DNA of 64,000 nt from assembly GCA_950295325.1 (NCBI GenBank), contig OX485804.1, positions 36,952,001 to 37,016,000 of the forward strand. The letters run 5' to 3'. Each line of letters starts with the position of its first letter. The stretch's first letter is position 1. This document shows positions 1 to 64,000 of the stretch, piece by piece. The position numbers and the translations under genes were made by a program. The notes beneath the pieces are model-generated. The model searched no databases. It worked only from the letters and a program-made list of their open reading frames with translations, and was not told where the DNA came from. The stretch is from Polytrichum commune. Taxonomy: Eukaryota; Streptophyta; Polytrichopsida; Polytrichales; Polytrichaceae.

Positions 1-156
1 TTAGAAATTCCAGGTTGGTCATATAGGTGGACCCGCTACGTTCATTTAATTCTTGGTTAATGGTCATATTAGGATGCTTCATATGGTAATGAAAATCAAA
101 TTTTTCGTTAACGGCACCCTCTCGAGATATGCCGTTCACGGGTTTTTTCTTTTTAG

Positions 157-1464
157 GTTGGAGCATCCAAGGAATTCTTCTTCTCCGGCAAGGTGTTGCA
201 TAAGGCTGCGGTGGACCTCGTCATTGCAGAGTATCCTGATGGTTTGCCTGTCCCAGGAGTTTCTGAATTCCCGGGGCAAGTTCCAAATTGGAATAAGCAG
301 GTTCAAAACTTTATCAAGTTCACCATTGGTTTTTGTCAGGGCTATCTTCACGACGATGGCGCACTCCTCTTATTTTATCCTGACAGTGTGCAAATCAAGA
401 AGGAGGTCTTGAGCTTTCTCTACAACAACAACTTGGAGGTCAAGGAGGAATGGACCATCGTTAATTCTCTACACCTCACTCACCCTATGCATAACTCTAA
501 GCGGGTGAGTAATTGTAGCCATTTCCCACTCTTCAAGTTCGAAGTCATTCATACTTTCAATCACATTGCTAACAATTCGAGGCCTATGTTTGATGTCCAG
601 ACTCTGAAATTCAAAGCAATCGTGTTGGTTCGATCTTTCTCCACACCTTTGTTTAGGCCACCCAAGGAGTTTGTTATTTCTTCCAGTGACAAATTTGAAG
701 ATGTTGACCTTGCAAATGATGACGTTATTTTCAACATTGTCACCTCTGATACTGCACTCAAGCGCAACGACGGTGACACATTCTGGAGGGGCCCTAAAGA
801 GAAGGCAATGTCCCTGCTCCAGCTTCTAATCAGTGGCCTTAGCCCTCCATGCGGGATTATATGTGACCTCACTGCTGGAATTGGTATGAGTAATTTGTGT
901 AACATTCCCATGCCTCTAGACTTAGGCAATTCAATCACCTTCTACTAATTCATTTGTTTTGCTCTTTGTAGGTGCCTCGGTTCTTGCAGCACAATATACT
1001 AACAGGGCAATAGTGGCACTTGAGGGAGACAAGGAATTGTACGAAGAAATTTTGCACCCAATACAGGTCGCAGCCTCGGAGTCTCTAAGGGTCGATCCAA
1101 CTCACGTTGTAGACCTTGACGAGGACGACGACAATGCCCTCCCTCAACAGGGTGCAGTTAATCTATGTGAGTAAGTTTGTTGTCATCTTAAACTTAATGT
1201 TGAGTATGTTGCATTTAATTGGAAGTATTCTAACAATCGTAATTTCTCCTCTGTTGGTGCAGTCTGATGGATCAATACTTCGGCTCGCCGACTAGTCCTA
1301 CCATGCGACTTCCTTCTTATGCCGAGGATATGGCAGTAGCTTATGCCAAATACTCCTCCCATAGCTCTAGTGCCTCTTCTAGTCCACGTGAGAGATACGA
1401 TCCAAGAGTACTTAGATACATAGATCAAAGTGCTTCGGAGAGTGAGGATGAATTTATTCCTTGA
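157..1464 (+). CDS. Methyltransferase-like protein (N4/N6 type), 3' part, three exons
   Basis: I read three exons: 157-883, 972-1170 and 1263-1464. The introns are GTATGAG..TTTGTAG and GTAAGTTT..GGTGCAG, and phases match across both joints. The 5' part lies outside the window; a TTTTAG acceptor ends at 156. The protein has a motif resembling the amino-methyltransferase catalytic loop (DLVIAEYPDG, near 220) and, C-terminally, a SAM-binding-like motif split by the first intron (CDLTAGIG then ASVLAAQ) followed by VALEGDK. That order, catalytic loop before SAM motif, is the permuted order of beta-class N4/N6 methyltransferases. The usual (D/N/S)PP(Y/F) is replaced by AEYP, so activity is doubtful. 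The C-terminal exon is Ser-rich and ends in an acidic tail. The substrate is unknown. It could be a captured gene fragment, because its 3' flank resembles that of the unrelated exon at 57758. Confidence 0.55.
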
Positions 1465-2509
1465 ACTCCATTTTGTATTGGATTGTATTATTTTTGGCTT
1501 TTAGATTTCCGGCGCAAGTCTCATACTTGCTCTTCTTTATTTCATTCCCATAATGTCAACCCGCATTGCATTTTTCAATTATTATTGTAAATATTTTTAG
1601 TTTGTGGATTAGCCCTTAAGTATAGTTCAAGTATCCCTAAACGGTATGCCTCTCACAATCTTAACCGCTAATGTAGCATCCACCCATTCAAATATAAAAT
1701 TGGTGCCTCACACACCTCCTCCTTGTTTCACTAAATCATAAATACTCGATAATACTTAAGTTGCACACCACACAACACTTTCTATAATGTTCACCCTCAA
1801 ATGTTAACCCTCGGGAAACGATCATAGTTAACATTTATTAAGGTGTTAACAGTTACCAATTATAAAATTGTTTTATCGACCAATATACAAATCTTAACAT
1901 TTATAAATATAAGCATTTTTGAAGAGTCCTTGTGAGAGAATATCATTCATAAAATTGCAAACCCAATCAAAACTTTATTCAATATGAAGTTTAGAAATCA
2001 TGGGTGAAGTATGAATCATGGGCATGCACAACTTGCAAATATTTCTCAATTTGCACCAACAAACCCACATACTTGGACACCCACATGAACGTGTTTCCAT
2101 GTACCTTCTAATGAAAGTTCTCATGTGCCTCCATTCTTACACTTCCGTCACTAGAACTAAACGTAGCCAAACGTAGTCTTTCCAAAGAGTAGTTATGGTT
2201 GCATTTCATTCGTTAACATATATAGAGTCAAATTTAAAAGTGTGCAATATGTGGGGAGTAGAATAAAGTTAACAATTAGAAAGGGTTAACATTTATAGGT
2301 GTAACATTAATAGAGTGGACTATATGTGGGGAATTCTTTTCACAAACCTCTTTCGTGTTTCCTTCATATAGTAATTTTTATTTGATTTACAGTGATATGT
2401 ACTATAGTACACAAGTTTGGCAATTGTATTTATGACGTAATAATGATGTAAGCCGTAATTTTATATTTTATTATAATATATATATGTTTAAAAAATATGT
2501 AAACGTTTC
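1465..2509. other. AT-rich flank without recognisable gene
   Basis: This stretch is AT-rich, with short recurring GTTAACATTTAT-like words around 1800-2300. I see no ORF with a recognisable domain, no RNA gene and no convincing terminal inverted repeat. Its first part is presumably the 3' UTR of the preceding gene. Confidence 0.5.
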
Positions 2510-2703
2510 AAATGGGGAAATGTTGTTCTATTTCCACGGTAATAGAGACCCTAACTCATAAAATTTTCTAAAAATAGCTCTACCCTAAATCCATAATCTC
2601 ACGGTTATAGGTGCATTTCTCCTCTCAATTCATGTCTCAAATGGAGTTCTCCGCTCTCCAAATCGCCGCTCTCCACTCTCCGCTCGCATACTAACTTTCC
2701 CCG
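2510..2703 (+). repeat. Shared terminal sequence X, copy 1
   Basis: About 150-190 bp resembles 58541-58691. Both copies contain a TTCCACGG..ATAG block, then TCCGCTCTCCAA, then a run of CCGCTCT-like words, and end in ACTAA(C/G)TTTCCC. Both copies follow a gene fragment and both stop exactly where a GAGCCC-family LTR fragment begins. It may be the end of a gene-carrying transposon. The other end is not recognisable in the window. Confidence 0.4.
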
Positions 2704-3059
2704 GTTTAGGAGTTGAAGGCTTAGAGGATAGGATGAGAGCCTACGAAGTAGGAGAGGATCAAAAGGCTTATCTTGAGCTTGGAGAGGTACTCACCTCTCC
2801 CTTCCCCTATATAATCCTTACTCTCACCTTCTTCACTCACTTTTTTTCCTATTCATTTTTTTTTTCTCTCTTCATCTTTCTCACTCCTCCTCTCTTGAGT
2901 GAGGAGGGAAGTGAAGATGTGTGTGGGTTATGGTGTGGGGAAGACCCAAGGGGGTTTAGTCATTTGAGTGTTAGATATTGGGTTGTTTAGCTTCTTCTAG
3001 TTAATTAGTTGTTTGGATTGGCTTGATATTCATGTGTTAGTTGTTTAAGTACTTATGTT

Positions 3060-3215
3060 CTTAGGCTTAAGCTGGCTACGACTGCTGGACTGAGCTAAGC
3101 TAGTTACGACTGTTGGACTAAGCCAAGCTGGTTACGACTGTTGGACTGAGCTAAGCTGGTTACGACTGCTGCGACTGCTGGACTAAGCTAAGCTGGTTAC
3201 GACTGCTGGAAATTA
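3060..3215 (+). repeat. Minisatellite in LTR copy 0
   Basis: About five imperfect copies of a ~28-bp unit built on GCTGGTTACGACTGCTGGAC. It lies between the TATA region and the micro-ORF, the same relative place as the different minisatellites of the other copies. Confidence 0.75.
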
Positions 3216-3447
3216 GAGGAGAGTTTAGATCCGACACCACTTGTTAGTTTAATTTGCATGCTAGCCATTAGGACACTAGCCGTTGGGCATTAGCTAATTA
3301 GTCACTAGCCTATTAATGTATTAGCATGGTTGGTGGTTGGATAGTTCCCGTTGCCGTTCACCATAGGCCATGGGTTAAGTACATACCATTAGGAGGGCAC
3401 CAAGTGCGGAGCGTGCATCAAGTGCGGGGGGTGTTAACCATTGCTTC

Positions 3448-3627
3448 ATGGGGTCAACAAGCCATAGCCTCGTTAAGGCCGATATCACTAATGAGAGTGT
3501 CTTGATCAAAGTCAAGGTTTCAAGGGGAATATCCTTAAGGGCATGTGTAGCCAAGACTGCGGGTTGGACTCTTGAGAAGGCCAATGCTCCAACTATTCAA
3601 GAGTCTAACATTAATAAAACCTCATGA
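3448..3627 (+). CDS. Conserved 59-aa micro-ORF of GAGCCC LTR (copy 0)
   Basis: ATG to TGA, 59 codons. The core is SRGISLRACVAKTAGWTLE. The ORF at 51998-52177 in another copy has exactly the same length without gaps, and about 28 of 59 residues are identical. In a 27-codon core compared by eye, differences from that copy fall 6:6:12 on codon positions 1:2:3. The last codons (AAT AAA ACC TCA TGA) contain an AATAAA signal. I recognise no domain and know of no function. Selection on the nucleotide signal may explain the last residues but not the core. Confidence 0.45.
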   Translation: MGSTSHSLVKADITNESVLIKVKVSRGISLRACVAKTAGWTLEKANAPTIQESNINKTS

Positions 3628-3762
3628 CTTTAAGTGATGTGGTGTCTCCGGATGCGGAGGTTACATTTCATGCTACCACTAGCTTCAATAGAGTATATGT
3701 GATCCTCAAAACCATCACCCGGATCAGGACGCTTAAGGGTGGTGGGTTTGGCCTTACATAAA

Positions 3763-3780
3763 TGGTGCGTCCGCCGGGAG
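3763..3780 (+). promoter_or_regulatory. Primer-binding-site-like sequence
   Basis: TGGTGCGTCCGCCGGGAG begins four bases after the end of LTR copy 0. It starts with TGG, as expected for pairing with a tRNA 3'-CCA end. The tRNA was not identified. Confidence 0.4.
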
Positions 3781-3971
3781 TGAAGCGGGATTAGGAAGAC
3801 TTGGAGGCGACATCGTGGGATAGAGGGACAAACGCTTAATTCATGGTAAGTGTCTTACTTAGACTTTGTGACTTTGGTGATTTTCTAGTTTAGTTCATTT
3901 TGATTATTTCCTAGGAATGAATTGCATATTTCCTTTATGCATTTTTGTTTTGAGGAGGGAGCGCGGCAAAG

Positions 3972-6220
3972 TGATGCACCCCGTGGGTCGTTCCCTTGTA
4001 ATTTAGCTCAAGAAGACTCACGGTGAGACATCACGTAAATTTATATTCGCTTGAGAACTACCGTGCCTCATTAATATGTTCGGTCTCTAATTAATAATCC
4101 CTCTCTTCTCCTTATGATATGAATATAATTATTGGAGTGAACACAATCTCATTATCTTAATTCTTATTCTCAATGTACGGCATCATTGATAATAAGAACC
4201 ATTAGATTTAAAGAAAGATTCAAGAGGTGTAACAATATTCTTGATAATAATATAGTTTTTTTATAAATCATATGAGTCTTTAAGACTCGTAATTCATAAG
4301 CATAAATCACATAAACGATAGTATCTTATAATGATGAAGAAGATCTAATATTCTTGAATCTTCCTTTTTAAACTCAAGTGTTACTACTTATAATATTGTA
4401 ACTTGACATGTATGCATATAGTATTTATAATTTCGTGAACACATCATTGATTGTTTTACAATGTCACGTTTAACATTCAAAGTGTTTTAATGACAAGAAT
4501 AATTATAACTCTCTTGAGGTTTATTCAAGAGAAAGAACTCCTCTTTGATTGTTAATGACATCCAACAACTCACAAAGTATCTTAAGAGAAGAAGCACTTT
4601 TTCTACAAAGTGTTTCTTGATGACGAGAAGATAAACCTATCTCTCTTGAGTTTTGCTCAAGAGAGAGAGAGAGATCTTCTCTTGAATAGACAATCCTTCA
4701 AATTGTAATGACATCCAACAACTCACAAAGAATCTTAAAGTAAGAAGCTTCAATAACAATTGTAGTAAGTAGATTATCTTATATCAATATTACTTTATTC
4801 ATATGTATTCAAATTTTGATATGAATTAATGTCTTCATCATTTTTGTTAATCATATGTTCAACAATCAATATGTAGTATAATATGTATAATACTTATAAG
4901 TCAATCATGTAGTTTTCAATAATAAGCTCCTCCTCTTTTGAAGGAGTTGCAATCGTTAAGTTGTTTTGTTTAAATCATAACATGCATATAATTCTTCAAT
5001 CATTCAATCACATGTATATTTATAATTCCCTTTTGAGGAGATCAATGATAAGTTCCGCTTTGAGAGATAATCTTGTTTCCTTCACTCAAGTTGACAATCG
5101 CTTTCTCAATTCAATCTCTCTTAAAGTCCCATTGATTCTCCAATTTGTCTTGAGCGCTTTGTTCTCACCCTCACACTATCTTTTGAGTTCTTTCTCAAAA
5201 GAGTCTACTCAATCTACTCTACTCTCGGTTGCTCAATCACTTAAGCTACAAAGTACCATTGACGACTCGTAGTTCAAATTGAGAGAGGTAGAAAGATCAC
5301 ACGCATTTGTAGAAAAGATAAGTGTATTGCAAAAGTTCCTCGAGAGGAGAGTTACAAAAGCTTCAAGTGATTCTTGACACTCAAATTTAAGATAACTTCG
5401 TTGTGTAGAAAATGAGGTAATAGTCTCCTAATTTGCTTCCCTTATATAGTCTTCTCTTTCTAATCCAAAATCTTCATTAAGAGTGGTTGTGATCTCCACT
5501 TTTCTAAATAACTATCTATCTTCAAAATATGTAGATGTTAACTAACTTAAACAGTTATAACCGTTTTACCATTTGAATGTTCAAGTCTCTAAGATTCTAT
5601 TATATCCTTGTCGTGGCCACATTGTAATTCCTTTTGAGAATACAATCAAGTCTTCACATTTGCTTGATTCCAATGATTTGTATTAAACATACTAGTAGAA
5701 TCTATTCTTGTCCTATATGCTCATAATGCATCTTCATAATGCCTCCCTAACTTAATATTCCAAAATGCTTATATATTCCGTAATCATACTCTTCAAAATT
5801 CCTACATCCCCATATACTCCTTAATCATGCCTCTTTATATAGTCATTGATTCTCAAAATCACTTGCACTTAGACTAATGCATATAATCCTAGTCCTACAT
5901 AATGTCCCTATATATCCTTATAATCTCCCATATAAGTCTTTACAAAGTTCCCCCTTTCTAATACTAAGTTCCCTTTGCTAAGCTGCCGGGTACCTATTGC
6001 CGCGGGTAAAGGACCCTGTAACCGCGCGACTCCCTTGTAACTCCGTGACAAAGGGGGCCTAAACCCGTGCACGAGCCTAAGGCCGTGGCCGAGCGTCCTC
6101 TTCGACCGGGACTCCATTCTTCTCTTCCAGCGTTCTCTCTCGGTGCGGCTCTTCAATCTTCGGTGTCTCCAATTTACTTGTTTAGCTTCCACCCTAAGTG
6201 CTAAGCTTTTGTACTCAACA
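3972..6220 (-). repeat. 3' LTR of the large gypsy element
   Basis: It is 2249 bp and reads from TGTTGAGTAC to GGGGTGCATCA on the minus strand. I found no difference from the 43193-45441 copy in any stretch compared, and their lengths are equal. A TATA-like ACTATATAAG lies at 5441-5450 (minus). The 103-aa open frame at 4961-5272 is repeated identically in the other LTR and has no recognisable domain, so I do not call it a gene. Confidence 0.92.
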
Positions 6221-6237
6221 TTTTACCCCCTCCCCAG
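6221..6237 (-). promoter_or_regulatory. Polypurine tract
   Basis: On the minus strand CTGGGGAGGGGGTAAAA directly precedes the 3' LTR. This is the expected position and composition for the plus-strand DNA primer of an LTR element. Confidence 0.85.
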
Positions 6238-6252
6238 GTTGAGATCCTGCCC

Positions 6253-9200
6253 TCAAGATCGTTTTGGGATCTTCATACTCCCTGGATCGTATTGAGGTAG
6301 ATAGAGTAGCGTTCGTGCATGCGGTGTAGATATGATTCTCTGTTCCAATGTGTGTTTCCGATCTTCCAAGGCTCTTGTGATATACCCATTAAGCTGAATC
6401 CGGTGGAAAGCCTGTGGAAAAGAGTCAGGAAATTTCCTGATAAGGTCTTGGTGTTGGTGACTGGCTTCATGTAATAATGAAGTATCCTCGCCTGCTAAGG
6501 TATCCAGTGCAGACATGAATTCCGGGAATTTTGAATCTGTCATCTCTTGAGTTTCCCTGATTGTTTCTGGTTCGTATGGCTCTATCTGAGGCAGAGCGTT
6601 CCTGTTGTCTATGTTGGTGTAAAATTCGTTGTGGTGTTTGTTGATGTGAGTGAGGGTTGAAATGCAAAACCTGGTAAGATAGAAGTTAGGGTTGGCTGTG
6701 GTTATTTCAACCACACCCCTTGGAATTGTTAGGTCTTTGAGGATCCACATGAATACCAACAGATCTCTGGCTGCCGAGTTTGCTCCTTGCCATAAACCCT
6801 GGAATTGTTCCTCTGAGATGTAGCTTTTGTACTTGATATCAGGTAAATCACTCCACTTGAGAATGATGGGTTTATAGGCCTGATAGTATTGGAAAATACT
6901 AACAGGGGGTGCTAGGTTCTGCATGGTTGCTGTGAACAGATTCACCGGATCTTCGATTCTACTATGCCCTAAGATATTCTCCCATTTGAGAAGACCAGAC
7001 CTCTCTTGCTGTTCCAATTTTTCCTGCAACTCCTCCTTTTCTGTAATGGCCTGTCTTAATTCGGTTTGCAGAGATCTAAACATGTGGCCTATTTTCGATG
7101 TGATTCTATCAAACATTTGTTTGGCCGTAACTTCTTCCTTTGAGATAGGTGCTTTGCTCAACCATTGGTCGAAAGCTTCCACTTTTGCCAATTCTAAAGC
7201 TCTCTGCTGATTTGGAGTGTGTATCAGATGGGCGTGGAGTCCTTGAAGATGTCCCACAATTTCTGTCCTCATTTCTTGAACGAAATTCTGAGCCTCTTCA
7301 TTCAGACTTACAGCCATTTGCTTGATCTGTTGGAGATTGTTTGAAATTAGTGTGGCTGACTCTTTTTGGATGTTTAAGGACCTGCGCAGATCCCTGAGAT
7401 GCTCATGTTCGGCGTTCCTGAAGGCCTGGACTTCGCTCAAGTGGTGCTCTTGTATCAGCCCCAGTTTTTCCTGTAGGAGCTCTTTCTGTAGTTTCTCCTC
7501 TCCGAGTTCAGTTTGCAATTGTTGAATGGATCCGTTGGTGAGATCCTGTTGTTCGGGGACGCTTTCCTGTTGTCCCTTTGGAAGTAAAGTTGTCCAAGTC
7601 TGAAGAGTTTTCTCTATGCAGAAGCTAGTGTGTCTGAATTTCTCTAAGATGTCTTCTAATGCTTTGGAAGACAAGAGTTCCTCTCCTGGTGTCAATTTCG
7701 GTGCGGCCATTGCTACATGTACTTCTGGTCATAAAATGGCCAATGTTCCCTTTCCTGATGAGGGTTCTCCTCTTTCTAACCCTATTTGTTCTATTTCAGT
7801 GTTGTGCTTCCTCTTCTTGGAATTGGGGGCAGATTTGTCCTGGAGGATTGAGGATTCTAAGAACCCTGCCTCAATCTCCTGCTGGACACTTAGCAGTCCC
7901 TCAGACATAAGGATCATGGTAATAGGAGGGCCCACCATTGTTTTGAGCAGTGTAGACTTATCCTTAAAGAGCTCCTCTTTAAGATTTTTGAGTTCTGCCC
8001 ATATAAAATCCTTAAACAATGCTGGCCAATCTACCGAATTGCCATTGAGGGCATCAGCTAAGTGTGTAATTGTCGCAACCCTTGCTAGTTTTCCTTCACC
8101 CAGCTTGACCGCCTTTCCAACCTAGCAAGTGCCACGAGCGCTAACCTGCACATCCCACGCACATGCATGGTTAGCTCCCAAAACCGCGGACCTTCAAGCT
8201 CATGGCTAGGTCACCAAACCCTCCTACACATGCATTCGGGACTCTCCCCTTCGTAGGTAGCCAATGGCTAAGGTGGACTTCCATCCATGGAAGTCCACTC
8301 TTAAGTTGATCATCGTGTCGCCAAAACAACACTACAACTACCCGGAGCACATTGCCAAGTATGCTCCGGGGGGGTCGGTCGGCTAAGCCCCTCACCCATA
8401 TAAGCCTCTAGGACTTTGGGCGGGGCCCCTACCCCACCATCAAGTATCCTTTTGTCTCTCTACAAGGGTTGGGGCCAAGTGGACATTTTCCCTTAGCCGC
8501 TGGGGCTAGAACCTCCCAGCAGCTTCAGACCACCATAACTTCTACATATGATGTCTGATGCTCTCAAGTGACCACTCTATCGTCATCTACTCTTTGCGTA
8601 GATGCCGATGGACTCCTCACCTGCCCCATTCGGGCAAGTATTGAGGAAGTTATGGCTCCTCAAACCTTGGCAGTCCCGGGCACCACTCCCAAGTCACTGC
8701 TGTCCCAGGGTGCTGTCCCGGGACAGCGCCCCACTCAAATGGCCATATCTCCTAGCTAGCACCTCCGATTGAGGTGTTCTTTAGCATTCTAGAATTCCAC
8801 CGCCATAAGCTACTCGTAACTTATGGCCTTACCCTCATGACTCTTAGTCCTCGTGGGTGAGAGGCGTTCTCAACGCCCGGGGCCCTCACCCACACTAAGA
8901 GTACTTGGGCCCTCTCACCAATGGCGCCACAAGTCCCGGGTGTCACTCCGGGGTCCCCCTTGTGCCCATGGTGTTGCGGGCACTCCTCATGGAGAGGTGC
9001 GCGACAGTAATTGCTTGACAAGGAATGGTATGAGTGCTTGTGCGCAAGAGAAAAAGAGAATTAAAGAACCTCAGTGGTCTTCTTGCTTCAGGTATTGTGC
9101 ATTCGACGACCTTGCAGGTTCTTGATTTGGTTTTCGCCTTGTCGCTGATGTTTGGAAAAATGTCTGTAGTATTCACCTTGGCAGTCCCTGGTTCTCTCTT

Positions 9201-10070
9201 TGCCGAAAAGGGTGTCAGAAAAAATATTGTTCTCATGACATTCCTCCAATCCTTGCCGAATATTGGGAAGGCTTTCCCATTGAGAACAGATTCCCTTGTC
9301 TCCAAGTTGAGATTCCTGAGTACTTCCTGGACCACTGATACATTGAGCATTTCCCAAGTGACTCTTGTCACAAATCTGTCAAGCCCAATAAGTTGCAAAA
9401 ATGTTTCTTCTTGGCGTGATGGTTGAAAATCAAGGGCTGCCATCTCAGTACTAAATACAATATCATCAACCGCCCTCATCTGGGCAGCCTTGCCCTTTTC
9501 TTTTGTTGGAGTCTTCATGGTGATACTCCTTGTTCTTGTTTTGTAAAGACTATCCTTTCTTGTTGGCCGAAGAAGACTGTGACTAATTATCAGCTTACCG
9601 AAATCTATCAAGTGATCAGAATTCACTGTTACTATCGACTGCTCAACCAAATACCCTGAGTCTATTACAGAAACTTCATTCTGTGCTTGGGAATTGCTAT
9701 AGACTAAACTAAGTGTGCCGAAAACTGTTCCTGATTCGGCATAAGTGTTGAGTTGAAAATTTTGCTTGTCTCTCTCTGACCACACTACAGGTTTCTCTGA
9801 GCAGGTTTCTCTCAGACCCTTCTTGGATGTCACTGTGATTAAGTGAAAAAGAAGATTAACATTGTTGAGGCCCTTCCAAAGTAATGTGGGTGGTTCTGTT
9901 ACTGGCGGACTTAACCCAGTTCCGCTAATGATGGTGTTTGTTAAATCTGTTACTTGCCTCCTGGCTTGCTGGCAGTTCCAGCTGGGTCTTCTGGCCTGCT
10001 CAATATTGAGGTGGCTACTATGTGGCATACTTGAGAAGTTACAAAGTTTACCCCCATTGGTTGTAATTTT
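6253..10070 (-). pseudogene. Long post-integrase ORF of gypsy element, distal part
   Basis: The frame runs from 10070 to 9007, is interrupted by the solo LTR at 8071-9006, and resumes in the same frame from 8065 to 6253 once one GTAAT duplication is removed. It continues in frame from the TM-containing ORF upstream, separated only by a TAA at 10073-10071. A TGA at 7731-7729 splits it again; the last part is 485 codons from 7710. That last part is predicted coiled coil over about residues 60-250 (leucine- and glutamate-rich, e.g. EKEELQEKLEQQE). The middle part contains DWPALFKDFIWAELKNLKEE. I do not recognise any of it. Position in the sense strand after integrase suggests an env-like or accessory protein. 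Neither identity nor function can be assigned. Confidence 0.55.
8071..9006 (+). mobile_element. Solo LTR, TGTCGC family, copy 1
   Basis: 936 bp, starting TGTCGCAACC and ending GCGACA, flanked by the perfect 5-bp duplication GTAAT (8066-8070 and 9007-9011). It is homologous end to end to 20731-21703. A TATA-like CATATAAGCC at about 8397 suggests plus orientation. It is inserted in the long 3' ORF of the gypsy element and has no internal region. Confidence 0.85.
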
Positions 10071-10453
10071 TTATTGTATTACTGCCTCCTGACTTGTGGT
10101 TTGCTTTGTGCAGATAAACATTAAAGAGAACGTTGCCTTGTGCAGTGTTCTCGCCTTTCTTGGGGTTCGCCTTGCGCGGACCCCTCCAATAAAAATAAAA
10201 TTGGATTTGAACTTTCACTACAAGAGTTTATATGACCTATTTGACAAAAATGTGACGAAATTCTGTTAATTTGGGTGTCATATAGGGCACCTTGATTCGG
10301 TCATACAATTAACAGAGTTCTGTCAATTTCTTTGTCATTTGGGACAATTATACACGTAGGATTCCATTTACTCCGGCCCCCTTGCCATGTTGGATTCTCT
10401 TTACCTCGTCATTTACCCATGGTGATGTGGTTTAATGTCCAAGTTATACTAGT

Positions 10454-10658
10454 AAAAAAATCCTAAATTAGTAATCCGCCCTCGCATTCGGGGCCTACTC
10501 ACATAGGTCTAAGGGCCAAAGGCCACCTCACCTAACCTAGGCTAATGGACAAAGCAACCTACCTACCCTAGGCGAAGCCAAGGGTGAGGGGTCAAGGGGA
10601 TCGAACCTTGAACCTCTTGACTATAGTGTGAAGGCCTTAGCCACTAAGCCACCGCTCA
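10454..10658 (-). mobile_element. tRNA-derived SINE
   Basis: On the minus strand a pol III A box (TGGCTTAGTGG, 10651-10641) and B box (GGTTCGATCC, 10607-10598) are spaced 33 bp apart, and the element ends in a T7 run (10460-10454). The body after the B box is not tRNA-like, so this is a SINE rather than a tRNA gene. I found no clear target duplication. Confidence 0.7.
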
Positions 10659-10904
10659 TTACATGATATAGGCCAAGTATGTAAGAGTTTTGTATGAAGA
10701 AGCCATAAGACTTATAAACTTATGTATATATATTTTTTAATTAGTGAAAGTAAAAACAAGCATAGAATTAATGTATTTACTATTTTTAATTAGTACGTAT
10801 TGTATTTGTATTAAAAACAATTTACAAAAATACTCCTAAACATTATTACAGTAATTATTGTAATTATTTTAACTACATTAATTACAATAATTTCAGTATT
10901 TTAC

Positions 10905-11240
10905 TGAAAATAGCAAATTTCAGCATTTACTTAAATTAGCAAATTTCAGTATTTACCTAAATTAGAAAATTTCAATATTTACTTAAATTAGCAAATTTCA
11001 GTATTTACCTAAATTAGCAAATTTCAGTATTTACCTAAATTAGCAAATTTCAATATTTACTTAAATTAGCAAATTTCAATATTTACTTAAATTAGCAAAT
11101 TTCAGTATTTACTTAAATTAACAAATTTCAGTATTTAGTTAAATTGGTAATTTCCCCATTTACTTAAATTGGTAATTTCAGTATTTACTCAAAAGGGTAA
11201 TTTCAATATTTACTTAAATTGGTAATTTCAGTATTTATAT
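10905..11240. repeat. 26-bp AT-rich tandem repeat
   Basis: About 12 copies of AAATTTCAGTATTTACCTAA + ATTAGC, drifting towards the right end. It lies within the non-autonomous CACTA element. Confidence 0.85.
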
Positions 11241-12279
11241 TAATTAATTAAATTAGTTATTACATTAATTATAGTAAATACATTATTTATATTAATTACT
11301 TATACTAGTAATTACAATAATTAAAAACCTTTTGTAACACCTTTTGTAACACCTTTTGTTGTTAATAAATATGAGATACATGCTCAGGTGAAGGGAATAA
11401 GTTAAACGTGAAATATATAAATCTGATGACAGAAAATTGACACAAATTTTGAATAATGTCCGAATTGACAAAAACTCATAGCTTTGAGCTTATTTTGTCA
11501 CTTCGGACATTTTAGTGTCACATTTTTGTCAATTATACACCCATTTCCTTGTAGTGTTTACTTTTGACAAATTTTTTGAAGTTCCTCGTAATTCTTCAAA
11601 GTGTACTGAGTTGTTTTCTAAAGGCTGTCGATACTGTTTGAGTTTGATCTTGTCATAATTGACAGTCTCTTTTAACGATGTGTAGTTGGATGAATGTATG
11701 GATGAGTTCCATAGTCGTAAGTAGTAATTTCCAATTGTGATTACTACGATCATTAAGCTCCAAATCTTAAACATGTGTCGCAACCATAATTTGGTTAACA
11801 TGTCCAACAACTCGTGATTTGGGAAGCTCTTGGGCACTTTGTACTTGGCGCGTGTGTTGTCCTTGATTGGCGTGGTTGAATCATAATCGCATATCTTGTT
11901 CGCACGTGAATTCTCCAAGGAGGGTTTGTGTGGTACATCCTTGTGGTAACTTGTGGATTGAAAAATCAAGTTTTCAGTTCCCATTGTTTGTATGCCATTG
12001 GTTGATTGGTCATTCTCGGTCGCCTTTGGTAGTGACTGAATGGGGTAATTTCTTGGTGAAATTTTTGTAAGTAATTTGTCGCCACCCTTTGCTTCCAATG
12101 TTTGTATGTGATAGCATTCAATCATTTTGTGATGTATTTCATCATAATCGGGGGATGTACTAATCACTCTCTCCCCTTCGTAAGGTTTGCCTATTTCCGA
12201 GTAATTTGAGTCCATATGAGGGTGGTTGGTATTATGGGATGTATGTTGTTTCGTTTTGTTTGGTGAATAACTCATGGTA

Positions 12280-13335
12280 TCACCAACTTCCAAAACATAA
12301 GCCCTTGCTTTCTAAGGGTTCATGGTAAGGTTTAATCTTACTCATGTTTACCCTTCCAAGATTTTCTCCTTGTAATGTGCTTACATCCACGGTGTTGTTG
12401 TTGTAAATTTCCATAATCTCGTAAGGTCCGCTCCACCAGATCCTAAATTTACCTGGACCAGGTTTGTTCATTCTTTGATGCCATAGAATCTTTTGACCCT
12501 TGTAGAATTTTGGAGTGTTGTTCCCTTCTAATTTCTCCCTTGCTTGATGAGTTTTCTCGTTGTTCTCCTTAGTATCATAAGAGGTTTTCTTGCAATGTCT
12601 GCACCTCTTGCCTTCCATCAAAGTTTTATCTTGTCTTCTTTTTCTCATGGTTTGAGTATGCTCGATATTCTCCTCTGCTTCGATGCGAGTTAAGTCTAGT
12701 GTCTTTAATTGTTCCATTCTCCTTTTAAGAACGGGATGCCATTCTTGATTTCTTTGGAGATTCTCCTCGTTATAAATGAACGTTAATGGAAGTAATGCTT
12801 CCGTTCCAAATACCAACGAAAATGGTGTATGCTTCGTGGTGACTTTGTATGCCGTTCTATATGCCCATAATGCCGCATATAGTTTAGTGTCCCAATCCGT
12901 TCGATTGGCGTTTACCATCTTGGTAAGTGTTGTTTTAATGACTTTGTTGGTGCTCTCAGCTTGTCCGTTGGCTTGAGGGTAGTAAGTTGTCGATTTACGA
13001 TGTAACACCATAAATGTCCTAGTTAATATTTGGATTGTCTCATTTAGAAAGTGACTCCCTTAGTCACTAACTAGTTCAATCGGACATCCGAATTTGGTGA
13101 TGATCTCCTCAAATATGAATTTCGCGGTTGATGCCGCGGTGTTATCCTTAAGTGCTCTCGCTTCAACCCATTTGGTAGTGTAATCCGTGGCGGTGATGAT
13201 GTATCTATTTTTAGTACCTTTGGCGGAAGGATTGATTGGACCTATAAAGTCTATTCCCCATCTTTGAAATACTTCCGTAGGCATAATTGGATGTAATGGT
13301 TGTGCGGATTTTGATACTTTTGGTCCCACTCTTTG
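12280..13335 (-). pseudogene. Integrase catalytic core and C-terminal domain
   Basis: The core reads WGIDFIGPINPS (first Asp), then ELVSD followed by a TAA at 13062-13060 (second Asp), then YYPQANGQAESTNKV (Glu). The DDE triad is therefore visible, but a stop falls where family members usually have Gln (CAA to TAA). The ORF 13011-12280 continues with a C-terminal domain holding WWSGPYEI, the GPY/F motif of Ty3/gypsy integrases. Its end overlaps the env-like ORF start. Confidence 0.8.
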
Positions 13336-15235
13336 ACATATGTCACATTGTTTGCAATACAAATATACGTCCCTTTTCATAGTAGGCCACCAATAAAGAG
13401 CTGTCAGTATTTTGTGTAACGTGATGCTTGCCGCGAAGTGTCCTCCCGCAATGCCTTCATATGCTTCGGCGATGATCGCCTCGGTAATTGGTCCGGAGCA
13501 AATCTCCTTTTCATTCCATCGGCCCCTTCCTTGATTAATTGGTCTCCATTGATTAGTTGAAAAGGTCTACTTCTTATCGCTATTTGTTGTCTTTGAGAAA
13601 TTGTTGCCGGTGTTGTCAATCTCCCATGCGATAAGTAGTCAATAAATGGTGTCCTCCAATCTTCTTGTGGATCGGTAGTAATTGCTCCACATTGTATTTT
13701 AGTTGTTGTTTTCTTCTTACATCTCGGACATTCTTCATTGATATAATGTTCCGGGTCTTGTGTTATGGTAGGCCACCAATAAGGCCCATGGAATATTTGT
13801 TGAATTGTATCGTTCGGGTTGAGATGGTATCCATTTTGTTCATGCACTCTTTTAATTAGATGTTTAATTGGATCTCCTGTGATACATATTTTGCTTTCTC
13901 CGTGGTCTACTTCTTTCCTTAATTCTCCTTCTTCCATAAAGTAAGTTCCATTTTCGTGTTCAAATGGGTGTTGATCTCTAGTTGTCCCATGAGTCAAATA
14001 CTCTACTATTGGTGCTCTCCAATCCAATTTGGTTGTCTCATTCTTTCGTGTTGTTGGTTTAGTACCATTTCTTTGTTTGACGAAACTTTGAATATCGCGA
14101 GTCATTGTAGGCCACCAATATGGTCCTTGTGTTGCTTGCTTTATCATTTCTTCACATGTTTGGTATTTTCCATGAAGTTCCTTTAAAAATTCTTGAATTC
14201 GATTCTCCGAAATACATTCTTTTGGTATCTCCTTGGCGACAAATTGTCTCATTAGTTTGCCATTCGTGATGGCGAAGAATTGGCTTCTATTCGCAATTCG
14301 TTTTTTCTCTTCTCCGGTTAAATCATTGCTAGTTACCTTTCCGAATGACAAATATTCGACGTAAGGTTTTCTCCAATCGGATGGTGACATCTCCTTTAAT
14401 GTAGTCGTCTGCTTTCCTTTTAGATTCATCTCTTCTTGCTTCCCATTGAGTTGTAACATGCATTCTTCACATTCGTATTCCGCATGATACTTGATGTCCT
14501 CATCAATCGTAGGCCACCAATAAGGACTAAAGAATATTAATTGCTTAGTCATAGGTAAGGTCAAATGCTTGCCTTTTGCGTTGTGAGTGGCCGCTATGAG
14601 TTTCCTCCTCGACTTCGTGTGACGCATATTCGCGTATCTCCGTTGGGTAGTAATCTTATCAAGGTTCCTCCGTTGAGAACAAACCGCTTGCATTTGTTTG
14701 CCCATCGAAGTTGTTTTTCATTGGTAATATTTTCTCCACTTACTTGTCCATTTCTCAAGTACTCAAAATAGAGTGTTCTCCAATTCGTTGCGTGATTTTC
14801 TTCCGTGGTTGATTCGTCATCCGATACCGAGTCTAGTATTAGAGTATCATTTTTTTGTTCATATATTCGTCTTTCACTTTGTCGTAAGCAAACCGGACAA
14901 TCTCCGCAATAACTTGCTACGTCTCTTTTTCTTGTTGGCCACCAATAAGGTCCGCTTAGTATGGTGAACCACGTGTCTTCAAATGTTTGATGTCGCCCTT
15001 CTTGTTCATGCGCTTCCGCAATGATTTCTCCAATAATTTGTCCCTCTATGCATGTCTTCGATTCTCCACTTGGGCTAACGCGTATTAATTTTTCTCCATC
15101 CATGATGTAGGGTTCACTAGCCCTTCTTATGCGTGTTTGTTCATCTTCCGTTGTTCCTATTGTTAACAACTTTCCATACTTGAGGTATTCTTTGAACGGT
15201 TTTCTCCAATCTTCCGTTGGTTGTACATATACCAT
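13336..15235 (-). pseudogene. Five tandem integrase H2C2 zinc-binding modules
   Basis: The sequence normally contains one H2C2 (HHCC) module before the integrase core. Here five successive ~110-120-aa units each begin DWR/NWR..(E/D)YL..G and end (G)PYWWPT or LYWWPT plus a metal-binding tail. Approximate extents on the minus strand: unit 1 15211-14888, unit 2 14785-14460 (frameshift near 14615), unit 3 14378-14058, unit 4 14024-13719, unit 5 13664-13336 (frameshift near 13480). Units 1, 2 and 4 keep H-x5-H and C-x2-C. Unit 3 has lost the second His and the Cys pair. Unit 5, next to the core, has Tyr for the first His (AYEGIAGGH). Units are well diverged from one another, so the duplications are old. 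A TGA at 15241-15239 separates this from RNase H. Confidence 0.8.
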
Positions 15236-15238
15236 GTA

Positions 15239-15546
15239 TCATTCAAGGCATGGTGTCACATTTTCCTTTCCTTGTTCATTTTCTTCACTTGATTGCTCTT
15301 TTTTTTCCATGTAATCATCTTCTTCTTCTAGTACCTCCATACAAAACAAATTCGCATCCGGTAGTTGGTCGTTTACTCCGGTGGGTGGTTCTCCATTATC
15401 GATTTTTGAGAGGTGATCCGCCATCACGTGTCGTCTTCCGGGCATATACACAATCTCAAAATCGTATTCTTGTAGGAGAAGCATCCATCTTGCGATTCTC
15501 CCCGAGATTATCGGTCTATTTATCAAGTATAACAATGCTTGATGAT
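15239..15546 (-). pseudogene. RNase H C-terminal part of gypsy pol
   Basis: This continues the RT/RNase H fragment across the solo LTR at 15547-17336; the ATGAT duplication joins the two in frame at VDH/QALLYL. It shows INRPIISGRIARWMLLLQEY and the PGRRHVMADHLSKI motif typical of the RNase H end of plant gypsy pol. It ends with an acidic linker and an in-frame TGA. Confidence 0.8.
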
Positions 15547-17336
15547 TGTGAGCCCAAAAGGGTGCCCACATTTAGTCTTAGACCCTTGAAACGTTAGTTG
15601 ATGCACTTTGAAGTAGCATGTTACTTCACAAAAATATAAAAAGAGTGAAATGTTAGTCTTAGAAGTACCATGTTGTAAGAGGCTAGGATGTGAGTTGTTA
15701 TTGTGTTTTTACCTTCGGAAGGATTTGAATGAATGAGGATAGGTAAGGAGAACTTGGATTGAGTAGTTAGTGAGTAGGCTAGTACAAATGGATGGAGACA
15801 ACCAAAGTGACTCAAGAGGCAAGTGCATTCGAATTGGGATGAATGGAGGATCACATGGAGCGCACAAGTGGACCACCTCATCATGGCCACTTAATGGGGA
15901 AGGCCCAAGGAAGAATGCAAGGTGGAGGATAAGCAAATTCTCAAAGCACCAATCAAATCACGAGTTAAGCATCGTGGTTTGAATTAAGTGGTGAGCGACG
16001 ATTTGGGAAAGTAAGGGGAGAAAGTTATGGCGGCGGAAAGCGAAGGAGGCTAAGTTTGGGTTGAAGCATCCCAAGTTTGGTAAAGTGTGGTAGGTAGAAA
16101 GCCAAGGCTAGTTAAATGTTCGAATTAGGATCCTTGTTGATCATTTGAGGGAGGGAGGCTTAGAAGATAGGATTGGCGCCTACTAAGTAGGAGGAAATCT
16201 CAAGGGCTTATCGTGAGCCTTGAGGGTGCTCACCCCCTCAAGCTTACTATATAATCCCTCATTCTTCCCTCACTCATCCTCTCTTTCCTTTGTGCTCCAA
16301 GGCACCCCACGAGTTATAAGTGTGGGTGTGGGAAGCCATATTGGAGCACATGTGTGTGCTTAGTTTTTAGTTTGAGAGCCAAGGCTTGTTAGCCTTGAAG
16401 AGGGCTTGACCTCTTGGTAGAATTAGTGTTGACGTGAAGGATTTTAAAGTTAATTCATGATTCCAATTTGTGGTACTTTAAGTTCATGTTTTGAATACAC
16501 GTGGTTGCAAGTTCCATGTTTAAGAGTTGAGCACTTGATGTTGTGATGAGTGCAAAAATATACTTGTGTGGATTAGTTAGTCTTAGTGAAGTTAGGAAAT
16601 TCTCTTTCCCCCTCTCCTCTCTAGGATTTTAGGATTTTAGGATTAGAGAAGAATTGTGTGATTAGAAAGGGGTTGTTAGTAGAATTAGGGAAATTAGGTA
16701 GGAAGATTAGTTAAGGGCTTGAATAATTAGTGAGGTAGTTGGGGATTACAACTACAAAGTTGTGGGTTCATGAAGGAGCTGGGTTTATGAAGGAGCTGGG
16801 TTTGTTTAGTTAGAAAGTAAAGAGTTGGGTTTATAAAGGACCTGGGTTTGTTTAGTTAGAAGCTAAGGAGCTGGGTTCATGAAGGAGCTGGGTTTATGAA
16901 GGAGCTGGGTTTGTTTAGTTAGAAAGTAAAGAGCTGGGTTTATGAAGGACCTGGGTTTGTTTAGTTAGAAGCTAAGGAGCTGGGTTCATGAAGGAGCTGG
17001 GTTTGTTTAGTTAGAAGCTAAGAAGCTGGGTTTATGAAGGAGCTGGGTTTGTTTAGTTAGAAGCTAAGAAGCTGGGTGGACGTTAGAAGCAAACAAAGAC
17101 AAAATAGCACCCGAGCATAAGGAGGTTAAGTAGTTAACTTGTGCATTCTCCACATACGTATTGAAATCGTACATTGAGTTGTTAAAAGTGAAATTCCAGT
17201 TAAATCCAAGACCACTTGAAGGGTGAACCTTGCACTATGGACTCATCCAAGTCCAAATCCAATACCGCGGAGGAATGTGAGCCCAAACCCACTACTCGGA
17301 CTACGGACGCTTAAGGGTGGGGGGTTTGGCCTCACA
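15547..17336 (+). mobile_element. Solo LTR, GAGCCC family, copy A
   Basis: 1790 bp, starting TGTGAGCCCAAAAGGG and ending GGGGTTTGGCCTCACA, with a perfect duplication ATGAT (15542-15546, 17337-17341). It has a TATA box in ACTATATAATCCCTC near 16250. In place of the 59-aa micro-ORF it has a short frame starting MDSSKSKSNTAEE near 17238, apparently an internally deleted version. It is inserted in the RNase H domain of the gypsy element. Confidence 0.88.
16765..17075 (+). repeat. Minisatellite in LTR copy A
   Basis: Alternating GAGCTGGGTTTATGAAG and GTTTGTTTAGTTAGAAGCTA modules, roughly 17 and 40 bp, repeated about eight times. The same module type recurs in copy D at 53700, which points to common ancestry of these two copies. 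Confidence 0.85.
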
Positions 17337-17341
17337 ATGAT

Positions 17342-18269
17342 CCACGTAAAACACGAAATGATTCGCCAAGAGGTAGTGTCGGAATTTATTTACCGAATAT
17401 ACCATTGCTAAGGCTTCTCGTTCCGTCGTGCTATAATTTTTCTCCGCTTGATTTAATAATCGGCTTGCGTAATATATCGGTGAGTCAATATTTTCATTCA
17501 CCTTTTGCGCTAGTACCGCTCCAATGGCTATGTTTGATGCATCACAATGGACATGGAATTCCATTGACCAATTTGGAGCCATTAATATTGGTGTTGTCGT
17601 GAGAAGTTTCTTGACTAGTTCAAATGTTTGTTGGCAATTTATCGTCCATTCAAATGCTTCATCATTTTTTAGGAGAGCATAAAGAGGTCTCGTAGTTTGT
17701 GCAAACATCCATATGAATCTCCTATGGTATGTTACCGAGCCTAAGAATGCTCGTAAACTCTTGACATTGGTTGGTGGTGGCAAGCTTTGTATCACGGAGA
17801 TCTTTTTGGGATCTATCAAAAGTCCCTCTTTGCAAACCACGTGACCAAGTAATCTTCCCGAGGTCACACAAATCATGCATTTCTCCGGATTAAGGCTTAA
17901 CTCATTCTCTCTACATCGTTGAAGACAAAGCTTAAGGTGCTTGATATGATCCGCCTTTGTCCCATATATACTAAAATCGTCCAAAAATACTTTCATGAAA
18001 TCATTTAGAAACTCCGCGAATATCGTCATCACTCCCCTTTGAAAAGTGGATGGTGCGCTCATTAGTCCGAATGACATCACTCTAGTAGCATAAGCTCCCC
18101 ATTCCGTGATAAAACAAGTTTTCGGTTGATCCTCCGGTGCTACCCTCACTTGATTGTAACCACTAAACCCGTCTAGTAGTGACAGCATCTCGTGTCCGGC
18201 TACCGTCTCAAGAATTTCCTCCGTGAATGGTAATGGAAATGGGTCGGATTTTGTTGCTCCGTTGAGTTT
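17342..18269 (-). pseudogene. Reverse transcriptase and RNase H N-terminal part
   Basis: The fragment continues from 37507 once the CACTA element and one TTT duplication are removed (joint at DYRK/LNGATKSD). It shows the RT palm with LLDGFSGYNQVRVAPEDQ, FGLMSAPSTFQR and the catalytic box FLDD (VFLDDFSIYG). Then come TVTYHRRF-type thumb/connection sequence and the RNase H start FHVHCDASNIAIGAVLAQ and STTEREALAMVYS. There is no stop within this fragment. Confidence 0.88.
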
Positions 18270-18284
18270 CACTACAAGAAAATA

Positions 18285-18980
18285 AAAAATAAACGACTTT
18301 GTTTATGACTGTTTTTTGAGTCGTTGAGGACAGAATTGACTATTATTTTTTGTGTTATTACGGACAAGTTGTAACGGACAGTCAGTCATTTTGGACGTGA
18401 CGTCGGTACGCGGATGATATAGTCATTTAGGCTAGTCGTAAACATGGATGATTGATGTGGCTGACCGTCCATGATGTATGCATTGCGTGGCGTTACGTGG
18501 CAACACGTGTCGATATACGGTTTCCACGTCGACGTCCTAGTTGTCACGGGTGCCATGTCACCGAACACGTGGCGTTACGTGGAATCCACGTCGACATCCT
18601 AGTTGGCATGGGTGGCATGTCAACGAACACGTGGCTTCCAGGTCATTTGGCCACGTCATCCAGCCACGTGGCATACATGACATGTGTCAGTGTGCGGGTT
18701 GACATGTGGTCAAGTAATATATCGCCACGTGTCCATTATGTGGTTCTTAAGTAGTCGTTTTGAAGTTCTTGTTTTGTCATTTGCTAGTTATTAAGTAGTC
18801 ATTATTTAATCGTTTTATAGTTCTTATTTAGTCGTTTTATAGTTGTTATGTGGTCGTTTTTATAGTTCTTTAATCATTTCCTAGTTGTTATGTGGTCGTT
18901 TTCTAGTTCTTAGTTAGTACTTGTGTGGTCGTTTTCTAGTTCTTAGTTAGTACTTGTGTGGTCATTTTCTGGTTGTTGAA
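18285..18980. promoter_or_regulatory. Left subterminal repeat array of CACTA
   Basis: Two kinds of repeats are present. From about 18740 to 18970 there are GTCGTTTTATAGTTCTTA-type units. At 18525-18640 there is a ~65-bp tandem pair (CCACGTCGACGTCCTAG... and CCACGTCGACATCCTAG...), itself rich in CACGTGG words. Such arrays are the usual binding sites of the TNPA-type protein. Confidence 0.65.
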
Positions 18981-19277
18981 CAGTACATGCCATCTTTGAA
19001 CACATTCAGCCATTGTTTACTCTTTTCTTAGTTGTGCATATCATTGCGTGTCCTGAGATGAGAGGGGTAGCATTGTGAAAACATTGGCAACCAGCATTCA
19101 AACATTGGCATGCAGCCTCAATATCAAACCATGAATCACACATGAAACCAATCAAACATATTTGAATTTGATTGTGGGGTTCCCAACAAAATCTGTAAGA
19201 GTATTCATATGTGGGATCACAGTGTTTAGTGTGGGGAAGACCTTTATCTACTCCCTGCTAAGTACGTCTAAGGAAAT

Positions 19278-22200
19278 TCACGCTGCTTTCAAACTTCTCT
19301 CATTCCAAAGTGTGCTGCCTCCCACTACGTCTTTAACTAGCCACTGGTCTCCATCCTCGTGTGGGTAGGCAAGCTTCACATCACCTATGTGAGCAGTTGT
19401 CACATCAACTTTATAGCAAAATTGCGGAATCACCTTGAAGTGGAACTTGTCCACACCCCCTACGCCGCTGATTTTACCGGTTGCCACCTTGCGTCGCTTA
19501 TTTTTTGGACTCATTAGGTGCACACATTGCCCAACATTAAAAGATACCTACACAACATCCTTACATCAATCAAATGCATACCTTATGAACTGTAGTGATC
19601 ATTACAACATTGTTTCAGCAATGGATGCGGTGCGGGTAAAAACTCAACTATTAAGGGGCAAACCAATGATAATGCAATAACAAACTCACATGAGACCAAC
19701 CCCAATAGGGCTGCCTACAATTGTGCGATTGGAATAAGAGTTTACGGAACTAAGAAGAGGAACCTGATGTGTAGGCATCGAAGTATTGCCGGATGTACTA
19801 TCCAGTGCCCTCACACTCCTTCGTCGCACTTCGAAGGCCGGAACCACCTGAACATGCACAAAACAACCCACTTTGAATTAGTACCCAAGCACATGGTAGG
19901 AGGGGGAAAAAAATTCCATTGTGAACTTAAAGTTCACAACGATCCCTCACCTCCTGGAAACTTCCCAGTTGACTCTGCAATAGGAGTGCATGAGCCAAGC
20001 ACTGCCATGTTCCTTGAAAAAGACTTCAATGGACACATCCCTGGTTGCATTTGTGATTCATTAACTGTGGACCAGAAACTCGCAACGTCTTTGTGCGCAT
20101 ACAGGCGTTGAAGAGCTGGCCATAAGTTTTCCTTTAAATAAAGTTTGTCCTCAGATAAGTCCTTCACATGACCAACATAGAAAGGGGGGGGGGGGCAATC
20201 ACATTCCATGGTGGATTGCAGTCCACCCTAGGAACATGATGATCTATCATAACGGTGTTGCTGCCATTCCAACATGGCCACCGCTCCCAAACCTTGGTCA
20301 AGGGTTTCCCCCACAATGACCCCTCCTCACTCTCTTGTATTACCTCGCAATCTTTGGCTGCCCACACAAAAAATGGCTTATGTCCTTCCAAATGAGAAAA
20401 CACGGGTAGGAACTCCTGTAGGACCTCTTCCGTGTACTTTATACTCTTTCTACCCCAAAATGCTACTTTGAAAAATTTAAAGCACATTCCCAGGAACTCC
20501 ACCATCCATGGCCGATACACCAACCTACGTGTCGTTGTTTTCTTGCTCACACGAATGTTTGGATTTGGATTCGGTTCACTCAATAGAGTGGTGTCCAGAA
20601 GAGTGCCATGAAAATTGAAGATCAATAGTTTGGTGAGATTGGGAGGGTCCGCTATCGACGACATGTTCAAACGAGTCGTGAGGCTCACCTGACCAACGTG
20701 CGCATTGTCATCAGCACCAGTGTCACCTATTGTCGCAACCCATGCTAGGTCCCTTAATAATCTTGCCAATTTTCAATTCTAGCAAAGGTTACGAGTCGCT
20801 AACCCTTCGCATTCCGCCATGCTAATGGATAGCTCCTCTTACCCCGGACCAATAGTTCATAGGAGGGAACCAACCCTCCTACTTTGCTTTCGGGACTCAC
20901 CCCTTAATCGGTAACCCATTTCCCCAATGTGGACTTCCATCCATGGAAGTCCAATCCTATGTTGATCATCGCGTTGCCGGAGCAACACTACAACAACCCG
21001 AACCATACTAGGCAACTATGGCCTCACAATAGGCCAAAGCCCATGGAGGCCTTGCCGTTCGGCCTCGGGTGGGTGAGGCCACACCACCTCACCCATATAA
21101 GCCTCTAGGACTCTACGCGGGACCCCTACCCCACCGTCAAGAGACCTCTTGTCTCTCTACCAAGAGTTGGGGCCAAGTGGACATTTTCCCTTAGCTGCTG
21201 GGCCTAGAAGCCCCTAGCAGCTTCAGACCATCATAACTTCCTTGTTTGGTGTCTGATCTTAACAACCAACCACTCCATCTTCATCTACGCTTCACGTAGA
21301 TGCCGATGGACTCCTCACTTGCCCCATTTGGGCAAGTATTGACGAAGTTATGCCTGTTTGAACCTTGGCAGTCCCGGGAATCACTCCCAGGCACTGCAGT
21401 ACCAGGGCGCTGTCCCGGGACAGCGCCCCACTTAAATGGCCATAACTCCTAGCTCACACCTCCGATTGAGGTGTTCTTGAGCATTCTAGAATCACCACGC
21501 CATGAGCTACGCATAGCTCATGGCCTTACCCTTGTGCCTCCTAGTCTCCGTGGGTGGGAGGCGTTCCCAACGCCCGGGGCCCTCACCCACACTAGGATCA
21601 CTTGGGCCCTCTCACCAACGGCGCCACAAGTCCCGGGTGTCACTCCGGGGTCCCCCTTGTGCCCATGGTGTTTCGGGCACTCCTCATGGAGAGGTGCGCG
21701 ACACCTATCTTGCTTGGTGACATGGTTTTCGGGCTTTTGGGACATGAGATTGAAGATACTCCCTTCCCCGGAGAGGTAACAAGGGTTGCAACCTCAGCAA
21801 GAATCGCTACATGCCCGCCCTCTACACCCACACTCCCACCCACCCCACTCACGTCCTCCCCACTAGGACCAGCTACCTTATTCCCCCCTTGGACCCCCCC
21901 CTCCCCACTACCATCTACGCCAATGGCAGCCACCGCAACCTGTGGAATTCCAGAGTCAAGATCTGCACACCCACCATCAACCACCCCATCCCCCTGGCTT
22001 GCATTAGCTGTAGGATTAGGCTGCCCAATAGTAACCTCTGCTGGACCTCGCTTCTTGGCACCGCCCTTTGCAATCCTCCCTTTTTTCAATGGCTTCTCGC
22101 TTCCCCTAACATTGATGACCTCCTGACTATTCTCTTGCGACGCGGAGACTGCCTTTAGCTTCGCATCCTTGCTCCTGGTCATCCTTGTGTAGGTTATGGG

Positions 22201-25200
22201 TTGGCCTTCACCTTCACTATGAGTTGAGGTGTTACCCACCACATCCACTGGCAGCGTATTGGAGGTTCCCACGCGATCCACCGGGGACTGATCTTGGAGG
22301 TCGCACGGAGATTTGGGGAGGTTGCGATGCACGTCCTGGTTGTTCGCCGTCGTCTTGGGTTTGCTCACGCTCGTCTTCGACTCTAGCTTATTCATGATCG
22401 AGGTCACCATAGCTGCTAAGGTACCCAACGTTACATTCACATCTTTTAACGCTTGTTCGTTGTTTTGGGATGTCATTACCATGCTGGCCATTTGACGCTT
22501 GAATTCAGCCTGGTTGTTCTCCACAGCAGAGAGGCGGGCTGACACCCTCCCGGAAATTGCTTGCTGTGCAATAAGAACACAACCCACTTCATTATGCAAA
22601 CAAACTCTAGTTGGGGTCTGGTTTAGGCTCTCCCATATACATACATCTAACTTCTCACATTGAACAAGATAAACATGCCAATACCTCTCCCCAGTGTCAC
22701 ATAAATAAGTCAATATTACAACACCAAGACGTATAGATTGTTGCTGCAACTTAATTACGACACATAGACTTGTCACTAAAAGTGCAGCCTGAGAAAAAAA
22801 TGACTGGAGCCAACTAGATAATGACAAAAAAAGGATTGTATCTATCAAGCATCTCTTCCTGGTTCACATTTCGGTTACAATAGTATACACCATATTTCTA
22901 CACATATTGATACTTGCAACTGCTCACTTTTTATTCACTAACAACTTGAATTCCTATTACACCCTCTCATATGAAATTAACAAAGCAACTAACATGAACA
23001 AATGCCGCGCTTGACTGTTTCAATTGTCACAAACTGCAGTCAAATGTGTGGCTAAGTGTTTTGAGGCCATTCATGCATGTTGCCGGATATGTACATAGTA
23101 GCAGCATGGGATACTTACGAGGTCTAACAATTCAGGTTCCCAAACTAAAGTGAAAATAAGATAACATATGGACCCCTGTATTGCAATGCTATGTGGTGAG
23201 GTGTGGATCTATGAACAGACACATGAAAACCATGTCCCTAAAAGACACCGAACTATTGAGGAAAAAATTTGCTAGCCACAAGGAAACTTACTAATCATTG
23301 AGACTTGGGGGAAATTGCAGGGCTACATGACCACTTAACTAGCACGGCCATCTTCACTTTCTCAATTCGAATGACCAACTCGTACGAGCTTCAAACATTG
23401 TGGAGCAAATGGTACACCCATGACTTACTGTTGCGACTCACCTCACATTTATCCTTCTTTCAGGTCGTATAACACATGGGTGCAGAGAGGGTAGCTGCAC
23501 AGTCAAAGTGTCTACTAAAATACATAAAATCTCACATTTCAAGTACACCAGACTAGAAGACTCGGCGAGTGACATGGAGTTCACTTATGACCCATAACCT
23601 AAAGCAACTTAATTGACATTGGTTGAGTTATCATCTCGCCGCCCCTCTACACAACTCTTTCAAATCTATCCTCACATTACCCTTAATGAACTTTTACAAA
23701 ACAACATTGAGCAAGAAGACATGAAATTGAGCCCAGTGGCCCTACCCCGCTCAAGAATGCAACGTTTGCATGTCAATCTCTCACATGCAAACATAAGTTC
23801 CACAAAGTGAGGAAGTATAAATATTTCTTGCAATCATCAAACAAAGTTTGGCCTTTAACCCCTAGCCGCATACCACATGAGTAATCAGTGGCCCTGAGTG
23901 TGCCATACTAGATGTACCTATAATAGCGTGTCTTAGTTTACACCCATTTCAATATGTGCTAACTTGCTACTACATGTTACTCCTACATATTGTACAATTG
24001 ATTCAATCTTCAGATACTTCAAGCTATAGGTACTTAAACCGCTTTTAATATGTATTATTGGGTTCAATTTGGAGATGTTGGAGCTATATTTGGCACTCTC
24101 ACCCTAACTAGTCAACGTGTATCCAACCATTAGTTATGTGGGTACAATCAAAACTACAAACGCCTGGTAATGTACCTAATATGGTGTATGCCTAATATCC
24201 CCAACAAGTAGGGGAGTCAATTTAGAGTAGGTTCACGGGATTGAGACTATATCTGAGCATCACTTAACACAGAGGATTCATAATATACAATATGTCTCAA
24301 TGGTGATGAGATTTCAATGGCATGCATTTAGCTATAGATCACGTAACACAAGCCCAAATCTCTTCTTCTTCTTTAATTGGTCTTTTTAGCATTTATGGTG
24401 TTCCCAATTGACCATTCATGAATTAGTTTATTTTAGGTGGGTTTACTCTTAACCTTCGAACACAGAAGAGGAAAAAGTACCTTAAACTTCTCCCTACAAT
24501 GTCTTCGTGCCCATGATGGGCCTCCTTGACCCTTGATACATTAACAATCAAAATCTTCATACATGGGAGAGAGGGAATTATTGTTTATGACTGTACCTTT
24601 CATTCATCCAACATAAAAGGTATGATATACTTGGTATTACTTTTAAATGTTCTGTGACATTGGAATTAGCCTCAAATGACCCAAGTTAATAGAGACATAG
24701 AGGATTACGATACTTTAGCCACAAACTTTTCGATGGTCCAGATTTTTACTGGACGAATAAGAGGTCCACTCGTATGCAACAGTGCCCTCATGGTTGTTAA
24801 AGAGACACGCCTAACTCCAACACAACAATATTTAATCACCTGGCATTTGAGTGGTATGTTTCTGATCCTACAAGAAGTGGGTGTAGAGATAGAAGTGTCC
24901 AACTTACGCACACCTACCTTACATGAGGCTTAGACATGTGTAACGTATTGATTCTAAAGGGGGTTTTCAAATTATGTTTTGCAATCAATTTTATTGTAAG
25001 ATAGGATGAGAAGCATGACATGGGAGTGTTACTGGAACCATTTTATGAATAACGACTGCGACACGCTTCCTACCATCACATTAGACTTTCAACTTTCAAC
25101 TTTCCTGGTTCCGAGTTAGAGTTGCTAAAAATTATGACCAGACCATTGCGTCATTAGCGAACTAGGAGGTCCAAATAATGCAGTCACCTGCAGATTATAC

Positions 25201-28200
25201 GCTCTCCACTTACTTCCTTATCAGCGAAAGTCTAAGTCATCACTGGCTACATTCAATAGGTTATGTTGTAATTAACTGTACATTACCCAAGAACAGATTC
25301 CTAAGGGCTAGAGTCCAAAAGCCTGCTCACCCGAAGTACTATTTGATGTCCTCTCATTTATATGAGGGTACTTAAAGAACCAATTTGCTCTCTACTTGAA
25401 GTTAGAGATTATTCCGCCTAATTATGTGTTGGCATCCCCATGGCATTCCTCCCATTCATCTACATTAGGACACAACAATGACTGTAAGGACCTACACAAA
25501 CTGCAAGGCTTATGGCTGAATGCTATCTACGCTTGTAAGACTCCACGTCAACTGATTTTACCCTCAGACACCAAAAACCACACATTTCAACTACACTTGG
25601 ACACAGGTCCATAAGTATACAAATCGTAGCACATTTAATTAGAAGGCAGATTACTCACAGAGGTGCATGCCCTTGTCTGCTCCGATTCTTGCAAGTCCTC
25701 AGCTATCTCGGTGATCCCGGGACTCCTCTGTCTTTTCTTCTTCTGGAATCAAAAACATGCGGACGTTCATTAGGAAGCTTTTCAGTCATAACAATTTTTA
25801 CTTAACAATGACTTAAATGAATGTATGAAGTTACAAGTGCACGTAAGTTCAGGTTGACACTCACCAACAAGGCTTCTTTGCCGGCTTTGCCAGCCCTCCC
25901 AACGTTGGACTGATTCTTTACGGCCTTCCTCGCATTCGCCATTCTCAAAGCCTTTTGCTCAGTTTCGGGATTCGTCCAATACTCGCAGAGACGTGCCCAT
26001 TGATCCGGCTCAATGAAAACCGGGCACTCTTTCTTGCCACCCAAAAACCATGCCTTCATTTTTGACCTCTCGGTCTTCATCTGCCTTTTCACTGCATTCT
26101 TGAAACCCCTGTCGGATAGGGGGTTCCCCACATATTCAAACTCCTTGTCCAATGCAACCCTTAGTCTCTCAACGCTGGAGGGAGTTTGGTCCTTCCACGA
26201 AACGCAGCTCACGTCTAGTATCCTAGGTACCAGGGTGCGTAATGCTTCGTCAAACTCATTCTTCCCTTCACAACCTCCATCTATTCCTCCACCCGCCTTG
26301 ACCCTCACCTTCTGCGGTTTCTGTCCGGTGGCACGCCTTGCATCCATGGCTTCTTCCACTTCTTTCTTGTGCGCTCTCCTTGCTGCCCTAGCCTCGCTCT
26401 CCGACTTCATCGGGGGCCCTTCATGTTGTGGAGCCGCTGTCGCTTGGGGAGGCTGCATCCACGGAGCGGGGTATTGTTGTGGCGGCATCCACGGGTTGGG
26501 TTGTCCCATCATCCACTGCTGTTGCTGTGTATTCTGGGGTCCCATCCATGGTTGTTGCATCCACGGTGCAGTGTTCAGGGGAGCAACTTCTGGTTGCGGA
26601 GGGGCCATGGTTTTAGGGGGAGATACGTGTGCCTTCTGACCAAACACGAGCACGAGAACAACAACACAATTGGGCGCATGTCAGGTCTAGTAAATGGCCA
26701 TATAAATAGTTAAATTTTGGGTAGAATCAATGTTGAATATAATCATTAAGTTATTGTTGAGACAATACTGCAAAGACATGCAAACCTCAAGGGTATGTAT
26801 GAACACTGACTCAACATTAACCCAATGCTCTATTGCTTTTGGAGATGCATAAATAAAAAGTTATTCTCAGTTGTAATACCCAAAAAGAAGACATTCATTA
26901 AAATAGAAATGGCCATATTTTTAATTTTTAATATATTGACATATGTTAACATGCTCGCATGGCCGAATCTTATGTTTATGTAATTTTTGCATCAATATAC
27001 TGGAATTTATATGTTGTGATATTACCCGTAGAATACCCTGGAGTTTATACCTTACTCATAAATAACAATTCAAATTCACAATTATAGTGACCACTCGATC
27101 ACATAATACGAGAAACATTATAGTCACCAATCATTCTAATCCGGTTCGTATCATTTTCTTCCTCTGAACATGAGAACAGGGAATTTACCTTCTTAGGCGG
27201 GCTCTTAAATATTTGTCGGGACCGCCTTTTTGTCGCACTTGACCCGAGCCGATCCCCAGTTCCGTGTCGCAGCGAATGGACATCTTCGTCTTCTTCCTCA
27301 TCTGCAAACAAATGAACATCCACACAGTCAGTTGCGTGCGGATGGGTGTAGGGTCAATCAATGTAGACCAATTTAGTATTCGAAATTATGAGCAAAAGAC
27401 CAGGCGAAAAGTACCGAAATTGGAGCCACTAGAATCCCCCATTCCTGTTCAATCAGAAATTGCAACTTGGTTTAGGGTAGTCGTTCCAATCAGAACAGCT
27501 CTAGTGCCCAGCAAAAGAAAAAATGTTAGTCTTAGGTCACCCAGCCTCTGCCATCTTTGTGTGATTTTTGCTTCAAACGAATACGCAATTCACCTATATA
27601 ACAAATATTCAGATTATGTAGGTACAGCTGAAGGAAGATAGAAATACTCCACATGAAAATGAACACCAATTAATCAAACAATTGATCTCTACTTCATACA
27701 ACAAGAGGACAATGCATTAAATGTATTCAACATCACACTCACTGACATGGCCATGTGAACTTACAAACTCATACCAAGCCAGGAGTTTTGGGTTGCAAAC
27801 AAAATGACAATTAGAAACCAAAGTGCTACCTTACTTGCTGGTGATAGTGCTTTTAATATGGTCTTCGATAAAAAGTAGTGTAGGCCCTTGTGTGGACTCT
27901 ACTCAATTAACCACCTATATTAGAGTGGTACGTGGCAAAGCTGAAAGAGAGAATAAAGAGCAAGTACACAACCTGACTGATATTTAAGTGATGCACAAAC
28001 CATTTCATTCTACCAGGATGATTATTATTAAATCACACAAGTTCCAGATTCAAAACCTCACATGGTTTTTTTCCATTTGTATATTAGATTTACCTAGATA
28101 GTTTAGGGTTTAGGGTATTGTATTCAGGTGCCAACTTAAAGACTTGTTTACCCAGCAAAACTGGTTGTTGCTCTTAGTCGACATGCTATTGTAATACTAG

Positions 28201-30930
28201 CACACAATGACTGGTAAAGGATTGATAGGTCTACACATTCAACTACACTATGACTGGTAAGGTCCTGGACATAACTACACAATGACACAATTACTGGAGA
28301 TAATTTAGGAAACTCACCTGGGCTGGGAACATAAACACCTGAACGTAGAAGGTTGATAACCCTCACCTGGGCTGTACTCGTCAAAAGTCTTTGTGTCAGC
28401 CGATTCTTCCTCCCGGTCCATGTCACTAAGATCTCTCCGCTCTTCCACTGTTGCGGGTTTAGGCAATGTTCTTTGGCTGCGTCGTGTAGGCAAAGATGGG
28501 CCCTCCTTCATAGACATCGAAGATGACTTGAGCGCGCTGAAGCTGTGACGTCTGCACTTGGATACAAGGGATTCCCACAGTCAAACTTCAACAAATCAAC
28601 CCCACTCGTCATCTTGAGCCCCATTCGAATTTAAGTTAACATACAAAGAGCTTTGCTGCAGATATTCAGATTATTATATGTTATTTTAACAACTTCTTGA
28701 CCTCGGCAAAATACTACTGTAGGGCATGACTAGCTAGATTTGATTTCAGAATGCGGGGCAATATCAAATACATTCACAATGACCTTCTGTTGCCTTTATG
28801 TAGAGAGTTGCTAAAGCGCACATCACAAATGCATTCAACCAGCCTCTAGTGAATTGGAGATTCAAATTTAAGTTGAGGTGAGCATAAATAAACCCATCAC
28901 AAGAACAGACTCAAGCACAATTAACAAAGAAATAAGACTACATGCAACCTAATTATGTGTTTCCAAACTTCAACAAATTACGGCCATGACCTGAATTCAC
29001 CATCAATGACCTAGCCAAAACATAACAAGGATGACTCATAAGAAACCCTAAACCCATTGCATAGCTTTAAAATACACACACACACAACATATGGGTTGTT
29101 TTAAGAGCAGAAGATCAGTGAGAATATATTTCGAAAGAGTGCCATCGTGACAAAGCCTCTCACTTCAATGAAAATCATCACACGATATATCAAGCCACTT
29201 CAAATCACAATATTAAAACAAAGAAAATTGGAGGCAGATAGAAACAGCACTTACGGCACATTTTGTGAACAACTCCTTCACAAGGTGTGCCCTTGTGCAA
29301 AAAGAGCTTCAATTGACATTTCTCCTTCATAAGCTGTGGACTTTGTTGATGCATGGGAAATGAAGCTACAATATGCTAAGGATATGTTACTAAGGCCTCA
29401 TCAATCAGAAATTTCAAACAAGGAAAACAGGAGAGATCCGACAAAACCCTAAAGTAGGAAAACCCAAAACCAAAAAATGAGATTTATTGGAAAAGCCCAA
29501 AAATGAAACCCCCAATCCTTATGAAAGAAGGGAATCTGAGTCAGTTTTTGTCTGCTCCTGAAAGTGCGGCACATTTAGTTACAAGTAATGCAGACCATTA
29601 CCACTAATGAAAGGATTTGACCCACCCACCAACAAACATGACTAGATTTGTCCCCCACCCACACTAGTGAGGAAAAAATGAAACCCTCACCCACAAACAT
29701 GATCAGATTTAACCCCTAAACCAAAAAATGAATCCCCCACCCACAAACCTCATCCAGCAACTCACCTGGCAATTAATGTAGAAGGTAACCCACAAACTCC
29801 GCATCAAACCCTCACCCATTAAGGCACCAGGTTTGAGCTAAACTCTAAAGAACACTCACTAACACTAAACCCATCCCCCAAGAAGACCCTAGTGCGCCCT
29901 AAACCCTAAACCCACATCCCTCAACAAAAGCCGAATCAAACCCTCACCCAGTAAGGTACCAGATTTGAGCCAAACAAAGTTTCAATCAAACCCTCAACAC
30001 AATTTCAAACCCTCACCCATCAAATAAACCAGATTTGTGATAACATTTGGTTTGTCCCCCAACAAAGTGCTGGTCAAACCCTCACCCATAAAGACGAACA
30101 ATTTGACCCTACATCTAACTACACAAACACAACACATTTTACAAACCATATCCAACCCTGAACCACATATTTCGCCGAAACAAACCCAACTTCATCAAAC
30201 CCGGGAGAGTGCTTACCACAATGTCGCGGACCTAAACTCCAACAACCCGAACCTGGAAAGAGTTTCGAAACCCTACCCCCGAGCCATGCGGGAGAGACCC
30301 CATCCCCTCTACAAGGTCTCAGATGTGTTGACCACATCTGAGCCGTTGATTCCTATGGCTGAGATTGCGCCACGTGCTGCGAAGTGACCCTGCACACCCA
30401 AGAGACCCGTTGTCCACAAGCATTCCCCGACATTGGCGGCTCCCCGAGATTCCCAGAGCAGCGACCTTCTTTTCCCTTTACCCTCGGATTTACCCTCTAA
30501 GTTTACCCAGCGAGCTTCGTCTTGGATTTTTTCCAGCGGAAGTTACCCATCAATTTGACCCCGGAGCAACACGTCAACCCGGATTTTACCCTCGGATCTA
30601 CCCTCTGAGTTTACAGCACGATTTTACTTCCGGATTTTACCTTCCGGAATTTACCCACGGATTTTACCTTCCGGAAGTTACCCACGGATTTTACCCCGGA
30701 GCAACAAGACAACACTCTCATCCCTAGACGAAAATTCAGGCCTCAAAAACAAAGGTAAGAGATACTCACAAAGTCATTGATGCTTGTTCCATTGGCCTCA
30801 TCAGCTCCTTTAGTTTGGCGACGCGTTTGTCACGCTCCAGTTCATATTCACACTTGTCCACGTCGCCATTGTCGTCTTGAGCACCGCTAATGCTACCACA
30901 TTGGCCAACTCCTCCCTTGGTACAGGGCAT
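19278..30930 (-). CDS. TNPA/TNP1-type CACTA accessory transposase with FCP1-like insert
   Basis: Supported exons, with matching phases from exon 1 to 6: 30930-30770 (MPCTKGGVG.., ending in a basic helix YELERDKRVAKLKELM), 28551-28367 (RRSQR, acidic), 27301-27189, 26635-25865, 25742-25659, and 22563-19951 (interrupted by a solo LTR). The last exon is 19547-19278. Exon 4 has a Trp/Met/Gln/Pro-rich start (PWMQQPWMGPQ) and then the Ptta/En/Spm-type region around MKAWFLGGKKECPVFIEPDQWARLCEYW. The last exon (GQCVHLMSPKNKRRKVATGK..) resembles the TNP1/En/Spm C-terminal domain. Between them exon 6 holds an extended Ser/Gly-rich linker and an FCP1-like region. The joint from 19951 to the last exon is unresolved, as a small exon near 19861-19767 does not fit in phase. 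The product is presumed to bind the subterminal repeats. Confidence 0.7.
19951..20730 (-). pseudogene. FCP1/NIF-like (HAD-fold) phosphatase-like domain inside TNPA gene
   Basis: Part of exon 6 of the minus-strand CACTA gene. It shows, in order, LLIFNFHGTLLDT (20628-20590), YRPWMVEFLGMCFKFFKVAFWGRKSIKY, GKPLTKVW, TVMIDHHVP (Asp near 20244), NPPWNVIAPP, and LWPALQRLYAHKDVASF. This is the motif series of the plant FCP1-homology/NIF family. The catalytic DxDx(T/V) is NFHGT and the IDD(S) is IDHH, so three of the four acids are gone and phosphatase activity is not expected. A G12 run at 20184-20195 sits at a frame change: the C-terminal part continues in another frame. This is either a real slippage frameshift or a length error in the homopolymer. 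Confidence 0.65.
20731..21703 (+). mobile_element. Solo LTR, TGTCGC family, copy 2
   Basis: 973 bp, from TGTCGCAACC to GCGACA, with a perfect duplication CCTAT (20726-20730, 21704-21708). It is homologous to 8071-9006. It is inserted in exon 6 of the CACTA minus-strand gene; removing it and one duplication restores the frame exactly at SPSKI/GDTGADD. Confidence 0.87.
22564..25658. other. Large intron of the TNPA-like gene
   Basis: About 3.1 kb bounded by a GTGAGTAATC donor and a TTGCACAG acceptor on the minus strand. The sequence is AT-rich, without long ORFs or recognisable repeats. Confidence 0.55.
28552..30769. other. First intron of the TNPA-like gene with simple repeats
   Basis: Bounded by GTGAGTATC and AAGTGCAG on the minus strand. 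About 29540-30110 holds loosely repeated AAACCCTCACCCA..CCAGATTTGA units and two AAACCCTAA-type boxes. About 30475-30700 holds GGATTTTACCCTCGGATTTA-like units. The open frames over these repeats look accidental. Confidence 0.5.
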
Positions 30931-31099
30931 TGTCGAATGTGAGGGTGTAGGTAGCTTGGTTTTGTTTACTCAAAACAGCTTACCGTATTGGAGTGTGGTG
31001 TAATCATCTCAACGCTGAAATACGGCATTGCGACGGAGTGCATGCTATTTACGGGCGGGGCTCTAACGGATACATGGACGACGTTTAGGGTTTAGGGCT

Positions 31100-31190
31100 C
31101 CAGAGGGTTCCAATTTGAATAACGACTAAGTAACGACTCAGTAACGACTTAGTAACGTCTAACTAACGACTAAGGAGAAATTGTTTCGCG
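31100..31190. repeat. TAACGACT array between the divergent CACTA genes
   Basis: Five TAACGACT(AA/CA/TA)G units within 60 bp, the same word family as in the subterminal arrays. It lies ~170 bp upstream of the minus-strand start codon, so it may be a regulatory site for the element's own protein. Confidence 0.5.
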
Positions 31191-31418
31191 ACTGGGAAGT
31201 CAAGCTTCATTGACTAGGGAATGACTACTGAATGACATGCTTATGACCCAACCCTATAAACTCATTTAATATGTTCTGACATTGTTGTCTGGATCACCTC
31301 TGGCCCAAGACTTTAGCATAGCCCCCTTTCTTATTAGTCGGATAATCTCGGCAGGTTAGAGCTAGGATTGGAAGTTGTCAGCATGGTTAAAAGTTAAAAG
31401 TTATTAACTACTTCTCTG

Positions 31419-32600
31419 CCCCCCCCCCCCCCGCAATTAGTGATGAATGCAAACTATTGAGGAGTGTGGACTCACCTATTGTTAATTTTGTGCAATTCCA
31501 GTAGAGATCCTAGTGCACAATTACTTGAGATCGTGGTGTTTCCAAGCCCACATGGATACGTGTAGATGTCCTTCCACAATTTTGTGTAATGTTTTGAGTT
31601 ACATTTCAGGAGATGCATGTAGTATGAGCATAGATCCTACAACTTGATTCAAGGGATGCAATCATCTCACAGTAATCTGTGATTGGCATACCACAATAAG
31701 GGGGCATATACCCTCTGACCAAGTATTCAAGGTTGATGACTAGTTAATGACTAGCTAATGACTAGTTAATGCCTGGTTACATTTGAACGACTAGTGTGCG
31801 ACTAGTCTACGACCAGTTTATGACAGATGAACAACCATGAAATGGGTGGATACAACTATGTTTAGGGGCCTGATATTAGAGTAGCTAATACGCGATGTCA
31901 TTGGACCTAACATATTTTCTCTTATTTTTGGGATAAGGGCTTTTTACAAACTCATGTAATAAGATTGAAAGAACACCATGATGTATTTGCCCTTTATGCG
32001 TGGACAAATGGGGGTGATTTGTAGATGCCGCGTGTGTGTTCCAAGATCAGGAAGCCCTGTGACTGCTTATGTCAAGATTGTGGCCGTGATAGGTGGGGCT
32101 GCCTTAAACCACCTTGCATATGTCCGTTGCGGTTGAAGGGAACGTTAGGATTGGATTTTGCCGTGCGCAAACAACGATTAAAGTGCAAGTGCCGCTGGAA
32201 GAACGGACCGGTGCTACCACAGTGGATGTGCAAGTGTAAAGTGAGGGCGACTTGATTTTTGGTAAATGCCTATCAGATCTCTGCGTAAATACTTCTTGGT
32301 CCCCCCTCCCCCCCGAAATTAGTGATGAATGCAAATCATTGAGGAGTGTGGACTCGCCTAATGTCCATAGTTGTGCATAACCAGTAGAGAACGTAGTCTA
32401 CAAGTTGAATGATTAGTGAATGACTAGTAAATGACACACATATAACTAGTGCACGACTGCACACATGTCTGGTTACCTCTGAACGACTAGTGTGCGACTA
32501 GTCAACGACCAGTTTATGACAGATGAAATGGATGGATACAACTATGTTTAGGGGCCTGATATTAAAGTGGCTAATATGTGCATAGTGGTAAGCTTGCAGG
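31419..32600. repeat. Direct duplication in the CACTA intergenic region
   Basis: Blocks near 31419-31480 (C-run, ATTAGTGATGAATGCAAA..GAGGAGTGTGGACTC) and 31800-31890 (GGATACAACTATGTTTAGGG) recur at 32300-32365 and 32533-32575. The second unit is shorter and leads straight into the TNP2 first exon; the first unit leads to the Cys-rich ORF. The C14 run at 31419-31432 is a likely assembly-sensitive spot. Confidence 0.6.
32025..32255 (+). CDS. Cys-rich 76-aa ORF in CACTA
   Basis: It begins MPRVCSKIRKPCDCLCQDCG and contains 12 Cys, mostly paired as CxC or CxxC (CICP, KCKCRW, MCKCK), with many Lys and Arg. It lies between the two divergent transposase genes, on the TNP2 strand, and begins directly after a TTGTAG that could be an acceptor. 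It could be an independent small metal-binding protein, a 5' exon of TNP2, or chance. I recognise no family. Confidence 0.35.
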   Translation: MPRVCSKIRKPCDCLCQDCGRDRWGCLKPPCICPLRLKGTLGLDFAVRKQRLKCKCRWKNGPVLPQWMCKCKVRAT

Positions 32601-32604
32601 TTAC

Positions 32605-35600
32605 ATGGACTCTCGAAGACTCCCTATTAGTGACAGGAGACGGCAACAACTTCGAGACGACCGTCTGTGGATCCGGGAGCAAGAGAGGGCCAGATTGTAT
32701 GGCTTGAGACGAATTCATTGCCCATGCGCCAAATGCAAAGGACGAACCCAATGCTCTATTGCGAAAGTGAAGGACCATCTAATCCGAAATGGGAGGGAAC
32801 CCAGCTTCAGAGTGTGGAGGGGACCTGGGGAGAGGGACGGCTCCGATGAGGAGTGGGAACAAGAGCTTCGGAGACCCCCGGGAGCACATGGAGGACAGAT
32901 TGACGAAGGGTTGGATATGCACGCGATGGTTGAGGACGCATTCACAGAAATTGATGAGGCACAAGCCCCCCCCCCCCCCACTACATTGGAAGATCAGTTG
33001 GAGGACATAGTAATGGGTGCCTTCACAGTCGTCGATGACCTTGCCCATGATGACCACGAATTTTCTAACGATGAGGTAGAGGACGAGGTTTTGGGGGGAA
33101 TTGAAGGTGGCATTGCAGAGGAGGACAATTATGGCGATCCGCGCGAGTTGGAAACAGCAATTGAGGAGTTGTACCATGGCGCAAAGTCTTCGGTGTTGGC
33201 CGCAACGATATTAATAATGACATTGTGTACGGTCCATGGTGTGAGCAACAAGTTTGCGGACCAGCTATTCACCCTCTTCCGCGAACACCTACTACCCAGT
33301 GAGAATATGCTACCGAAAAACCTTCATGCTGCAAAAGGCTTGATTTCAAAATTAGGATTGAACTACAATACAATTCATGCATGCCAAGGAGGATGTGTAT
33401 TATTTAGAGGGCAATATGAAGGTGCAACTCATTGTCCAAAGTGTAAGAAACCACGTTACAAAGACGAGGCCAATAAACGGAGGCCTTGGAAAGTACTTAG
33501 ACACTTTCCTCTAATTCCAAGACTAAGGCGTATGTTCCGTACACCCACAATATCGGAACTCATGGTGTGGCATGCAAAGAACACAAGCAGTGATGGATTG
33601 GTAAGACATCCTTGTGATTCCAAGGCATGGAAGCACGTACATGAAAACGTAGATTATAGTTTTGGCCAAGAAGACCGCAACATTCACTTAGGAATGGCAG
33701 CCGATGGAGTAAACCCTTTCAAGTTGCAACGTACAAGCTGGAGTACATGGCCGGTAATGTTGTTAAATTACAACATACCCCCATGGTTGACTACGAAGAA
33801 ATTTTTCATTATGTTGGCATTGCTAATCCCAGGAAAACAGTCGGTGACATCTCAATTCTTCGATGTGTACTTGGAACCATTGGTAGAGGAGTTGATCCAA
33901 CTATGGAAGGGTGTGGATGCTTATGATGTGCTCAAAGAGGTGGGGTCAAGGGCCTTCAAACTTAGAGCTATTTTGTTGTGGACCATACACGATTTTCCCG
34001 GTTATGGGACAGTTGCAGGTGTTGCTCATCAGGGCTATGCGGCATGTCCTGTGTGTGGCCCTCATTTTAAAGGTGAACATTCTATCGAACTTGGAAAGCA
34101 AACCTATACAGACACAAGGAGGTGGCTTGCCCATGACGATCCGTGGAGATCACCGGAAATGAAAGACCACTTCAATGGACGTATGGAGCTTCGCGGTAAG
34201 CCCAATGTGGTTAATGCAAATGAGCAAGTACAGCGAGCCACCGAGTATCAAACCTGGTTGGATGCAGGCAACAAAGATGGCACCGCTGGAGACCCCTCCA
34301 AAACACACGGCGTGAAAAGGAGGAGCATCTTACACAACCTGCCTTATTGGAAGGTATATGTTCCAGCTGCTTTGACTCAATTGTTGTATGCATCCTCAGA
34401 GGGCACGACATGTCCAACTTAAAAAAGACTAAAAAACGACTGAATGTGCTCATAGATGGCATAGACTAGTGCACGTATCAGAAGCATTTAGTTGATCAGT
34501 AGTAGCATAACAGTCGTTTAACATACACATGGACACATGTCCATTAAGATAGTCGTTTGAAAGTCATTTACCATACATATGTTCGTAGTCGTAGTCATAA
34601 ACGCCAGTCGTAATCGTAGTCGTTATTGGACGAGTTTCCATTGGCTTTATTCACTAACTAGTATATGACTCTATTTCCAGGATCTGCTCATACGATACAC
34701 TCTAGATGTTATGCATTGTGAGGCAAATTTTTCGAAGAACATATTGAAGACCGTCACAGGACACAAGGACACAGTAAAGGTCCGCCGGGACCTGCAACGC
34801 AGAGGCATCAGGCCGCATTTGTGGCTCATTCCCCACCCAAGGAAAAATGGCAAAATGTTGAAACCGGCGGCCCCGTATGTGTTGACAAGCGAAGAGTTTG
34901 AAGTATTTGCCGGTGTTATCGAGAACCTGAAGATACCATCAGGACATGTTTCCAACATGGCTCAGTACGTAAGGAAGAGGACGTTCGGGGGTTTAAAGTC
35001 GCATGACTACCATGTGCTTATGCAGCAAATCATGCCGCTAGCCCTACGAGGTCTTTTACAACGAGGTCCACGCATGGCGGTGATGAGGATTTCGAAAGTG
35101 TTTCGAAGGATATGTGGGAGTGTTTGGAACCCATTGGAGTTTGACGCTCTTCAGGCGGACGTCGCACGGAGCATGGCACTTCTGGAAATTCATTTCCCTC
35201 CCTCATTTTTTGACATTATGACGCATTTATTGTATCACCTTGTCGATGAGTTGGACATGTGTGGTCCGGTCTCCACTCGGTGGATGTATCCTATTGAAAG
35301 ATACATGAAAACCCTAAAGCATTATGTTCGGAACATGGCAACACCGGAGGCATGTATGGCGGAGGGTTACGCGAGGGATGAATGCCTAGGTTTCATCACG
35401 GAATATCTACACAAGTTTGAAGTGGTTGACCGTCGAGTATGGGATGCAAATGAGGAGTACGGAGATGCAGAGGAGGTGCTAGAAGGGGCAGGAACAAAGT
35501 ACTTGATGACACCAGCATTGAGAGATGTAGCCCACTAATATGCTTTGACAAATTTATCCATCATGGCACCTTTGCATAGGTGAGTGTGACCGTGTTTTTT

Positions 35601-36600
35601 CTGATTTCACATTCTTGTGTCAATGTGCCCTATTATTTTGCAAAACATGAACGCTTCTGTAAACCCCTACTGCCTGAGCGGGCGGATAAGTCCGTCATTA
35701 ATAATGAATGACTAGTGAATGACTAATGAGCGACTAATGACCGACTCGTGCATGACTCATAAATGACTTATGAGCGACTGGCTAGCGACTTGGGAAGGAG
35801 TAGTGAATGACTTATGAGCGACTAGTTAGAGACTAGTTACTGACTATTGAATGACTGGTTGGATGTACAGGCAATGGAAAGTGGAACAGGAGGCGAATCC
35901 GAACGTTTCGCCTTTTGAAAACTGGATTAAAGATGTAGTACGCAATAACCCTGTTGACCCGAATGATGAGGATGACATGGATAGGGTTCTGATGTGCAAC
36001 AGACCGTCGCAGTTAGCCACACGATATACGAGGATGAAGGCATATGGAAACCACTTTCGGGTGGAGGACCAACAATCAAGGGCGTTAAAAACTTACGATA
36101 GCGGTGTTGCCTCTGTGTTTCACATGCCCTCCGTGGGTTCGGGGGAGGTGACATTGAATTATGTGGGAGTACTAAAGGATATACTAAAATTGAACTATGG
36201 GCCAATTCGTACACCTGTCATACTTCTTAGGTGCGAGTGGATGAAGCAAGTTGACAATCGGGGCAACCCAACGTATGTAAGAGATGAGGCTGGATTCATG
36301 GTCGTGAATTTCCGCCACAGGGTTCCTCAAATGTTGGATCCGTTCATATTTCCCAGCCAAGCGACTCAAGTATTTTGGTCAGACGAAGTGCGGAAACCGG
36401 GTTGGAAAGTAGTTTTGGCAAAGGAGGCACGCTCTCAAAGACATGAACAGAGCACACAAGATGTCTTCATCACCACCTCCGAAGAAACGGATGGCATGCA
36501 GTTGGCAAACCGTGTCCCTCCCCCGCCCACCACAACGTCATTGGTGGGAGCCATAGAACTATCAGATTCCGATAACTCTTTAGCACTAGCTAAATTTTAG
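32605..36600 (+). CDS. TNP2-type CACTA transposase (three exons, one nonsense codon)
   Basis: Exons 32605-34353, 34681-35579 and 35871-36600, with phases matching at GTATATG..TTTCCAG and GTGAGTG..TGTACAG. Exon 1 has the transposase-associated N-terminal domain (CPCAKCKGR..VKDHLIRNG), an acidic stretch with a Pro run over a C14 tract (32966-32979), then the TNP2 core: HACQGGCVLFRG, CPKCKKPRY, DGVNPF, YNIPPWL, LWTIHDFPGYGTVAG. Exon 2 (LDVMHCEANFSKNIL, then the DUF4218-like part) has a TAA at 35536-35538 where Gln is expected (CAC TAA TAT). Exon 3 is the DUF4216-like part (YDSGVASVF, LNYGPIRTPVILLRCEW). The start was chosen at the ATG after a CAG acceptor-like site at 32598. Confidence 0.82.
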
Positions 36601-37506
36601 GTGATTGTGTTTACAAAAGCCTAGCTGGGGTCACAAATGTCCTTAGTGGTTGTATTTAACAATATTGTGACTGAACTACAACTCCACTATGACTCAGACG
36701 TCCACGTCATCGAGTACATGACATGATAAATGAAAGGGATTGTTCTTGCCCAACGCCCTCCATTGAAGCCATGATTTCAGACCTGCATCATATGTGCACA
36801 TTGGCAATGTATATCTTCCATATATGTACTTGCAATCTGTTGGGGAGTCATAGTTAAGTATGGGTTGGTGAAGGGCAACACAGAAATGACTGCACAGTTA
36901 CTATGTGAGAGTTGTCTTGGCACGTCACACTGGCATGGATGAGGTGGACGATGAATAACTAACCGTAAACCAAAAGTTGCACACGTCATCCACGAGTCAT
37001 TTCAGTAACTGAACAATGACTAAACGCTTGTACACGTCATCCCAATCTTGGCGGGCGAGTGAGTCAGTCATTGAGCTAGAAACTCGTAGTCATTCTTTTG
37101 ACATGTCACTATTATCGAGAATAATTTTCACTCAATTAATCCCTAATTTCCACATCATTAGAGGCATGTAAGTGCCACATCACATATTTGTGTTATTTTT
37201 AAATAACCCTAAACACGTAGTCGTTTAATCACGACCAGACAATGACTAACAGTCAGCCACGTCAAGATATTCTATCCACGACATGCACGAATGGATGTAG
37301 TGGATGAAATTTGTTAGACATAAAATGAGTATGATGTGTGGTCGTCAACAGAGTTCATCTTTAGTCAGTTAAATGACTAAACAATGACTCGCGTGTTAGC
37401 CACGTCACACAAGCGGACTTCATCAGGCATCACAGTCGTTTAATGAGTTGTTTAGGACACTAAGTCATTGATACCATGGTTGGAATGGACAAGGTTTGTT
37501 GTAGTG
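36601..37506. promoter_or_regulatory. Right subterminal region of CACTA
   Basis: Scattered AATGACTAAA, GTCGTTTAA and CACGTCA words, many in inverse orientation to the left end, lead to the terminal TTGTAGTG. No gene is visible. Confidence 0.6.
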
Positions 37507-40500
37507 TTTCCGATAATCTACGCATACTCTTAACTTTCCATTTTTCTTTGGTACTATTACTATTGGTGAAAGCCATTCCGCTCTATCTACCGGGTATATG
37601 AATCCGGCCTTGAGCAATTTGTCGATCTCCTCTTTCACCTTCGCCGCATAATTTGGATTCATTCGATATCGACTTTGCTTGATCGGCTTGGTATTTGGTT
37701 TGAGTTCTATCTTATGCTCACAAATGTGAGGTGGTATTCCTTTCATATCCTCATACGTCCATGCGAACACATCCTTATAATCCCTTAGTATCTCAATTAC
37801 TTGGTTTTCATAGGTAGGGTCAAGTTCCTTTCCTATTCGTACCATTTTGGGATCCTCCGTTGTCCCAAGGTTAATCTCCTTTATCATGTCTTCATCTTCA
37901 ATAGTCCATCCGGCGATTGTTTTCCCTTTCACCGCTTCGGATGCCGGTGTTCGATCGATCGCTTGTTCTCCTTCTTTCATCTCATAAAAGTGAGATGGAT
38001 AAACCGGTCTCTCTCCCATGTCTTCCTTTTGTTTTGGAGTTCCTTCTTTGAGCTTAGGGACTTGTTTCTCCTTCTTCTTGGTATTTGCTTTGAGTCCCTT
38101 TTTGTTGATATTCTCCACATTTTCTCCTTCGATGCTTGTCATAACCATATTGCATTCGGTTTCATATAATAGCTTCAATCCATCTAGTTCCACATCGGCT
38201 ATGTGGTGTAAACTTGGATAAGCTTGATAAACTACTTGTTCCTCTTCATCGGTTAATCCGGCTTCCCAATCAAATCCTTCGATATTGATTGGTCTTGATG
38301 AATCCGGAAGCTTTGGTCTTCGATTAGTACCAATACATACATCTATTCCATTTTGATACAAAATTAGTTGACTCTTTCCCCAATCATGCTTGGCACGTGC
38401 TTGCTTAAGCCATGGTCGTCCAAGTAGCATGGAGTAACTATTCTCTTGATTCTCCATCCTTATCACCGTCACGGTGATCTTAAAAGTTAATCCTCCAATA
38501 TTGATTTTCAAATTCTTGATGATCCCAAGTGGCGTTACCTTCCTTTGATCCGCCATTTTGATCGTAAATGGTGCCACTTCAAGTTGTTTCTCCATTCCTA
38601 ATTTGTCCATCAAAGTGTCCGTAATAATGTTCACTCCCGATCCTCCATCTAGTAATACGTTAGATATTCGCCGATTCTTAGTCCATACCGCTATCATCGG
38701 CATCTCTTCATCAAAGTCTTTCGTGGCTACGAGATACGTTTGAGGTACTTCTCTCTCATCTCGCCCGTTCGTGTAAATTGCTTCCATTACTTTTCTTTTG
38801 CAATAAGGGGCTATCTCCAAAAGTTGCCCTATCGTTATATTTGCTTGAGTTGAATCTAGTACTTTTCGAATAATTTGTCCTACCCTTGATCGGGGTTCTT
38901 CTTCCGTCGCTTTTCTCCTAGACGACGTCCGGTACTCCGTTGCAAGATCTTCTGGCTCTAAAAGATCTTCGCCCGCTTCCCGTTGTATCTTCTTAATCGT
39001 ATTCGTTACTTGGCGGTATATCTCCCGCTTCTTCCTCCATTCCGAGTCCTCCGGTGCATCCCGCACCTCCTGTGACTCATTTTCCTTTCGCCTCATCATG
39101 GGCTCATTCTCATTTTCACTAAGCTCTTCGCTTTCTTCATCGTGAATCTCCCGATTCTTCTTCCGTTCTAAGTCCTCCGGTGCATCCCGCACCTCCTGTG
39201 ACTTAAGTTCCTTTCGCCTTCTCCTTGGCGTCTTCGTGTTACCGGTTTCTCCATGGTGAATCTCCCGATTCTTCTTCCATGTTAAGTCATCCGGTGCATC
39301 CCGCACCTCCTGTGACATTTGCTCATCTTCACTATCATCATCCATAACCTTTATGGTGTTCTCACCATCTTCATCATCACTATTCTCCGAGTCTTCGCTC
39401 TTTCTATCATCTCCATTATCTTCATCTTCCGATTCACTCTCTTCCTTAGAGTTTTCTTTCGCCGCTCTTTGGGCTCTCGTCATCACACACACACTTGGTG
39501 TCACTACATTTGCCGCCACCATGGGCTTCTTCGCGTAATCATTCGCTTCTTCTTGATGTTTCCTAAACAATAAGCATTCCGGTTTTCTATGACCCTGTTG
39601 ATGACAATAATAGCACTCGTCGGCGTTGCCTTCCCGTCGCGGTAGGCCAGTGTACCCGATTCTCAGCGCAACCTTTTGGCTCATATTGTCCATCACCTCC
39701 CTGGGGTATTCCAATCTCCCGTGATTAATGGGTCCTCTAGGGCCGCCCTGATAGGGGTATTCTTCTTCCCTTGGGTAGTATTGGCTTCGGTAGGGGTATG
39801 TCGCTTCCCTCCGGTAATTGTCGTACGGGTACCGATCTCCTCTTCGGTATTCCTGCCCGTTATAGGGGTATCCTTCATCCCTTAGCTTATCCCTCCCTTG
39901 ATAGGGGTATCTCATATCTCGCCGATTCTCCCCGAACCGCGGTCTCTCTTCATCTCTAAATCTCGGAGGCTCGGCTCCCGCCCTTCTCCGGTTGTTGTTC
40001 AATTGTGGTTGTACTTGATTCACTCCAAATCTCCTTTCTCGCCTTCTTCCATCATAAACGCATTCATTTGTATTGTGTGTAGTGCTATTGCAATTCGAGC
40101 AACTCTTTAATTGGCACTCATTTGAATAATGGCCTTCGTTGCGGCATCTCCGGCAAGTGACTCCCGTCCTAAACTTCCGAGTGCCGATGGCTAGTTCCTC
40201 TATCTCTTGTTTAAGGGCCTTTAAATCATCCTTAGTAACATCGGCCTTCTTAGCCTTTCCCTTTTTCTTCCTTCTTCTTGCATCATCATCGGAATCGCTA
40301 CTTGAATCTCCACTTGATTCGTCTTCCTTCATCCTTTCTTTCTTAGTCTTGCTCATCTCAATCTTTCGTGCCGAAGCTAGTGCTTCCTCCAAAGTATCAC
40401 TTGGTAGAATGTTCACATATTTTTCGTATTCTTTCCTTAGTCCATTTATGAACCAAGTTTTTCTAATTTGTTCTCCCGGTGCGGGTTGGATCTTTGCGGC

Positions 40501-41457
40501 CGCTACCATTACTCGTTCATAAAATTCTTCCACCGATTCATCTTTCTTTTGCTTTACATGTGACAAGTTGTTGATGATCTTCCCTTCCAATTTGGTTGAT
40601 CGGAATCGTTGGATAAAAGTTGTCTTTAAATCGTTCCAATTCACAAAGTGATTCGCGGGAAATTGAGTGTACCATTCTAGTGCCTTCTTTTTAAGAGTCA
40701 CCGGAAACAATCTTAGTTTCTCCGCATCGGTTCTTTCTTGATTGGCATGACATATATTGACATACTCTTGTATGTAAGTGTCCGGATCCTCTTTTCCTTT
40801 GTATGTAGGAAGAGGTATCTTCCCTCTTCTAGGCGGGGGTGGTGCTCCTCCCGACATGGCTATAGTTCCACTTCCTCTTCCTCCTCCGGAACCTCCAATA
40901 TTCGTCCCTAATGACGTTGTTCCGGATCTTGTTGTGCTATTAATGGGTACTCTATAGTCAAATAATTGTTCACTAGCCCTTTCTTGTTGCAAAAATTCTT
41001 CAAATGTTTGGTTGACTTGTCTTGATGTTGGTTCCTCACTTTGAGTTGTTGTTGAATTTTCATTCTCTACTATGCTTTCTTGTGTGTCTTGATCAAAATT
41101 AATATTCCGGGGTATCCCTTCTCTAGTGTTCGTTTCAAATGTTCCTAATGGAGTGACGGTGTCTCTTTGCTCTTCTCTATTTATATTTTCGTATTCATAG
41201 GGTGATGGTCGGTCTAGGTTATCGTTTGTTAGTGATGGGGATGGTGATCTAGATATATCAAGACCTTCGGCTCTTTGTCTTGCCCGTCTCTCGTATCGTT
41301 CCGCTCTCTCTCTTCTTTGCCTCTCGGCTCTTCCTTCCTCGCTATTGGGGTTTACTCCATGTTGCATACGGTTAATGTGCTTACGTTCGGCCTCGGCCTC
41401 TCTCCTAGATGGCGGCGAACGACTTCGCTCCCTAGTGTCTTCCTCTTCGTCGTACAT
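37507..41457 (-). CDS. Gag, protease and RT start of the large gypsy element
   Basis: An unbroken frame of ~1316 codons down to the CACTA insertion; pol then continues at 18269. In order: Ser/Arg/Glu-rich N-terminus, gag domain (~210-370, FPVTLKKKALEWYTQFPANH), an acidic/Lys stretch, and three CCHC knuckles (CRRCRNEGHYSNEC, CSNCNSTTHNTNEC ~435-466, CYYCHQQGHRKPEC ~615). Between them lie five or six YPY motifs (~515-570). Next come three repeats of SQEVRDAP(E/D)D..(K/R)K(N/K)REI (~715-815). The aspartic protease has VLLDGGSGVNII (~934) and MLLGRPWL. RT begins with IPPHICEHKIEL and SPIVIVPKKNGKLRVCVDY. Unlike the downstream pol parts, it has no stop. Confidence 0.88.
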
Positions 41458-41740
41458 TAACGCTACTTAGCATGATCTTAGACCACCCTAGTTGGCCCTC
41501 CCAGCTTCAACTATGTGCATTCTATATTCATCCTTTCGCTAGTACGGTTCTTAGGACACACTATTCTTCTTGACTCAATTAGTTTTCTCTTCCTCTTCGT
41601 CGTACATTAACACTACTTAGCATGATCTTAGACCACCCTAGTTGGCCCTCCCGGCTTCAACTATGTGCATTCTATATTCATCCTTTCGCTAGTACGACTC
41701 TTAGGACAAACTATCTCTTAATCTAATTTTCTCTTCCTCC
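41438..41740 (-). repeat. 150-bp tandem duplication over the gag start
   Basis: The segment containing the gag start (ATG at 41457) and ~140 bp upstream is repeated once, with a second ATG at 41607. The upstream ATG opens a 10-codon frame, MYDEEEEKTN, whose first six residues match gag except that it soon stops. The copies differ at few positions. Confidence 0.75.
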
Positions 41741-41759
41741 CCAATGGATTCTTAAAATT

Positions 41760-42991
41760 TCACTCGTTTAACTTGATCAACCCTCGCTCACTATTTTCCA
41801 ATTTCTCTAGTCCGTTGTAAAGTTTTATCATTACCCTTTTGAAGTACAAGTTGTATGATAATCCCTCTTGCGGGTAGTGGTACCCTCTATGACTTGTGGC
41901 GCCTTTTGCCCACCTTCCGATTCCAATTCTCCTGTGATTCCACACTTTTGAGAATATCTTTGCTTGTAGTTCTTCCGGTAGTTCGTAGATTCTCCTCTCG
42001 AACTCCGATCGATAAGTAAATCCGATTTGTTTCTTGATAAAGTTCTTGGTTGCTTTTGTCTTATAAACTTTGTGCATGTTCCACATCAAATCATGGAACC
42101 TCTTTACTCCTTCATATTGAGTTAGTACCTTTTCGTCCCAACTAAACTTCGGGTACTCCCAAGGCCAATGACTCACAATTCCTTTAGTGTCAATGTCTTC
42201 TATAGTATCATCAATCACGTATACTCCTTTCACGTTTGATCTCTCAATTTTTCTCAAAATCGCCCTTTCAACATGTGAGGCTTCAAGTGGTCCGATTAAA
42301 TGCTTCTCTTCGGATCCTTCTTCTAATCTTTCTCGTAAGTTATCGCGGCAATGGATATTCTCAAACCAAGGAATCATTGATTGTAGCCGGTACCATTACT
42401 CGTGTGTAGTATAGGTCGTAAAAGAACCCTTCTAGATTATAATGGTACCCACTTTGTTTTGTTGTTCCCGGCATGCATTCCCACAATGTATCCTTGCTTT
42501 TGTTCCACACTTTAGAAAAGATGATGGCTTGTAATTCTTCGGGTAAGTCCTTGATTCTTCTCTCAAACTCCGATCGGTACGTGAAACTAATCCGTCTTTC
42601 TTCAAAACTTCTCCACGCTTGATCGATGTATACTCGGTTCATACATACCATTAAGTCACGACATCGTTTGGTGCTAATCCATTCTTCCGCTTTGTTAGAT
42701 TCTTTGATGTAATCGGGATATTCCCACGGCCAACTTGATATTAGTTCCTTTTGGTCGTTCACTATCTTCTCCTTTGATTTAACGTTCCAATTTTGCTTGT
42801 TGTTCATTGGAAATTTCTCCCGTTGTGTGCCACAATTTGTAAAGTAGGGATTCCTCAATCTCCACTTGATAGAATTTCTCTTGAGTTTCGGTCTCCTTGA
42901 GTATCGCCTCGCAAAAAGTGATGAAGTTTAATTCATTCAACGTATCACGTATCTCCCGGTCGTCTTCCGTATGTCTCTTCTCATTTGACAT
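41760..42991 (-). pseudogene. Pre-gag ORF1 with duplicated domain
   Basis: Three overlapping frames (42991-42779, 42858-42361, 42377-41760) look like one ORF with two frameshifts. They contain two copies of a ~105-aa module: SWPWEYPDYIKE..RCRDLM..MN.VY..FTYRSEFERRIKDLPEELQAIIFSKVWN..GYHYNLEGFFYDLYY and HWPWEYPKFSWD..FHDLM..FTYRSEFERRIYELPEELQAKIFSKVWN..GYHYPQEGLSYNLYF. It lies between the PBS and gag, as the ORF1 of Ogre elements does. The function of ORF1 is unknown and I see no known domain. Confidence 0.6.
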
Positions 42992-43171
42992 TCTTACTAG
43001 TAAGGCGCATTATCTCCGAATCGTGTTAAGTTCCAATTGGTAGATATGACGTTGCGGTTATCCGCTCTTCTTGGCGTAATTCTCCACGTGCTTAGTTAAC
43101 GCATTCGCCAAGAACCTCCGCTTTCGTCCCTTTCACACTTAAAATCACCGAGACACATTAATGGCAAGAAT

Positions 43172-43189
43172 TCCCCAGCATGGTCGCCA
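43172..43189 (-). promoter_or_regulatory. Primer binding site
   Basis: TGGCGACCATGCTGGGGA starts three bases inside the 5' LTR on the minus strand. It would pair with a tRNA ending in ..GTCGCCA; an Arg tRNA is my guess from similar Tat/Ogre sites. Confidence 0.8.
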
Positions 43190-43192
43190 AAG

Positions 43193-45441
43193 TGATGCAC
43201 CCCGTGGGTCGTTCCCTTGTAATTTAGCTCAAGAAGACTCACGGTGAGACATCACGTAAATTTATATTCGCTTGAGAACTACCGTGCCTCATTAATATGT
43301 TCGGTCTCTAATTAATAATCCCTCTCTTCTCCTTATGATATGAATATAATTATTGGAGTGAACACAATCTCATTATCTTAATTCTTATTCTCAATGTACG
43401 GCATCATTGATAATAAGAACCATTAGATTTAAAGAAAGATTCAAGAGGTGTAACAATATTCTTGATAATAATATAGTTTTTTTATAAATCATATGAGTCT
43501 TTAAGACTCGTAATTCATAAGCATAAATCACATAAACGATAGTATCTTATAATGATGAAGAAGATCTAATATTCTTGAATCTTCCTTTTTAAACTCAAGT
43601 GTTACTACTTATAATATTGTAACTTGACATGTATGCATATAGTATTTATAATTTCGTGAACACATCATTGATTGTTTTACAATGTCACGTTTAACATTCA
43701 AAGTGTTTTAATGACAAGAATAATTATAACTCTCTTGAGGTTTATTCAAGAGAAAGAACTCCTCTTTGATTGTTAATGACATCCAACAACTCACAAAGTA
43801 TCTTAAGAGAAGAAGCACTTTTTCTACAAAGTGTTTCTTGATGACGAGAAGATAAACCTATCTCTCTTGAGTTTTGCTCAAGAGAGAGAGAGAGATCTTC
43901 TCTTGAATAGACAATCCTTCAAATTGTAATGACATCCAACAACTCACAAAGAATCTTAAAGTAAGAAGCTTCAATAACAATTGTAGTAAGTAGATTATCT
44001 TATATCAATATTACTTTATTCATATGTATTCAAATTTTGATATGAATTAATGTCTTCATCATTTTTGTTAATCATATGTTCAACAATCAATATGTAGTAT
44101 AATATGTATAATACTTATAAGTCAATCATGTAGTTTTCAATAATAAGCTCCTCCTCTTTTGAAGGAGTTGCAATCGTTAAGTTGTTTTGTTTAAATCATA
44201 ACATGCATATAATTCTTCAATCATTCAATCACATGTATATTTATAATTCCCTTTTGAGGAGATCAATGATAAGTTCCGCTTTGAGAGATAATCTTGTTTC
44301 CTTCACTCAAGTTGACAATCGCTTTCTCAATTCAATCTCTCTTAAAGTCCCATTGATTCTCCAATTTGTCTTGAGCGCTTTGTTCTCACCCTCACACTAT
44401 CTTTTGAGTTCTTTCTCAAAAGAGTCTACTCAATCTACTCTACTCTCGGTTGCTCAATCACTTAAGCTACAAAGTACCATTGACGACTCGTAGTTCAAAT
44501 TGAGAGAGGTAGAAAGATCACACGCATTTGTAGAAAAGATAAGTGTATTGCAAAAGTTCCTCGAGAGGAGAGTTACAAAAGCTTCAAGTGATTCTTGACA
44601 CTCAAATTTAAGATAACTTCGTTGTGTAGAAAATGAGGTAATAGTCTCCTAATTTGCTTCCCTTATATAGTCTTCTCTTTCTAATCCAAAATCTTCATTA
44701 AGAGTGGTTGTGATCTCCACTTTTCTAAATAACTATCTATCTTCAAAATATGTAGATGTTAACTAACTTAAACAGTTATAACCGTTTTACCATTTGAATG
44801 TTCAAGTCTCTAAGATTCTATTATATCCTTGTCGTGGCCACATTGTAATTCCTTTTGAGAATACAATCAAGTCTTCACATTTGCTTGATTCCAATGATTT
44901 GTATTAAACATACTAGTAGAATCTATTCTTGTCCTATATGCTCATAATGCATCTTCATAATGCCTCCCTAACTTAATATTCCAAAATGCTTATATATTCC
45001 GTAATCATACTCTTCAAAATTCCTACATCCCCATATACTCCTTAATCATGCCTCTTTATATAGTCATTGATTCTCAAAATCACTTGCACTTAGACTAATG
45101 CATATAATCCTAGTCCTACATAATGTCCCTATATATCCTTATAATCTCCCATATAAGTCTTTACAAAGTTCCCCCTTTCTAATACTAAGTTCCCTTTGCT
45201 AAGCTGCCGGGTACCTATTGCCGCGGGTAAAGGACCCTGTAACCGCGCGACTCCCTTGTAACTCCGTGACAAAGGGGGCCTAAACCCGTGCACGAGCCTA
45301 AGGCCGTGGCCGAGCGTCCTCTTCGACCGGGACTCCATTCTTCTCTTCCAGCGTTCTCTCTCGGTGCGGCTCTTCAATCTTCGGTGTCTCCAATTTACTT
45401 GTTTAGCTTCCACCCTAAGTGCTAAGCTTTTGTACTCAACA
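43193..45441 (-). repeat. 5' LTR of the large gypsy element
   Basis: 2249 bp, the same length as the left copy and identical in all parts I compared. TATA-like ACTATATAAG lies at 44671-44662. A diverged third member of this LTR family at 62066-64000 keeps the TATA and the following sequence. Confidence 0.92.
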
Positions 45442-46120
45442 CAAATGTACGTCCTAAACATTTTTGGGGAGTTATTAAAAAGATTTAAAAAAAAAAAAAA
45501 CTTGATCGATTAGTTCACTAACAAAATTAGAGGGGTAATTAACCTTAGGACATTAGACTTTGACACTCACCTCGGGGTGAGTCTCCAAGTCTTGGGAGTT
45601 TTTACATTTGATGCTTAGATTAGATTGTTAGTTTAGAAAGTTTGTTTTTATTATCGCTTGAGTCACGGTCGAGGGGAGTGCTAATTTGGAGGGGGATGCG
45701 ATTGCTCGAGGTACAAAATTTCTTCAAAGTGAATTGGTAACTAATTAATGAATGATTTTTGTACTCGTGGTTGTCGTTATCCGTTGTAGAGGATAATTCC
45801 TTAGTCATAGCATAGCATTGGAGACAAGAGGGTGATGCCTCGGTATTTGATGTGCTGCATGACGACGGTCAGTCCCTCACTCTCGGTATTGTGGCGAGTG
45901 TTAGTTGGAAGGAAGGTTTTAGAGGTGATGTTCTAGCCCGACCAAAAATTGATATAAGCATGCCTATCCCCTGTTTGGGATTGTTCATCTAAGTGGGCTT
46001 GCAGATTCTCTTCCTCACCTTCCTAATTTTTAATTTACACCAAGAAAAGTGATAATGTTAATGAGTGAAGGTAGTGAGGAGTATAATTGGTCAAGTGAGG
46101 ATTGATCAATTATTTGGGGA
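45442..46120 (+). other. Leader-like region of the second gypsy unit
   Basis: AT-rich, with no ORF or recognised motif beyond an A14 run near 45485. Its position between the presumed 5' LTR and PBS (3758-3780, displaced by the big gypsy insertion) and gag makes it a likely 5' UTR. This is inferred. Confidence 0.35.
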
Positions 46121-46588
46121 ATGCAAGGTAAGACTCGATCCCAAAAACCATGCTTGACATTGGGATTAGAAAGATCTAAACGTAGAAGAAGATCATCTAG
46201 GATTAGTGTAGGCGATGTTGTGGACGATGTTGATGTTAGATTAGAAAGTTATTTGAATGTTGAACCTAGTTTTAGTCCATTGTTAGAGACATTAGAAGAC
46301 GAGATTAGAGTGGAGGAAGAGGTAACTCCCTCTAATTTGATTGGTGAGATAGCATCGGATATTTGTACGTCTAGGGAAGAAATTCCGATATACATTGATA
46401 GAGAATTAGTAGAGGATCCACCGGTTGACATGGCACGACGAGGGGATGACGAGGGTCCTATATCGGCCAAATTCACCACCTTTAAGCGTCCTAGTCCGGG
46501 TGATGGTTTTGAGACTCGCATATGTCACACCAAAAGTAACAACATAAGATATAAGTCCCATCTCAATGAACCCCCAACTTCTCTTAAG

Positions 46589-46740
46589 TCATGATATTTT
46601 ATTAATGCAATTTTTTTGAGTGGGTATAGCATTGGCCGCCTCAAGGGTCCATCCCACGGCCTTAGCTACACATGCTCTTAAGGACTTCCCTCTTGAAACC
46701 TTAGTTTTGGCCGTTGATTCTTCACTAATGCTTGTCCCTC
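46589..46740 (-). CDS. Micro-ORF of GAGCCC LTR (copy C)
   Basis: The conserved core is SEESTAKTKVSRGKSLRACV, then AKAVGWTLEAANA, ending NKIS over AATAAAATATCATGA. The frame is open upstream to an ATG at 46873, but the MxST-type start of the other copies is out of frame, suggesting one indel. Differences from copy 0 in the core fall mostly on third positions (about 3:4:9). Confidence 0.4.
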
Positions 46741-47054
46741 GCTGAAGTTGTGACTTGTTGACTCTATGTGATGAGTACACAAGTGTTAAAAAACATTCAT
46801 CACTTAGCGTTACATCCTCTTCCGCAATTCTTCGCCATTCACTCCTAAGTTCGTTCATTCTTCGCCATGGCACCCTTAAGTGCTTGATTACAATCCCAAC
46901 AACTTAACTACAAGTTCCCCACCTTGATATCATCTTATGATGCCTTGTAGTCAACTCCCTAGCTCAATGTTCATTACCTAATTGGCATTAGGTAATATTC
47001 TTATTAACTAACTATGACCCAATCTAATGTCTCAGCTGTCTAACTTCTGAACCC

Positions 47055-47290
47055 AATACTGTATTTCCAGCCCCTAAATACTGTATTTCCAGCAACTAAA
47101 TACTGTAGTTCCATAGCTAAATATTGTATTTCCAGCAACTAACCCTCTGACTAAATACTGTATTTCCAGCAACTAAATACCGTAGTTCCAGCAACTAAAT
47201 ACTGTAGTTCCAGCAGCTAAATACTGTATTTCCAGCAACTAACCCTCTGACTAAATACTGTATTTCCAGCAACTAAATATTGTATTTCCC
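47055..47290 (-). repeat. Minisatellite in LTR copy C
   Basis: About ten copies of a 21-23-bp unit, AACTAAATACTGTATTTCCAGC as read on the plus strand. Confidence 0.85.
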
Positions 47291-49915
47291 AAAGCTCTAA
47301 GAGCTCAACTCCTTAGAGGAGAGAAAGCTTTAAACTCAACATGAATGTGGATGCTACAATTCTAAATGCCATGATTCCAAACACTATAAATCTAAATATC
47401 ATGAATCTAAATTCTATAAGTCACATACAACAAGCTAAGCTCTAAATGTCTCAACCAAAGACTACTCCTAACAAATGTCAAACTAACTTCAAGGTGAATT
47501 AGTCTTGGTTCTTCACCTTGAGACCTTGCACGCACATGTGCTCTGTTTTTGCTTCTCACACCTACACTTATAACACGTGGGGTGCCAAGGAACACGAAGG
47601 ACAAGAGAGTGAGAGAGGGAAGAGTGAGGGTTTATATAGTGAGTTGAGAGGGTGTAGGTGAGCACCCCCAAGGCTCAAGATAAGCCTTTTGATCCTTTGC
47701 TACTTTATAGGCTCTCATCCTATCCTCTAAGCCTTCAACTCTTAAACCAACAACTTAGGTCATAATTCAAACATTTAAATCAAGGAGCTACCCTTAGTTC
47801 ACCATACACTACGCTCACCAAACTAAGGAATTTTCTTCACACCCCTAAACTTTTAATCAACTACTCCATACAAGCCTAAGGTCTAAACATAACTTCATTC
47901 AAGCTTTACTCTTTTTATATTTTTGTGAATAATCATAAAACATCAAAACATAACTTCTAATGGTTTCGAAGAGTTAAGAACACATATGAGCAACATTTTG
48001 GGCTCACACCCATTGATCCATTGGTTAGACCGAGAGGTTTACCAATTATAGTTTCACAAAACTTACATGCGGTGGAGATGCCATCCCACCTTCCTAAGTT
48101 TTATAGAACCAAGGATGAGGATCCTTCTAGGCCTATGGAGAGGTACATCGAAAGGTTGGCTAGTTCTTTGGTGACCAATCCGGGATATTGGTTGGTATGG
48201 TATCCCAATACCTTGGAGGGTGAGGCTTATGAGTGGTATAGAGATCATGGCGAGGGACATTTTAGAACATGGGAGCAATTACAAAGGGAGTTTTTGAATG
48301 AGTTTCGACCGGAGGTTGGTCAAAGCACGGCGTTGAGGCATTGGCTTCGATCAAGCAAGGTAGGGAAGAGGAAATTTCGGCCTACATTAGGAGGTTTGAT
48401 TTAGTGTGTACACGGTTTGTGGGGACCATATTGAGTGATGGCACACTAAGACAATTCTTCCTTCAAGGATTCTTTAAGTCGGGAACAATTAAGGGAATTC
48501 TTGAGAGGCATCTTCACACATTGGCGGATGCCAAGCGGGCGGCTAGAGAGGTAGAAACCTTGGATAGAGATCATGAGAGGTTGTGGAGAAGGGATGATGA
48601 ATTGATACCACAATTCATTCCCATTCGACCTAGGTTGATGACGGGAGAGCCGGTTAAGTACCATAGTCAAGTTCTTTATGCCATTGTTGACACCGGTCCA
48701 CGTCCTCTAGCGGTTAGAGAACCGGCACCACTTCTAGCACTTCCGGACCCTAGAGCGGATCCTCACATGGATGAAGTGGAGAGAAGGTTGGGTGCTAGCC
48801 AATTGAAATTTCAAGAGGCCATGATCAAACAAATGGAAAGTCTTACGGACCAAATGTCTTTGATGATCAAGAGCCAACAACCGGGTCCTCCTCCTCCAAT
48901 TGAGTCGGGTAGGCATTCATCGGGATTGTGGTGTCTTTAATGTAACCAACCAGGTCACACTCGTTAGTTTTGTAGGAGTGGATAAAACCGTGATCAAAGA
49001 GGAAACGGTGGTCCACCTCCACAAAACCAACGCGGTCAAGGACAACCCCAATATGGACAAGGCAACAATAGACGACCTCCTCCTAGAGGTCAAGGTGGTC
49101 AAAACATAAAGAAGAGGGAGTTCCATCCATTTTGTGGGAGGTGGCATGCACAAGGTCAATGTTGGTCCGAGGGACAAAGTCATGGTTGTAATAATTGTGG
49201 AGGAAACCATTCGTCGGACGAGTGTCGGCAACCGGATAAGGTTATTAGTGTGAATTATCCGGTGGCCAATCCACAACAAGCGAGGGACAACATGAGGGGA
49301 GCTAGACCTCAAGGTGGAACACCGAATGAGCTTAGGCCACCGAATTTGTATTACGACCATGGTAATGCGAGACAAACTTCTCATCCACCGGCGGTGTTGC
49401 AAACGGCGAATGGTTACATTCCGGTTCAAGGTAGGCAAGGGGGTCCACAAAACTTCGACACGAGGCGTCAACCTCCTCCTACGGATCCGGGTCCGTCTAA
49501 TTCTCAAGATGTGAGGTTTATGGATGGTGTAGTAAAATCACATCATGACGACACTCTTCCTCTCCACATGGATGGTGGAAAGGGACAAGGTCAATGGCCT
49601 CCACATACCAATGCCATCACCTATGAGTTTAAAAGTCTAGGGGATGAGGTTATTTATGAGGCACCGGCATTAGCGGTTACCACTAGAGCTAGGAGAGGGA
49701 AGACATCATTAGAAGTAGAGGAAGAAGGTCAAGAGGAGTATTCTTCGGATGAGGCTTCTAACCTTTCCTAATTGGATAGAGTAGCTAAAATAGCTAGAAG
49801 GGCCACTAGGGAGTTAGAGGAGGAGAATGTGATTCTCCATGATAGGGAGAGGCCTAATGTCATCTATGATTTGGACGGTAGTGAGATGGGAGAATGAGAA
49901 GGACCGGGAATTGCT

Positions 49916-50696
49916 TTGAATGAGTTTGATGGTGTTGGCAAGGCTAAAGTGGAGAAGTCGAGTGGACACGATTTATGGGCCGATCTTAGCTCATTCAAGG
50001 CCGATATTACTTTTGGACAATTATTGGAGATTTCACTGGTGGCGAGGAAGACTCTCAAGGAAGGAATGTCGGTGACTAGAAGGACTAGGAAGGTTAAATC
50101 TATGATGTCGGCTATTGTTCAAACAAAAGGAGCAAGACGGGATGTCAAGCCAATTGAGATTGAGGTTATGGTGGTGGACAAGGTGGTTCCTAATGTGCTA
50201 GTGGATGGGGGTAGATGTTTGAACATCTTACCGGAGCACACCATGAAGAAGTTGTGTCTTAGTCTTACCGGTCCGTCACCTTTCATCATCAATATGGTGA
50301 ATCAAAGTCCGGCCGTGCCTTTGGGAATGATTAAGGATTGTAGGATTAGCACCGGAGGGGAGGAGTATGTGGTGACTTTTCATGTCATCAAAATGCATTC
50401 TAACAAGGATACATTTCCCATCTTGTTAGGTAGGCCTTGCTTAAGAATGGCGGATGCCATTGTAGATTGGGGAGGATCTAAGCCATCCATTACTTATGGT
50501 CCGGAGGACAATAGAGTCAAAGTTCCTATAGGGTCGTTACGTGGTTGGATTAGACAAGAGATTGTTTTATCTTCCGACGATGAACGTGATGCCAAAGAGG
50601 ATGGCAAGAATGATGAGACATTGGTAGGAGCGGTTCATTCGGGTAGTCTAGGTCCTAGTTTCTACAATTACGAGGATGATGGTGAGTATGTCCAAT
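49916..50696 (+). pseudogene. Aspartic protease region of the second gypsy unit
   Basis: The frame contains ADITFGQLLEISLVARKTL, VLVDGGRCLNILPEHTMKKL (protease active-site region, DGG like the first element) and ILLGRPCLRMADAIVDWGG. It is open to the solo LTR insertion and continues after it at 52311 with QWLRDYPESEFDIMTMSY. No RT, RNase H or integrase follows. Confidence 0.75.
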
Positions 50697-51384
50697 TGTG
50701 AGCCCAAAATGGTGCCCACATGTGTTCTTAACCCTTCGAAACCATTAGAAGTTATGTTTTGATGTTTTATGATTATTCACAAAAATATAAAAAGAGTGAA
50801 GCTTCAATGAAGTTATGTTTAGGCATTAGGTTAGTGTGGAGTGGATTTATTAGAAGTTAATAGCGTGAAGAAGTTCCTTAGGTAGGTGAGCGTAGTGGGT
50901 GGTGAACCAAAGATAGTTCCTTGGGTTAAATGTTTGAATTAGGATCTATGTGATTAGTTTAAAGAGGCGAGGGCTTAGAGGATAGGATGAGAGCCTACAA
51001 AGTAGGAAAGGATCACAAGGGCTAATCTTGAGCCTTGGGGGTGCTCACCTCCTCAACTCACTATATAAACCCTCACTCTTCCCTCTCTCATCCTCTTTCC
51101 TTCGTGCTCCTTGGCACCCCACGTGTTATAAGTGTGGGTGTGTGGGAAGCAAGAGAGGAGCATGTGTGTGTGCAAGGCTTTAAGGTGAAGAACCAAGACT
51201 AATTAGTCTTGAAGTTAGCTTCACATTGTTGGATATAGTCTTGTATTGAAGGCATTTAGAAACAACAGCTTAGCTTATATTGTTCAACTTCTAGCATTTA
51301 GAATTCTGGTAGAGTAGTAGCACTTAATTTTGGGGATTTTGTTGATTAGAAGGTAGTTTTAAGAATTAATTATTAAGTTGTTGG

Positions 51385-51740
51385 ACTGTGGGCCTAAGCT
51401 GCGACTGAGATTGAGTGTTGGCCGTGGCCTAAGCTGCGATTGAGACTGGGTGCTGGCCGTGGCCTAAGCTGCGACTGAGACTAAGTGCTGGCGTGGCCTA
51501 AGCTGCGACTGAGACTAAGTGCTGGTGCGGCCTAAGCTGTGACTGAGACTAAGTGTGGGCGTGGCCTAAGCTGCGACTAAGACTAAGTGCTGGCGTGGCC
51601 TAAGCTGCGACTGAGACTGAGTGCTGGCCGTGGCCCAAGCTGCTGACTGAGACTAAGTGATGGCCGTGGCCTAAGCTGCGACTGAGACTGAGTGTTGGCC
51701 GTGGCCTTGAGCTGCTGGCCGTGGCCCAAGCTGCCTACTG
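51385..51740 (+). repeat. Minisatellite in LTR copy B
   Basis: About ten copies of a ~35-bp unit, GTGGCCTAAGCTGCGACTGA + GACTGAGTGCTGGCC. Confidence 0.88.
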
Positions 51741-51997
51741 AGACTAAGTTATTTCAATGTTGGTTACTCTAGTTCAACCCAACTGCTTTACGGCTGAGAC
51801 AAGGGGCTAGTTGGTGGGCTAAGTTAATAGGCTAGTTAGTAAAGCTGGATAGTTAGGCTACTTGGGTTAAACTAGTTAGGTTAGTAGGCGCATTAAGGTG
51901 TGAACTTGGGGAGAAATTGTGAGGGACTTGTGGACAAGGAGGCAATGATAAATGATATAAGTGTTTTTCAACACTTGTATTAAAGACTATGTGCCTC

Positions 51998-52177
51998 ATG
52001 GAATCAACACATCATAGCCTCAGCGAGGTGTCATGCACTAGTGAAGAATCGACAGCCAGAACCAAAGTTGCAAGGAGGAAATCATTGAAGGCATGCGTGA
52101 CAAAGGCAGTGGGGTGGACTCTGGAAAAAACCAATGATGTGTCTATGCACGAGGTTCATACTAATAAAATGTCATGA
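51998..52177 (+). CDS. Conserved 59-aa micro-ORF of GAGCCC LTR (copy B)
   Basis: 59 codons, the same length as copy 0. It begins MESTHHSLSE and has the core KVARRKSLKACVTKAVGWTL and the end NKMS over AATAAAATGTCATGA. It follows the hairpin at 51959. In the shared core 9 of 16 identical residues use different codons in copies 0 and B, which favours a translated product. Small, basic, one Cys in the core; no domain recognised. Confidence 0.5.
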   Translation: MESTHHSLSEVSCTSEESTARTKVARRKSLKACVTKAVGWTLEKTNDVSMHEVHTNKMS

Positions 52178-52310
52178 TTTGAATTAAGTTAGAAACTCAT
52201 CAAGGTCGAACGTACATCCCATGCTACCACAAGTTGTTATGTTACACATGTGATTTCCAAATCTATTATCCGGACTAGGATGCTTAAGGGTGGTGGGTTT
52301 GGCCTCACAC

Positions 52311-52766
52311 CAATGGTTGAGGGATTATCCGGAGTCGGAATTCGACATCATGACCATGTCCTACCATCCATGCTTGAGCGATGACATTCTTGAATTACGG
52401 AGTGAGGAATATTCTTTGTTAGAACCATGTGAGGTGTTCATCGAGGAAGAGTAGATTTTAGGGGGATTGACACCTTGGGTAGATAGTATGAAAGAGAGTG
52501 ACGTAAGTTTAGTACATGTGGATGGAACTCAAGATGACGATGCTATCATGCAGATCGAGAAGTTGGAGGAACCTTTACACTTCAAGACGACGTCAACGGG
52601 AATTATGGTTGAATACAATTTCAAGAATTATCCTCATGTACCAATGGATTGGTATGGACCCGAAAATGAGCAAATTTATGTACCCGAAGAATATTGGCAT
52701 TATGTAGATGTTCCGATTCAAATTGGACATTGGAAATTAGAGTGGGCATCTTGCGATCCACATTAG
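52311..52766 (+). pseudogene. Post-protease open frame of the second gypsy unit
   Basis: It continues the protease frame for ~46 codons to a TAG (near 52452), then the same frame stays open to 52766 (GGLTPWVDSMKESDV..YPHVPMDWYGPENEQIYVPEEYWHY). I recognise no domain. It is neither RT nor integrase. 52767-53060 shows nothing further, except an ATGGTCGCCAATTA close to the LTR that resembles a reverse-oriented primer-binding site. Confidence 0.45.
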
Positions 52767-53699
52767 TGTTGGGGTGAAATTTGGACACTATGGATGAAAG
52801 ACGGAATTAGAGTTCAATTGGGGTACCAACAATGTTATATCGAAACGTCCGAGGAGAAAGAGGACGACCAATGTGTCACTAGTTACGAAAAAATGTTGCC
52901 TAGACATCGATCTAGTTTGCAATGGACACTCTTAAAGAAGCCATGAGTTCGCACCTTGTCGGAGGTCAATCATGGAAGAAGGTTAACTGAATTCGAGTTT
53001 GAAGACAATTTGCCTTCGAAGCAAGAGATTCGGTATCCATCCCCCGATGGTCGCCAATTATATGAGCCCAAAATGAGTGCTCATATTTGTTTTATGTTTA
53101 GGATCTACTTAGAATTGCATTTGGAGTGTTTTTAAAACAATCAAAAGTATAAAAAGAGTGAGGCTTGGTGTGGTTTATGTTTTAGGCTTTAAGCTATTTT
53201 GTGTGGTGAATTAGAAGCTTAGTGATATTAGGGAGTGTTTGATTAGAGGAGTAGTGTTTGAGGAGGCAAGAGGAAGAGCCTTTGGGTTAAATGTTTGAAT
53301 TAGAATCCATCTCGTTAGTTTAGGAGTTGAGAGCTTAGTGGATAGGATAAGGTCCTACTAAATAGGAGAGGATTAGAAGGTTGTGGTCTTGGGTGCACCT
53401 TCCTTCACTCCTATCCTCTCACCCTCCTCCTCTCTCTCCCTCATTCCATTTCTCTCTTCTCTTCCTCTTCCTCCTCTCTCTTCACTTCTCTTTCTCTTCT
53501 CCTCTCTCTCTTTCTCTTCTATAGGAAGTTGAGCTCTTAGAGCTCAGGAAAAAATGTGAAATTAGGTAGGGGACTTAGTGGGATTAGTGGAATTAGATAG
53601 GTGAATTAGGGGGAGGCCTTGGAGAAGCTCTCTTTTGTTCATTTTCTGGTTTTTGTGGTTGAGGGTGGAGAAGCTTAGTTAGAAGTAGCCGCAGCTAAG

Positions 53700-54085
53700 G
53701 AGCTGGGTTTATTTAATTAAAAGTAAGGAGCTGGGTTTATTTAGTTAGAAGTAGGGAGCTGGGTTTATTTAATTAGAAGTAAGGAGCTGGGTTTATTTAG
53801 TTAGAAGTAAGGAGCTGGGTTTATGAAGGAGTTGGGTTTATTTAGTTAGAAGTAGGGAACTGGGTTTTTGAAGGAGCTGGGTTTATTTAGTTAGAAATAG
53901 GGAGCTGGGTTTATTTAGTTAGAAGTAGGGAGCTGGGTTTATGAAGGAGCTGGGTTTATTTAGTTAGAAGTAGGGAGCTGGGTTTATGAAGGAGCTAGGT
54001 TTATTTAGTTAGAAGTAAGGAGCTGGGTTTATTTAGTTGCTGGGTTTATTTAGTTAGAAGTAGCCGCAGCTAAGAGCTGGGTTTA
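53700..54085 (+). repeat. Minisatellite in LTR copy D
   Basis: About a dozen ~28-bp units AGGAGCTGGGTTTATTTAGT + TAGAAGTA, with short GAGCTGGGTTTATGAAG variants. It is related to copy A's array. Confidence 0.85.
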
Positions 54086-54318
54086 TTAGTTAATTAGTGC
54101 CTACTAGCCTAATTAGCCCCCCAGTTAATTAGTCTTTGGTTAGTTCAAGCTACACCCTACCTTAGATTGTTGGTTAAGTGTGTGGCTACATGGTGGCATT
54201 AAGATACAAAGTTGGTGCTAAGCTACGGGGTTGACATTAAACGTGGAGCTGACACTAAGTTGCGGAGCGGGCATCAAGTGCGGGGTTGCTATCAAGCTGA
54301 GGAGTTGGCCATTAATTC

Positions 54319-54504
54319 ATGGATTCAACAAGTGAAAGTTTTGCTAAGACCAAAAGCTCAAGAGGAATATCGGCAAGGGCATGTGTGGCAAAGACTATGA
54401 CTTGGAATCTTGAGTCGGCTAAGGGAGTAACCATACACGATACTAGTGGTATCAAGACATCATTGTCTCAAGCAAAGTGTGAAGCTAAGAAAGTTTCAAA
54501 ATAA
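54319..54504 (+). CDS. Micro-ORF of GAGCCC LTR (copy D)
   Basis: 61 codons beginning MDSTSESFAK, with the core SSRGISARACVAKTMTWNLE. The end has diverged and runs past the usual stop. It aligns with copies 0 and B from the ATG. Confidence 0.4.
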   Translation: MDSTSESFAKTKSSRGISARACVAKTMTWNLESAKGVTIHDTSGIKTSLSQAKCEAKKVSK

Positions 54505-55278
54505 ATGAAAATCATTAAAAAGGAGGAGTAGTGACCTAGTCACTCTCACATGGAGAGTGGAACACGCTCTAAGGGGTGAGTAGGAGGAAGGGTGCTTGTG
54601 AACTCTTGGAAGAAGTTAATAAAGACTAGCACGACTAGTGCATTGGTGGAGAGTTGAAGTTGAATTTCATGTTTCTACGATTCTCGACATAAGACATGTG
54701 ATTCTCAAACCCATACCCGGACTAGGACGCTTAAGGGTGGTGGGTTTGGCCTCACATAAGGTTTGGCACTAAGGTTGTGGTCATTGCACCAGATTTTGCA
54801 TGTGGCATTATAGTCTTACTTATTAAGATTGCATCCCCCACTCAAGTTAAGATTCACCCCATTAATTTAGGGCAATCCAATCAAATATTAAGCCCAAGAT
54901 GTTTGCCTCCACGTGCACCCTTTTCACATTGGACGACTTCCTATCCCAAATGCTATATAACAAATGCAAGTTTTGGTTTGGCCTCTCTTGGCCACATTTG
55001 ACAAAGGTTGCATTCTTGAGTTCAGGTGTGTCTCTCGGCCAAATCTCTGAATTTTTGAATCTTTTTGTTTGGGTTTATCTCATTGCCACATTTCAGAATG
55101 CTTGAATCCTTGTGTAAAGGCTAATCACTTGGCCAGATTTCAGAATTCTCAAGTCTATGAATTGAGGTCTATCTCATTGCCACATTTCAGATTGCTTGAA
55201 TCCTTGTGTAAAGGCTAATCACTTGGCCAGATTTCAGAATTGTAGAGTATTTGTTTTGAGGTTACATTCTTGGCCAGA

Positions 55279-56557
55279 TTTGAGGCCAAACCACCCACCC
55301 TTACGCGTCCTAGTCCGGGTGAGGGAATGGGTATCACATTCATGTTTCCATACTCCATTTTACCAAATTCGTGAGACTCCATTACACTTCCCATCAATCA
55401 TTGCACACCAATCCATTCCACGATAATATTACAAGTGTTAAAAAACACTCTTCTGTATTATCCCAATCATAACATTCCCTATTGCCACCCAATATCACTC
55501 ACACCCCACATTCAACCGCTCCTCCTACCCTCCACTACTTCTTGTTCTCCTAGCTTACTAACAACTACTTATGCAACTAATATTGAGTGACCGTCTAATT
55601 AACTATATAGTCCTTAATCTAATGTGGCCCAAGGTTCCCTCCCTTATATCACCTTGGCCCCGGCAACCTTCTGTCTTAGTAAGTTGCCGTCTCGGCCTTA
55701 GTAAGCTTCTGTCCTCAGCCTTAGTAAGTTGCTGGTCTCGGCCTTAGTAAACTGTTGGTCCCGGCCTAAGTAAGCTCTGTCCTCGGCCTTGGTAAGCTGC
55801 TGGTCTCAGTCTAAGTAAGCTCTGTCCTCGGCCTTAGTAAGCTTTTGTCCTCGGCCTTAGTAGCTTCTGTCCTCGGCCTTGGTAAGCTGCTGGTCTCGGC
55901 CTAATTAAGCTTTTGTCCTCGGCCTTAGTAGCTGTTGGTCTCGGTCTAAGTAAGCTACTGGTCTCGGCCTAATTAAGCTTTTGTCCTCAGCCTTAGTAGT
56001 TGCTGGTCTCGGCCTTAGTAGCTTCTGTCCTCGGCCTTAGTAAGCTTCTGTATCGGCCCTTCTAATCGTTAATTTTCTAAGCTCCCTCTAAGCACTATGT
56101 TCTCTAAGTTCCCTCTAATCAACTCTATTCTCTACCACACTCCACAACACACACACACACGCACCCCCACAACCACAAGAGAGAGAGAGAATGAGAGAGA
56201 GGAGGAAGGAAGGAGGGAGGGCACCCAAACCACAACCCCCTTAGCCTTCTCCTACTTAGTAGGACCTTATCTTATCCACTAAACCCTCACCCCTAAACCA
56301 ACAAGAACATGTTCTAATTCAAACATTTAAGCCAAGGCCCTTCCCCTTGCTTCTTCAAACACTACTCACTCAACCAAAACACTCCCTAATGTCGCTAAGC
56401 TTCTAATCAACCTTACAAAATAGGCTTAAGGCCTAAAACATAAACCACACCAAGCCTCACTCTTTTTATACTTTTAATATTTTCAATAACACTCCAAATG
56501 CAATTCTAAGTAGATCCTAAGCATAAAACAAATATGAGCAACCATTTTGGGCTCATA
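55279..56557 (-). mobile_element. Solo LTR, GAGCCC family, copy E
   Basis: 1279 bp in reverse: left end TTTGAGGCCAAACC, right end TTGGGCTCATA, duplication CCAGA (55274-55278, 56558-56562). Both terminal dinucleotides are mutated. It keeps the palindrome (near 55433) and a minisatellite but lacks the micro-ORF. Confidence 0.8.
55660..56065 (-). repeat. Minisatellite in LTR copy E
   Basis: About 17 copies of a ~23-bp unit, GGCCTTAGTAAGCTTCTGTC + CTC on the plus strand. It is unrelated at first sight to the arrays in the other copies. Confidence 0.85.
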
Positions 56558-57757
56558 CCAGATTTCAGAATTCTAGAGTCTATGAATTGAGGTCTATCTC
56601 ATTGCCACATTTCACATTGCTTGAATCCTTGTGTAAAGGCTAATCACTTGGCCAGATTTCAGAATTGTAGAGTATTTGTTTTGAGGTTACATTCTTGGCC
56701 AAATTTCAGAATTATAGAGTCTATGAATTGAGGTCTATCTCATTGCCACATTTCACATTGCTTGAATCCTTGTGTAAAGGCTAATCACTTGGCCAGATTT
56801 CAGAATTCTAGAGTCTATGAATTGAGGTCTATCTCATTGCCACATTTCACATTGCTTGAATCCTTGTGTAAAGGCTAATCACTTGGCCAGATTTCAGAAT
56901 TGTAGAGTATTTGTTTTGAGGTTACATTCTTGGCCAAATTTCAGAATTATAGAGTCTATGAATTGAGGTCTATCTCATTGCCACATTTCACATTGCTTGA
57001 ATCCTTGTGTAAAGGCTAATCACTTGGCCAGATTTCAGAATTCTAGAGTCTATGAATTGAGGTCTATCTCATTGCCACATTTCACATTGCTTGAATCCTT
57101 GTGTAAAGGCTAATCACTTGGCCAGATTTCAGAATTGTAGAGTATTTGTTTTGAGGTTACATTCTTGGCCAAATTTCAGAATTATAGAGTCTATGAATTG
57201 AGGTCTATCTCATTGCCACATTTCACATTGCTTGAATCCTTGTGTAAAGGCTAATCACTTGGCCAGATTTCATAATTCTAGAGTCTATGAATTGAGGTCT
57301 ATCTCATTGCCACATTTCACATTGCTTGAATCCTTGTGTAAAGGCTAATCACTTGGCCAGATTTCAGAATTGTAGAGTATTTGTTTTGAGGTTACATTCT
57401 TGGCCAAATTTCAGAATTATAGAGTCTATGAATTGAGGTCTATCTCATTGCCACATTTCACATTGCTTGAATCCTTGTGTAAAGATTACAATCTTGGCCT
57501 GATTTCAGAATTCTAGAGTCTTTGTTTTGAGGTTACATTCTTGGCTAGATTTCAGAATTCTAGAGTCTATGAATTGATGCTTATCTCATTGCCACATTTC
57601 AGATTGCTTGAATCCTTGTGTAAAGGTTAAAATCTTGGCCTCATTTCAAAATTCTAGAGTCTTTGTTTTGAGGTTACATTCTTGGCTAGATTTCACAAAT
57701 CTTGAATGTTTGTTTTTAAGTTTTGATATTGGCCAACTTTATTTTGTAACTCATCAG

Positions 57758-58287
57758 GTTGTGGAAGATCGCGCGAATCCCACATTATGGACCCACTCGT
57801 ATTGTATCTGGACCTAGATGTACAATTGTCAGTCTTAGTTCCCAACCTTTTGGTGGGTGCTGCAAATGTGGATACGGGCCGGGAGACGGTATTGGACACC
57901 CAACGTCGTTTGTCGCTAATCCACGATTTGAGGCTATGTTGCAAAGCATGGAAAACGATTGTGAATAAAAGTGTGGAGTACAATGCTCTTCATTTGGCTC
58001 AGCATGAATACTCCATGGGTCCCAATGGTGTCCCGAACGTGTGTTTGATACGCGAACATAACCTCATACATCAATTTCAAATGAACTCCTTTTGGTTCTC
58101 ACACAGCCGACACGTCACCTCAAAAATTCCCAGGAGGATTCTTATGTCGGACTTGGAGGATTTGTCATTGCGTTCATTCGCTAAGCTAAGGGATGAATTG
58201 GAGAGCTGTTGGTGTGCGGTGGAGATGTATGGCATGATCTTTGAATCATTTTATCCATATTGGACATGCCCGGCCGATAGGGTGTAG
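57758..58287 (+). CDS. F-box-like terminal exon, 3' end of a gene
   Basis: A TTTGTAACTCATCAG acceptor precedes 57758. The frame from 57787 (ATG) to the TAG at 58287 encodes 166 aa, and it is open upstream to the acceptor. RRLSLIHDLRLCCKAWKTIV looks like the second half of an F-box (..L.L.CK.W..IV), but the first half is not convincing. The C-terminal half has DLEDLSLRSFAKLRDELESC. The upstream exons are not visible behind the tandem repeat. It could equally be an unrelated plant protein or a captured fragment. Confidence 0.4.
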
Positions 58288-58540
58288 ATAGAAATAAAGT
58301 AGAGTAATCTGTATATAGCTATTTGAACTAAATACACATTTTTGTAAGTCTTGAGGTTGGCACCTAACTTCACCTACATTTTGTCGGCCAATAAAATATT
58401 TTGTGTATGGTATTTTGATTTCAATTGGTGACGTCAGCCCTAATTTAATATGAAACATTTGAAACCTAGACTATAAGATGTTTGATAACAAATGCAATCT
58501 TCCACGCCTATAGGATCCGTTAAACCCTCGAACAATTCTG

Positions 58541-58691
58541 GGTTATTATGTCCACGGGAATGGGGTGCCTTTCCAACAATTTGAATTCAAACTATCTCTA
58601 ATTCCACGGAAATAGGCCCTGCTTCTCCTAAAATTACCCAACAAAATCTAAATTTTCCGCTCTCCAATCTCCGCTCTACGCTCACACTACT
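58541..58691 (+). repeat. Shared terminal sequence X, copy 2
   Basis: Resembles 2510-2703: TAATTCCACGGAAATAG, then TTTTCCGCTCTCCAATCTCC and CACTACTAAGTTTCCC. An LTR fragment follows immediately. Confidence 0.4.
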
Positions 58692-58865
58692 AAGTTTCCC
58701 GCTATAACCATCTTTTCATTTATTGATCCCTAGCATAAGTGTTTAAAAACACTTGTGCCTTGGCTTTAGCCGATACATTATCCTTGCAATCAAATCATCC
58801 TCAACCCTTACTTAGCTAAGCCCTTGTTTAACTAACTAAAATGTTGGTAAATCCAAGGTGCTAAC

Positions 58866-59789
58866 CAGTGTTGAACGGGTATGTTGTAAAGTGCATACAG
58901 GGGAGGCCTGGTTTTTGAAATTTTCTTGGAAATGTAGAACATCGAGGTATTGATATTACAAAGGTTTTGTATTTTCAAGGTAGGGTATGTGTATGTGGTC
59001 TTGTAAAATTTCTTGAATTTTAGGGTACGTGTTATGGTGTGATTTTTTTTCATATACCAGGGTGCCCAGTGCAAGGGTATGGTATGTCATTTTAAGGTTT
59101 TTAAGAGAGAATTTAATTAATTAATAATTTAATTTAAAATAAAATAAAAAATCCAAAACAGATGAAGCATGAACTTGAGCAAACTGATCAAATTGAATCA
59201 TGATTTGAATTTATCAAATTGTCATGCTTGACTAAGAATTGAATCGGATCAACATGGACTACTTCGACCAACATCAGTTTAATCAAACAAAGTTGAATTG
59301 ATAAAAAACAATCAAACAATGCCCTCAAGCTAAATCTCACTCTAGCTCACCCGCTGCAATCAACTCCTCTTCACTAAACTTGTTTAGCAAACACAAACCC
59401 TAGTTGTTATATGAAGTTGGTGCTTCAAGCAAAGACAAAACGGAATTACCTCTTCTTGAAGGTGCAACACCCTCTCTCCCACATTAATCAACGTTGCTAG
59501 CTTAACCCCAGCAACAAAGCTCCACTACTTGTAGTATGCTGTGCACACAACAAACCCGTACATCGCCGGAAGCAGGCATAGTGAACAAAGACGTGCATGT
59601 TTAAGGGTTTCCAAGCTCATCGTTGAGCAAGGTACGGGTTAGTGACCAGGTTTAGGGTTGGCAGTGAGTCCAGGGCCCGGGTATGAACCTGGTATTTGCG
59701 CACTGCTTGGTAGTTCAAGCTGGTATCACAAACCAGTGTACATACCCTTTTACAGACCCGTGTGCGGGACAGATACCCGTTCAACACTG
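58866..59789. mobile_element. Non-autonomous hAT-like element
   Basis: Terminal inverted repeats CAGTGTTGAACGGGTAT / ATACCCGTTCAACACTG with a perfect 8-bp duplication GTGCTAAC (58858-58865, 59790-59797). It is 924 bp with no transposase. The CAGTG ends and 8-bp duplication fit hAT. Confidence 0.87.
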
Positions 59790-60803
59790 GTGCTAACCTA
59801 GTCACCCACTAATCCTCCTACCTCTGCCCTAATCCCAGTTAAGACCCTACGATCCCTTAACCCTAGATTCCCTTACTGGCCGTACCCTGACCCCCTTTCC
59901 CAACTCGGTACAGTGTTGCGCCACAATGGCCTGAACCGGCCAGGAGGCCCGGGCAAGTCTCCCTTCCTTCTGTCGTAGAGTTACAGGCTCCCCAGCTCAC
60001 TCAGAGTTGCTGGCGACAGGGTCTGTCCTCTGACTCCCTCCCTGGATTCGGCCACCTCCAGCCTCTGGTTTGAACCGCATTTTCCCTCTTCCGACTGCTG
60101 GGTCAGCACATTCCCGCTAAATGCCGATCCCTCTCACACACAAGCACATCCACAGACACACAAAGAACTTTCAATTAATCCTACTCAGCCTGCGTCTGGT
60201 CAGTCAATCCAGCTCTCTTTATTTTATGTCTCACCTCATTTTCCAGAATGCTTCCCACTAATGTGAATCTAGTTACTTCCACCACTTTGATCCTCACATT
60301 ACCCCCTTCACTCAGATTCCGAGCACACCTCGGCTCTCCTCAACTCCCTTCCAGCCTCATGCCCTCACTTCGGCGTTCATTCTGGGCCTCCGCACCAACC
60401 CCCCTTCTCGTTGTTCTCCGACTGTAGGTGCTCCGGTCCGGTTGGAGGCAGATGCCGCCTCCTTCCCCCTCAGTCATCTATTGCTGCCCCAGGGGCTTTT
60501 TCCTCGAACCTCCGTCTGTTGTCGTTCTTCTCCGAGAGCAAACTCTCTTCCTCGCCTGATAGCTCCAGGGAGGGGGGAAGCTCTCGAGATGTGGAGATCT
60601 CGGCTGTTATCGCCTCTGTGGGGAAACCCCTGCCCTTAAACAAACAGCAGCCTCGTCCAAACCACCCATTTCCCGGCTCAAGCTCTTTGGGCTTGATTTA
60701 CCCGCTTAAGCTTCTGAGCCCCAAATCCTAATCCCAGCTTAGACCTCTTACTAATACTTGACCAATATGACATAACCTTGGGCTCAAAACATCAAGGCAC
60801 ATG

Positions 60804-61364
60804 CACGGGTAGGTCACTTAGTGCATTTTAAAAACGACGTGCGGCATAATATAGAGAGGATTAAAATCATTTGAAATAAAAATTATAAAGGAATTTCAAA
60901 TAATGAAGGGGCCATTAAATGTAGACAATCCCATTATAAGTAAGTTAGATGGACATAAAATGTGGGCCATTATTTTTTTGTAAAATTAATATAGGGGCTG
61001 AAGATAAGGATCCTAGAAGGTATGTTTAGTATGTTTGCTATAGTCTCCTATGTGTTTTCTTCATAACTTTGTTTGCAATGATATTACTGTTTGCACCCTT
61101 CTTTGTTTCCATGGTTTCCCTTAACACTCGTCAATGTGTTAGGAAGTAGATTAGCTTTTATTATTTAAAAGGAATATAGAGTACAAAAAATTGCAGTGAC
61201 TTGGACAATATAAGTAATGGAAGGGTGCAAATAAGTGGGCCATTTTTTAAATTTAAGTAATTATAGGGAGGCTTTAATTCAGCCCTTGAAGGTAAATAGC
61301 CCCAAAACAAAAAACCCCCAGCCGCACGTGGTGCACAAAAATGCCTTAGAGTGACCTACCCGTG
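60804..61364. mobile_element. MITE with 8-bp TSD
   Basis: Terminal inverted repeats of ~45 bp, outermost CACGGGTAGGTCACT / GTGACCTACCCGTG, inner part near CACGTGCGGC. Perfect duplication GGCACATG (60796-60803, 61365-61372). 561 bp, AT-rich, non-coding. The duplication length fits hAT, the long repeats also fit other superfamilies. Confidence 0.85.
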
Positions 61365-61651
61365 GGCACATGTAATCCTTTCTTCCCCTAATCTCTAACT
61401 AATTCTCAACCCCTTTCCCCGGACTGAGGACTTACCCAAAGTCACACTCAATCATCTAACTAGACACCCAATCCATCGCCCAAATCCCCCTTCATTAACA
61501 CAATTTCCTAACCTTGTAACCTAAAGGTTAAATTCCACCCCAACTCCAACCTACACTCTTTTTAAGTTTTGAATAGCCATCATAATTTAGAAATCAAATC
61601 CTAATAACATGTAAAGATTAACAACACATGTGGGCACCGTTTTGGGCTCAC

Positions 61652-61911
61652 AGTTGGTTGTGACCTTGGAGGTGGATTAATGGAAGTACTTAGGGTGTGG
61701 GGTAGGTAGTTTAGTGTTAGTGAGGCGGACAAGGTTAGAAGAGCATTTTTTAATGCTTGTAACTATTGCCAAGTAATAAAAACATTGGGGGTTGATGTCA
61801 CTATTGGGGAAGCAAGAATAGTACACACGACTCGGGTGTTTTGGTTATCACCTGTGGGCTCTAAACTCTCACATGGACACGGACGCATCAGTGTGGGGGT
61901 TTAGGGCTGAC
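61652..61911 (+). repeat. Possible diverged GAGCCC LTR 3' fragment
   Basis: It contains a hairpin (GCATTTTTTAATGC near 61743) and an end ACGGACGCATCAG..GGGGGTTTAGGGCTGACA resembling the family's 3' end. The similarity is weak. Confidence 0.3.
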
Positions 61912-61922
61912 ACCAACTTACA

Positions 61923-62065
61923 GTGAGTTCCTTGCCCGAGTGTAAATGTCCGGCTTTCAAGGATATGATATCAAAGTTTGGCTGCAAACGAAATTTGTTC
62001 CTGCATTGCAAGCACCTCTACTTCATCTTTGTTAAGGTCTCTAATGCAGACCCCAAAGTTGACTT
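61923..62065 (+). pseudogene. SWIM zinc-finger exon, cut by an LTR
   Basis: A CAACTTACAG acceptor is followed by a frame with ECKCPAFKDMISKFGCKRNL and FLHCKHLYFIFVKVSNADPK. CxC..CxH followed by hydrophobic residues is the SWIM zinc-finger pattern found in plant SWIM/RING proteins and MULE transposases. The frame is interrupted at 62066 by the start of an LTR. Confidence 0.55.
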
Positions 62066-64000
62066 TGTTGAGTCACAACACTATCAAGAGGAGAAAGACA
62101 ACAAAATCAAAAGAAGTAAGTGCCTAACGGCACTTAATCACCAAGCATGCACATTAGTCCAAGGAAGATTCACGAAGAAGAACGCCAAAGAACGCCGAAG
62201 AGAGTCGGGAGCTCTCGGCCACGACTTTAGGAGCTCGGCCACGGTTATAGGGTCCACTGTCACGGAATTGCAAGGACGACGTGCGGTTATAGGGTCCCTT
62301 ACCCACGGTTATAGGACCATCAGCGTTTAGTGAAGGAGAACTTAGGATTTTGTTAAAGGATTATTATGTAAGAATGAAAGGACATATATGAGGAGTATAT
62401 AGGGGTATACAGGGATATTATGAAGTATATAGGATTAGGATTACATTCCATTAGTATAAGTACACGAGATTTTGTTAAAGACAATTATGAAAGAAGAATA
62501 TTAAAGGAGTATATTAAGGAGTATATAGGACTATCGTACATTCTACTAGTATGATCATTGGAATTTAAATCAATGAATATGAAGATTTGATTGATTCTCA
62601 AAAAGGATTTGGAAAGTAGCCACGACAAGGATATAGTGGAATCTTAGAGATACGAACATTAGAGTGGTAGAACGGTTATAACCGTTTGTGATGGACATCA
62701 TCTACACATGTCGTAGATAGGTAGTTATCTAGATAAGTGAAGATTACAACCACTCTAATTATAGATTTTGGGTTAGAAAGAAAAGACTATATAAAGGGAG
62801 CAATTTTAGGAGACTATACCTCATTTTCAATACAACGAAGCTATCTTAAATTTGAGTGTCAAAAACACTTGAGTTCTTTTGTACCTCTCCTCTCGGAGCA
62901 CTTTTGCAATATACTATCTTTTTCACAAATATGTGTGATATCTCTCTCTCTCTCTCTCTCAATTGGACTTACAAGTTGTTAAGCGGTACTTGGAACTTAA
63001 GTGATTGAGCAATCGAGAGAAGAGTAGACTCTTTTGAGCAAGAACTCAAAAGAATAGTGTGAGGTTGGAGAACAAAGACTCAAGGAGACTTGAAGGATTA
63101 ATGGAACTTTGAGAGATGTTGAATCAACCCTCAACGCTTGAAGGATAAATTGAGTATTCGTAGAGCAAATTATCTCTTAATAGGAAATTATGATCAAGTG
63201 AGTGATTAAGTGGAAGTTGAATAACTTCCCAAAAGGGATTGAGAAGATTGAGTATGTGACATCTCTTAAAAGTGGAATGCATTATTAAAAATTGAATACT
63301 ACCTATATGTATGAGATTTTGACTTGGTGATTGAACCGTTGATAAACTACTTATAACAATTGATATCCAATTGGAACTTCTTTCTCTTTCAAGATTCTTT
63401 GTGAGTTGTTGGATGTCATTGCAAGTTGAAAGATTAAACAATTGGAGAGTAGTTGTCTCTTTTAAGCAAACACTCAAGAGAGTGTTATAAGAGTGTTATC
63501 AAGTATTCCAAGATTTGGAAGTATTCAAGAATTAATTTGTATCAAATAACTATATAGAGTGACTTTTTCTATATGATTATATATATATATATATAAGATT
63601 GACGATTCTAATATGACAAAATTACTATATATTCTCATTATTATTATTGAGAATACAATATTATATTATAAGTAGTAACACTTGAGCTTAAAAAGAAGAA
63701 AGACTCAAGAACATGAGATCTTCTTCATTATTATTATAAGTTGTGAAAGTAACATATTAAAGAGAATGATTGATGTTATAAATTTTAAACTCTTATTGAT
63801 AAACTAAGTTGCTATCAAGTATTTATGACATTATATTTATTTATATGTTTTGAAAGGATTTGATACACCTCTTGAACCCTCTTTACCTTAATTGTTCTCA
63901 CAATCAACGAGCCTTACGTTGAGAGTGAAAATAAGTGAGGATGAGATCGTTTTACTCCAATGAACTATATTCAAATCTTAAGGAGAAGAGAGGCTACTAA
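62066..64000 (+). mobile_element. Diverged LTR of the large gypsy family, incomplete at window edge
   Basis: It begins TGTTGAGTCACAAC and follows the reverse complement of 3972-6220 throughout: AGCTCGGCCACGGTTATAGG, AGTAGCCACGACAAGGATAT, the CTATATAAAG TATA box (62788-62797), then the AACACTTGAG region. Many substitutions and indels set it apart. By alignment about 130 bp of its end lie beyond the window. Confidence 0.85.
62788..62797 (+). promoter_or_regulatory. LTR TATA box
   Basis: CTATATAAAG, in the same place as ACTATATAAG of the two intact LTRs. Conservation in a diverged copy supports it as the LTR promoter. Confidence 0.6.

Follow-up and report, generated by a model that had tools for sequence, protein, structure and literature searches.

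Tandem copies of the integrase N-terminal module in a Ty3/gypsy lineage of Polytrichum commune

Introduction

Retroviruses and ordinary Ty3/gypsy relatives have one N-terminal HHCC/H2C2 module per integrase, and the known intasomes raise the number of these N-terminal domains (NTDs) by recruiting further subunits. The NTD-CCD-CTD layout of integrase is regarded as invariant among retroviruses and LTR elements, with intasomes differing in the number of subunits that supply an NTD.

According to excerpts of a study of the lentiviral MVV intasome, NTDs in intasomes are swapped between subunits; in MVV many of them touch DNA or other subunits, and 14 of the 16 are more loosely held (PMC9065133). 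For Ty3, an extract of PMC8632968 describes the NED as stabilising LTR contacts and reports that it binds TFIIIC. Among plant LTR elements, the extra domain named in the main text of the Neumann 2019 survey is aRH, and the terms "zinc" and "H2C2" are absent from that text (PMC6317226). Searches of open-access titles and abstract beginnings listed no paper on tandem NTD modules in an integrase.

Results

The DNA analysed here (the window) is a stretch of 64,000 nucleotides from contig OX485804.1 of Polytrichum commune (positions 36,952,001 to 37,016,000). Six-frame reading and piecewise translation located five tandem integrase modules on its minus strand (15211-13318), within a Ty3/gypsy pol gene arranged as RNase H, five modules, integrase core. 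All five modules claimed in a preliminary description of this DNA are therefore present, on a strand which that account had not given. Every unit has (D/N)WR at its start and YWWPT followed by a Cys pair, or the remnant of one, at its end. The repeat unit exceeds the zinc motif; at about 105-120 residues, it is the whole NED+NTD.

Submitted separately and piece by piece, all five units matched the Pfam profile Integrase_H2C2, as had been predicted, although only three did so above the cut-off of 25.5 bits. Unit 1 (U1, 14851..15211, minus strand like all the others) is an NED+NTD with the ligands H,H,C,C and scored 36.6 bits; U4 (13695..14024), with the same ligands, scored 29.0 bits. U3 (14061..14378) keeps the fold motifs, lacks the second His and the Cys pair, and at 25.4 bits lies 0.1 bit under the cut-off. 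U2 (14430..14785) changes frame between 14609 and 14603; its second piece (14603-14430) carries H,H,C,C and alone gave 16.7 bits, a weak match from a frame-broken unit. The earlier statement that units 1, 2 and 4 retain all four zinc ligands agrees with these readings. U5 (13318..13661) is the canonical NED+NTD adjoining the core and changes frame near 13500; its second piece scored 51.5 bits, and its first His is replaced by Tyr in the window copy. The three unbroken units (U1, U3 and U4) share 29-39% protein identity (E 1e-22 to 2e-16), with U1 38-39% identical to U3 and U4. Their DNA is alike only in short stretches of at most 33 bases, and this combination of protein likeness and scant DNA likeness indicates that the repeat is old.

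The remainder of the element is also encoded on the minus strand. The integrase catalytic core and C-terminal part (12283..13317, by six-frame reading) are interrupted by a stop at about 13060; the core piece 13380-13060 matched rve at 26.9 bits, under the cut-off of 32.6, while 13059-12283 is 55-90% identical to the array-family proteins that top the match list. Preceding U1 are the RNase H end and an acidic linker (15239..15546; RT_RNaseH at 15.6 bits, under the cut-off). The RNase H reading continues beyond an insert at 15547-17336, where the reverse transcriptase (RT) and the first part of RNase H are found (17337..18269; RVT_1 9e-20, RT_RNaseH_2 7e-34). The RT is itself broken at 37507 and continues at 18269, flanking a second insert. 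The far side encodes gag, a CCHC knuckle, an aspartic protease and the RT start (37507..41466; Retrotrans_gag 7.5e-12, Ty3_capsid), the protease and CCHC matches of the window copy being below the Pfam cut-offs. The domain order gag, PR, RT, RNase H, integrase is that of Ty3/gypsy (Metaviridae).

The LTRs form a 2257-bp direct repeat on the minus strand. A PBS-like sequence lies just inside the 5' LTR (43185..45441) and a purine-rich tract precedes the 3' LTR (3964..6220), so that both LTRs, a PBS (as this PBS-like sequence) and the purine tract expected of a Ty3/gypsy element are found. A clean target duplication around the element was not found (ATTTG vs CTTTG). Without both inserts, the element would be about 20 kb long. 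The LTRs differ by a single mismatch at the extreme edge; taken at face value, this identity means that the insertion could be young, with gene conversion or a collapsed assembly as the alternative. The window copy is decayed, with frame changes in U2 and U5 and the core stop near 13060. Near-identical LTRs around a pol with frameshifts and nested inserts suggest that a defective copy moved recently, aided in trans, or else gene conversion or a collapsed assembly.

Both nested insertions lie outside the array. The larger is a CACTA transposon of 19.2 kb (18270..37506; ends CACTACAA.../...TTGTAGTG) with the 3-bp target duplication AAA and a Pfam match to tnp2 transposase in 32575-34419 on the plus strand. 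The smaller, a 1.79-kb insertion in RNase H (15547..17336; TGTGAG...CTCACA) with the 5-bp duplication ATCAT, holds tandem repeats, and related repeats occur at 53.7-54.1 kb. Between pol and the 3' LTR, a 491-aa open frame (6256-7728, minus strand) without a Pfam match may be an additional ORF of the element. Two other minus-strand frames, 8946-10070 and 21643-22863, have a common C-terminal tail and no Pfam match, and the DNA of 8390-9006 is repeated at 21087-21703 (88%). No chromodomain was found among the Pfam matches of 13011-12280 at E up to 1 in this single decayed copy, nor a second RNase H (Tat-type aRH) among the Pfam matches of the window pieces submitted.

Protein-database searches gathered 127 distinct relatives. 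We counted their units with an HMM built from 14 seed units, which was applied to 43 proteins and three window pieces and then to the other 84 proteins; of these 84, 16 have two or more units, 60 have one and 8 have none. The database proteins include two array families, the window type (U1-U5) and an eight-unit type (A to H). P0008 carries five units in one open frame. The eight-unit type is covered from A to H by four gaplessly overlapping proteins: P0012 (RNase H end, A, B, C and the start of D), P0028 (end of A to start of G), P0026 (end of C through H, plus core) and P0025 (D through H, plus a core with PF00665). Between the families, U1 is the equivalent of A (57%) and U5 that of H (78%). 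Some of the array-bearing database proteins may come from the window's own species; P0012, for instance, matches one place in the window's genome at 96% identity. Named matches are from the liverworts Riccia sorocarpa and Calypogeia fissa and, weakly, from the asters Bidens and Tanacetum. Scans of viral contigs returned no relative. P0055 represents a third array lineage, with an A-like unit followed by a unit without a clear class. There are also coreless derivatives that keep accessory units and whose frames continue (the genomic copy L069 and the proteins P0004, P0006, P0030 and P0036), with one junction common to P0004 and P0006 and another to P0030 and P0036.

With the array ORF as query, the five-unit family was found at at least 26 places in the 408-Mb genome, including the window (rows of at least 69% identity). 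The sister family, with units A to H, occupies many further places at 30-46% identity to this query, again a lower bound; the search scored 97 of 937 candidates, and its counts are to be read as minima. Array-bearing places number dozens in all and are spread over seven long contigs. Of 2568 candidates for the Pfam H2C2 profile, 150 were scored, and the best 30 of these each hold a single unit in a span of about 1.5 kb.

We read five-unit stretches at 18 of the 25 other places. All five positions follow in order in 17 of the 18 (13 are near-complete in one frame), which answers the earlier concern that no other member might carry the array. The exception, L067, lacks U1; among the others, U5 lies in two frames in L052 and L065, L068 has a partial U1 and L069 half of U5. 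Most of these copies are decayed: five are stop-free in the units found, and three of those five have all units complete.

In the sister family, three of the six stretches read have eight units and three have eleven, in the order A-B-C-A-B-C-D-E-F-G-H. Five of the six have no stop in any unit, and in four the stretch ends before H is complete. The expectation that arrays of four to six modules are family-wide thus holds for the five-unit family but is exceeded in its sister. A search with P0012 found a second A-B-C block (62-64% to the query) at 8 places, where the block's first unit comes directly after RNase H. Within a single copy, the two blocks match each other at 69-71% identity in A, 65-68% in B and 56-58% in C, values too low for a recent block duplication; this duplication also explains the arrangement of P0051, in which C is followed by A. 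In a tree of 70 units, the eleven-unit L072 and the eight-unit L075 hardly differ in their units from C2 to G. The number of units can therefore change between close copies, probably through recombination.

A tree of 88 units recovers every one of the 13 positional classes, as well as the outgroup, as one clade. Two pairings cross the families, U5 with H (100/97) and U1 with A (93/78), and U4 joins F and G (92/94, and 100/98 in the 70-unit tree). The 70-unit tree nests A1 within A2 and B1 within B2, leaving A2 and B2 as non-clades, as predicted by block duplication inside the eight-unit lineage; C1 and C2 part. When outgroups were included (44 units), all accessory units came together in a single clade, separate from the canonical, single-unit and two-unit modules (100/100), which implies one founding duplication followed by multiplication of the accessory lineage. 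The common ancestor of the two families probably had at least three units. The repetition in the two-unit pols P0070 and P0073 is an independent duplication, since the additional unit clusters in the tree with the canonical and single ones.

The predicted structure of unit A (P0052) runs helix-helix-three strands-three helices, as in the NED+NTD of PFV and Ty3; this one modelled unit carries the fold assignment, and the remaining units are assigned by sequence. The single-unit model was taken in place of an AlphaFold model of the five-unit P0008, left unused at a mean pLDDT of 31.9. In Foldseek it had no match with E below 0.001 (best 2.7e-3). A count by eye in ten accessory classes found the H,H,C,C ligands conserved at 232 of the 244 positions that could be read, and non-ligand sites of the accessory classes show 67% pairwise identity. 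The Cys pair of U3 is missing in all 18 other own-genome copies read and present in the database protein P0001, and class F is without zinc ligands in four of six copies (L071, L072, L073 and L075). Loss of the first His in the unit next to the core, noted in the preliminary description, is real in the window copy; as a family trait we ruled it out, because all 14 other own-genome copies with a displayed stretch keep the His and the window copy alone has Tyr. Mean charge differs by position (A -2, B +5, C +7, D +2, E +4, F -6, G -4, H +5). The linkers between units vary from 11 to 37 residues, that between A and B being acidic.

We estimated dN/dS (Nei-Gojobori, ratio of means) from open own-genome copies only. 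Few copies entered each set: in the five-unit family 8-13 of 15 were open and in the sister family 5-6 of 6, while the extra block is represented by 3 of 3, two of which are nearly identical. L052, L065 and L067 (not exactly five matches) and units with stops were left out, as were pairs with dS up to 0.02, saturated pairs and those with fewer than 40 codons. In the five-unit family, dN/dS was 0.17 for U1, 0.12 for U2, 0.20 for U3 and 0.24 for U4. The canonical U5 gave 0.38 with L069 and 0.11 without it; we set the higher value aside, because the L069 unit runs into unrelated sequence. The first block of the eleven-unit copies gave 0.12 (A1), 0.09 (B1) and 0.19 (C1), and the sister family otherwise 0.10 (A2), 0.18 (B2), 0.10 (C2), 0.13 (D), 0.17 (E), 0.20 (F) and 0.10 (G), with 0.04 for the canonical H. 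Individual pairs were not under 1 in 1 of 50 cases for U2 and 6 of 78 for U5 (L069 included), and codon-bootstrap upper bounds did not exceed 0.39 (60 resamplings, no more than 20 pairs). The accessory units are maintained by purifying selection. The value below 1 per module that had been predicted holds for every module, and the earlier view of the array as old and maintained is borne out by its occurrence at at least 26 genomic places, by the positional clades and by dN/dS well below 1 in each module. The ligand-poor classes U3 and F both have a dN/dS of 0.20; with ligands lost and selection retained, it would be too simple to regard every unit as a zinc NTD.

Discussion

Beyond the canonical module, the five-unit family has four extra modules and the sister family seven or ten. 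This Ty3/gypsy lineage carries tandem extra copies of its integrase's NED+NTD ahead of an ordinary integrase, and our preferred reading, to which we give an even chance, is that these act as a multivalent docking arm. The earlier suggestion that extra modules may alter multimerisation, target choice or nucleic-acid binding is plausible. The array would stay on or near the integrase and supply several NTDs in cis on one chain, which would most simply mean many contacts per chain; multimerisation, LTR DNA and host factors are candidate contacts. Each position, rather than being a further generic binder, would most likely be fitted to a partner of its own, whether integrase cores, LTR DNA or a chromatin or targeting factor of the host, given that conserved sequence and charge are position-specific (B, C, E and H are basic, F and G acidic). 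A more daring form of the proposal, which we hold only tentatively, is that the multimer is built in cis, with up to ten individually specialised NED+NTD beads on one chain replacing the flanking subunits of other intasomes and each, at its own position, gripping LTR DNA and partners.

The array might instead be cut from Pol as a separate protein and serve in the particle, apart from integrase, in a nucleocapsid-like or scaffolding role by coating or condensing RNA or cDNA. Its location between RNase H and integrase, the variable linkers (11-37 residues, with an acidic one between A and B) and the basic character of several units (B, C and E) would suit such a protein, as would the retention of units in coreless derivatives (L069 and, by sequence, P0004, P0006, P0030 and P0036). 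However, these derivatives may be plain non-autonomous decay, and the units still follow the NED+NTD pattern of integrase and have for the most part kept their zinc ligands, so we consider a separate protein unlikely. We rate no higher the suggestion that the array is a targeting arm, which would select insertion sites through the binding of its modules to several chromatin or transcription factors of the host. Position-specific conservation and unlike charges do suit unlike partners, and the Ty3 NED is reported, in the extract of PMC8632968, to interact with TFIIIC; the loss of zinc ligands in U3 and F speaks neither for nor against such an arm.

It is also conceivable that units simply multiply by unequal recombination, or slippage, and are carried as passengers. 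Units clearly can be gained or lost, as seen in the duplicated A-B-C block, in the differing unit numbers of the close copies L072 and L075 and in the independent duplication of P0070 and P0073. Nevertheless, each position is a clade with no homogenisation, frames are open across 8 and 11 units, and accessory-unit dN/dS is 0.09-0.24; on the last of these we rejected neutral expansion, which we regard as highly improbable. An assembly or annotation artefact, which the broken and nested window copy might bring to mind, is scarcely credible when arrays occur at dozens of places on seven long contigs and database proteins have the same unit order, even if part of that database support is perhaps from the same species (P0012 being 96% identical to one genomic place).

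Among the closest known systems, the Ty3 integrase of S. cerevisiae (PDB 7q5b) has an NED+NTD front part like an array unit, and so does that of prototype foamy virus, a retrovirus (PDB 3oym, 3l2q), but each has one module. The liverwort pols from Riccia sorocarpa (P0082, P0088, P0089, P0093 and P0117) and Calypogeia fissa (P0075) likewise have one unit each, although the RT of P0075, P0082, P0089 and P0093 is 45-52% identical to that of the window. P0070 and P0073 likewise have more than one module between RNase H and core, but only two units, the extra one canonical-like. The large non-chromoviruses of the Tat clade (plant OTA) have an extra pol domain too, which in the survey text is an RNase H (aRH; PMC6317226). 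The MVV intasome resembles the array in its many NTDs, but these come from sixteen subunits rather than from tandem modules in one chain. Against the single NTD of known integrases stand the five units of P0008 and the eight and eleven of the window's own genome. The block duplication among them amounts to modular growth of a pol gene, and with a series of 1, 5, 8 and 11 modules in one genome, the part played by NTD number and NED contacts can be tested directly. If the more daring form of our reading is true, an integrase with a tandem, position-coded docking array would be the first known to us in any mobile element.
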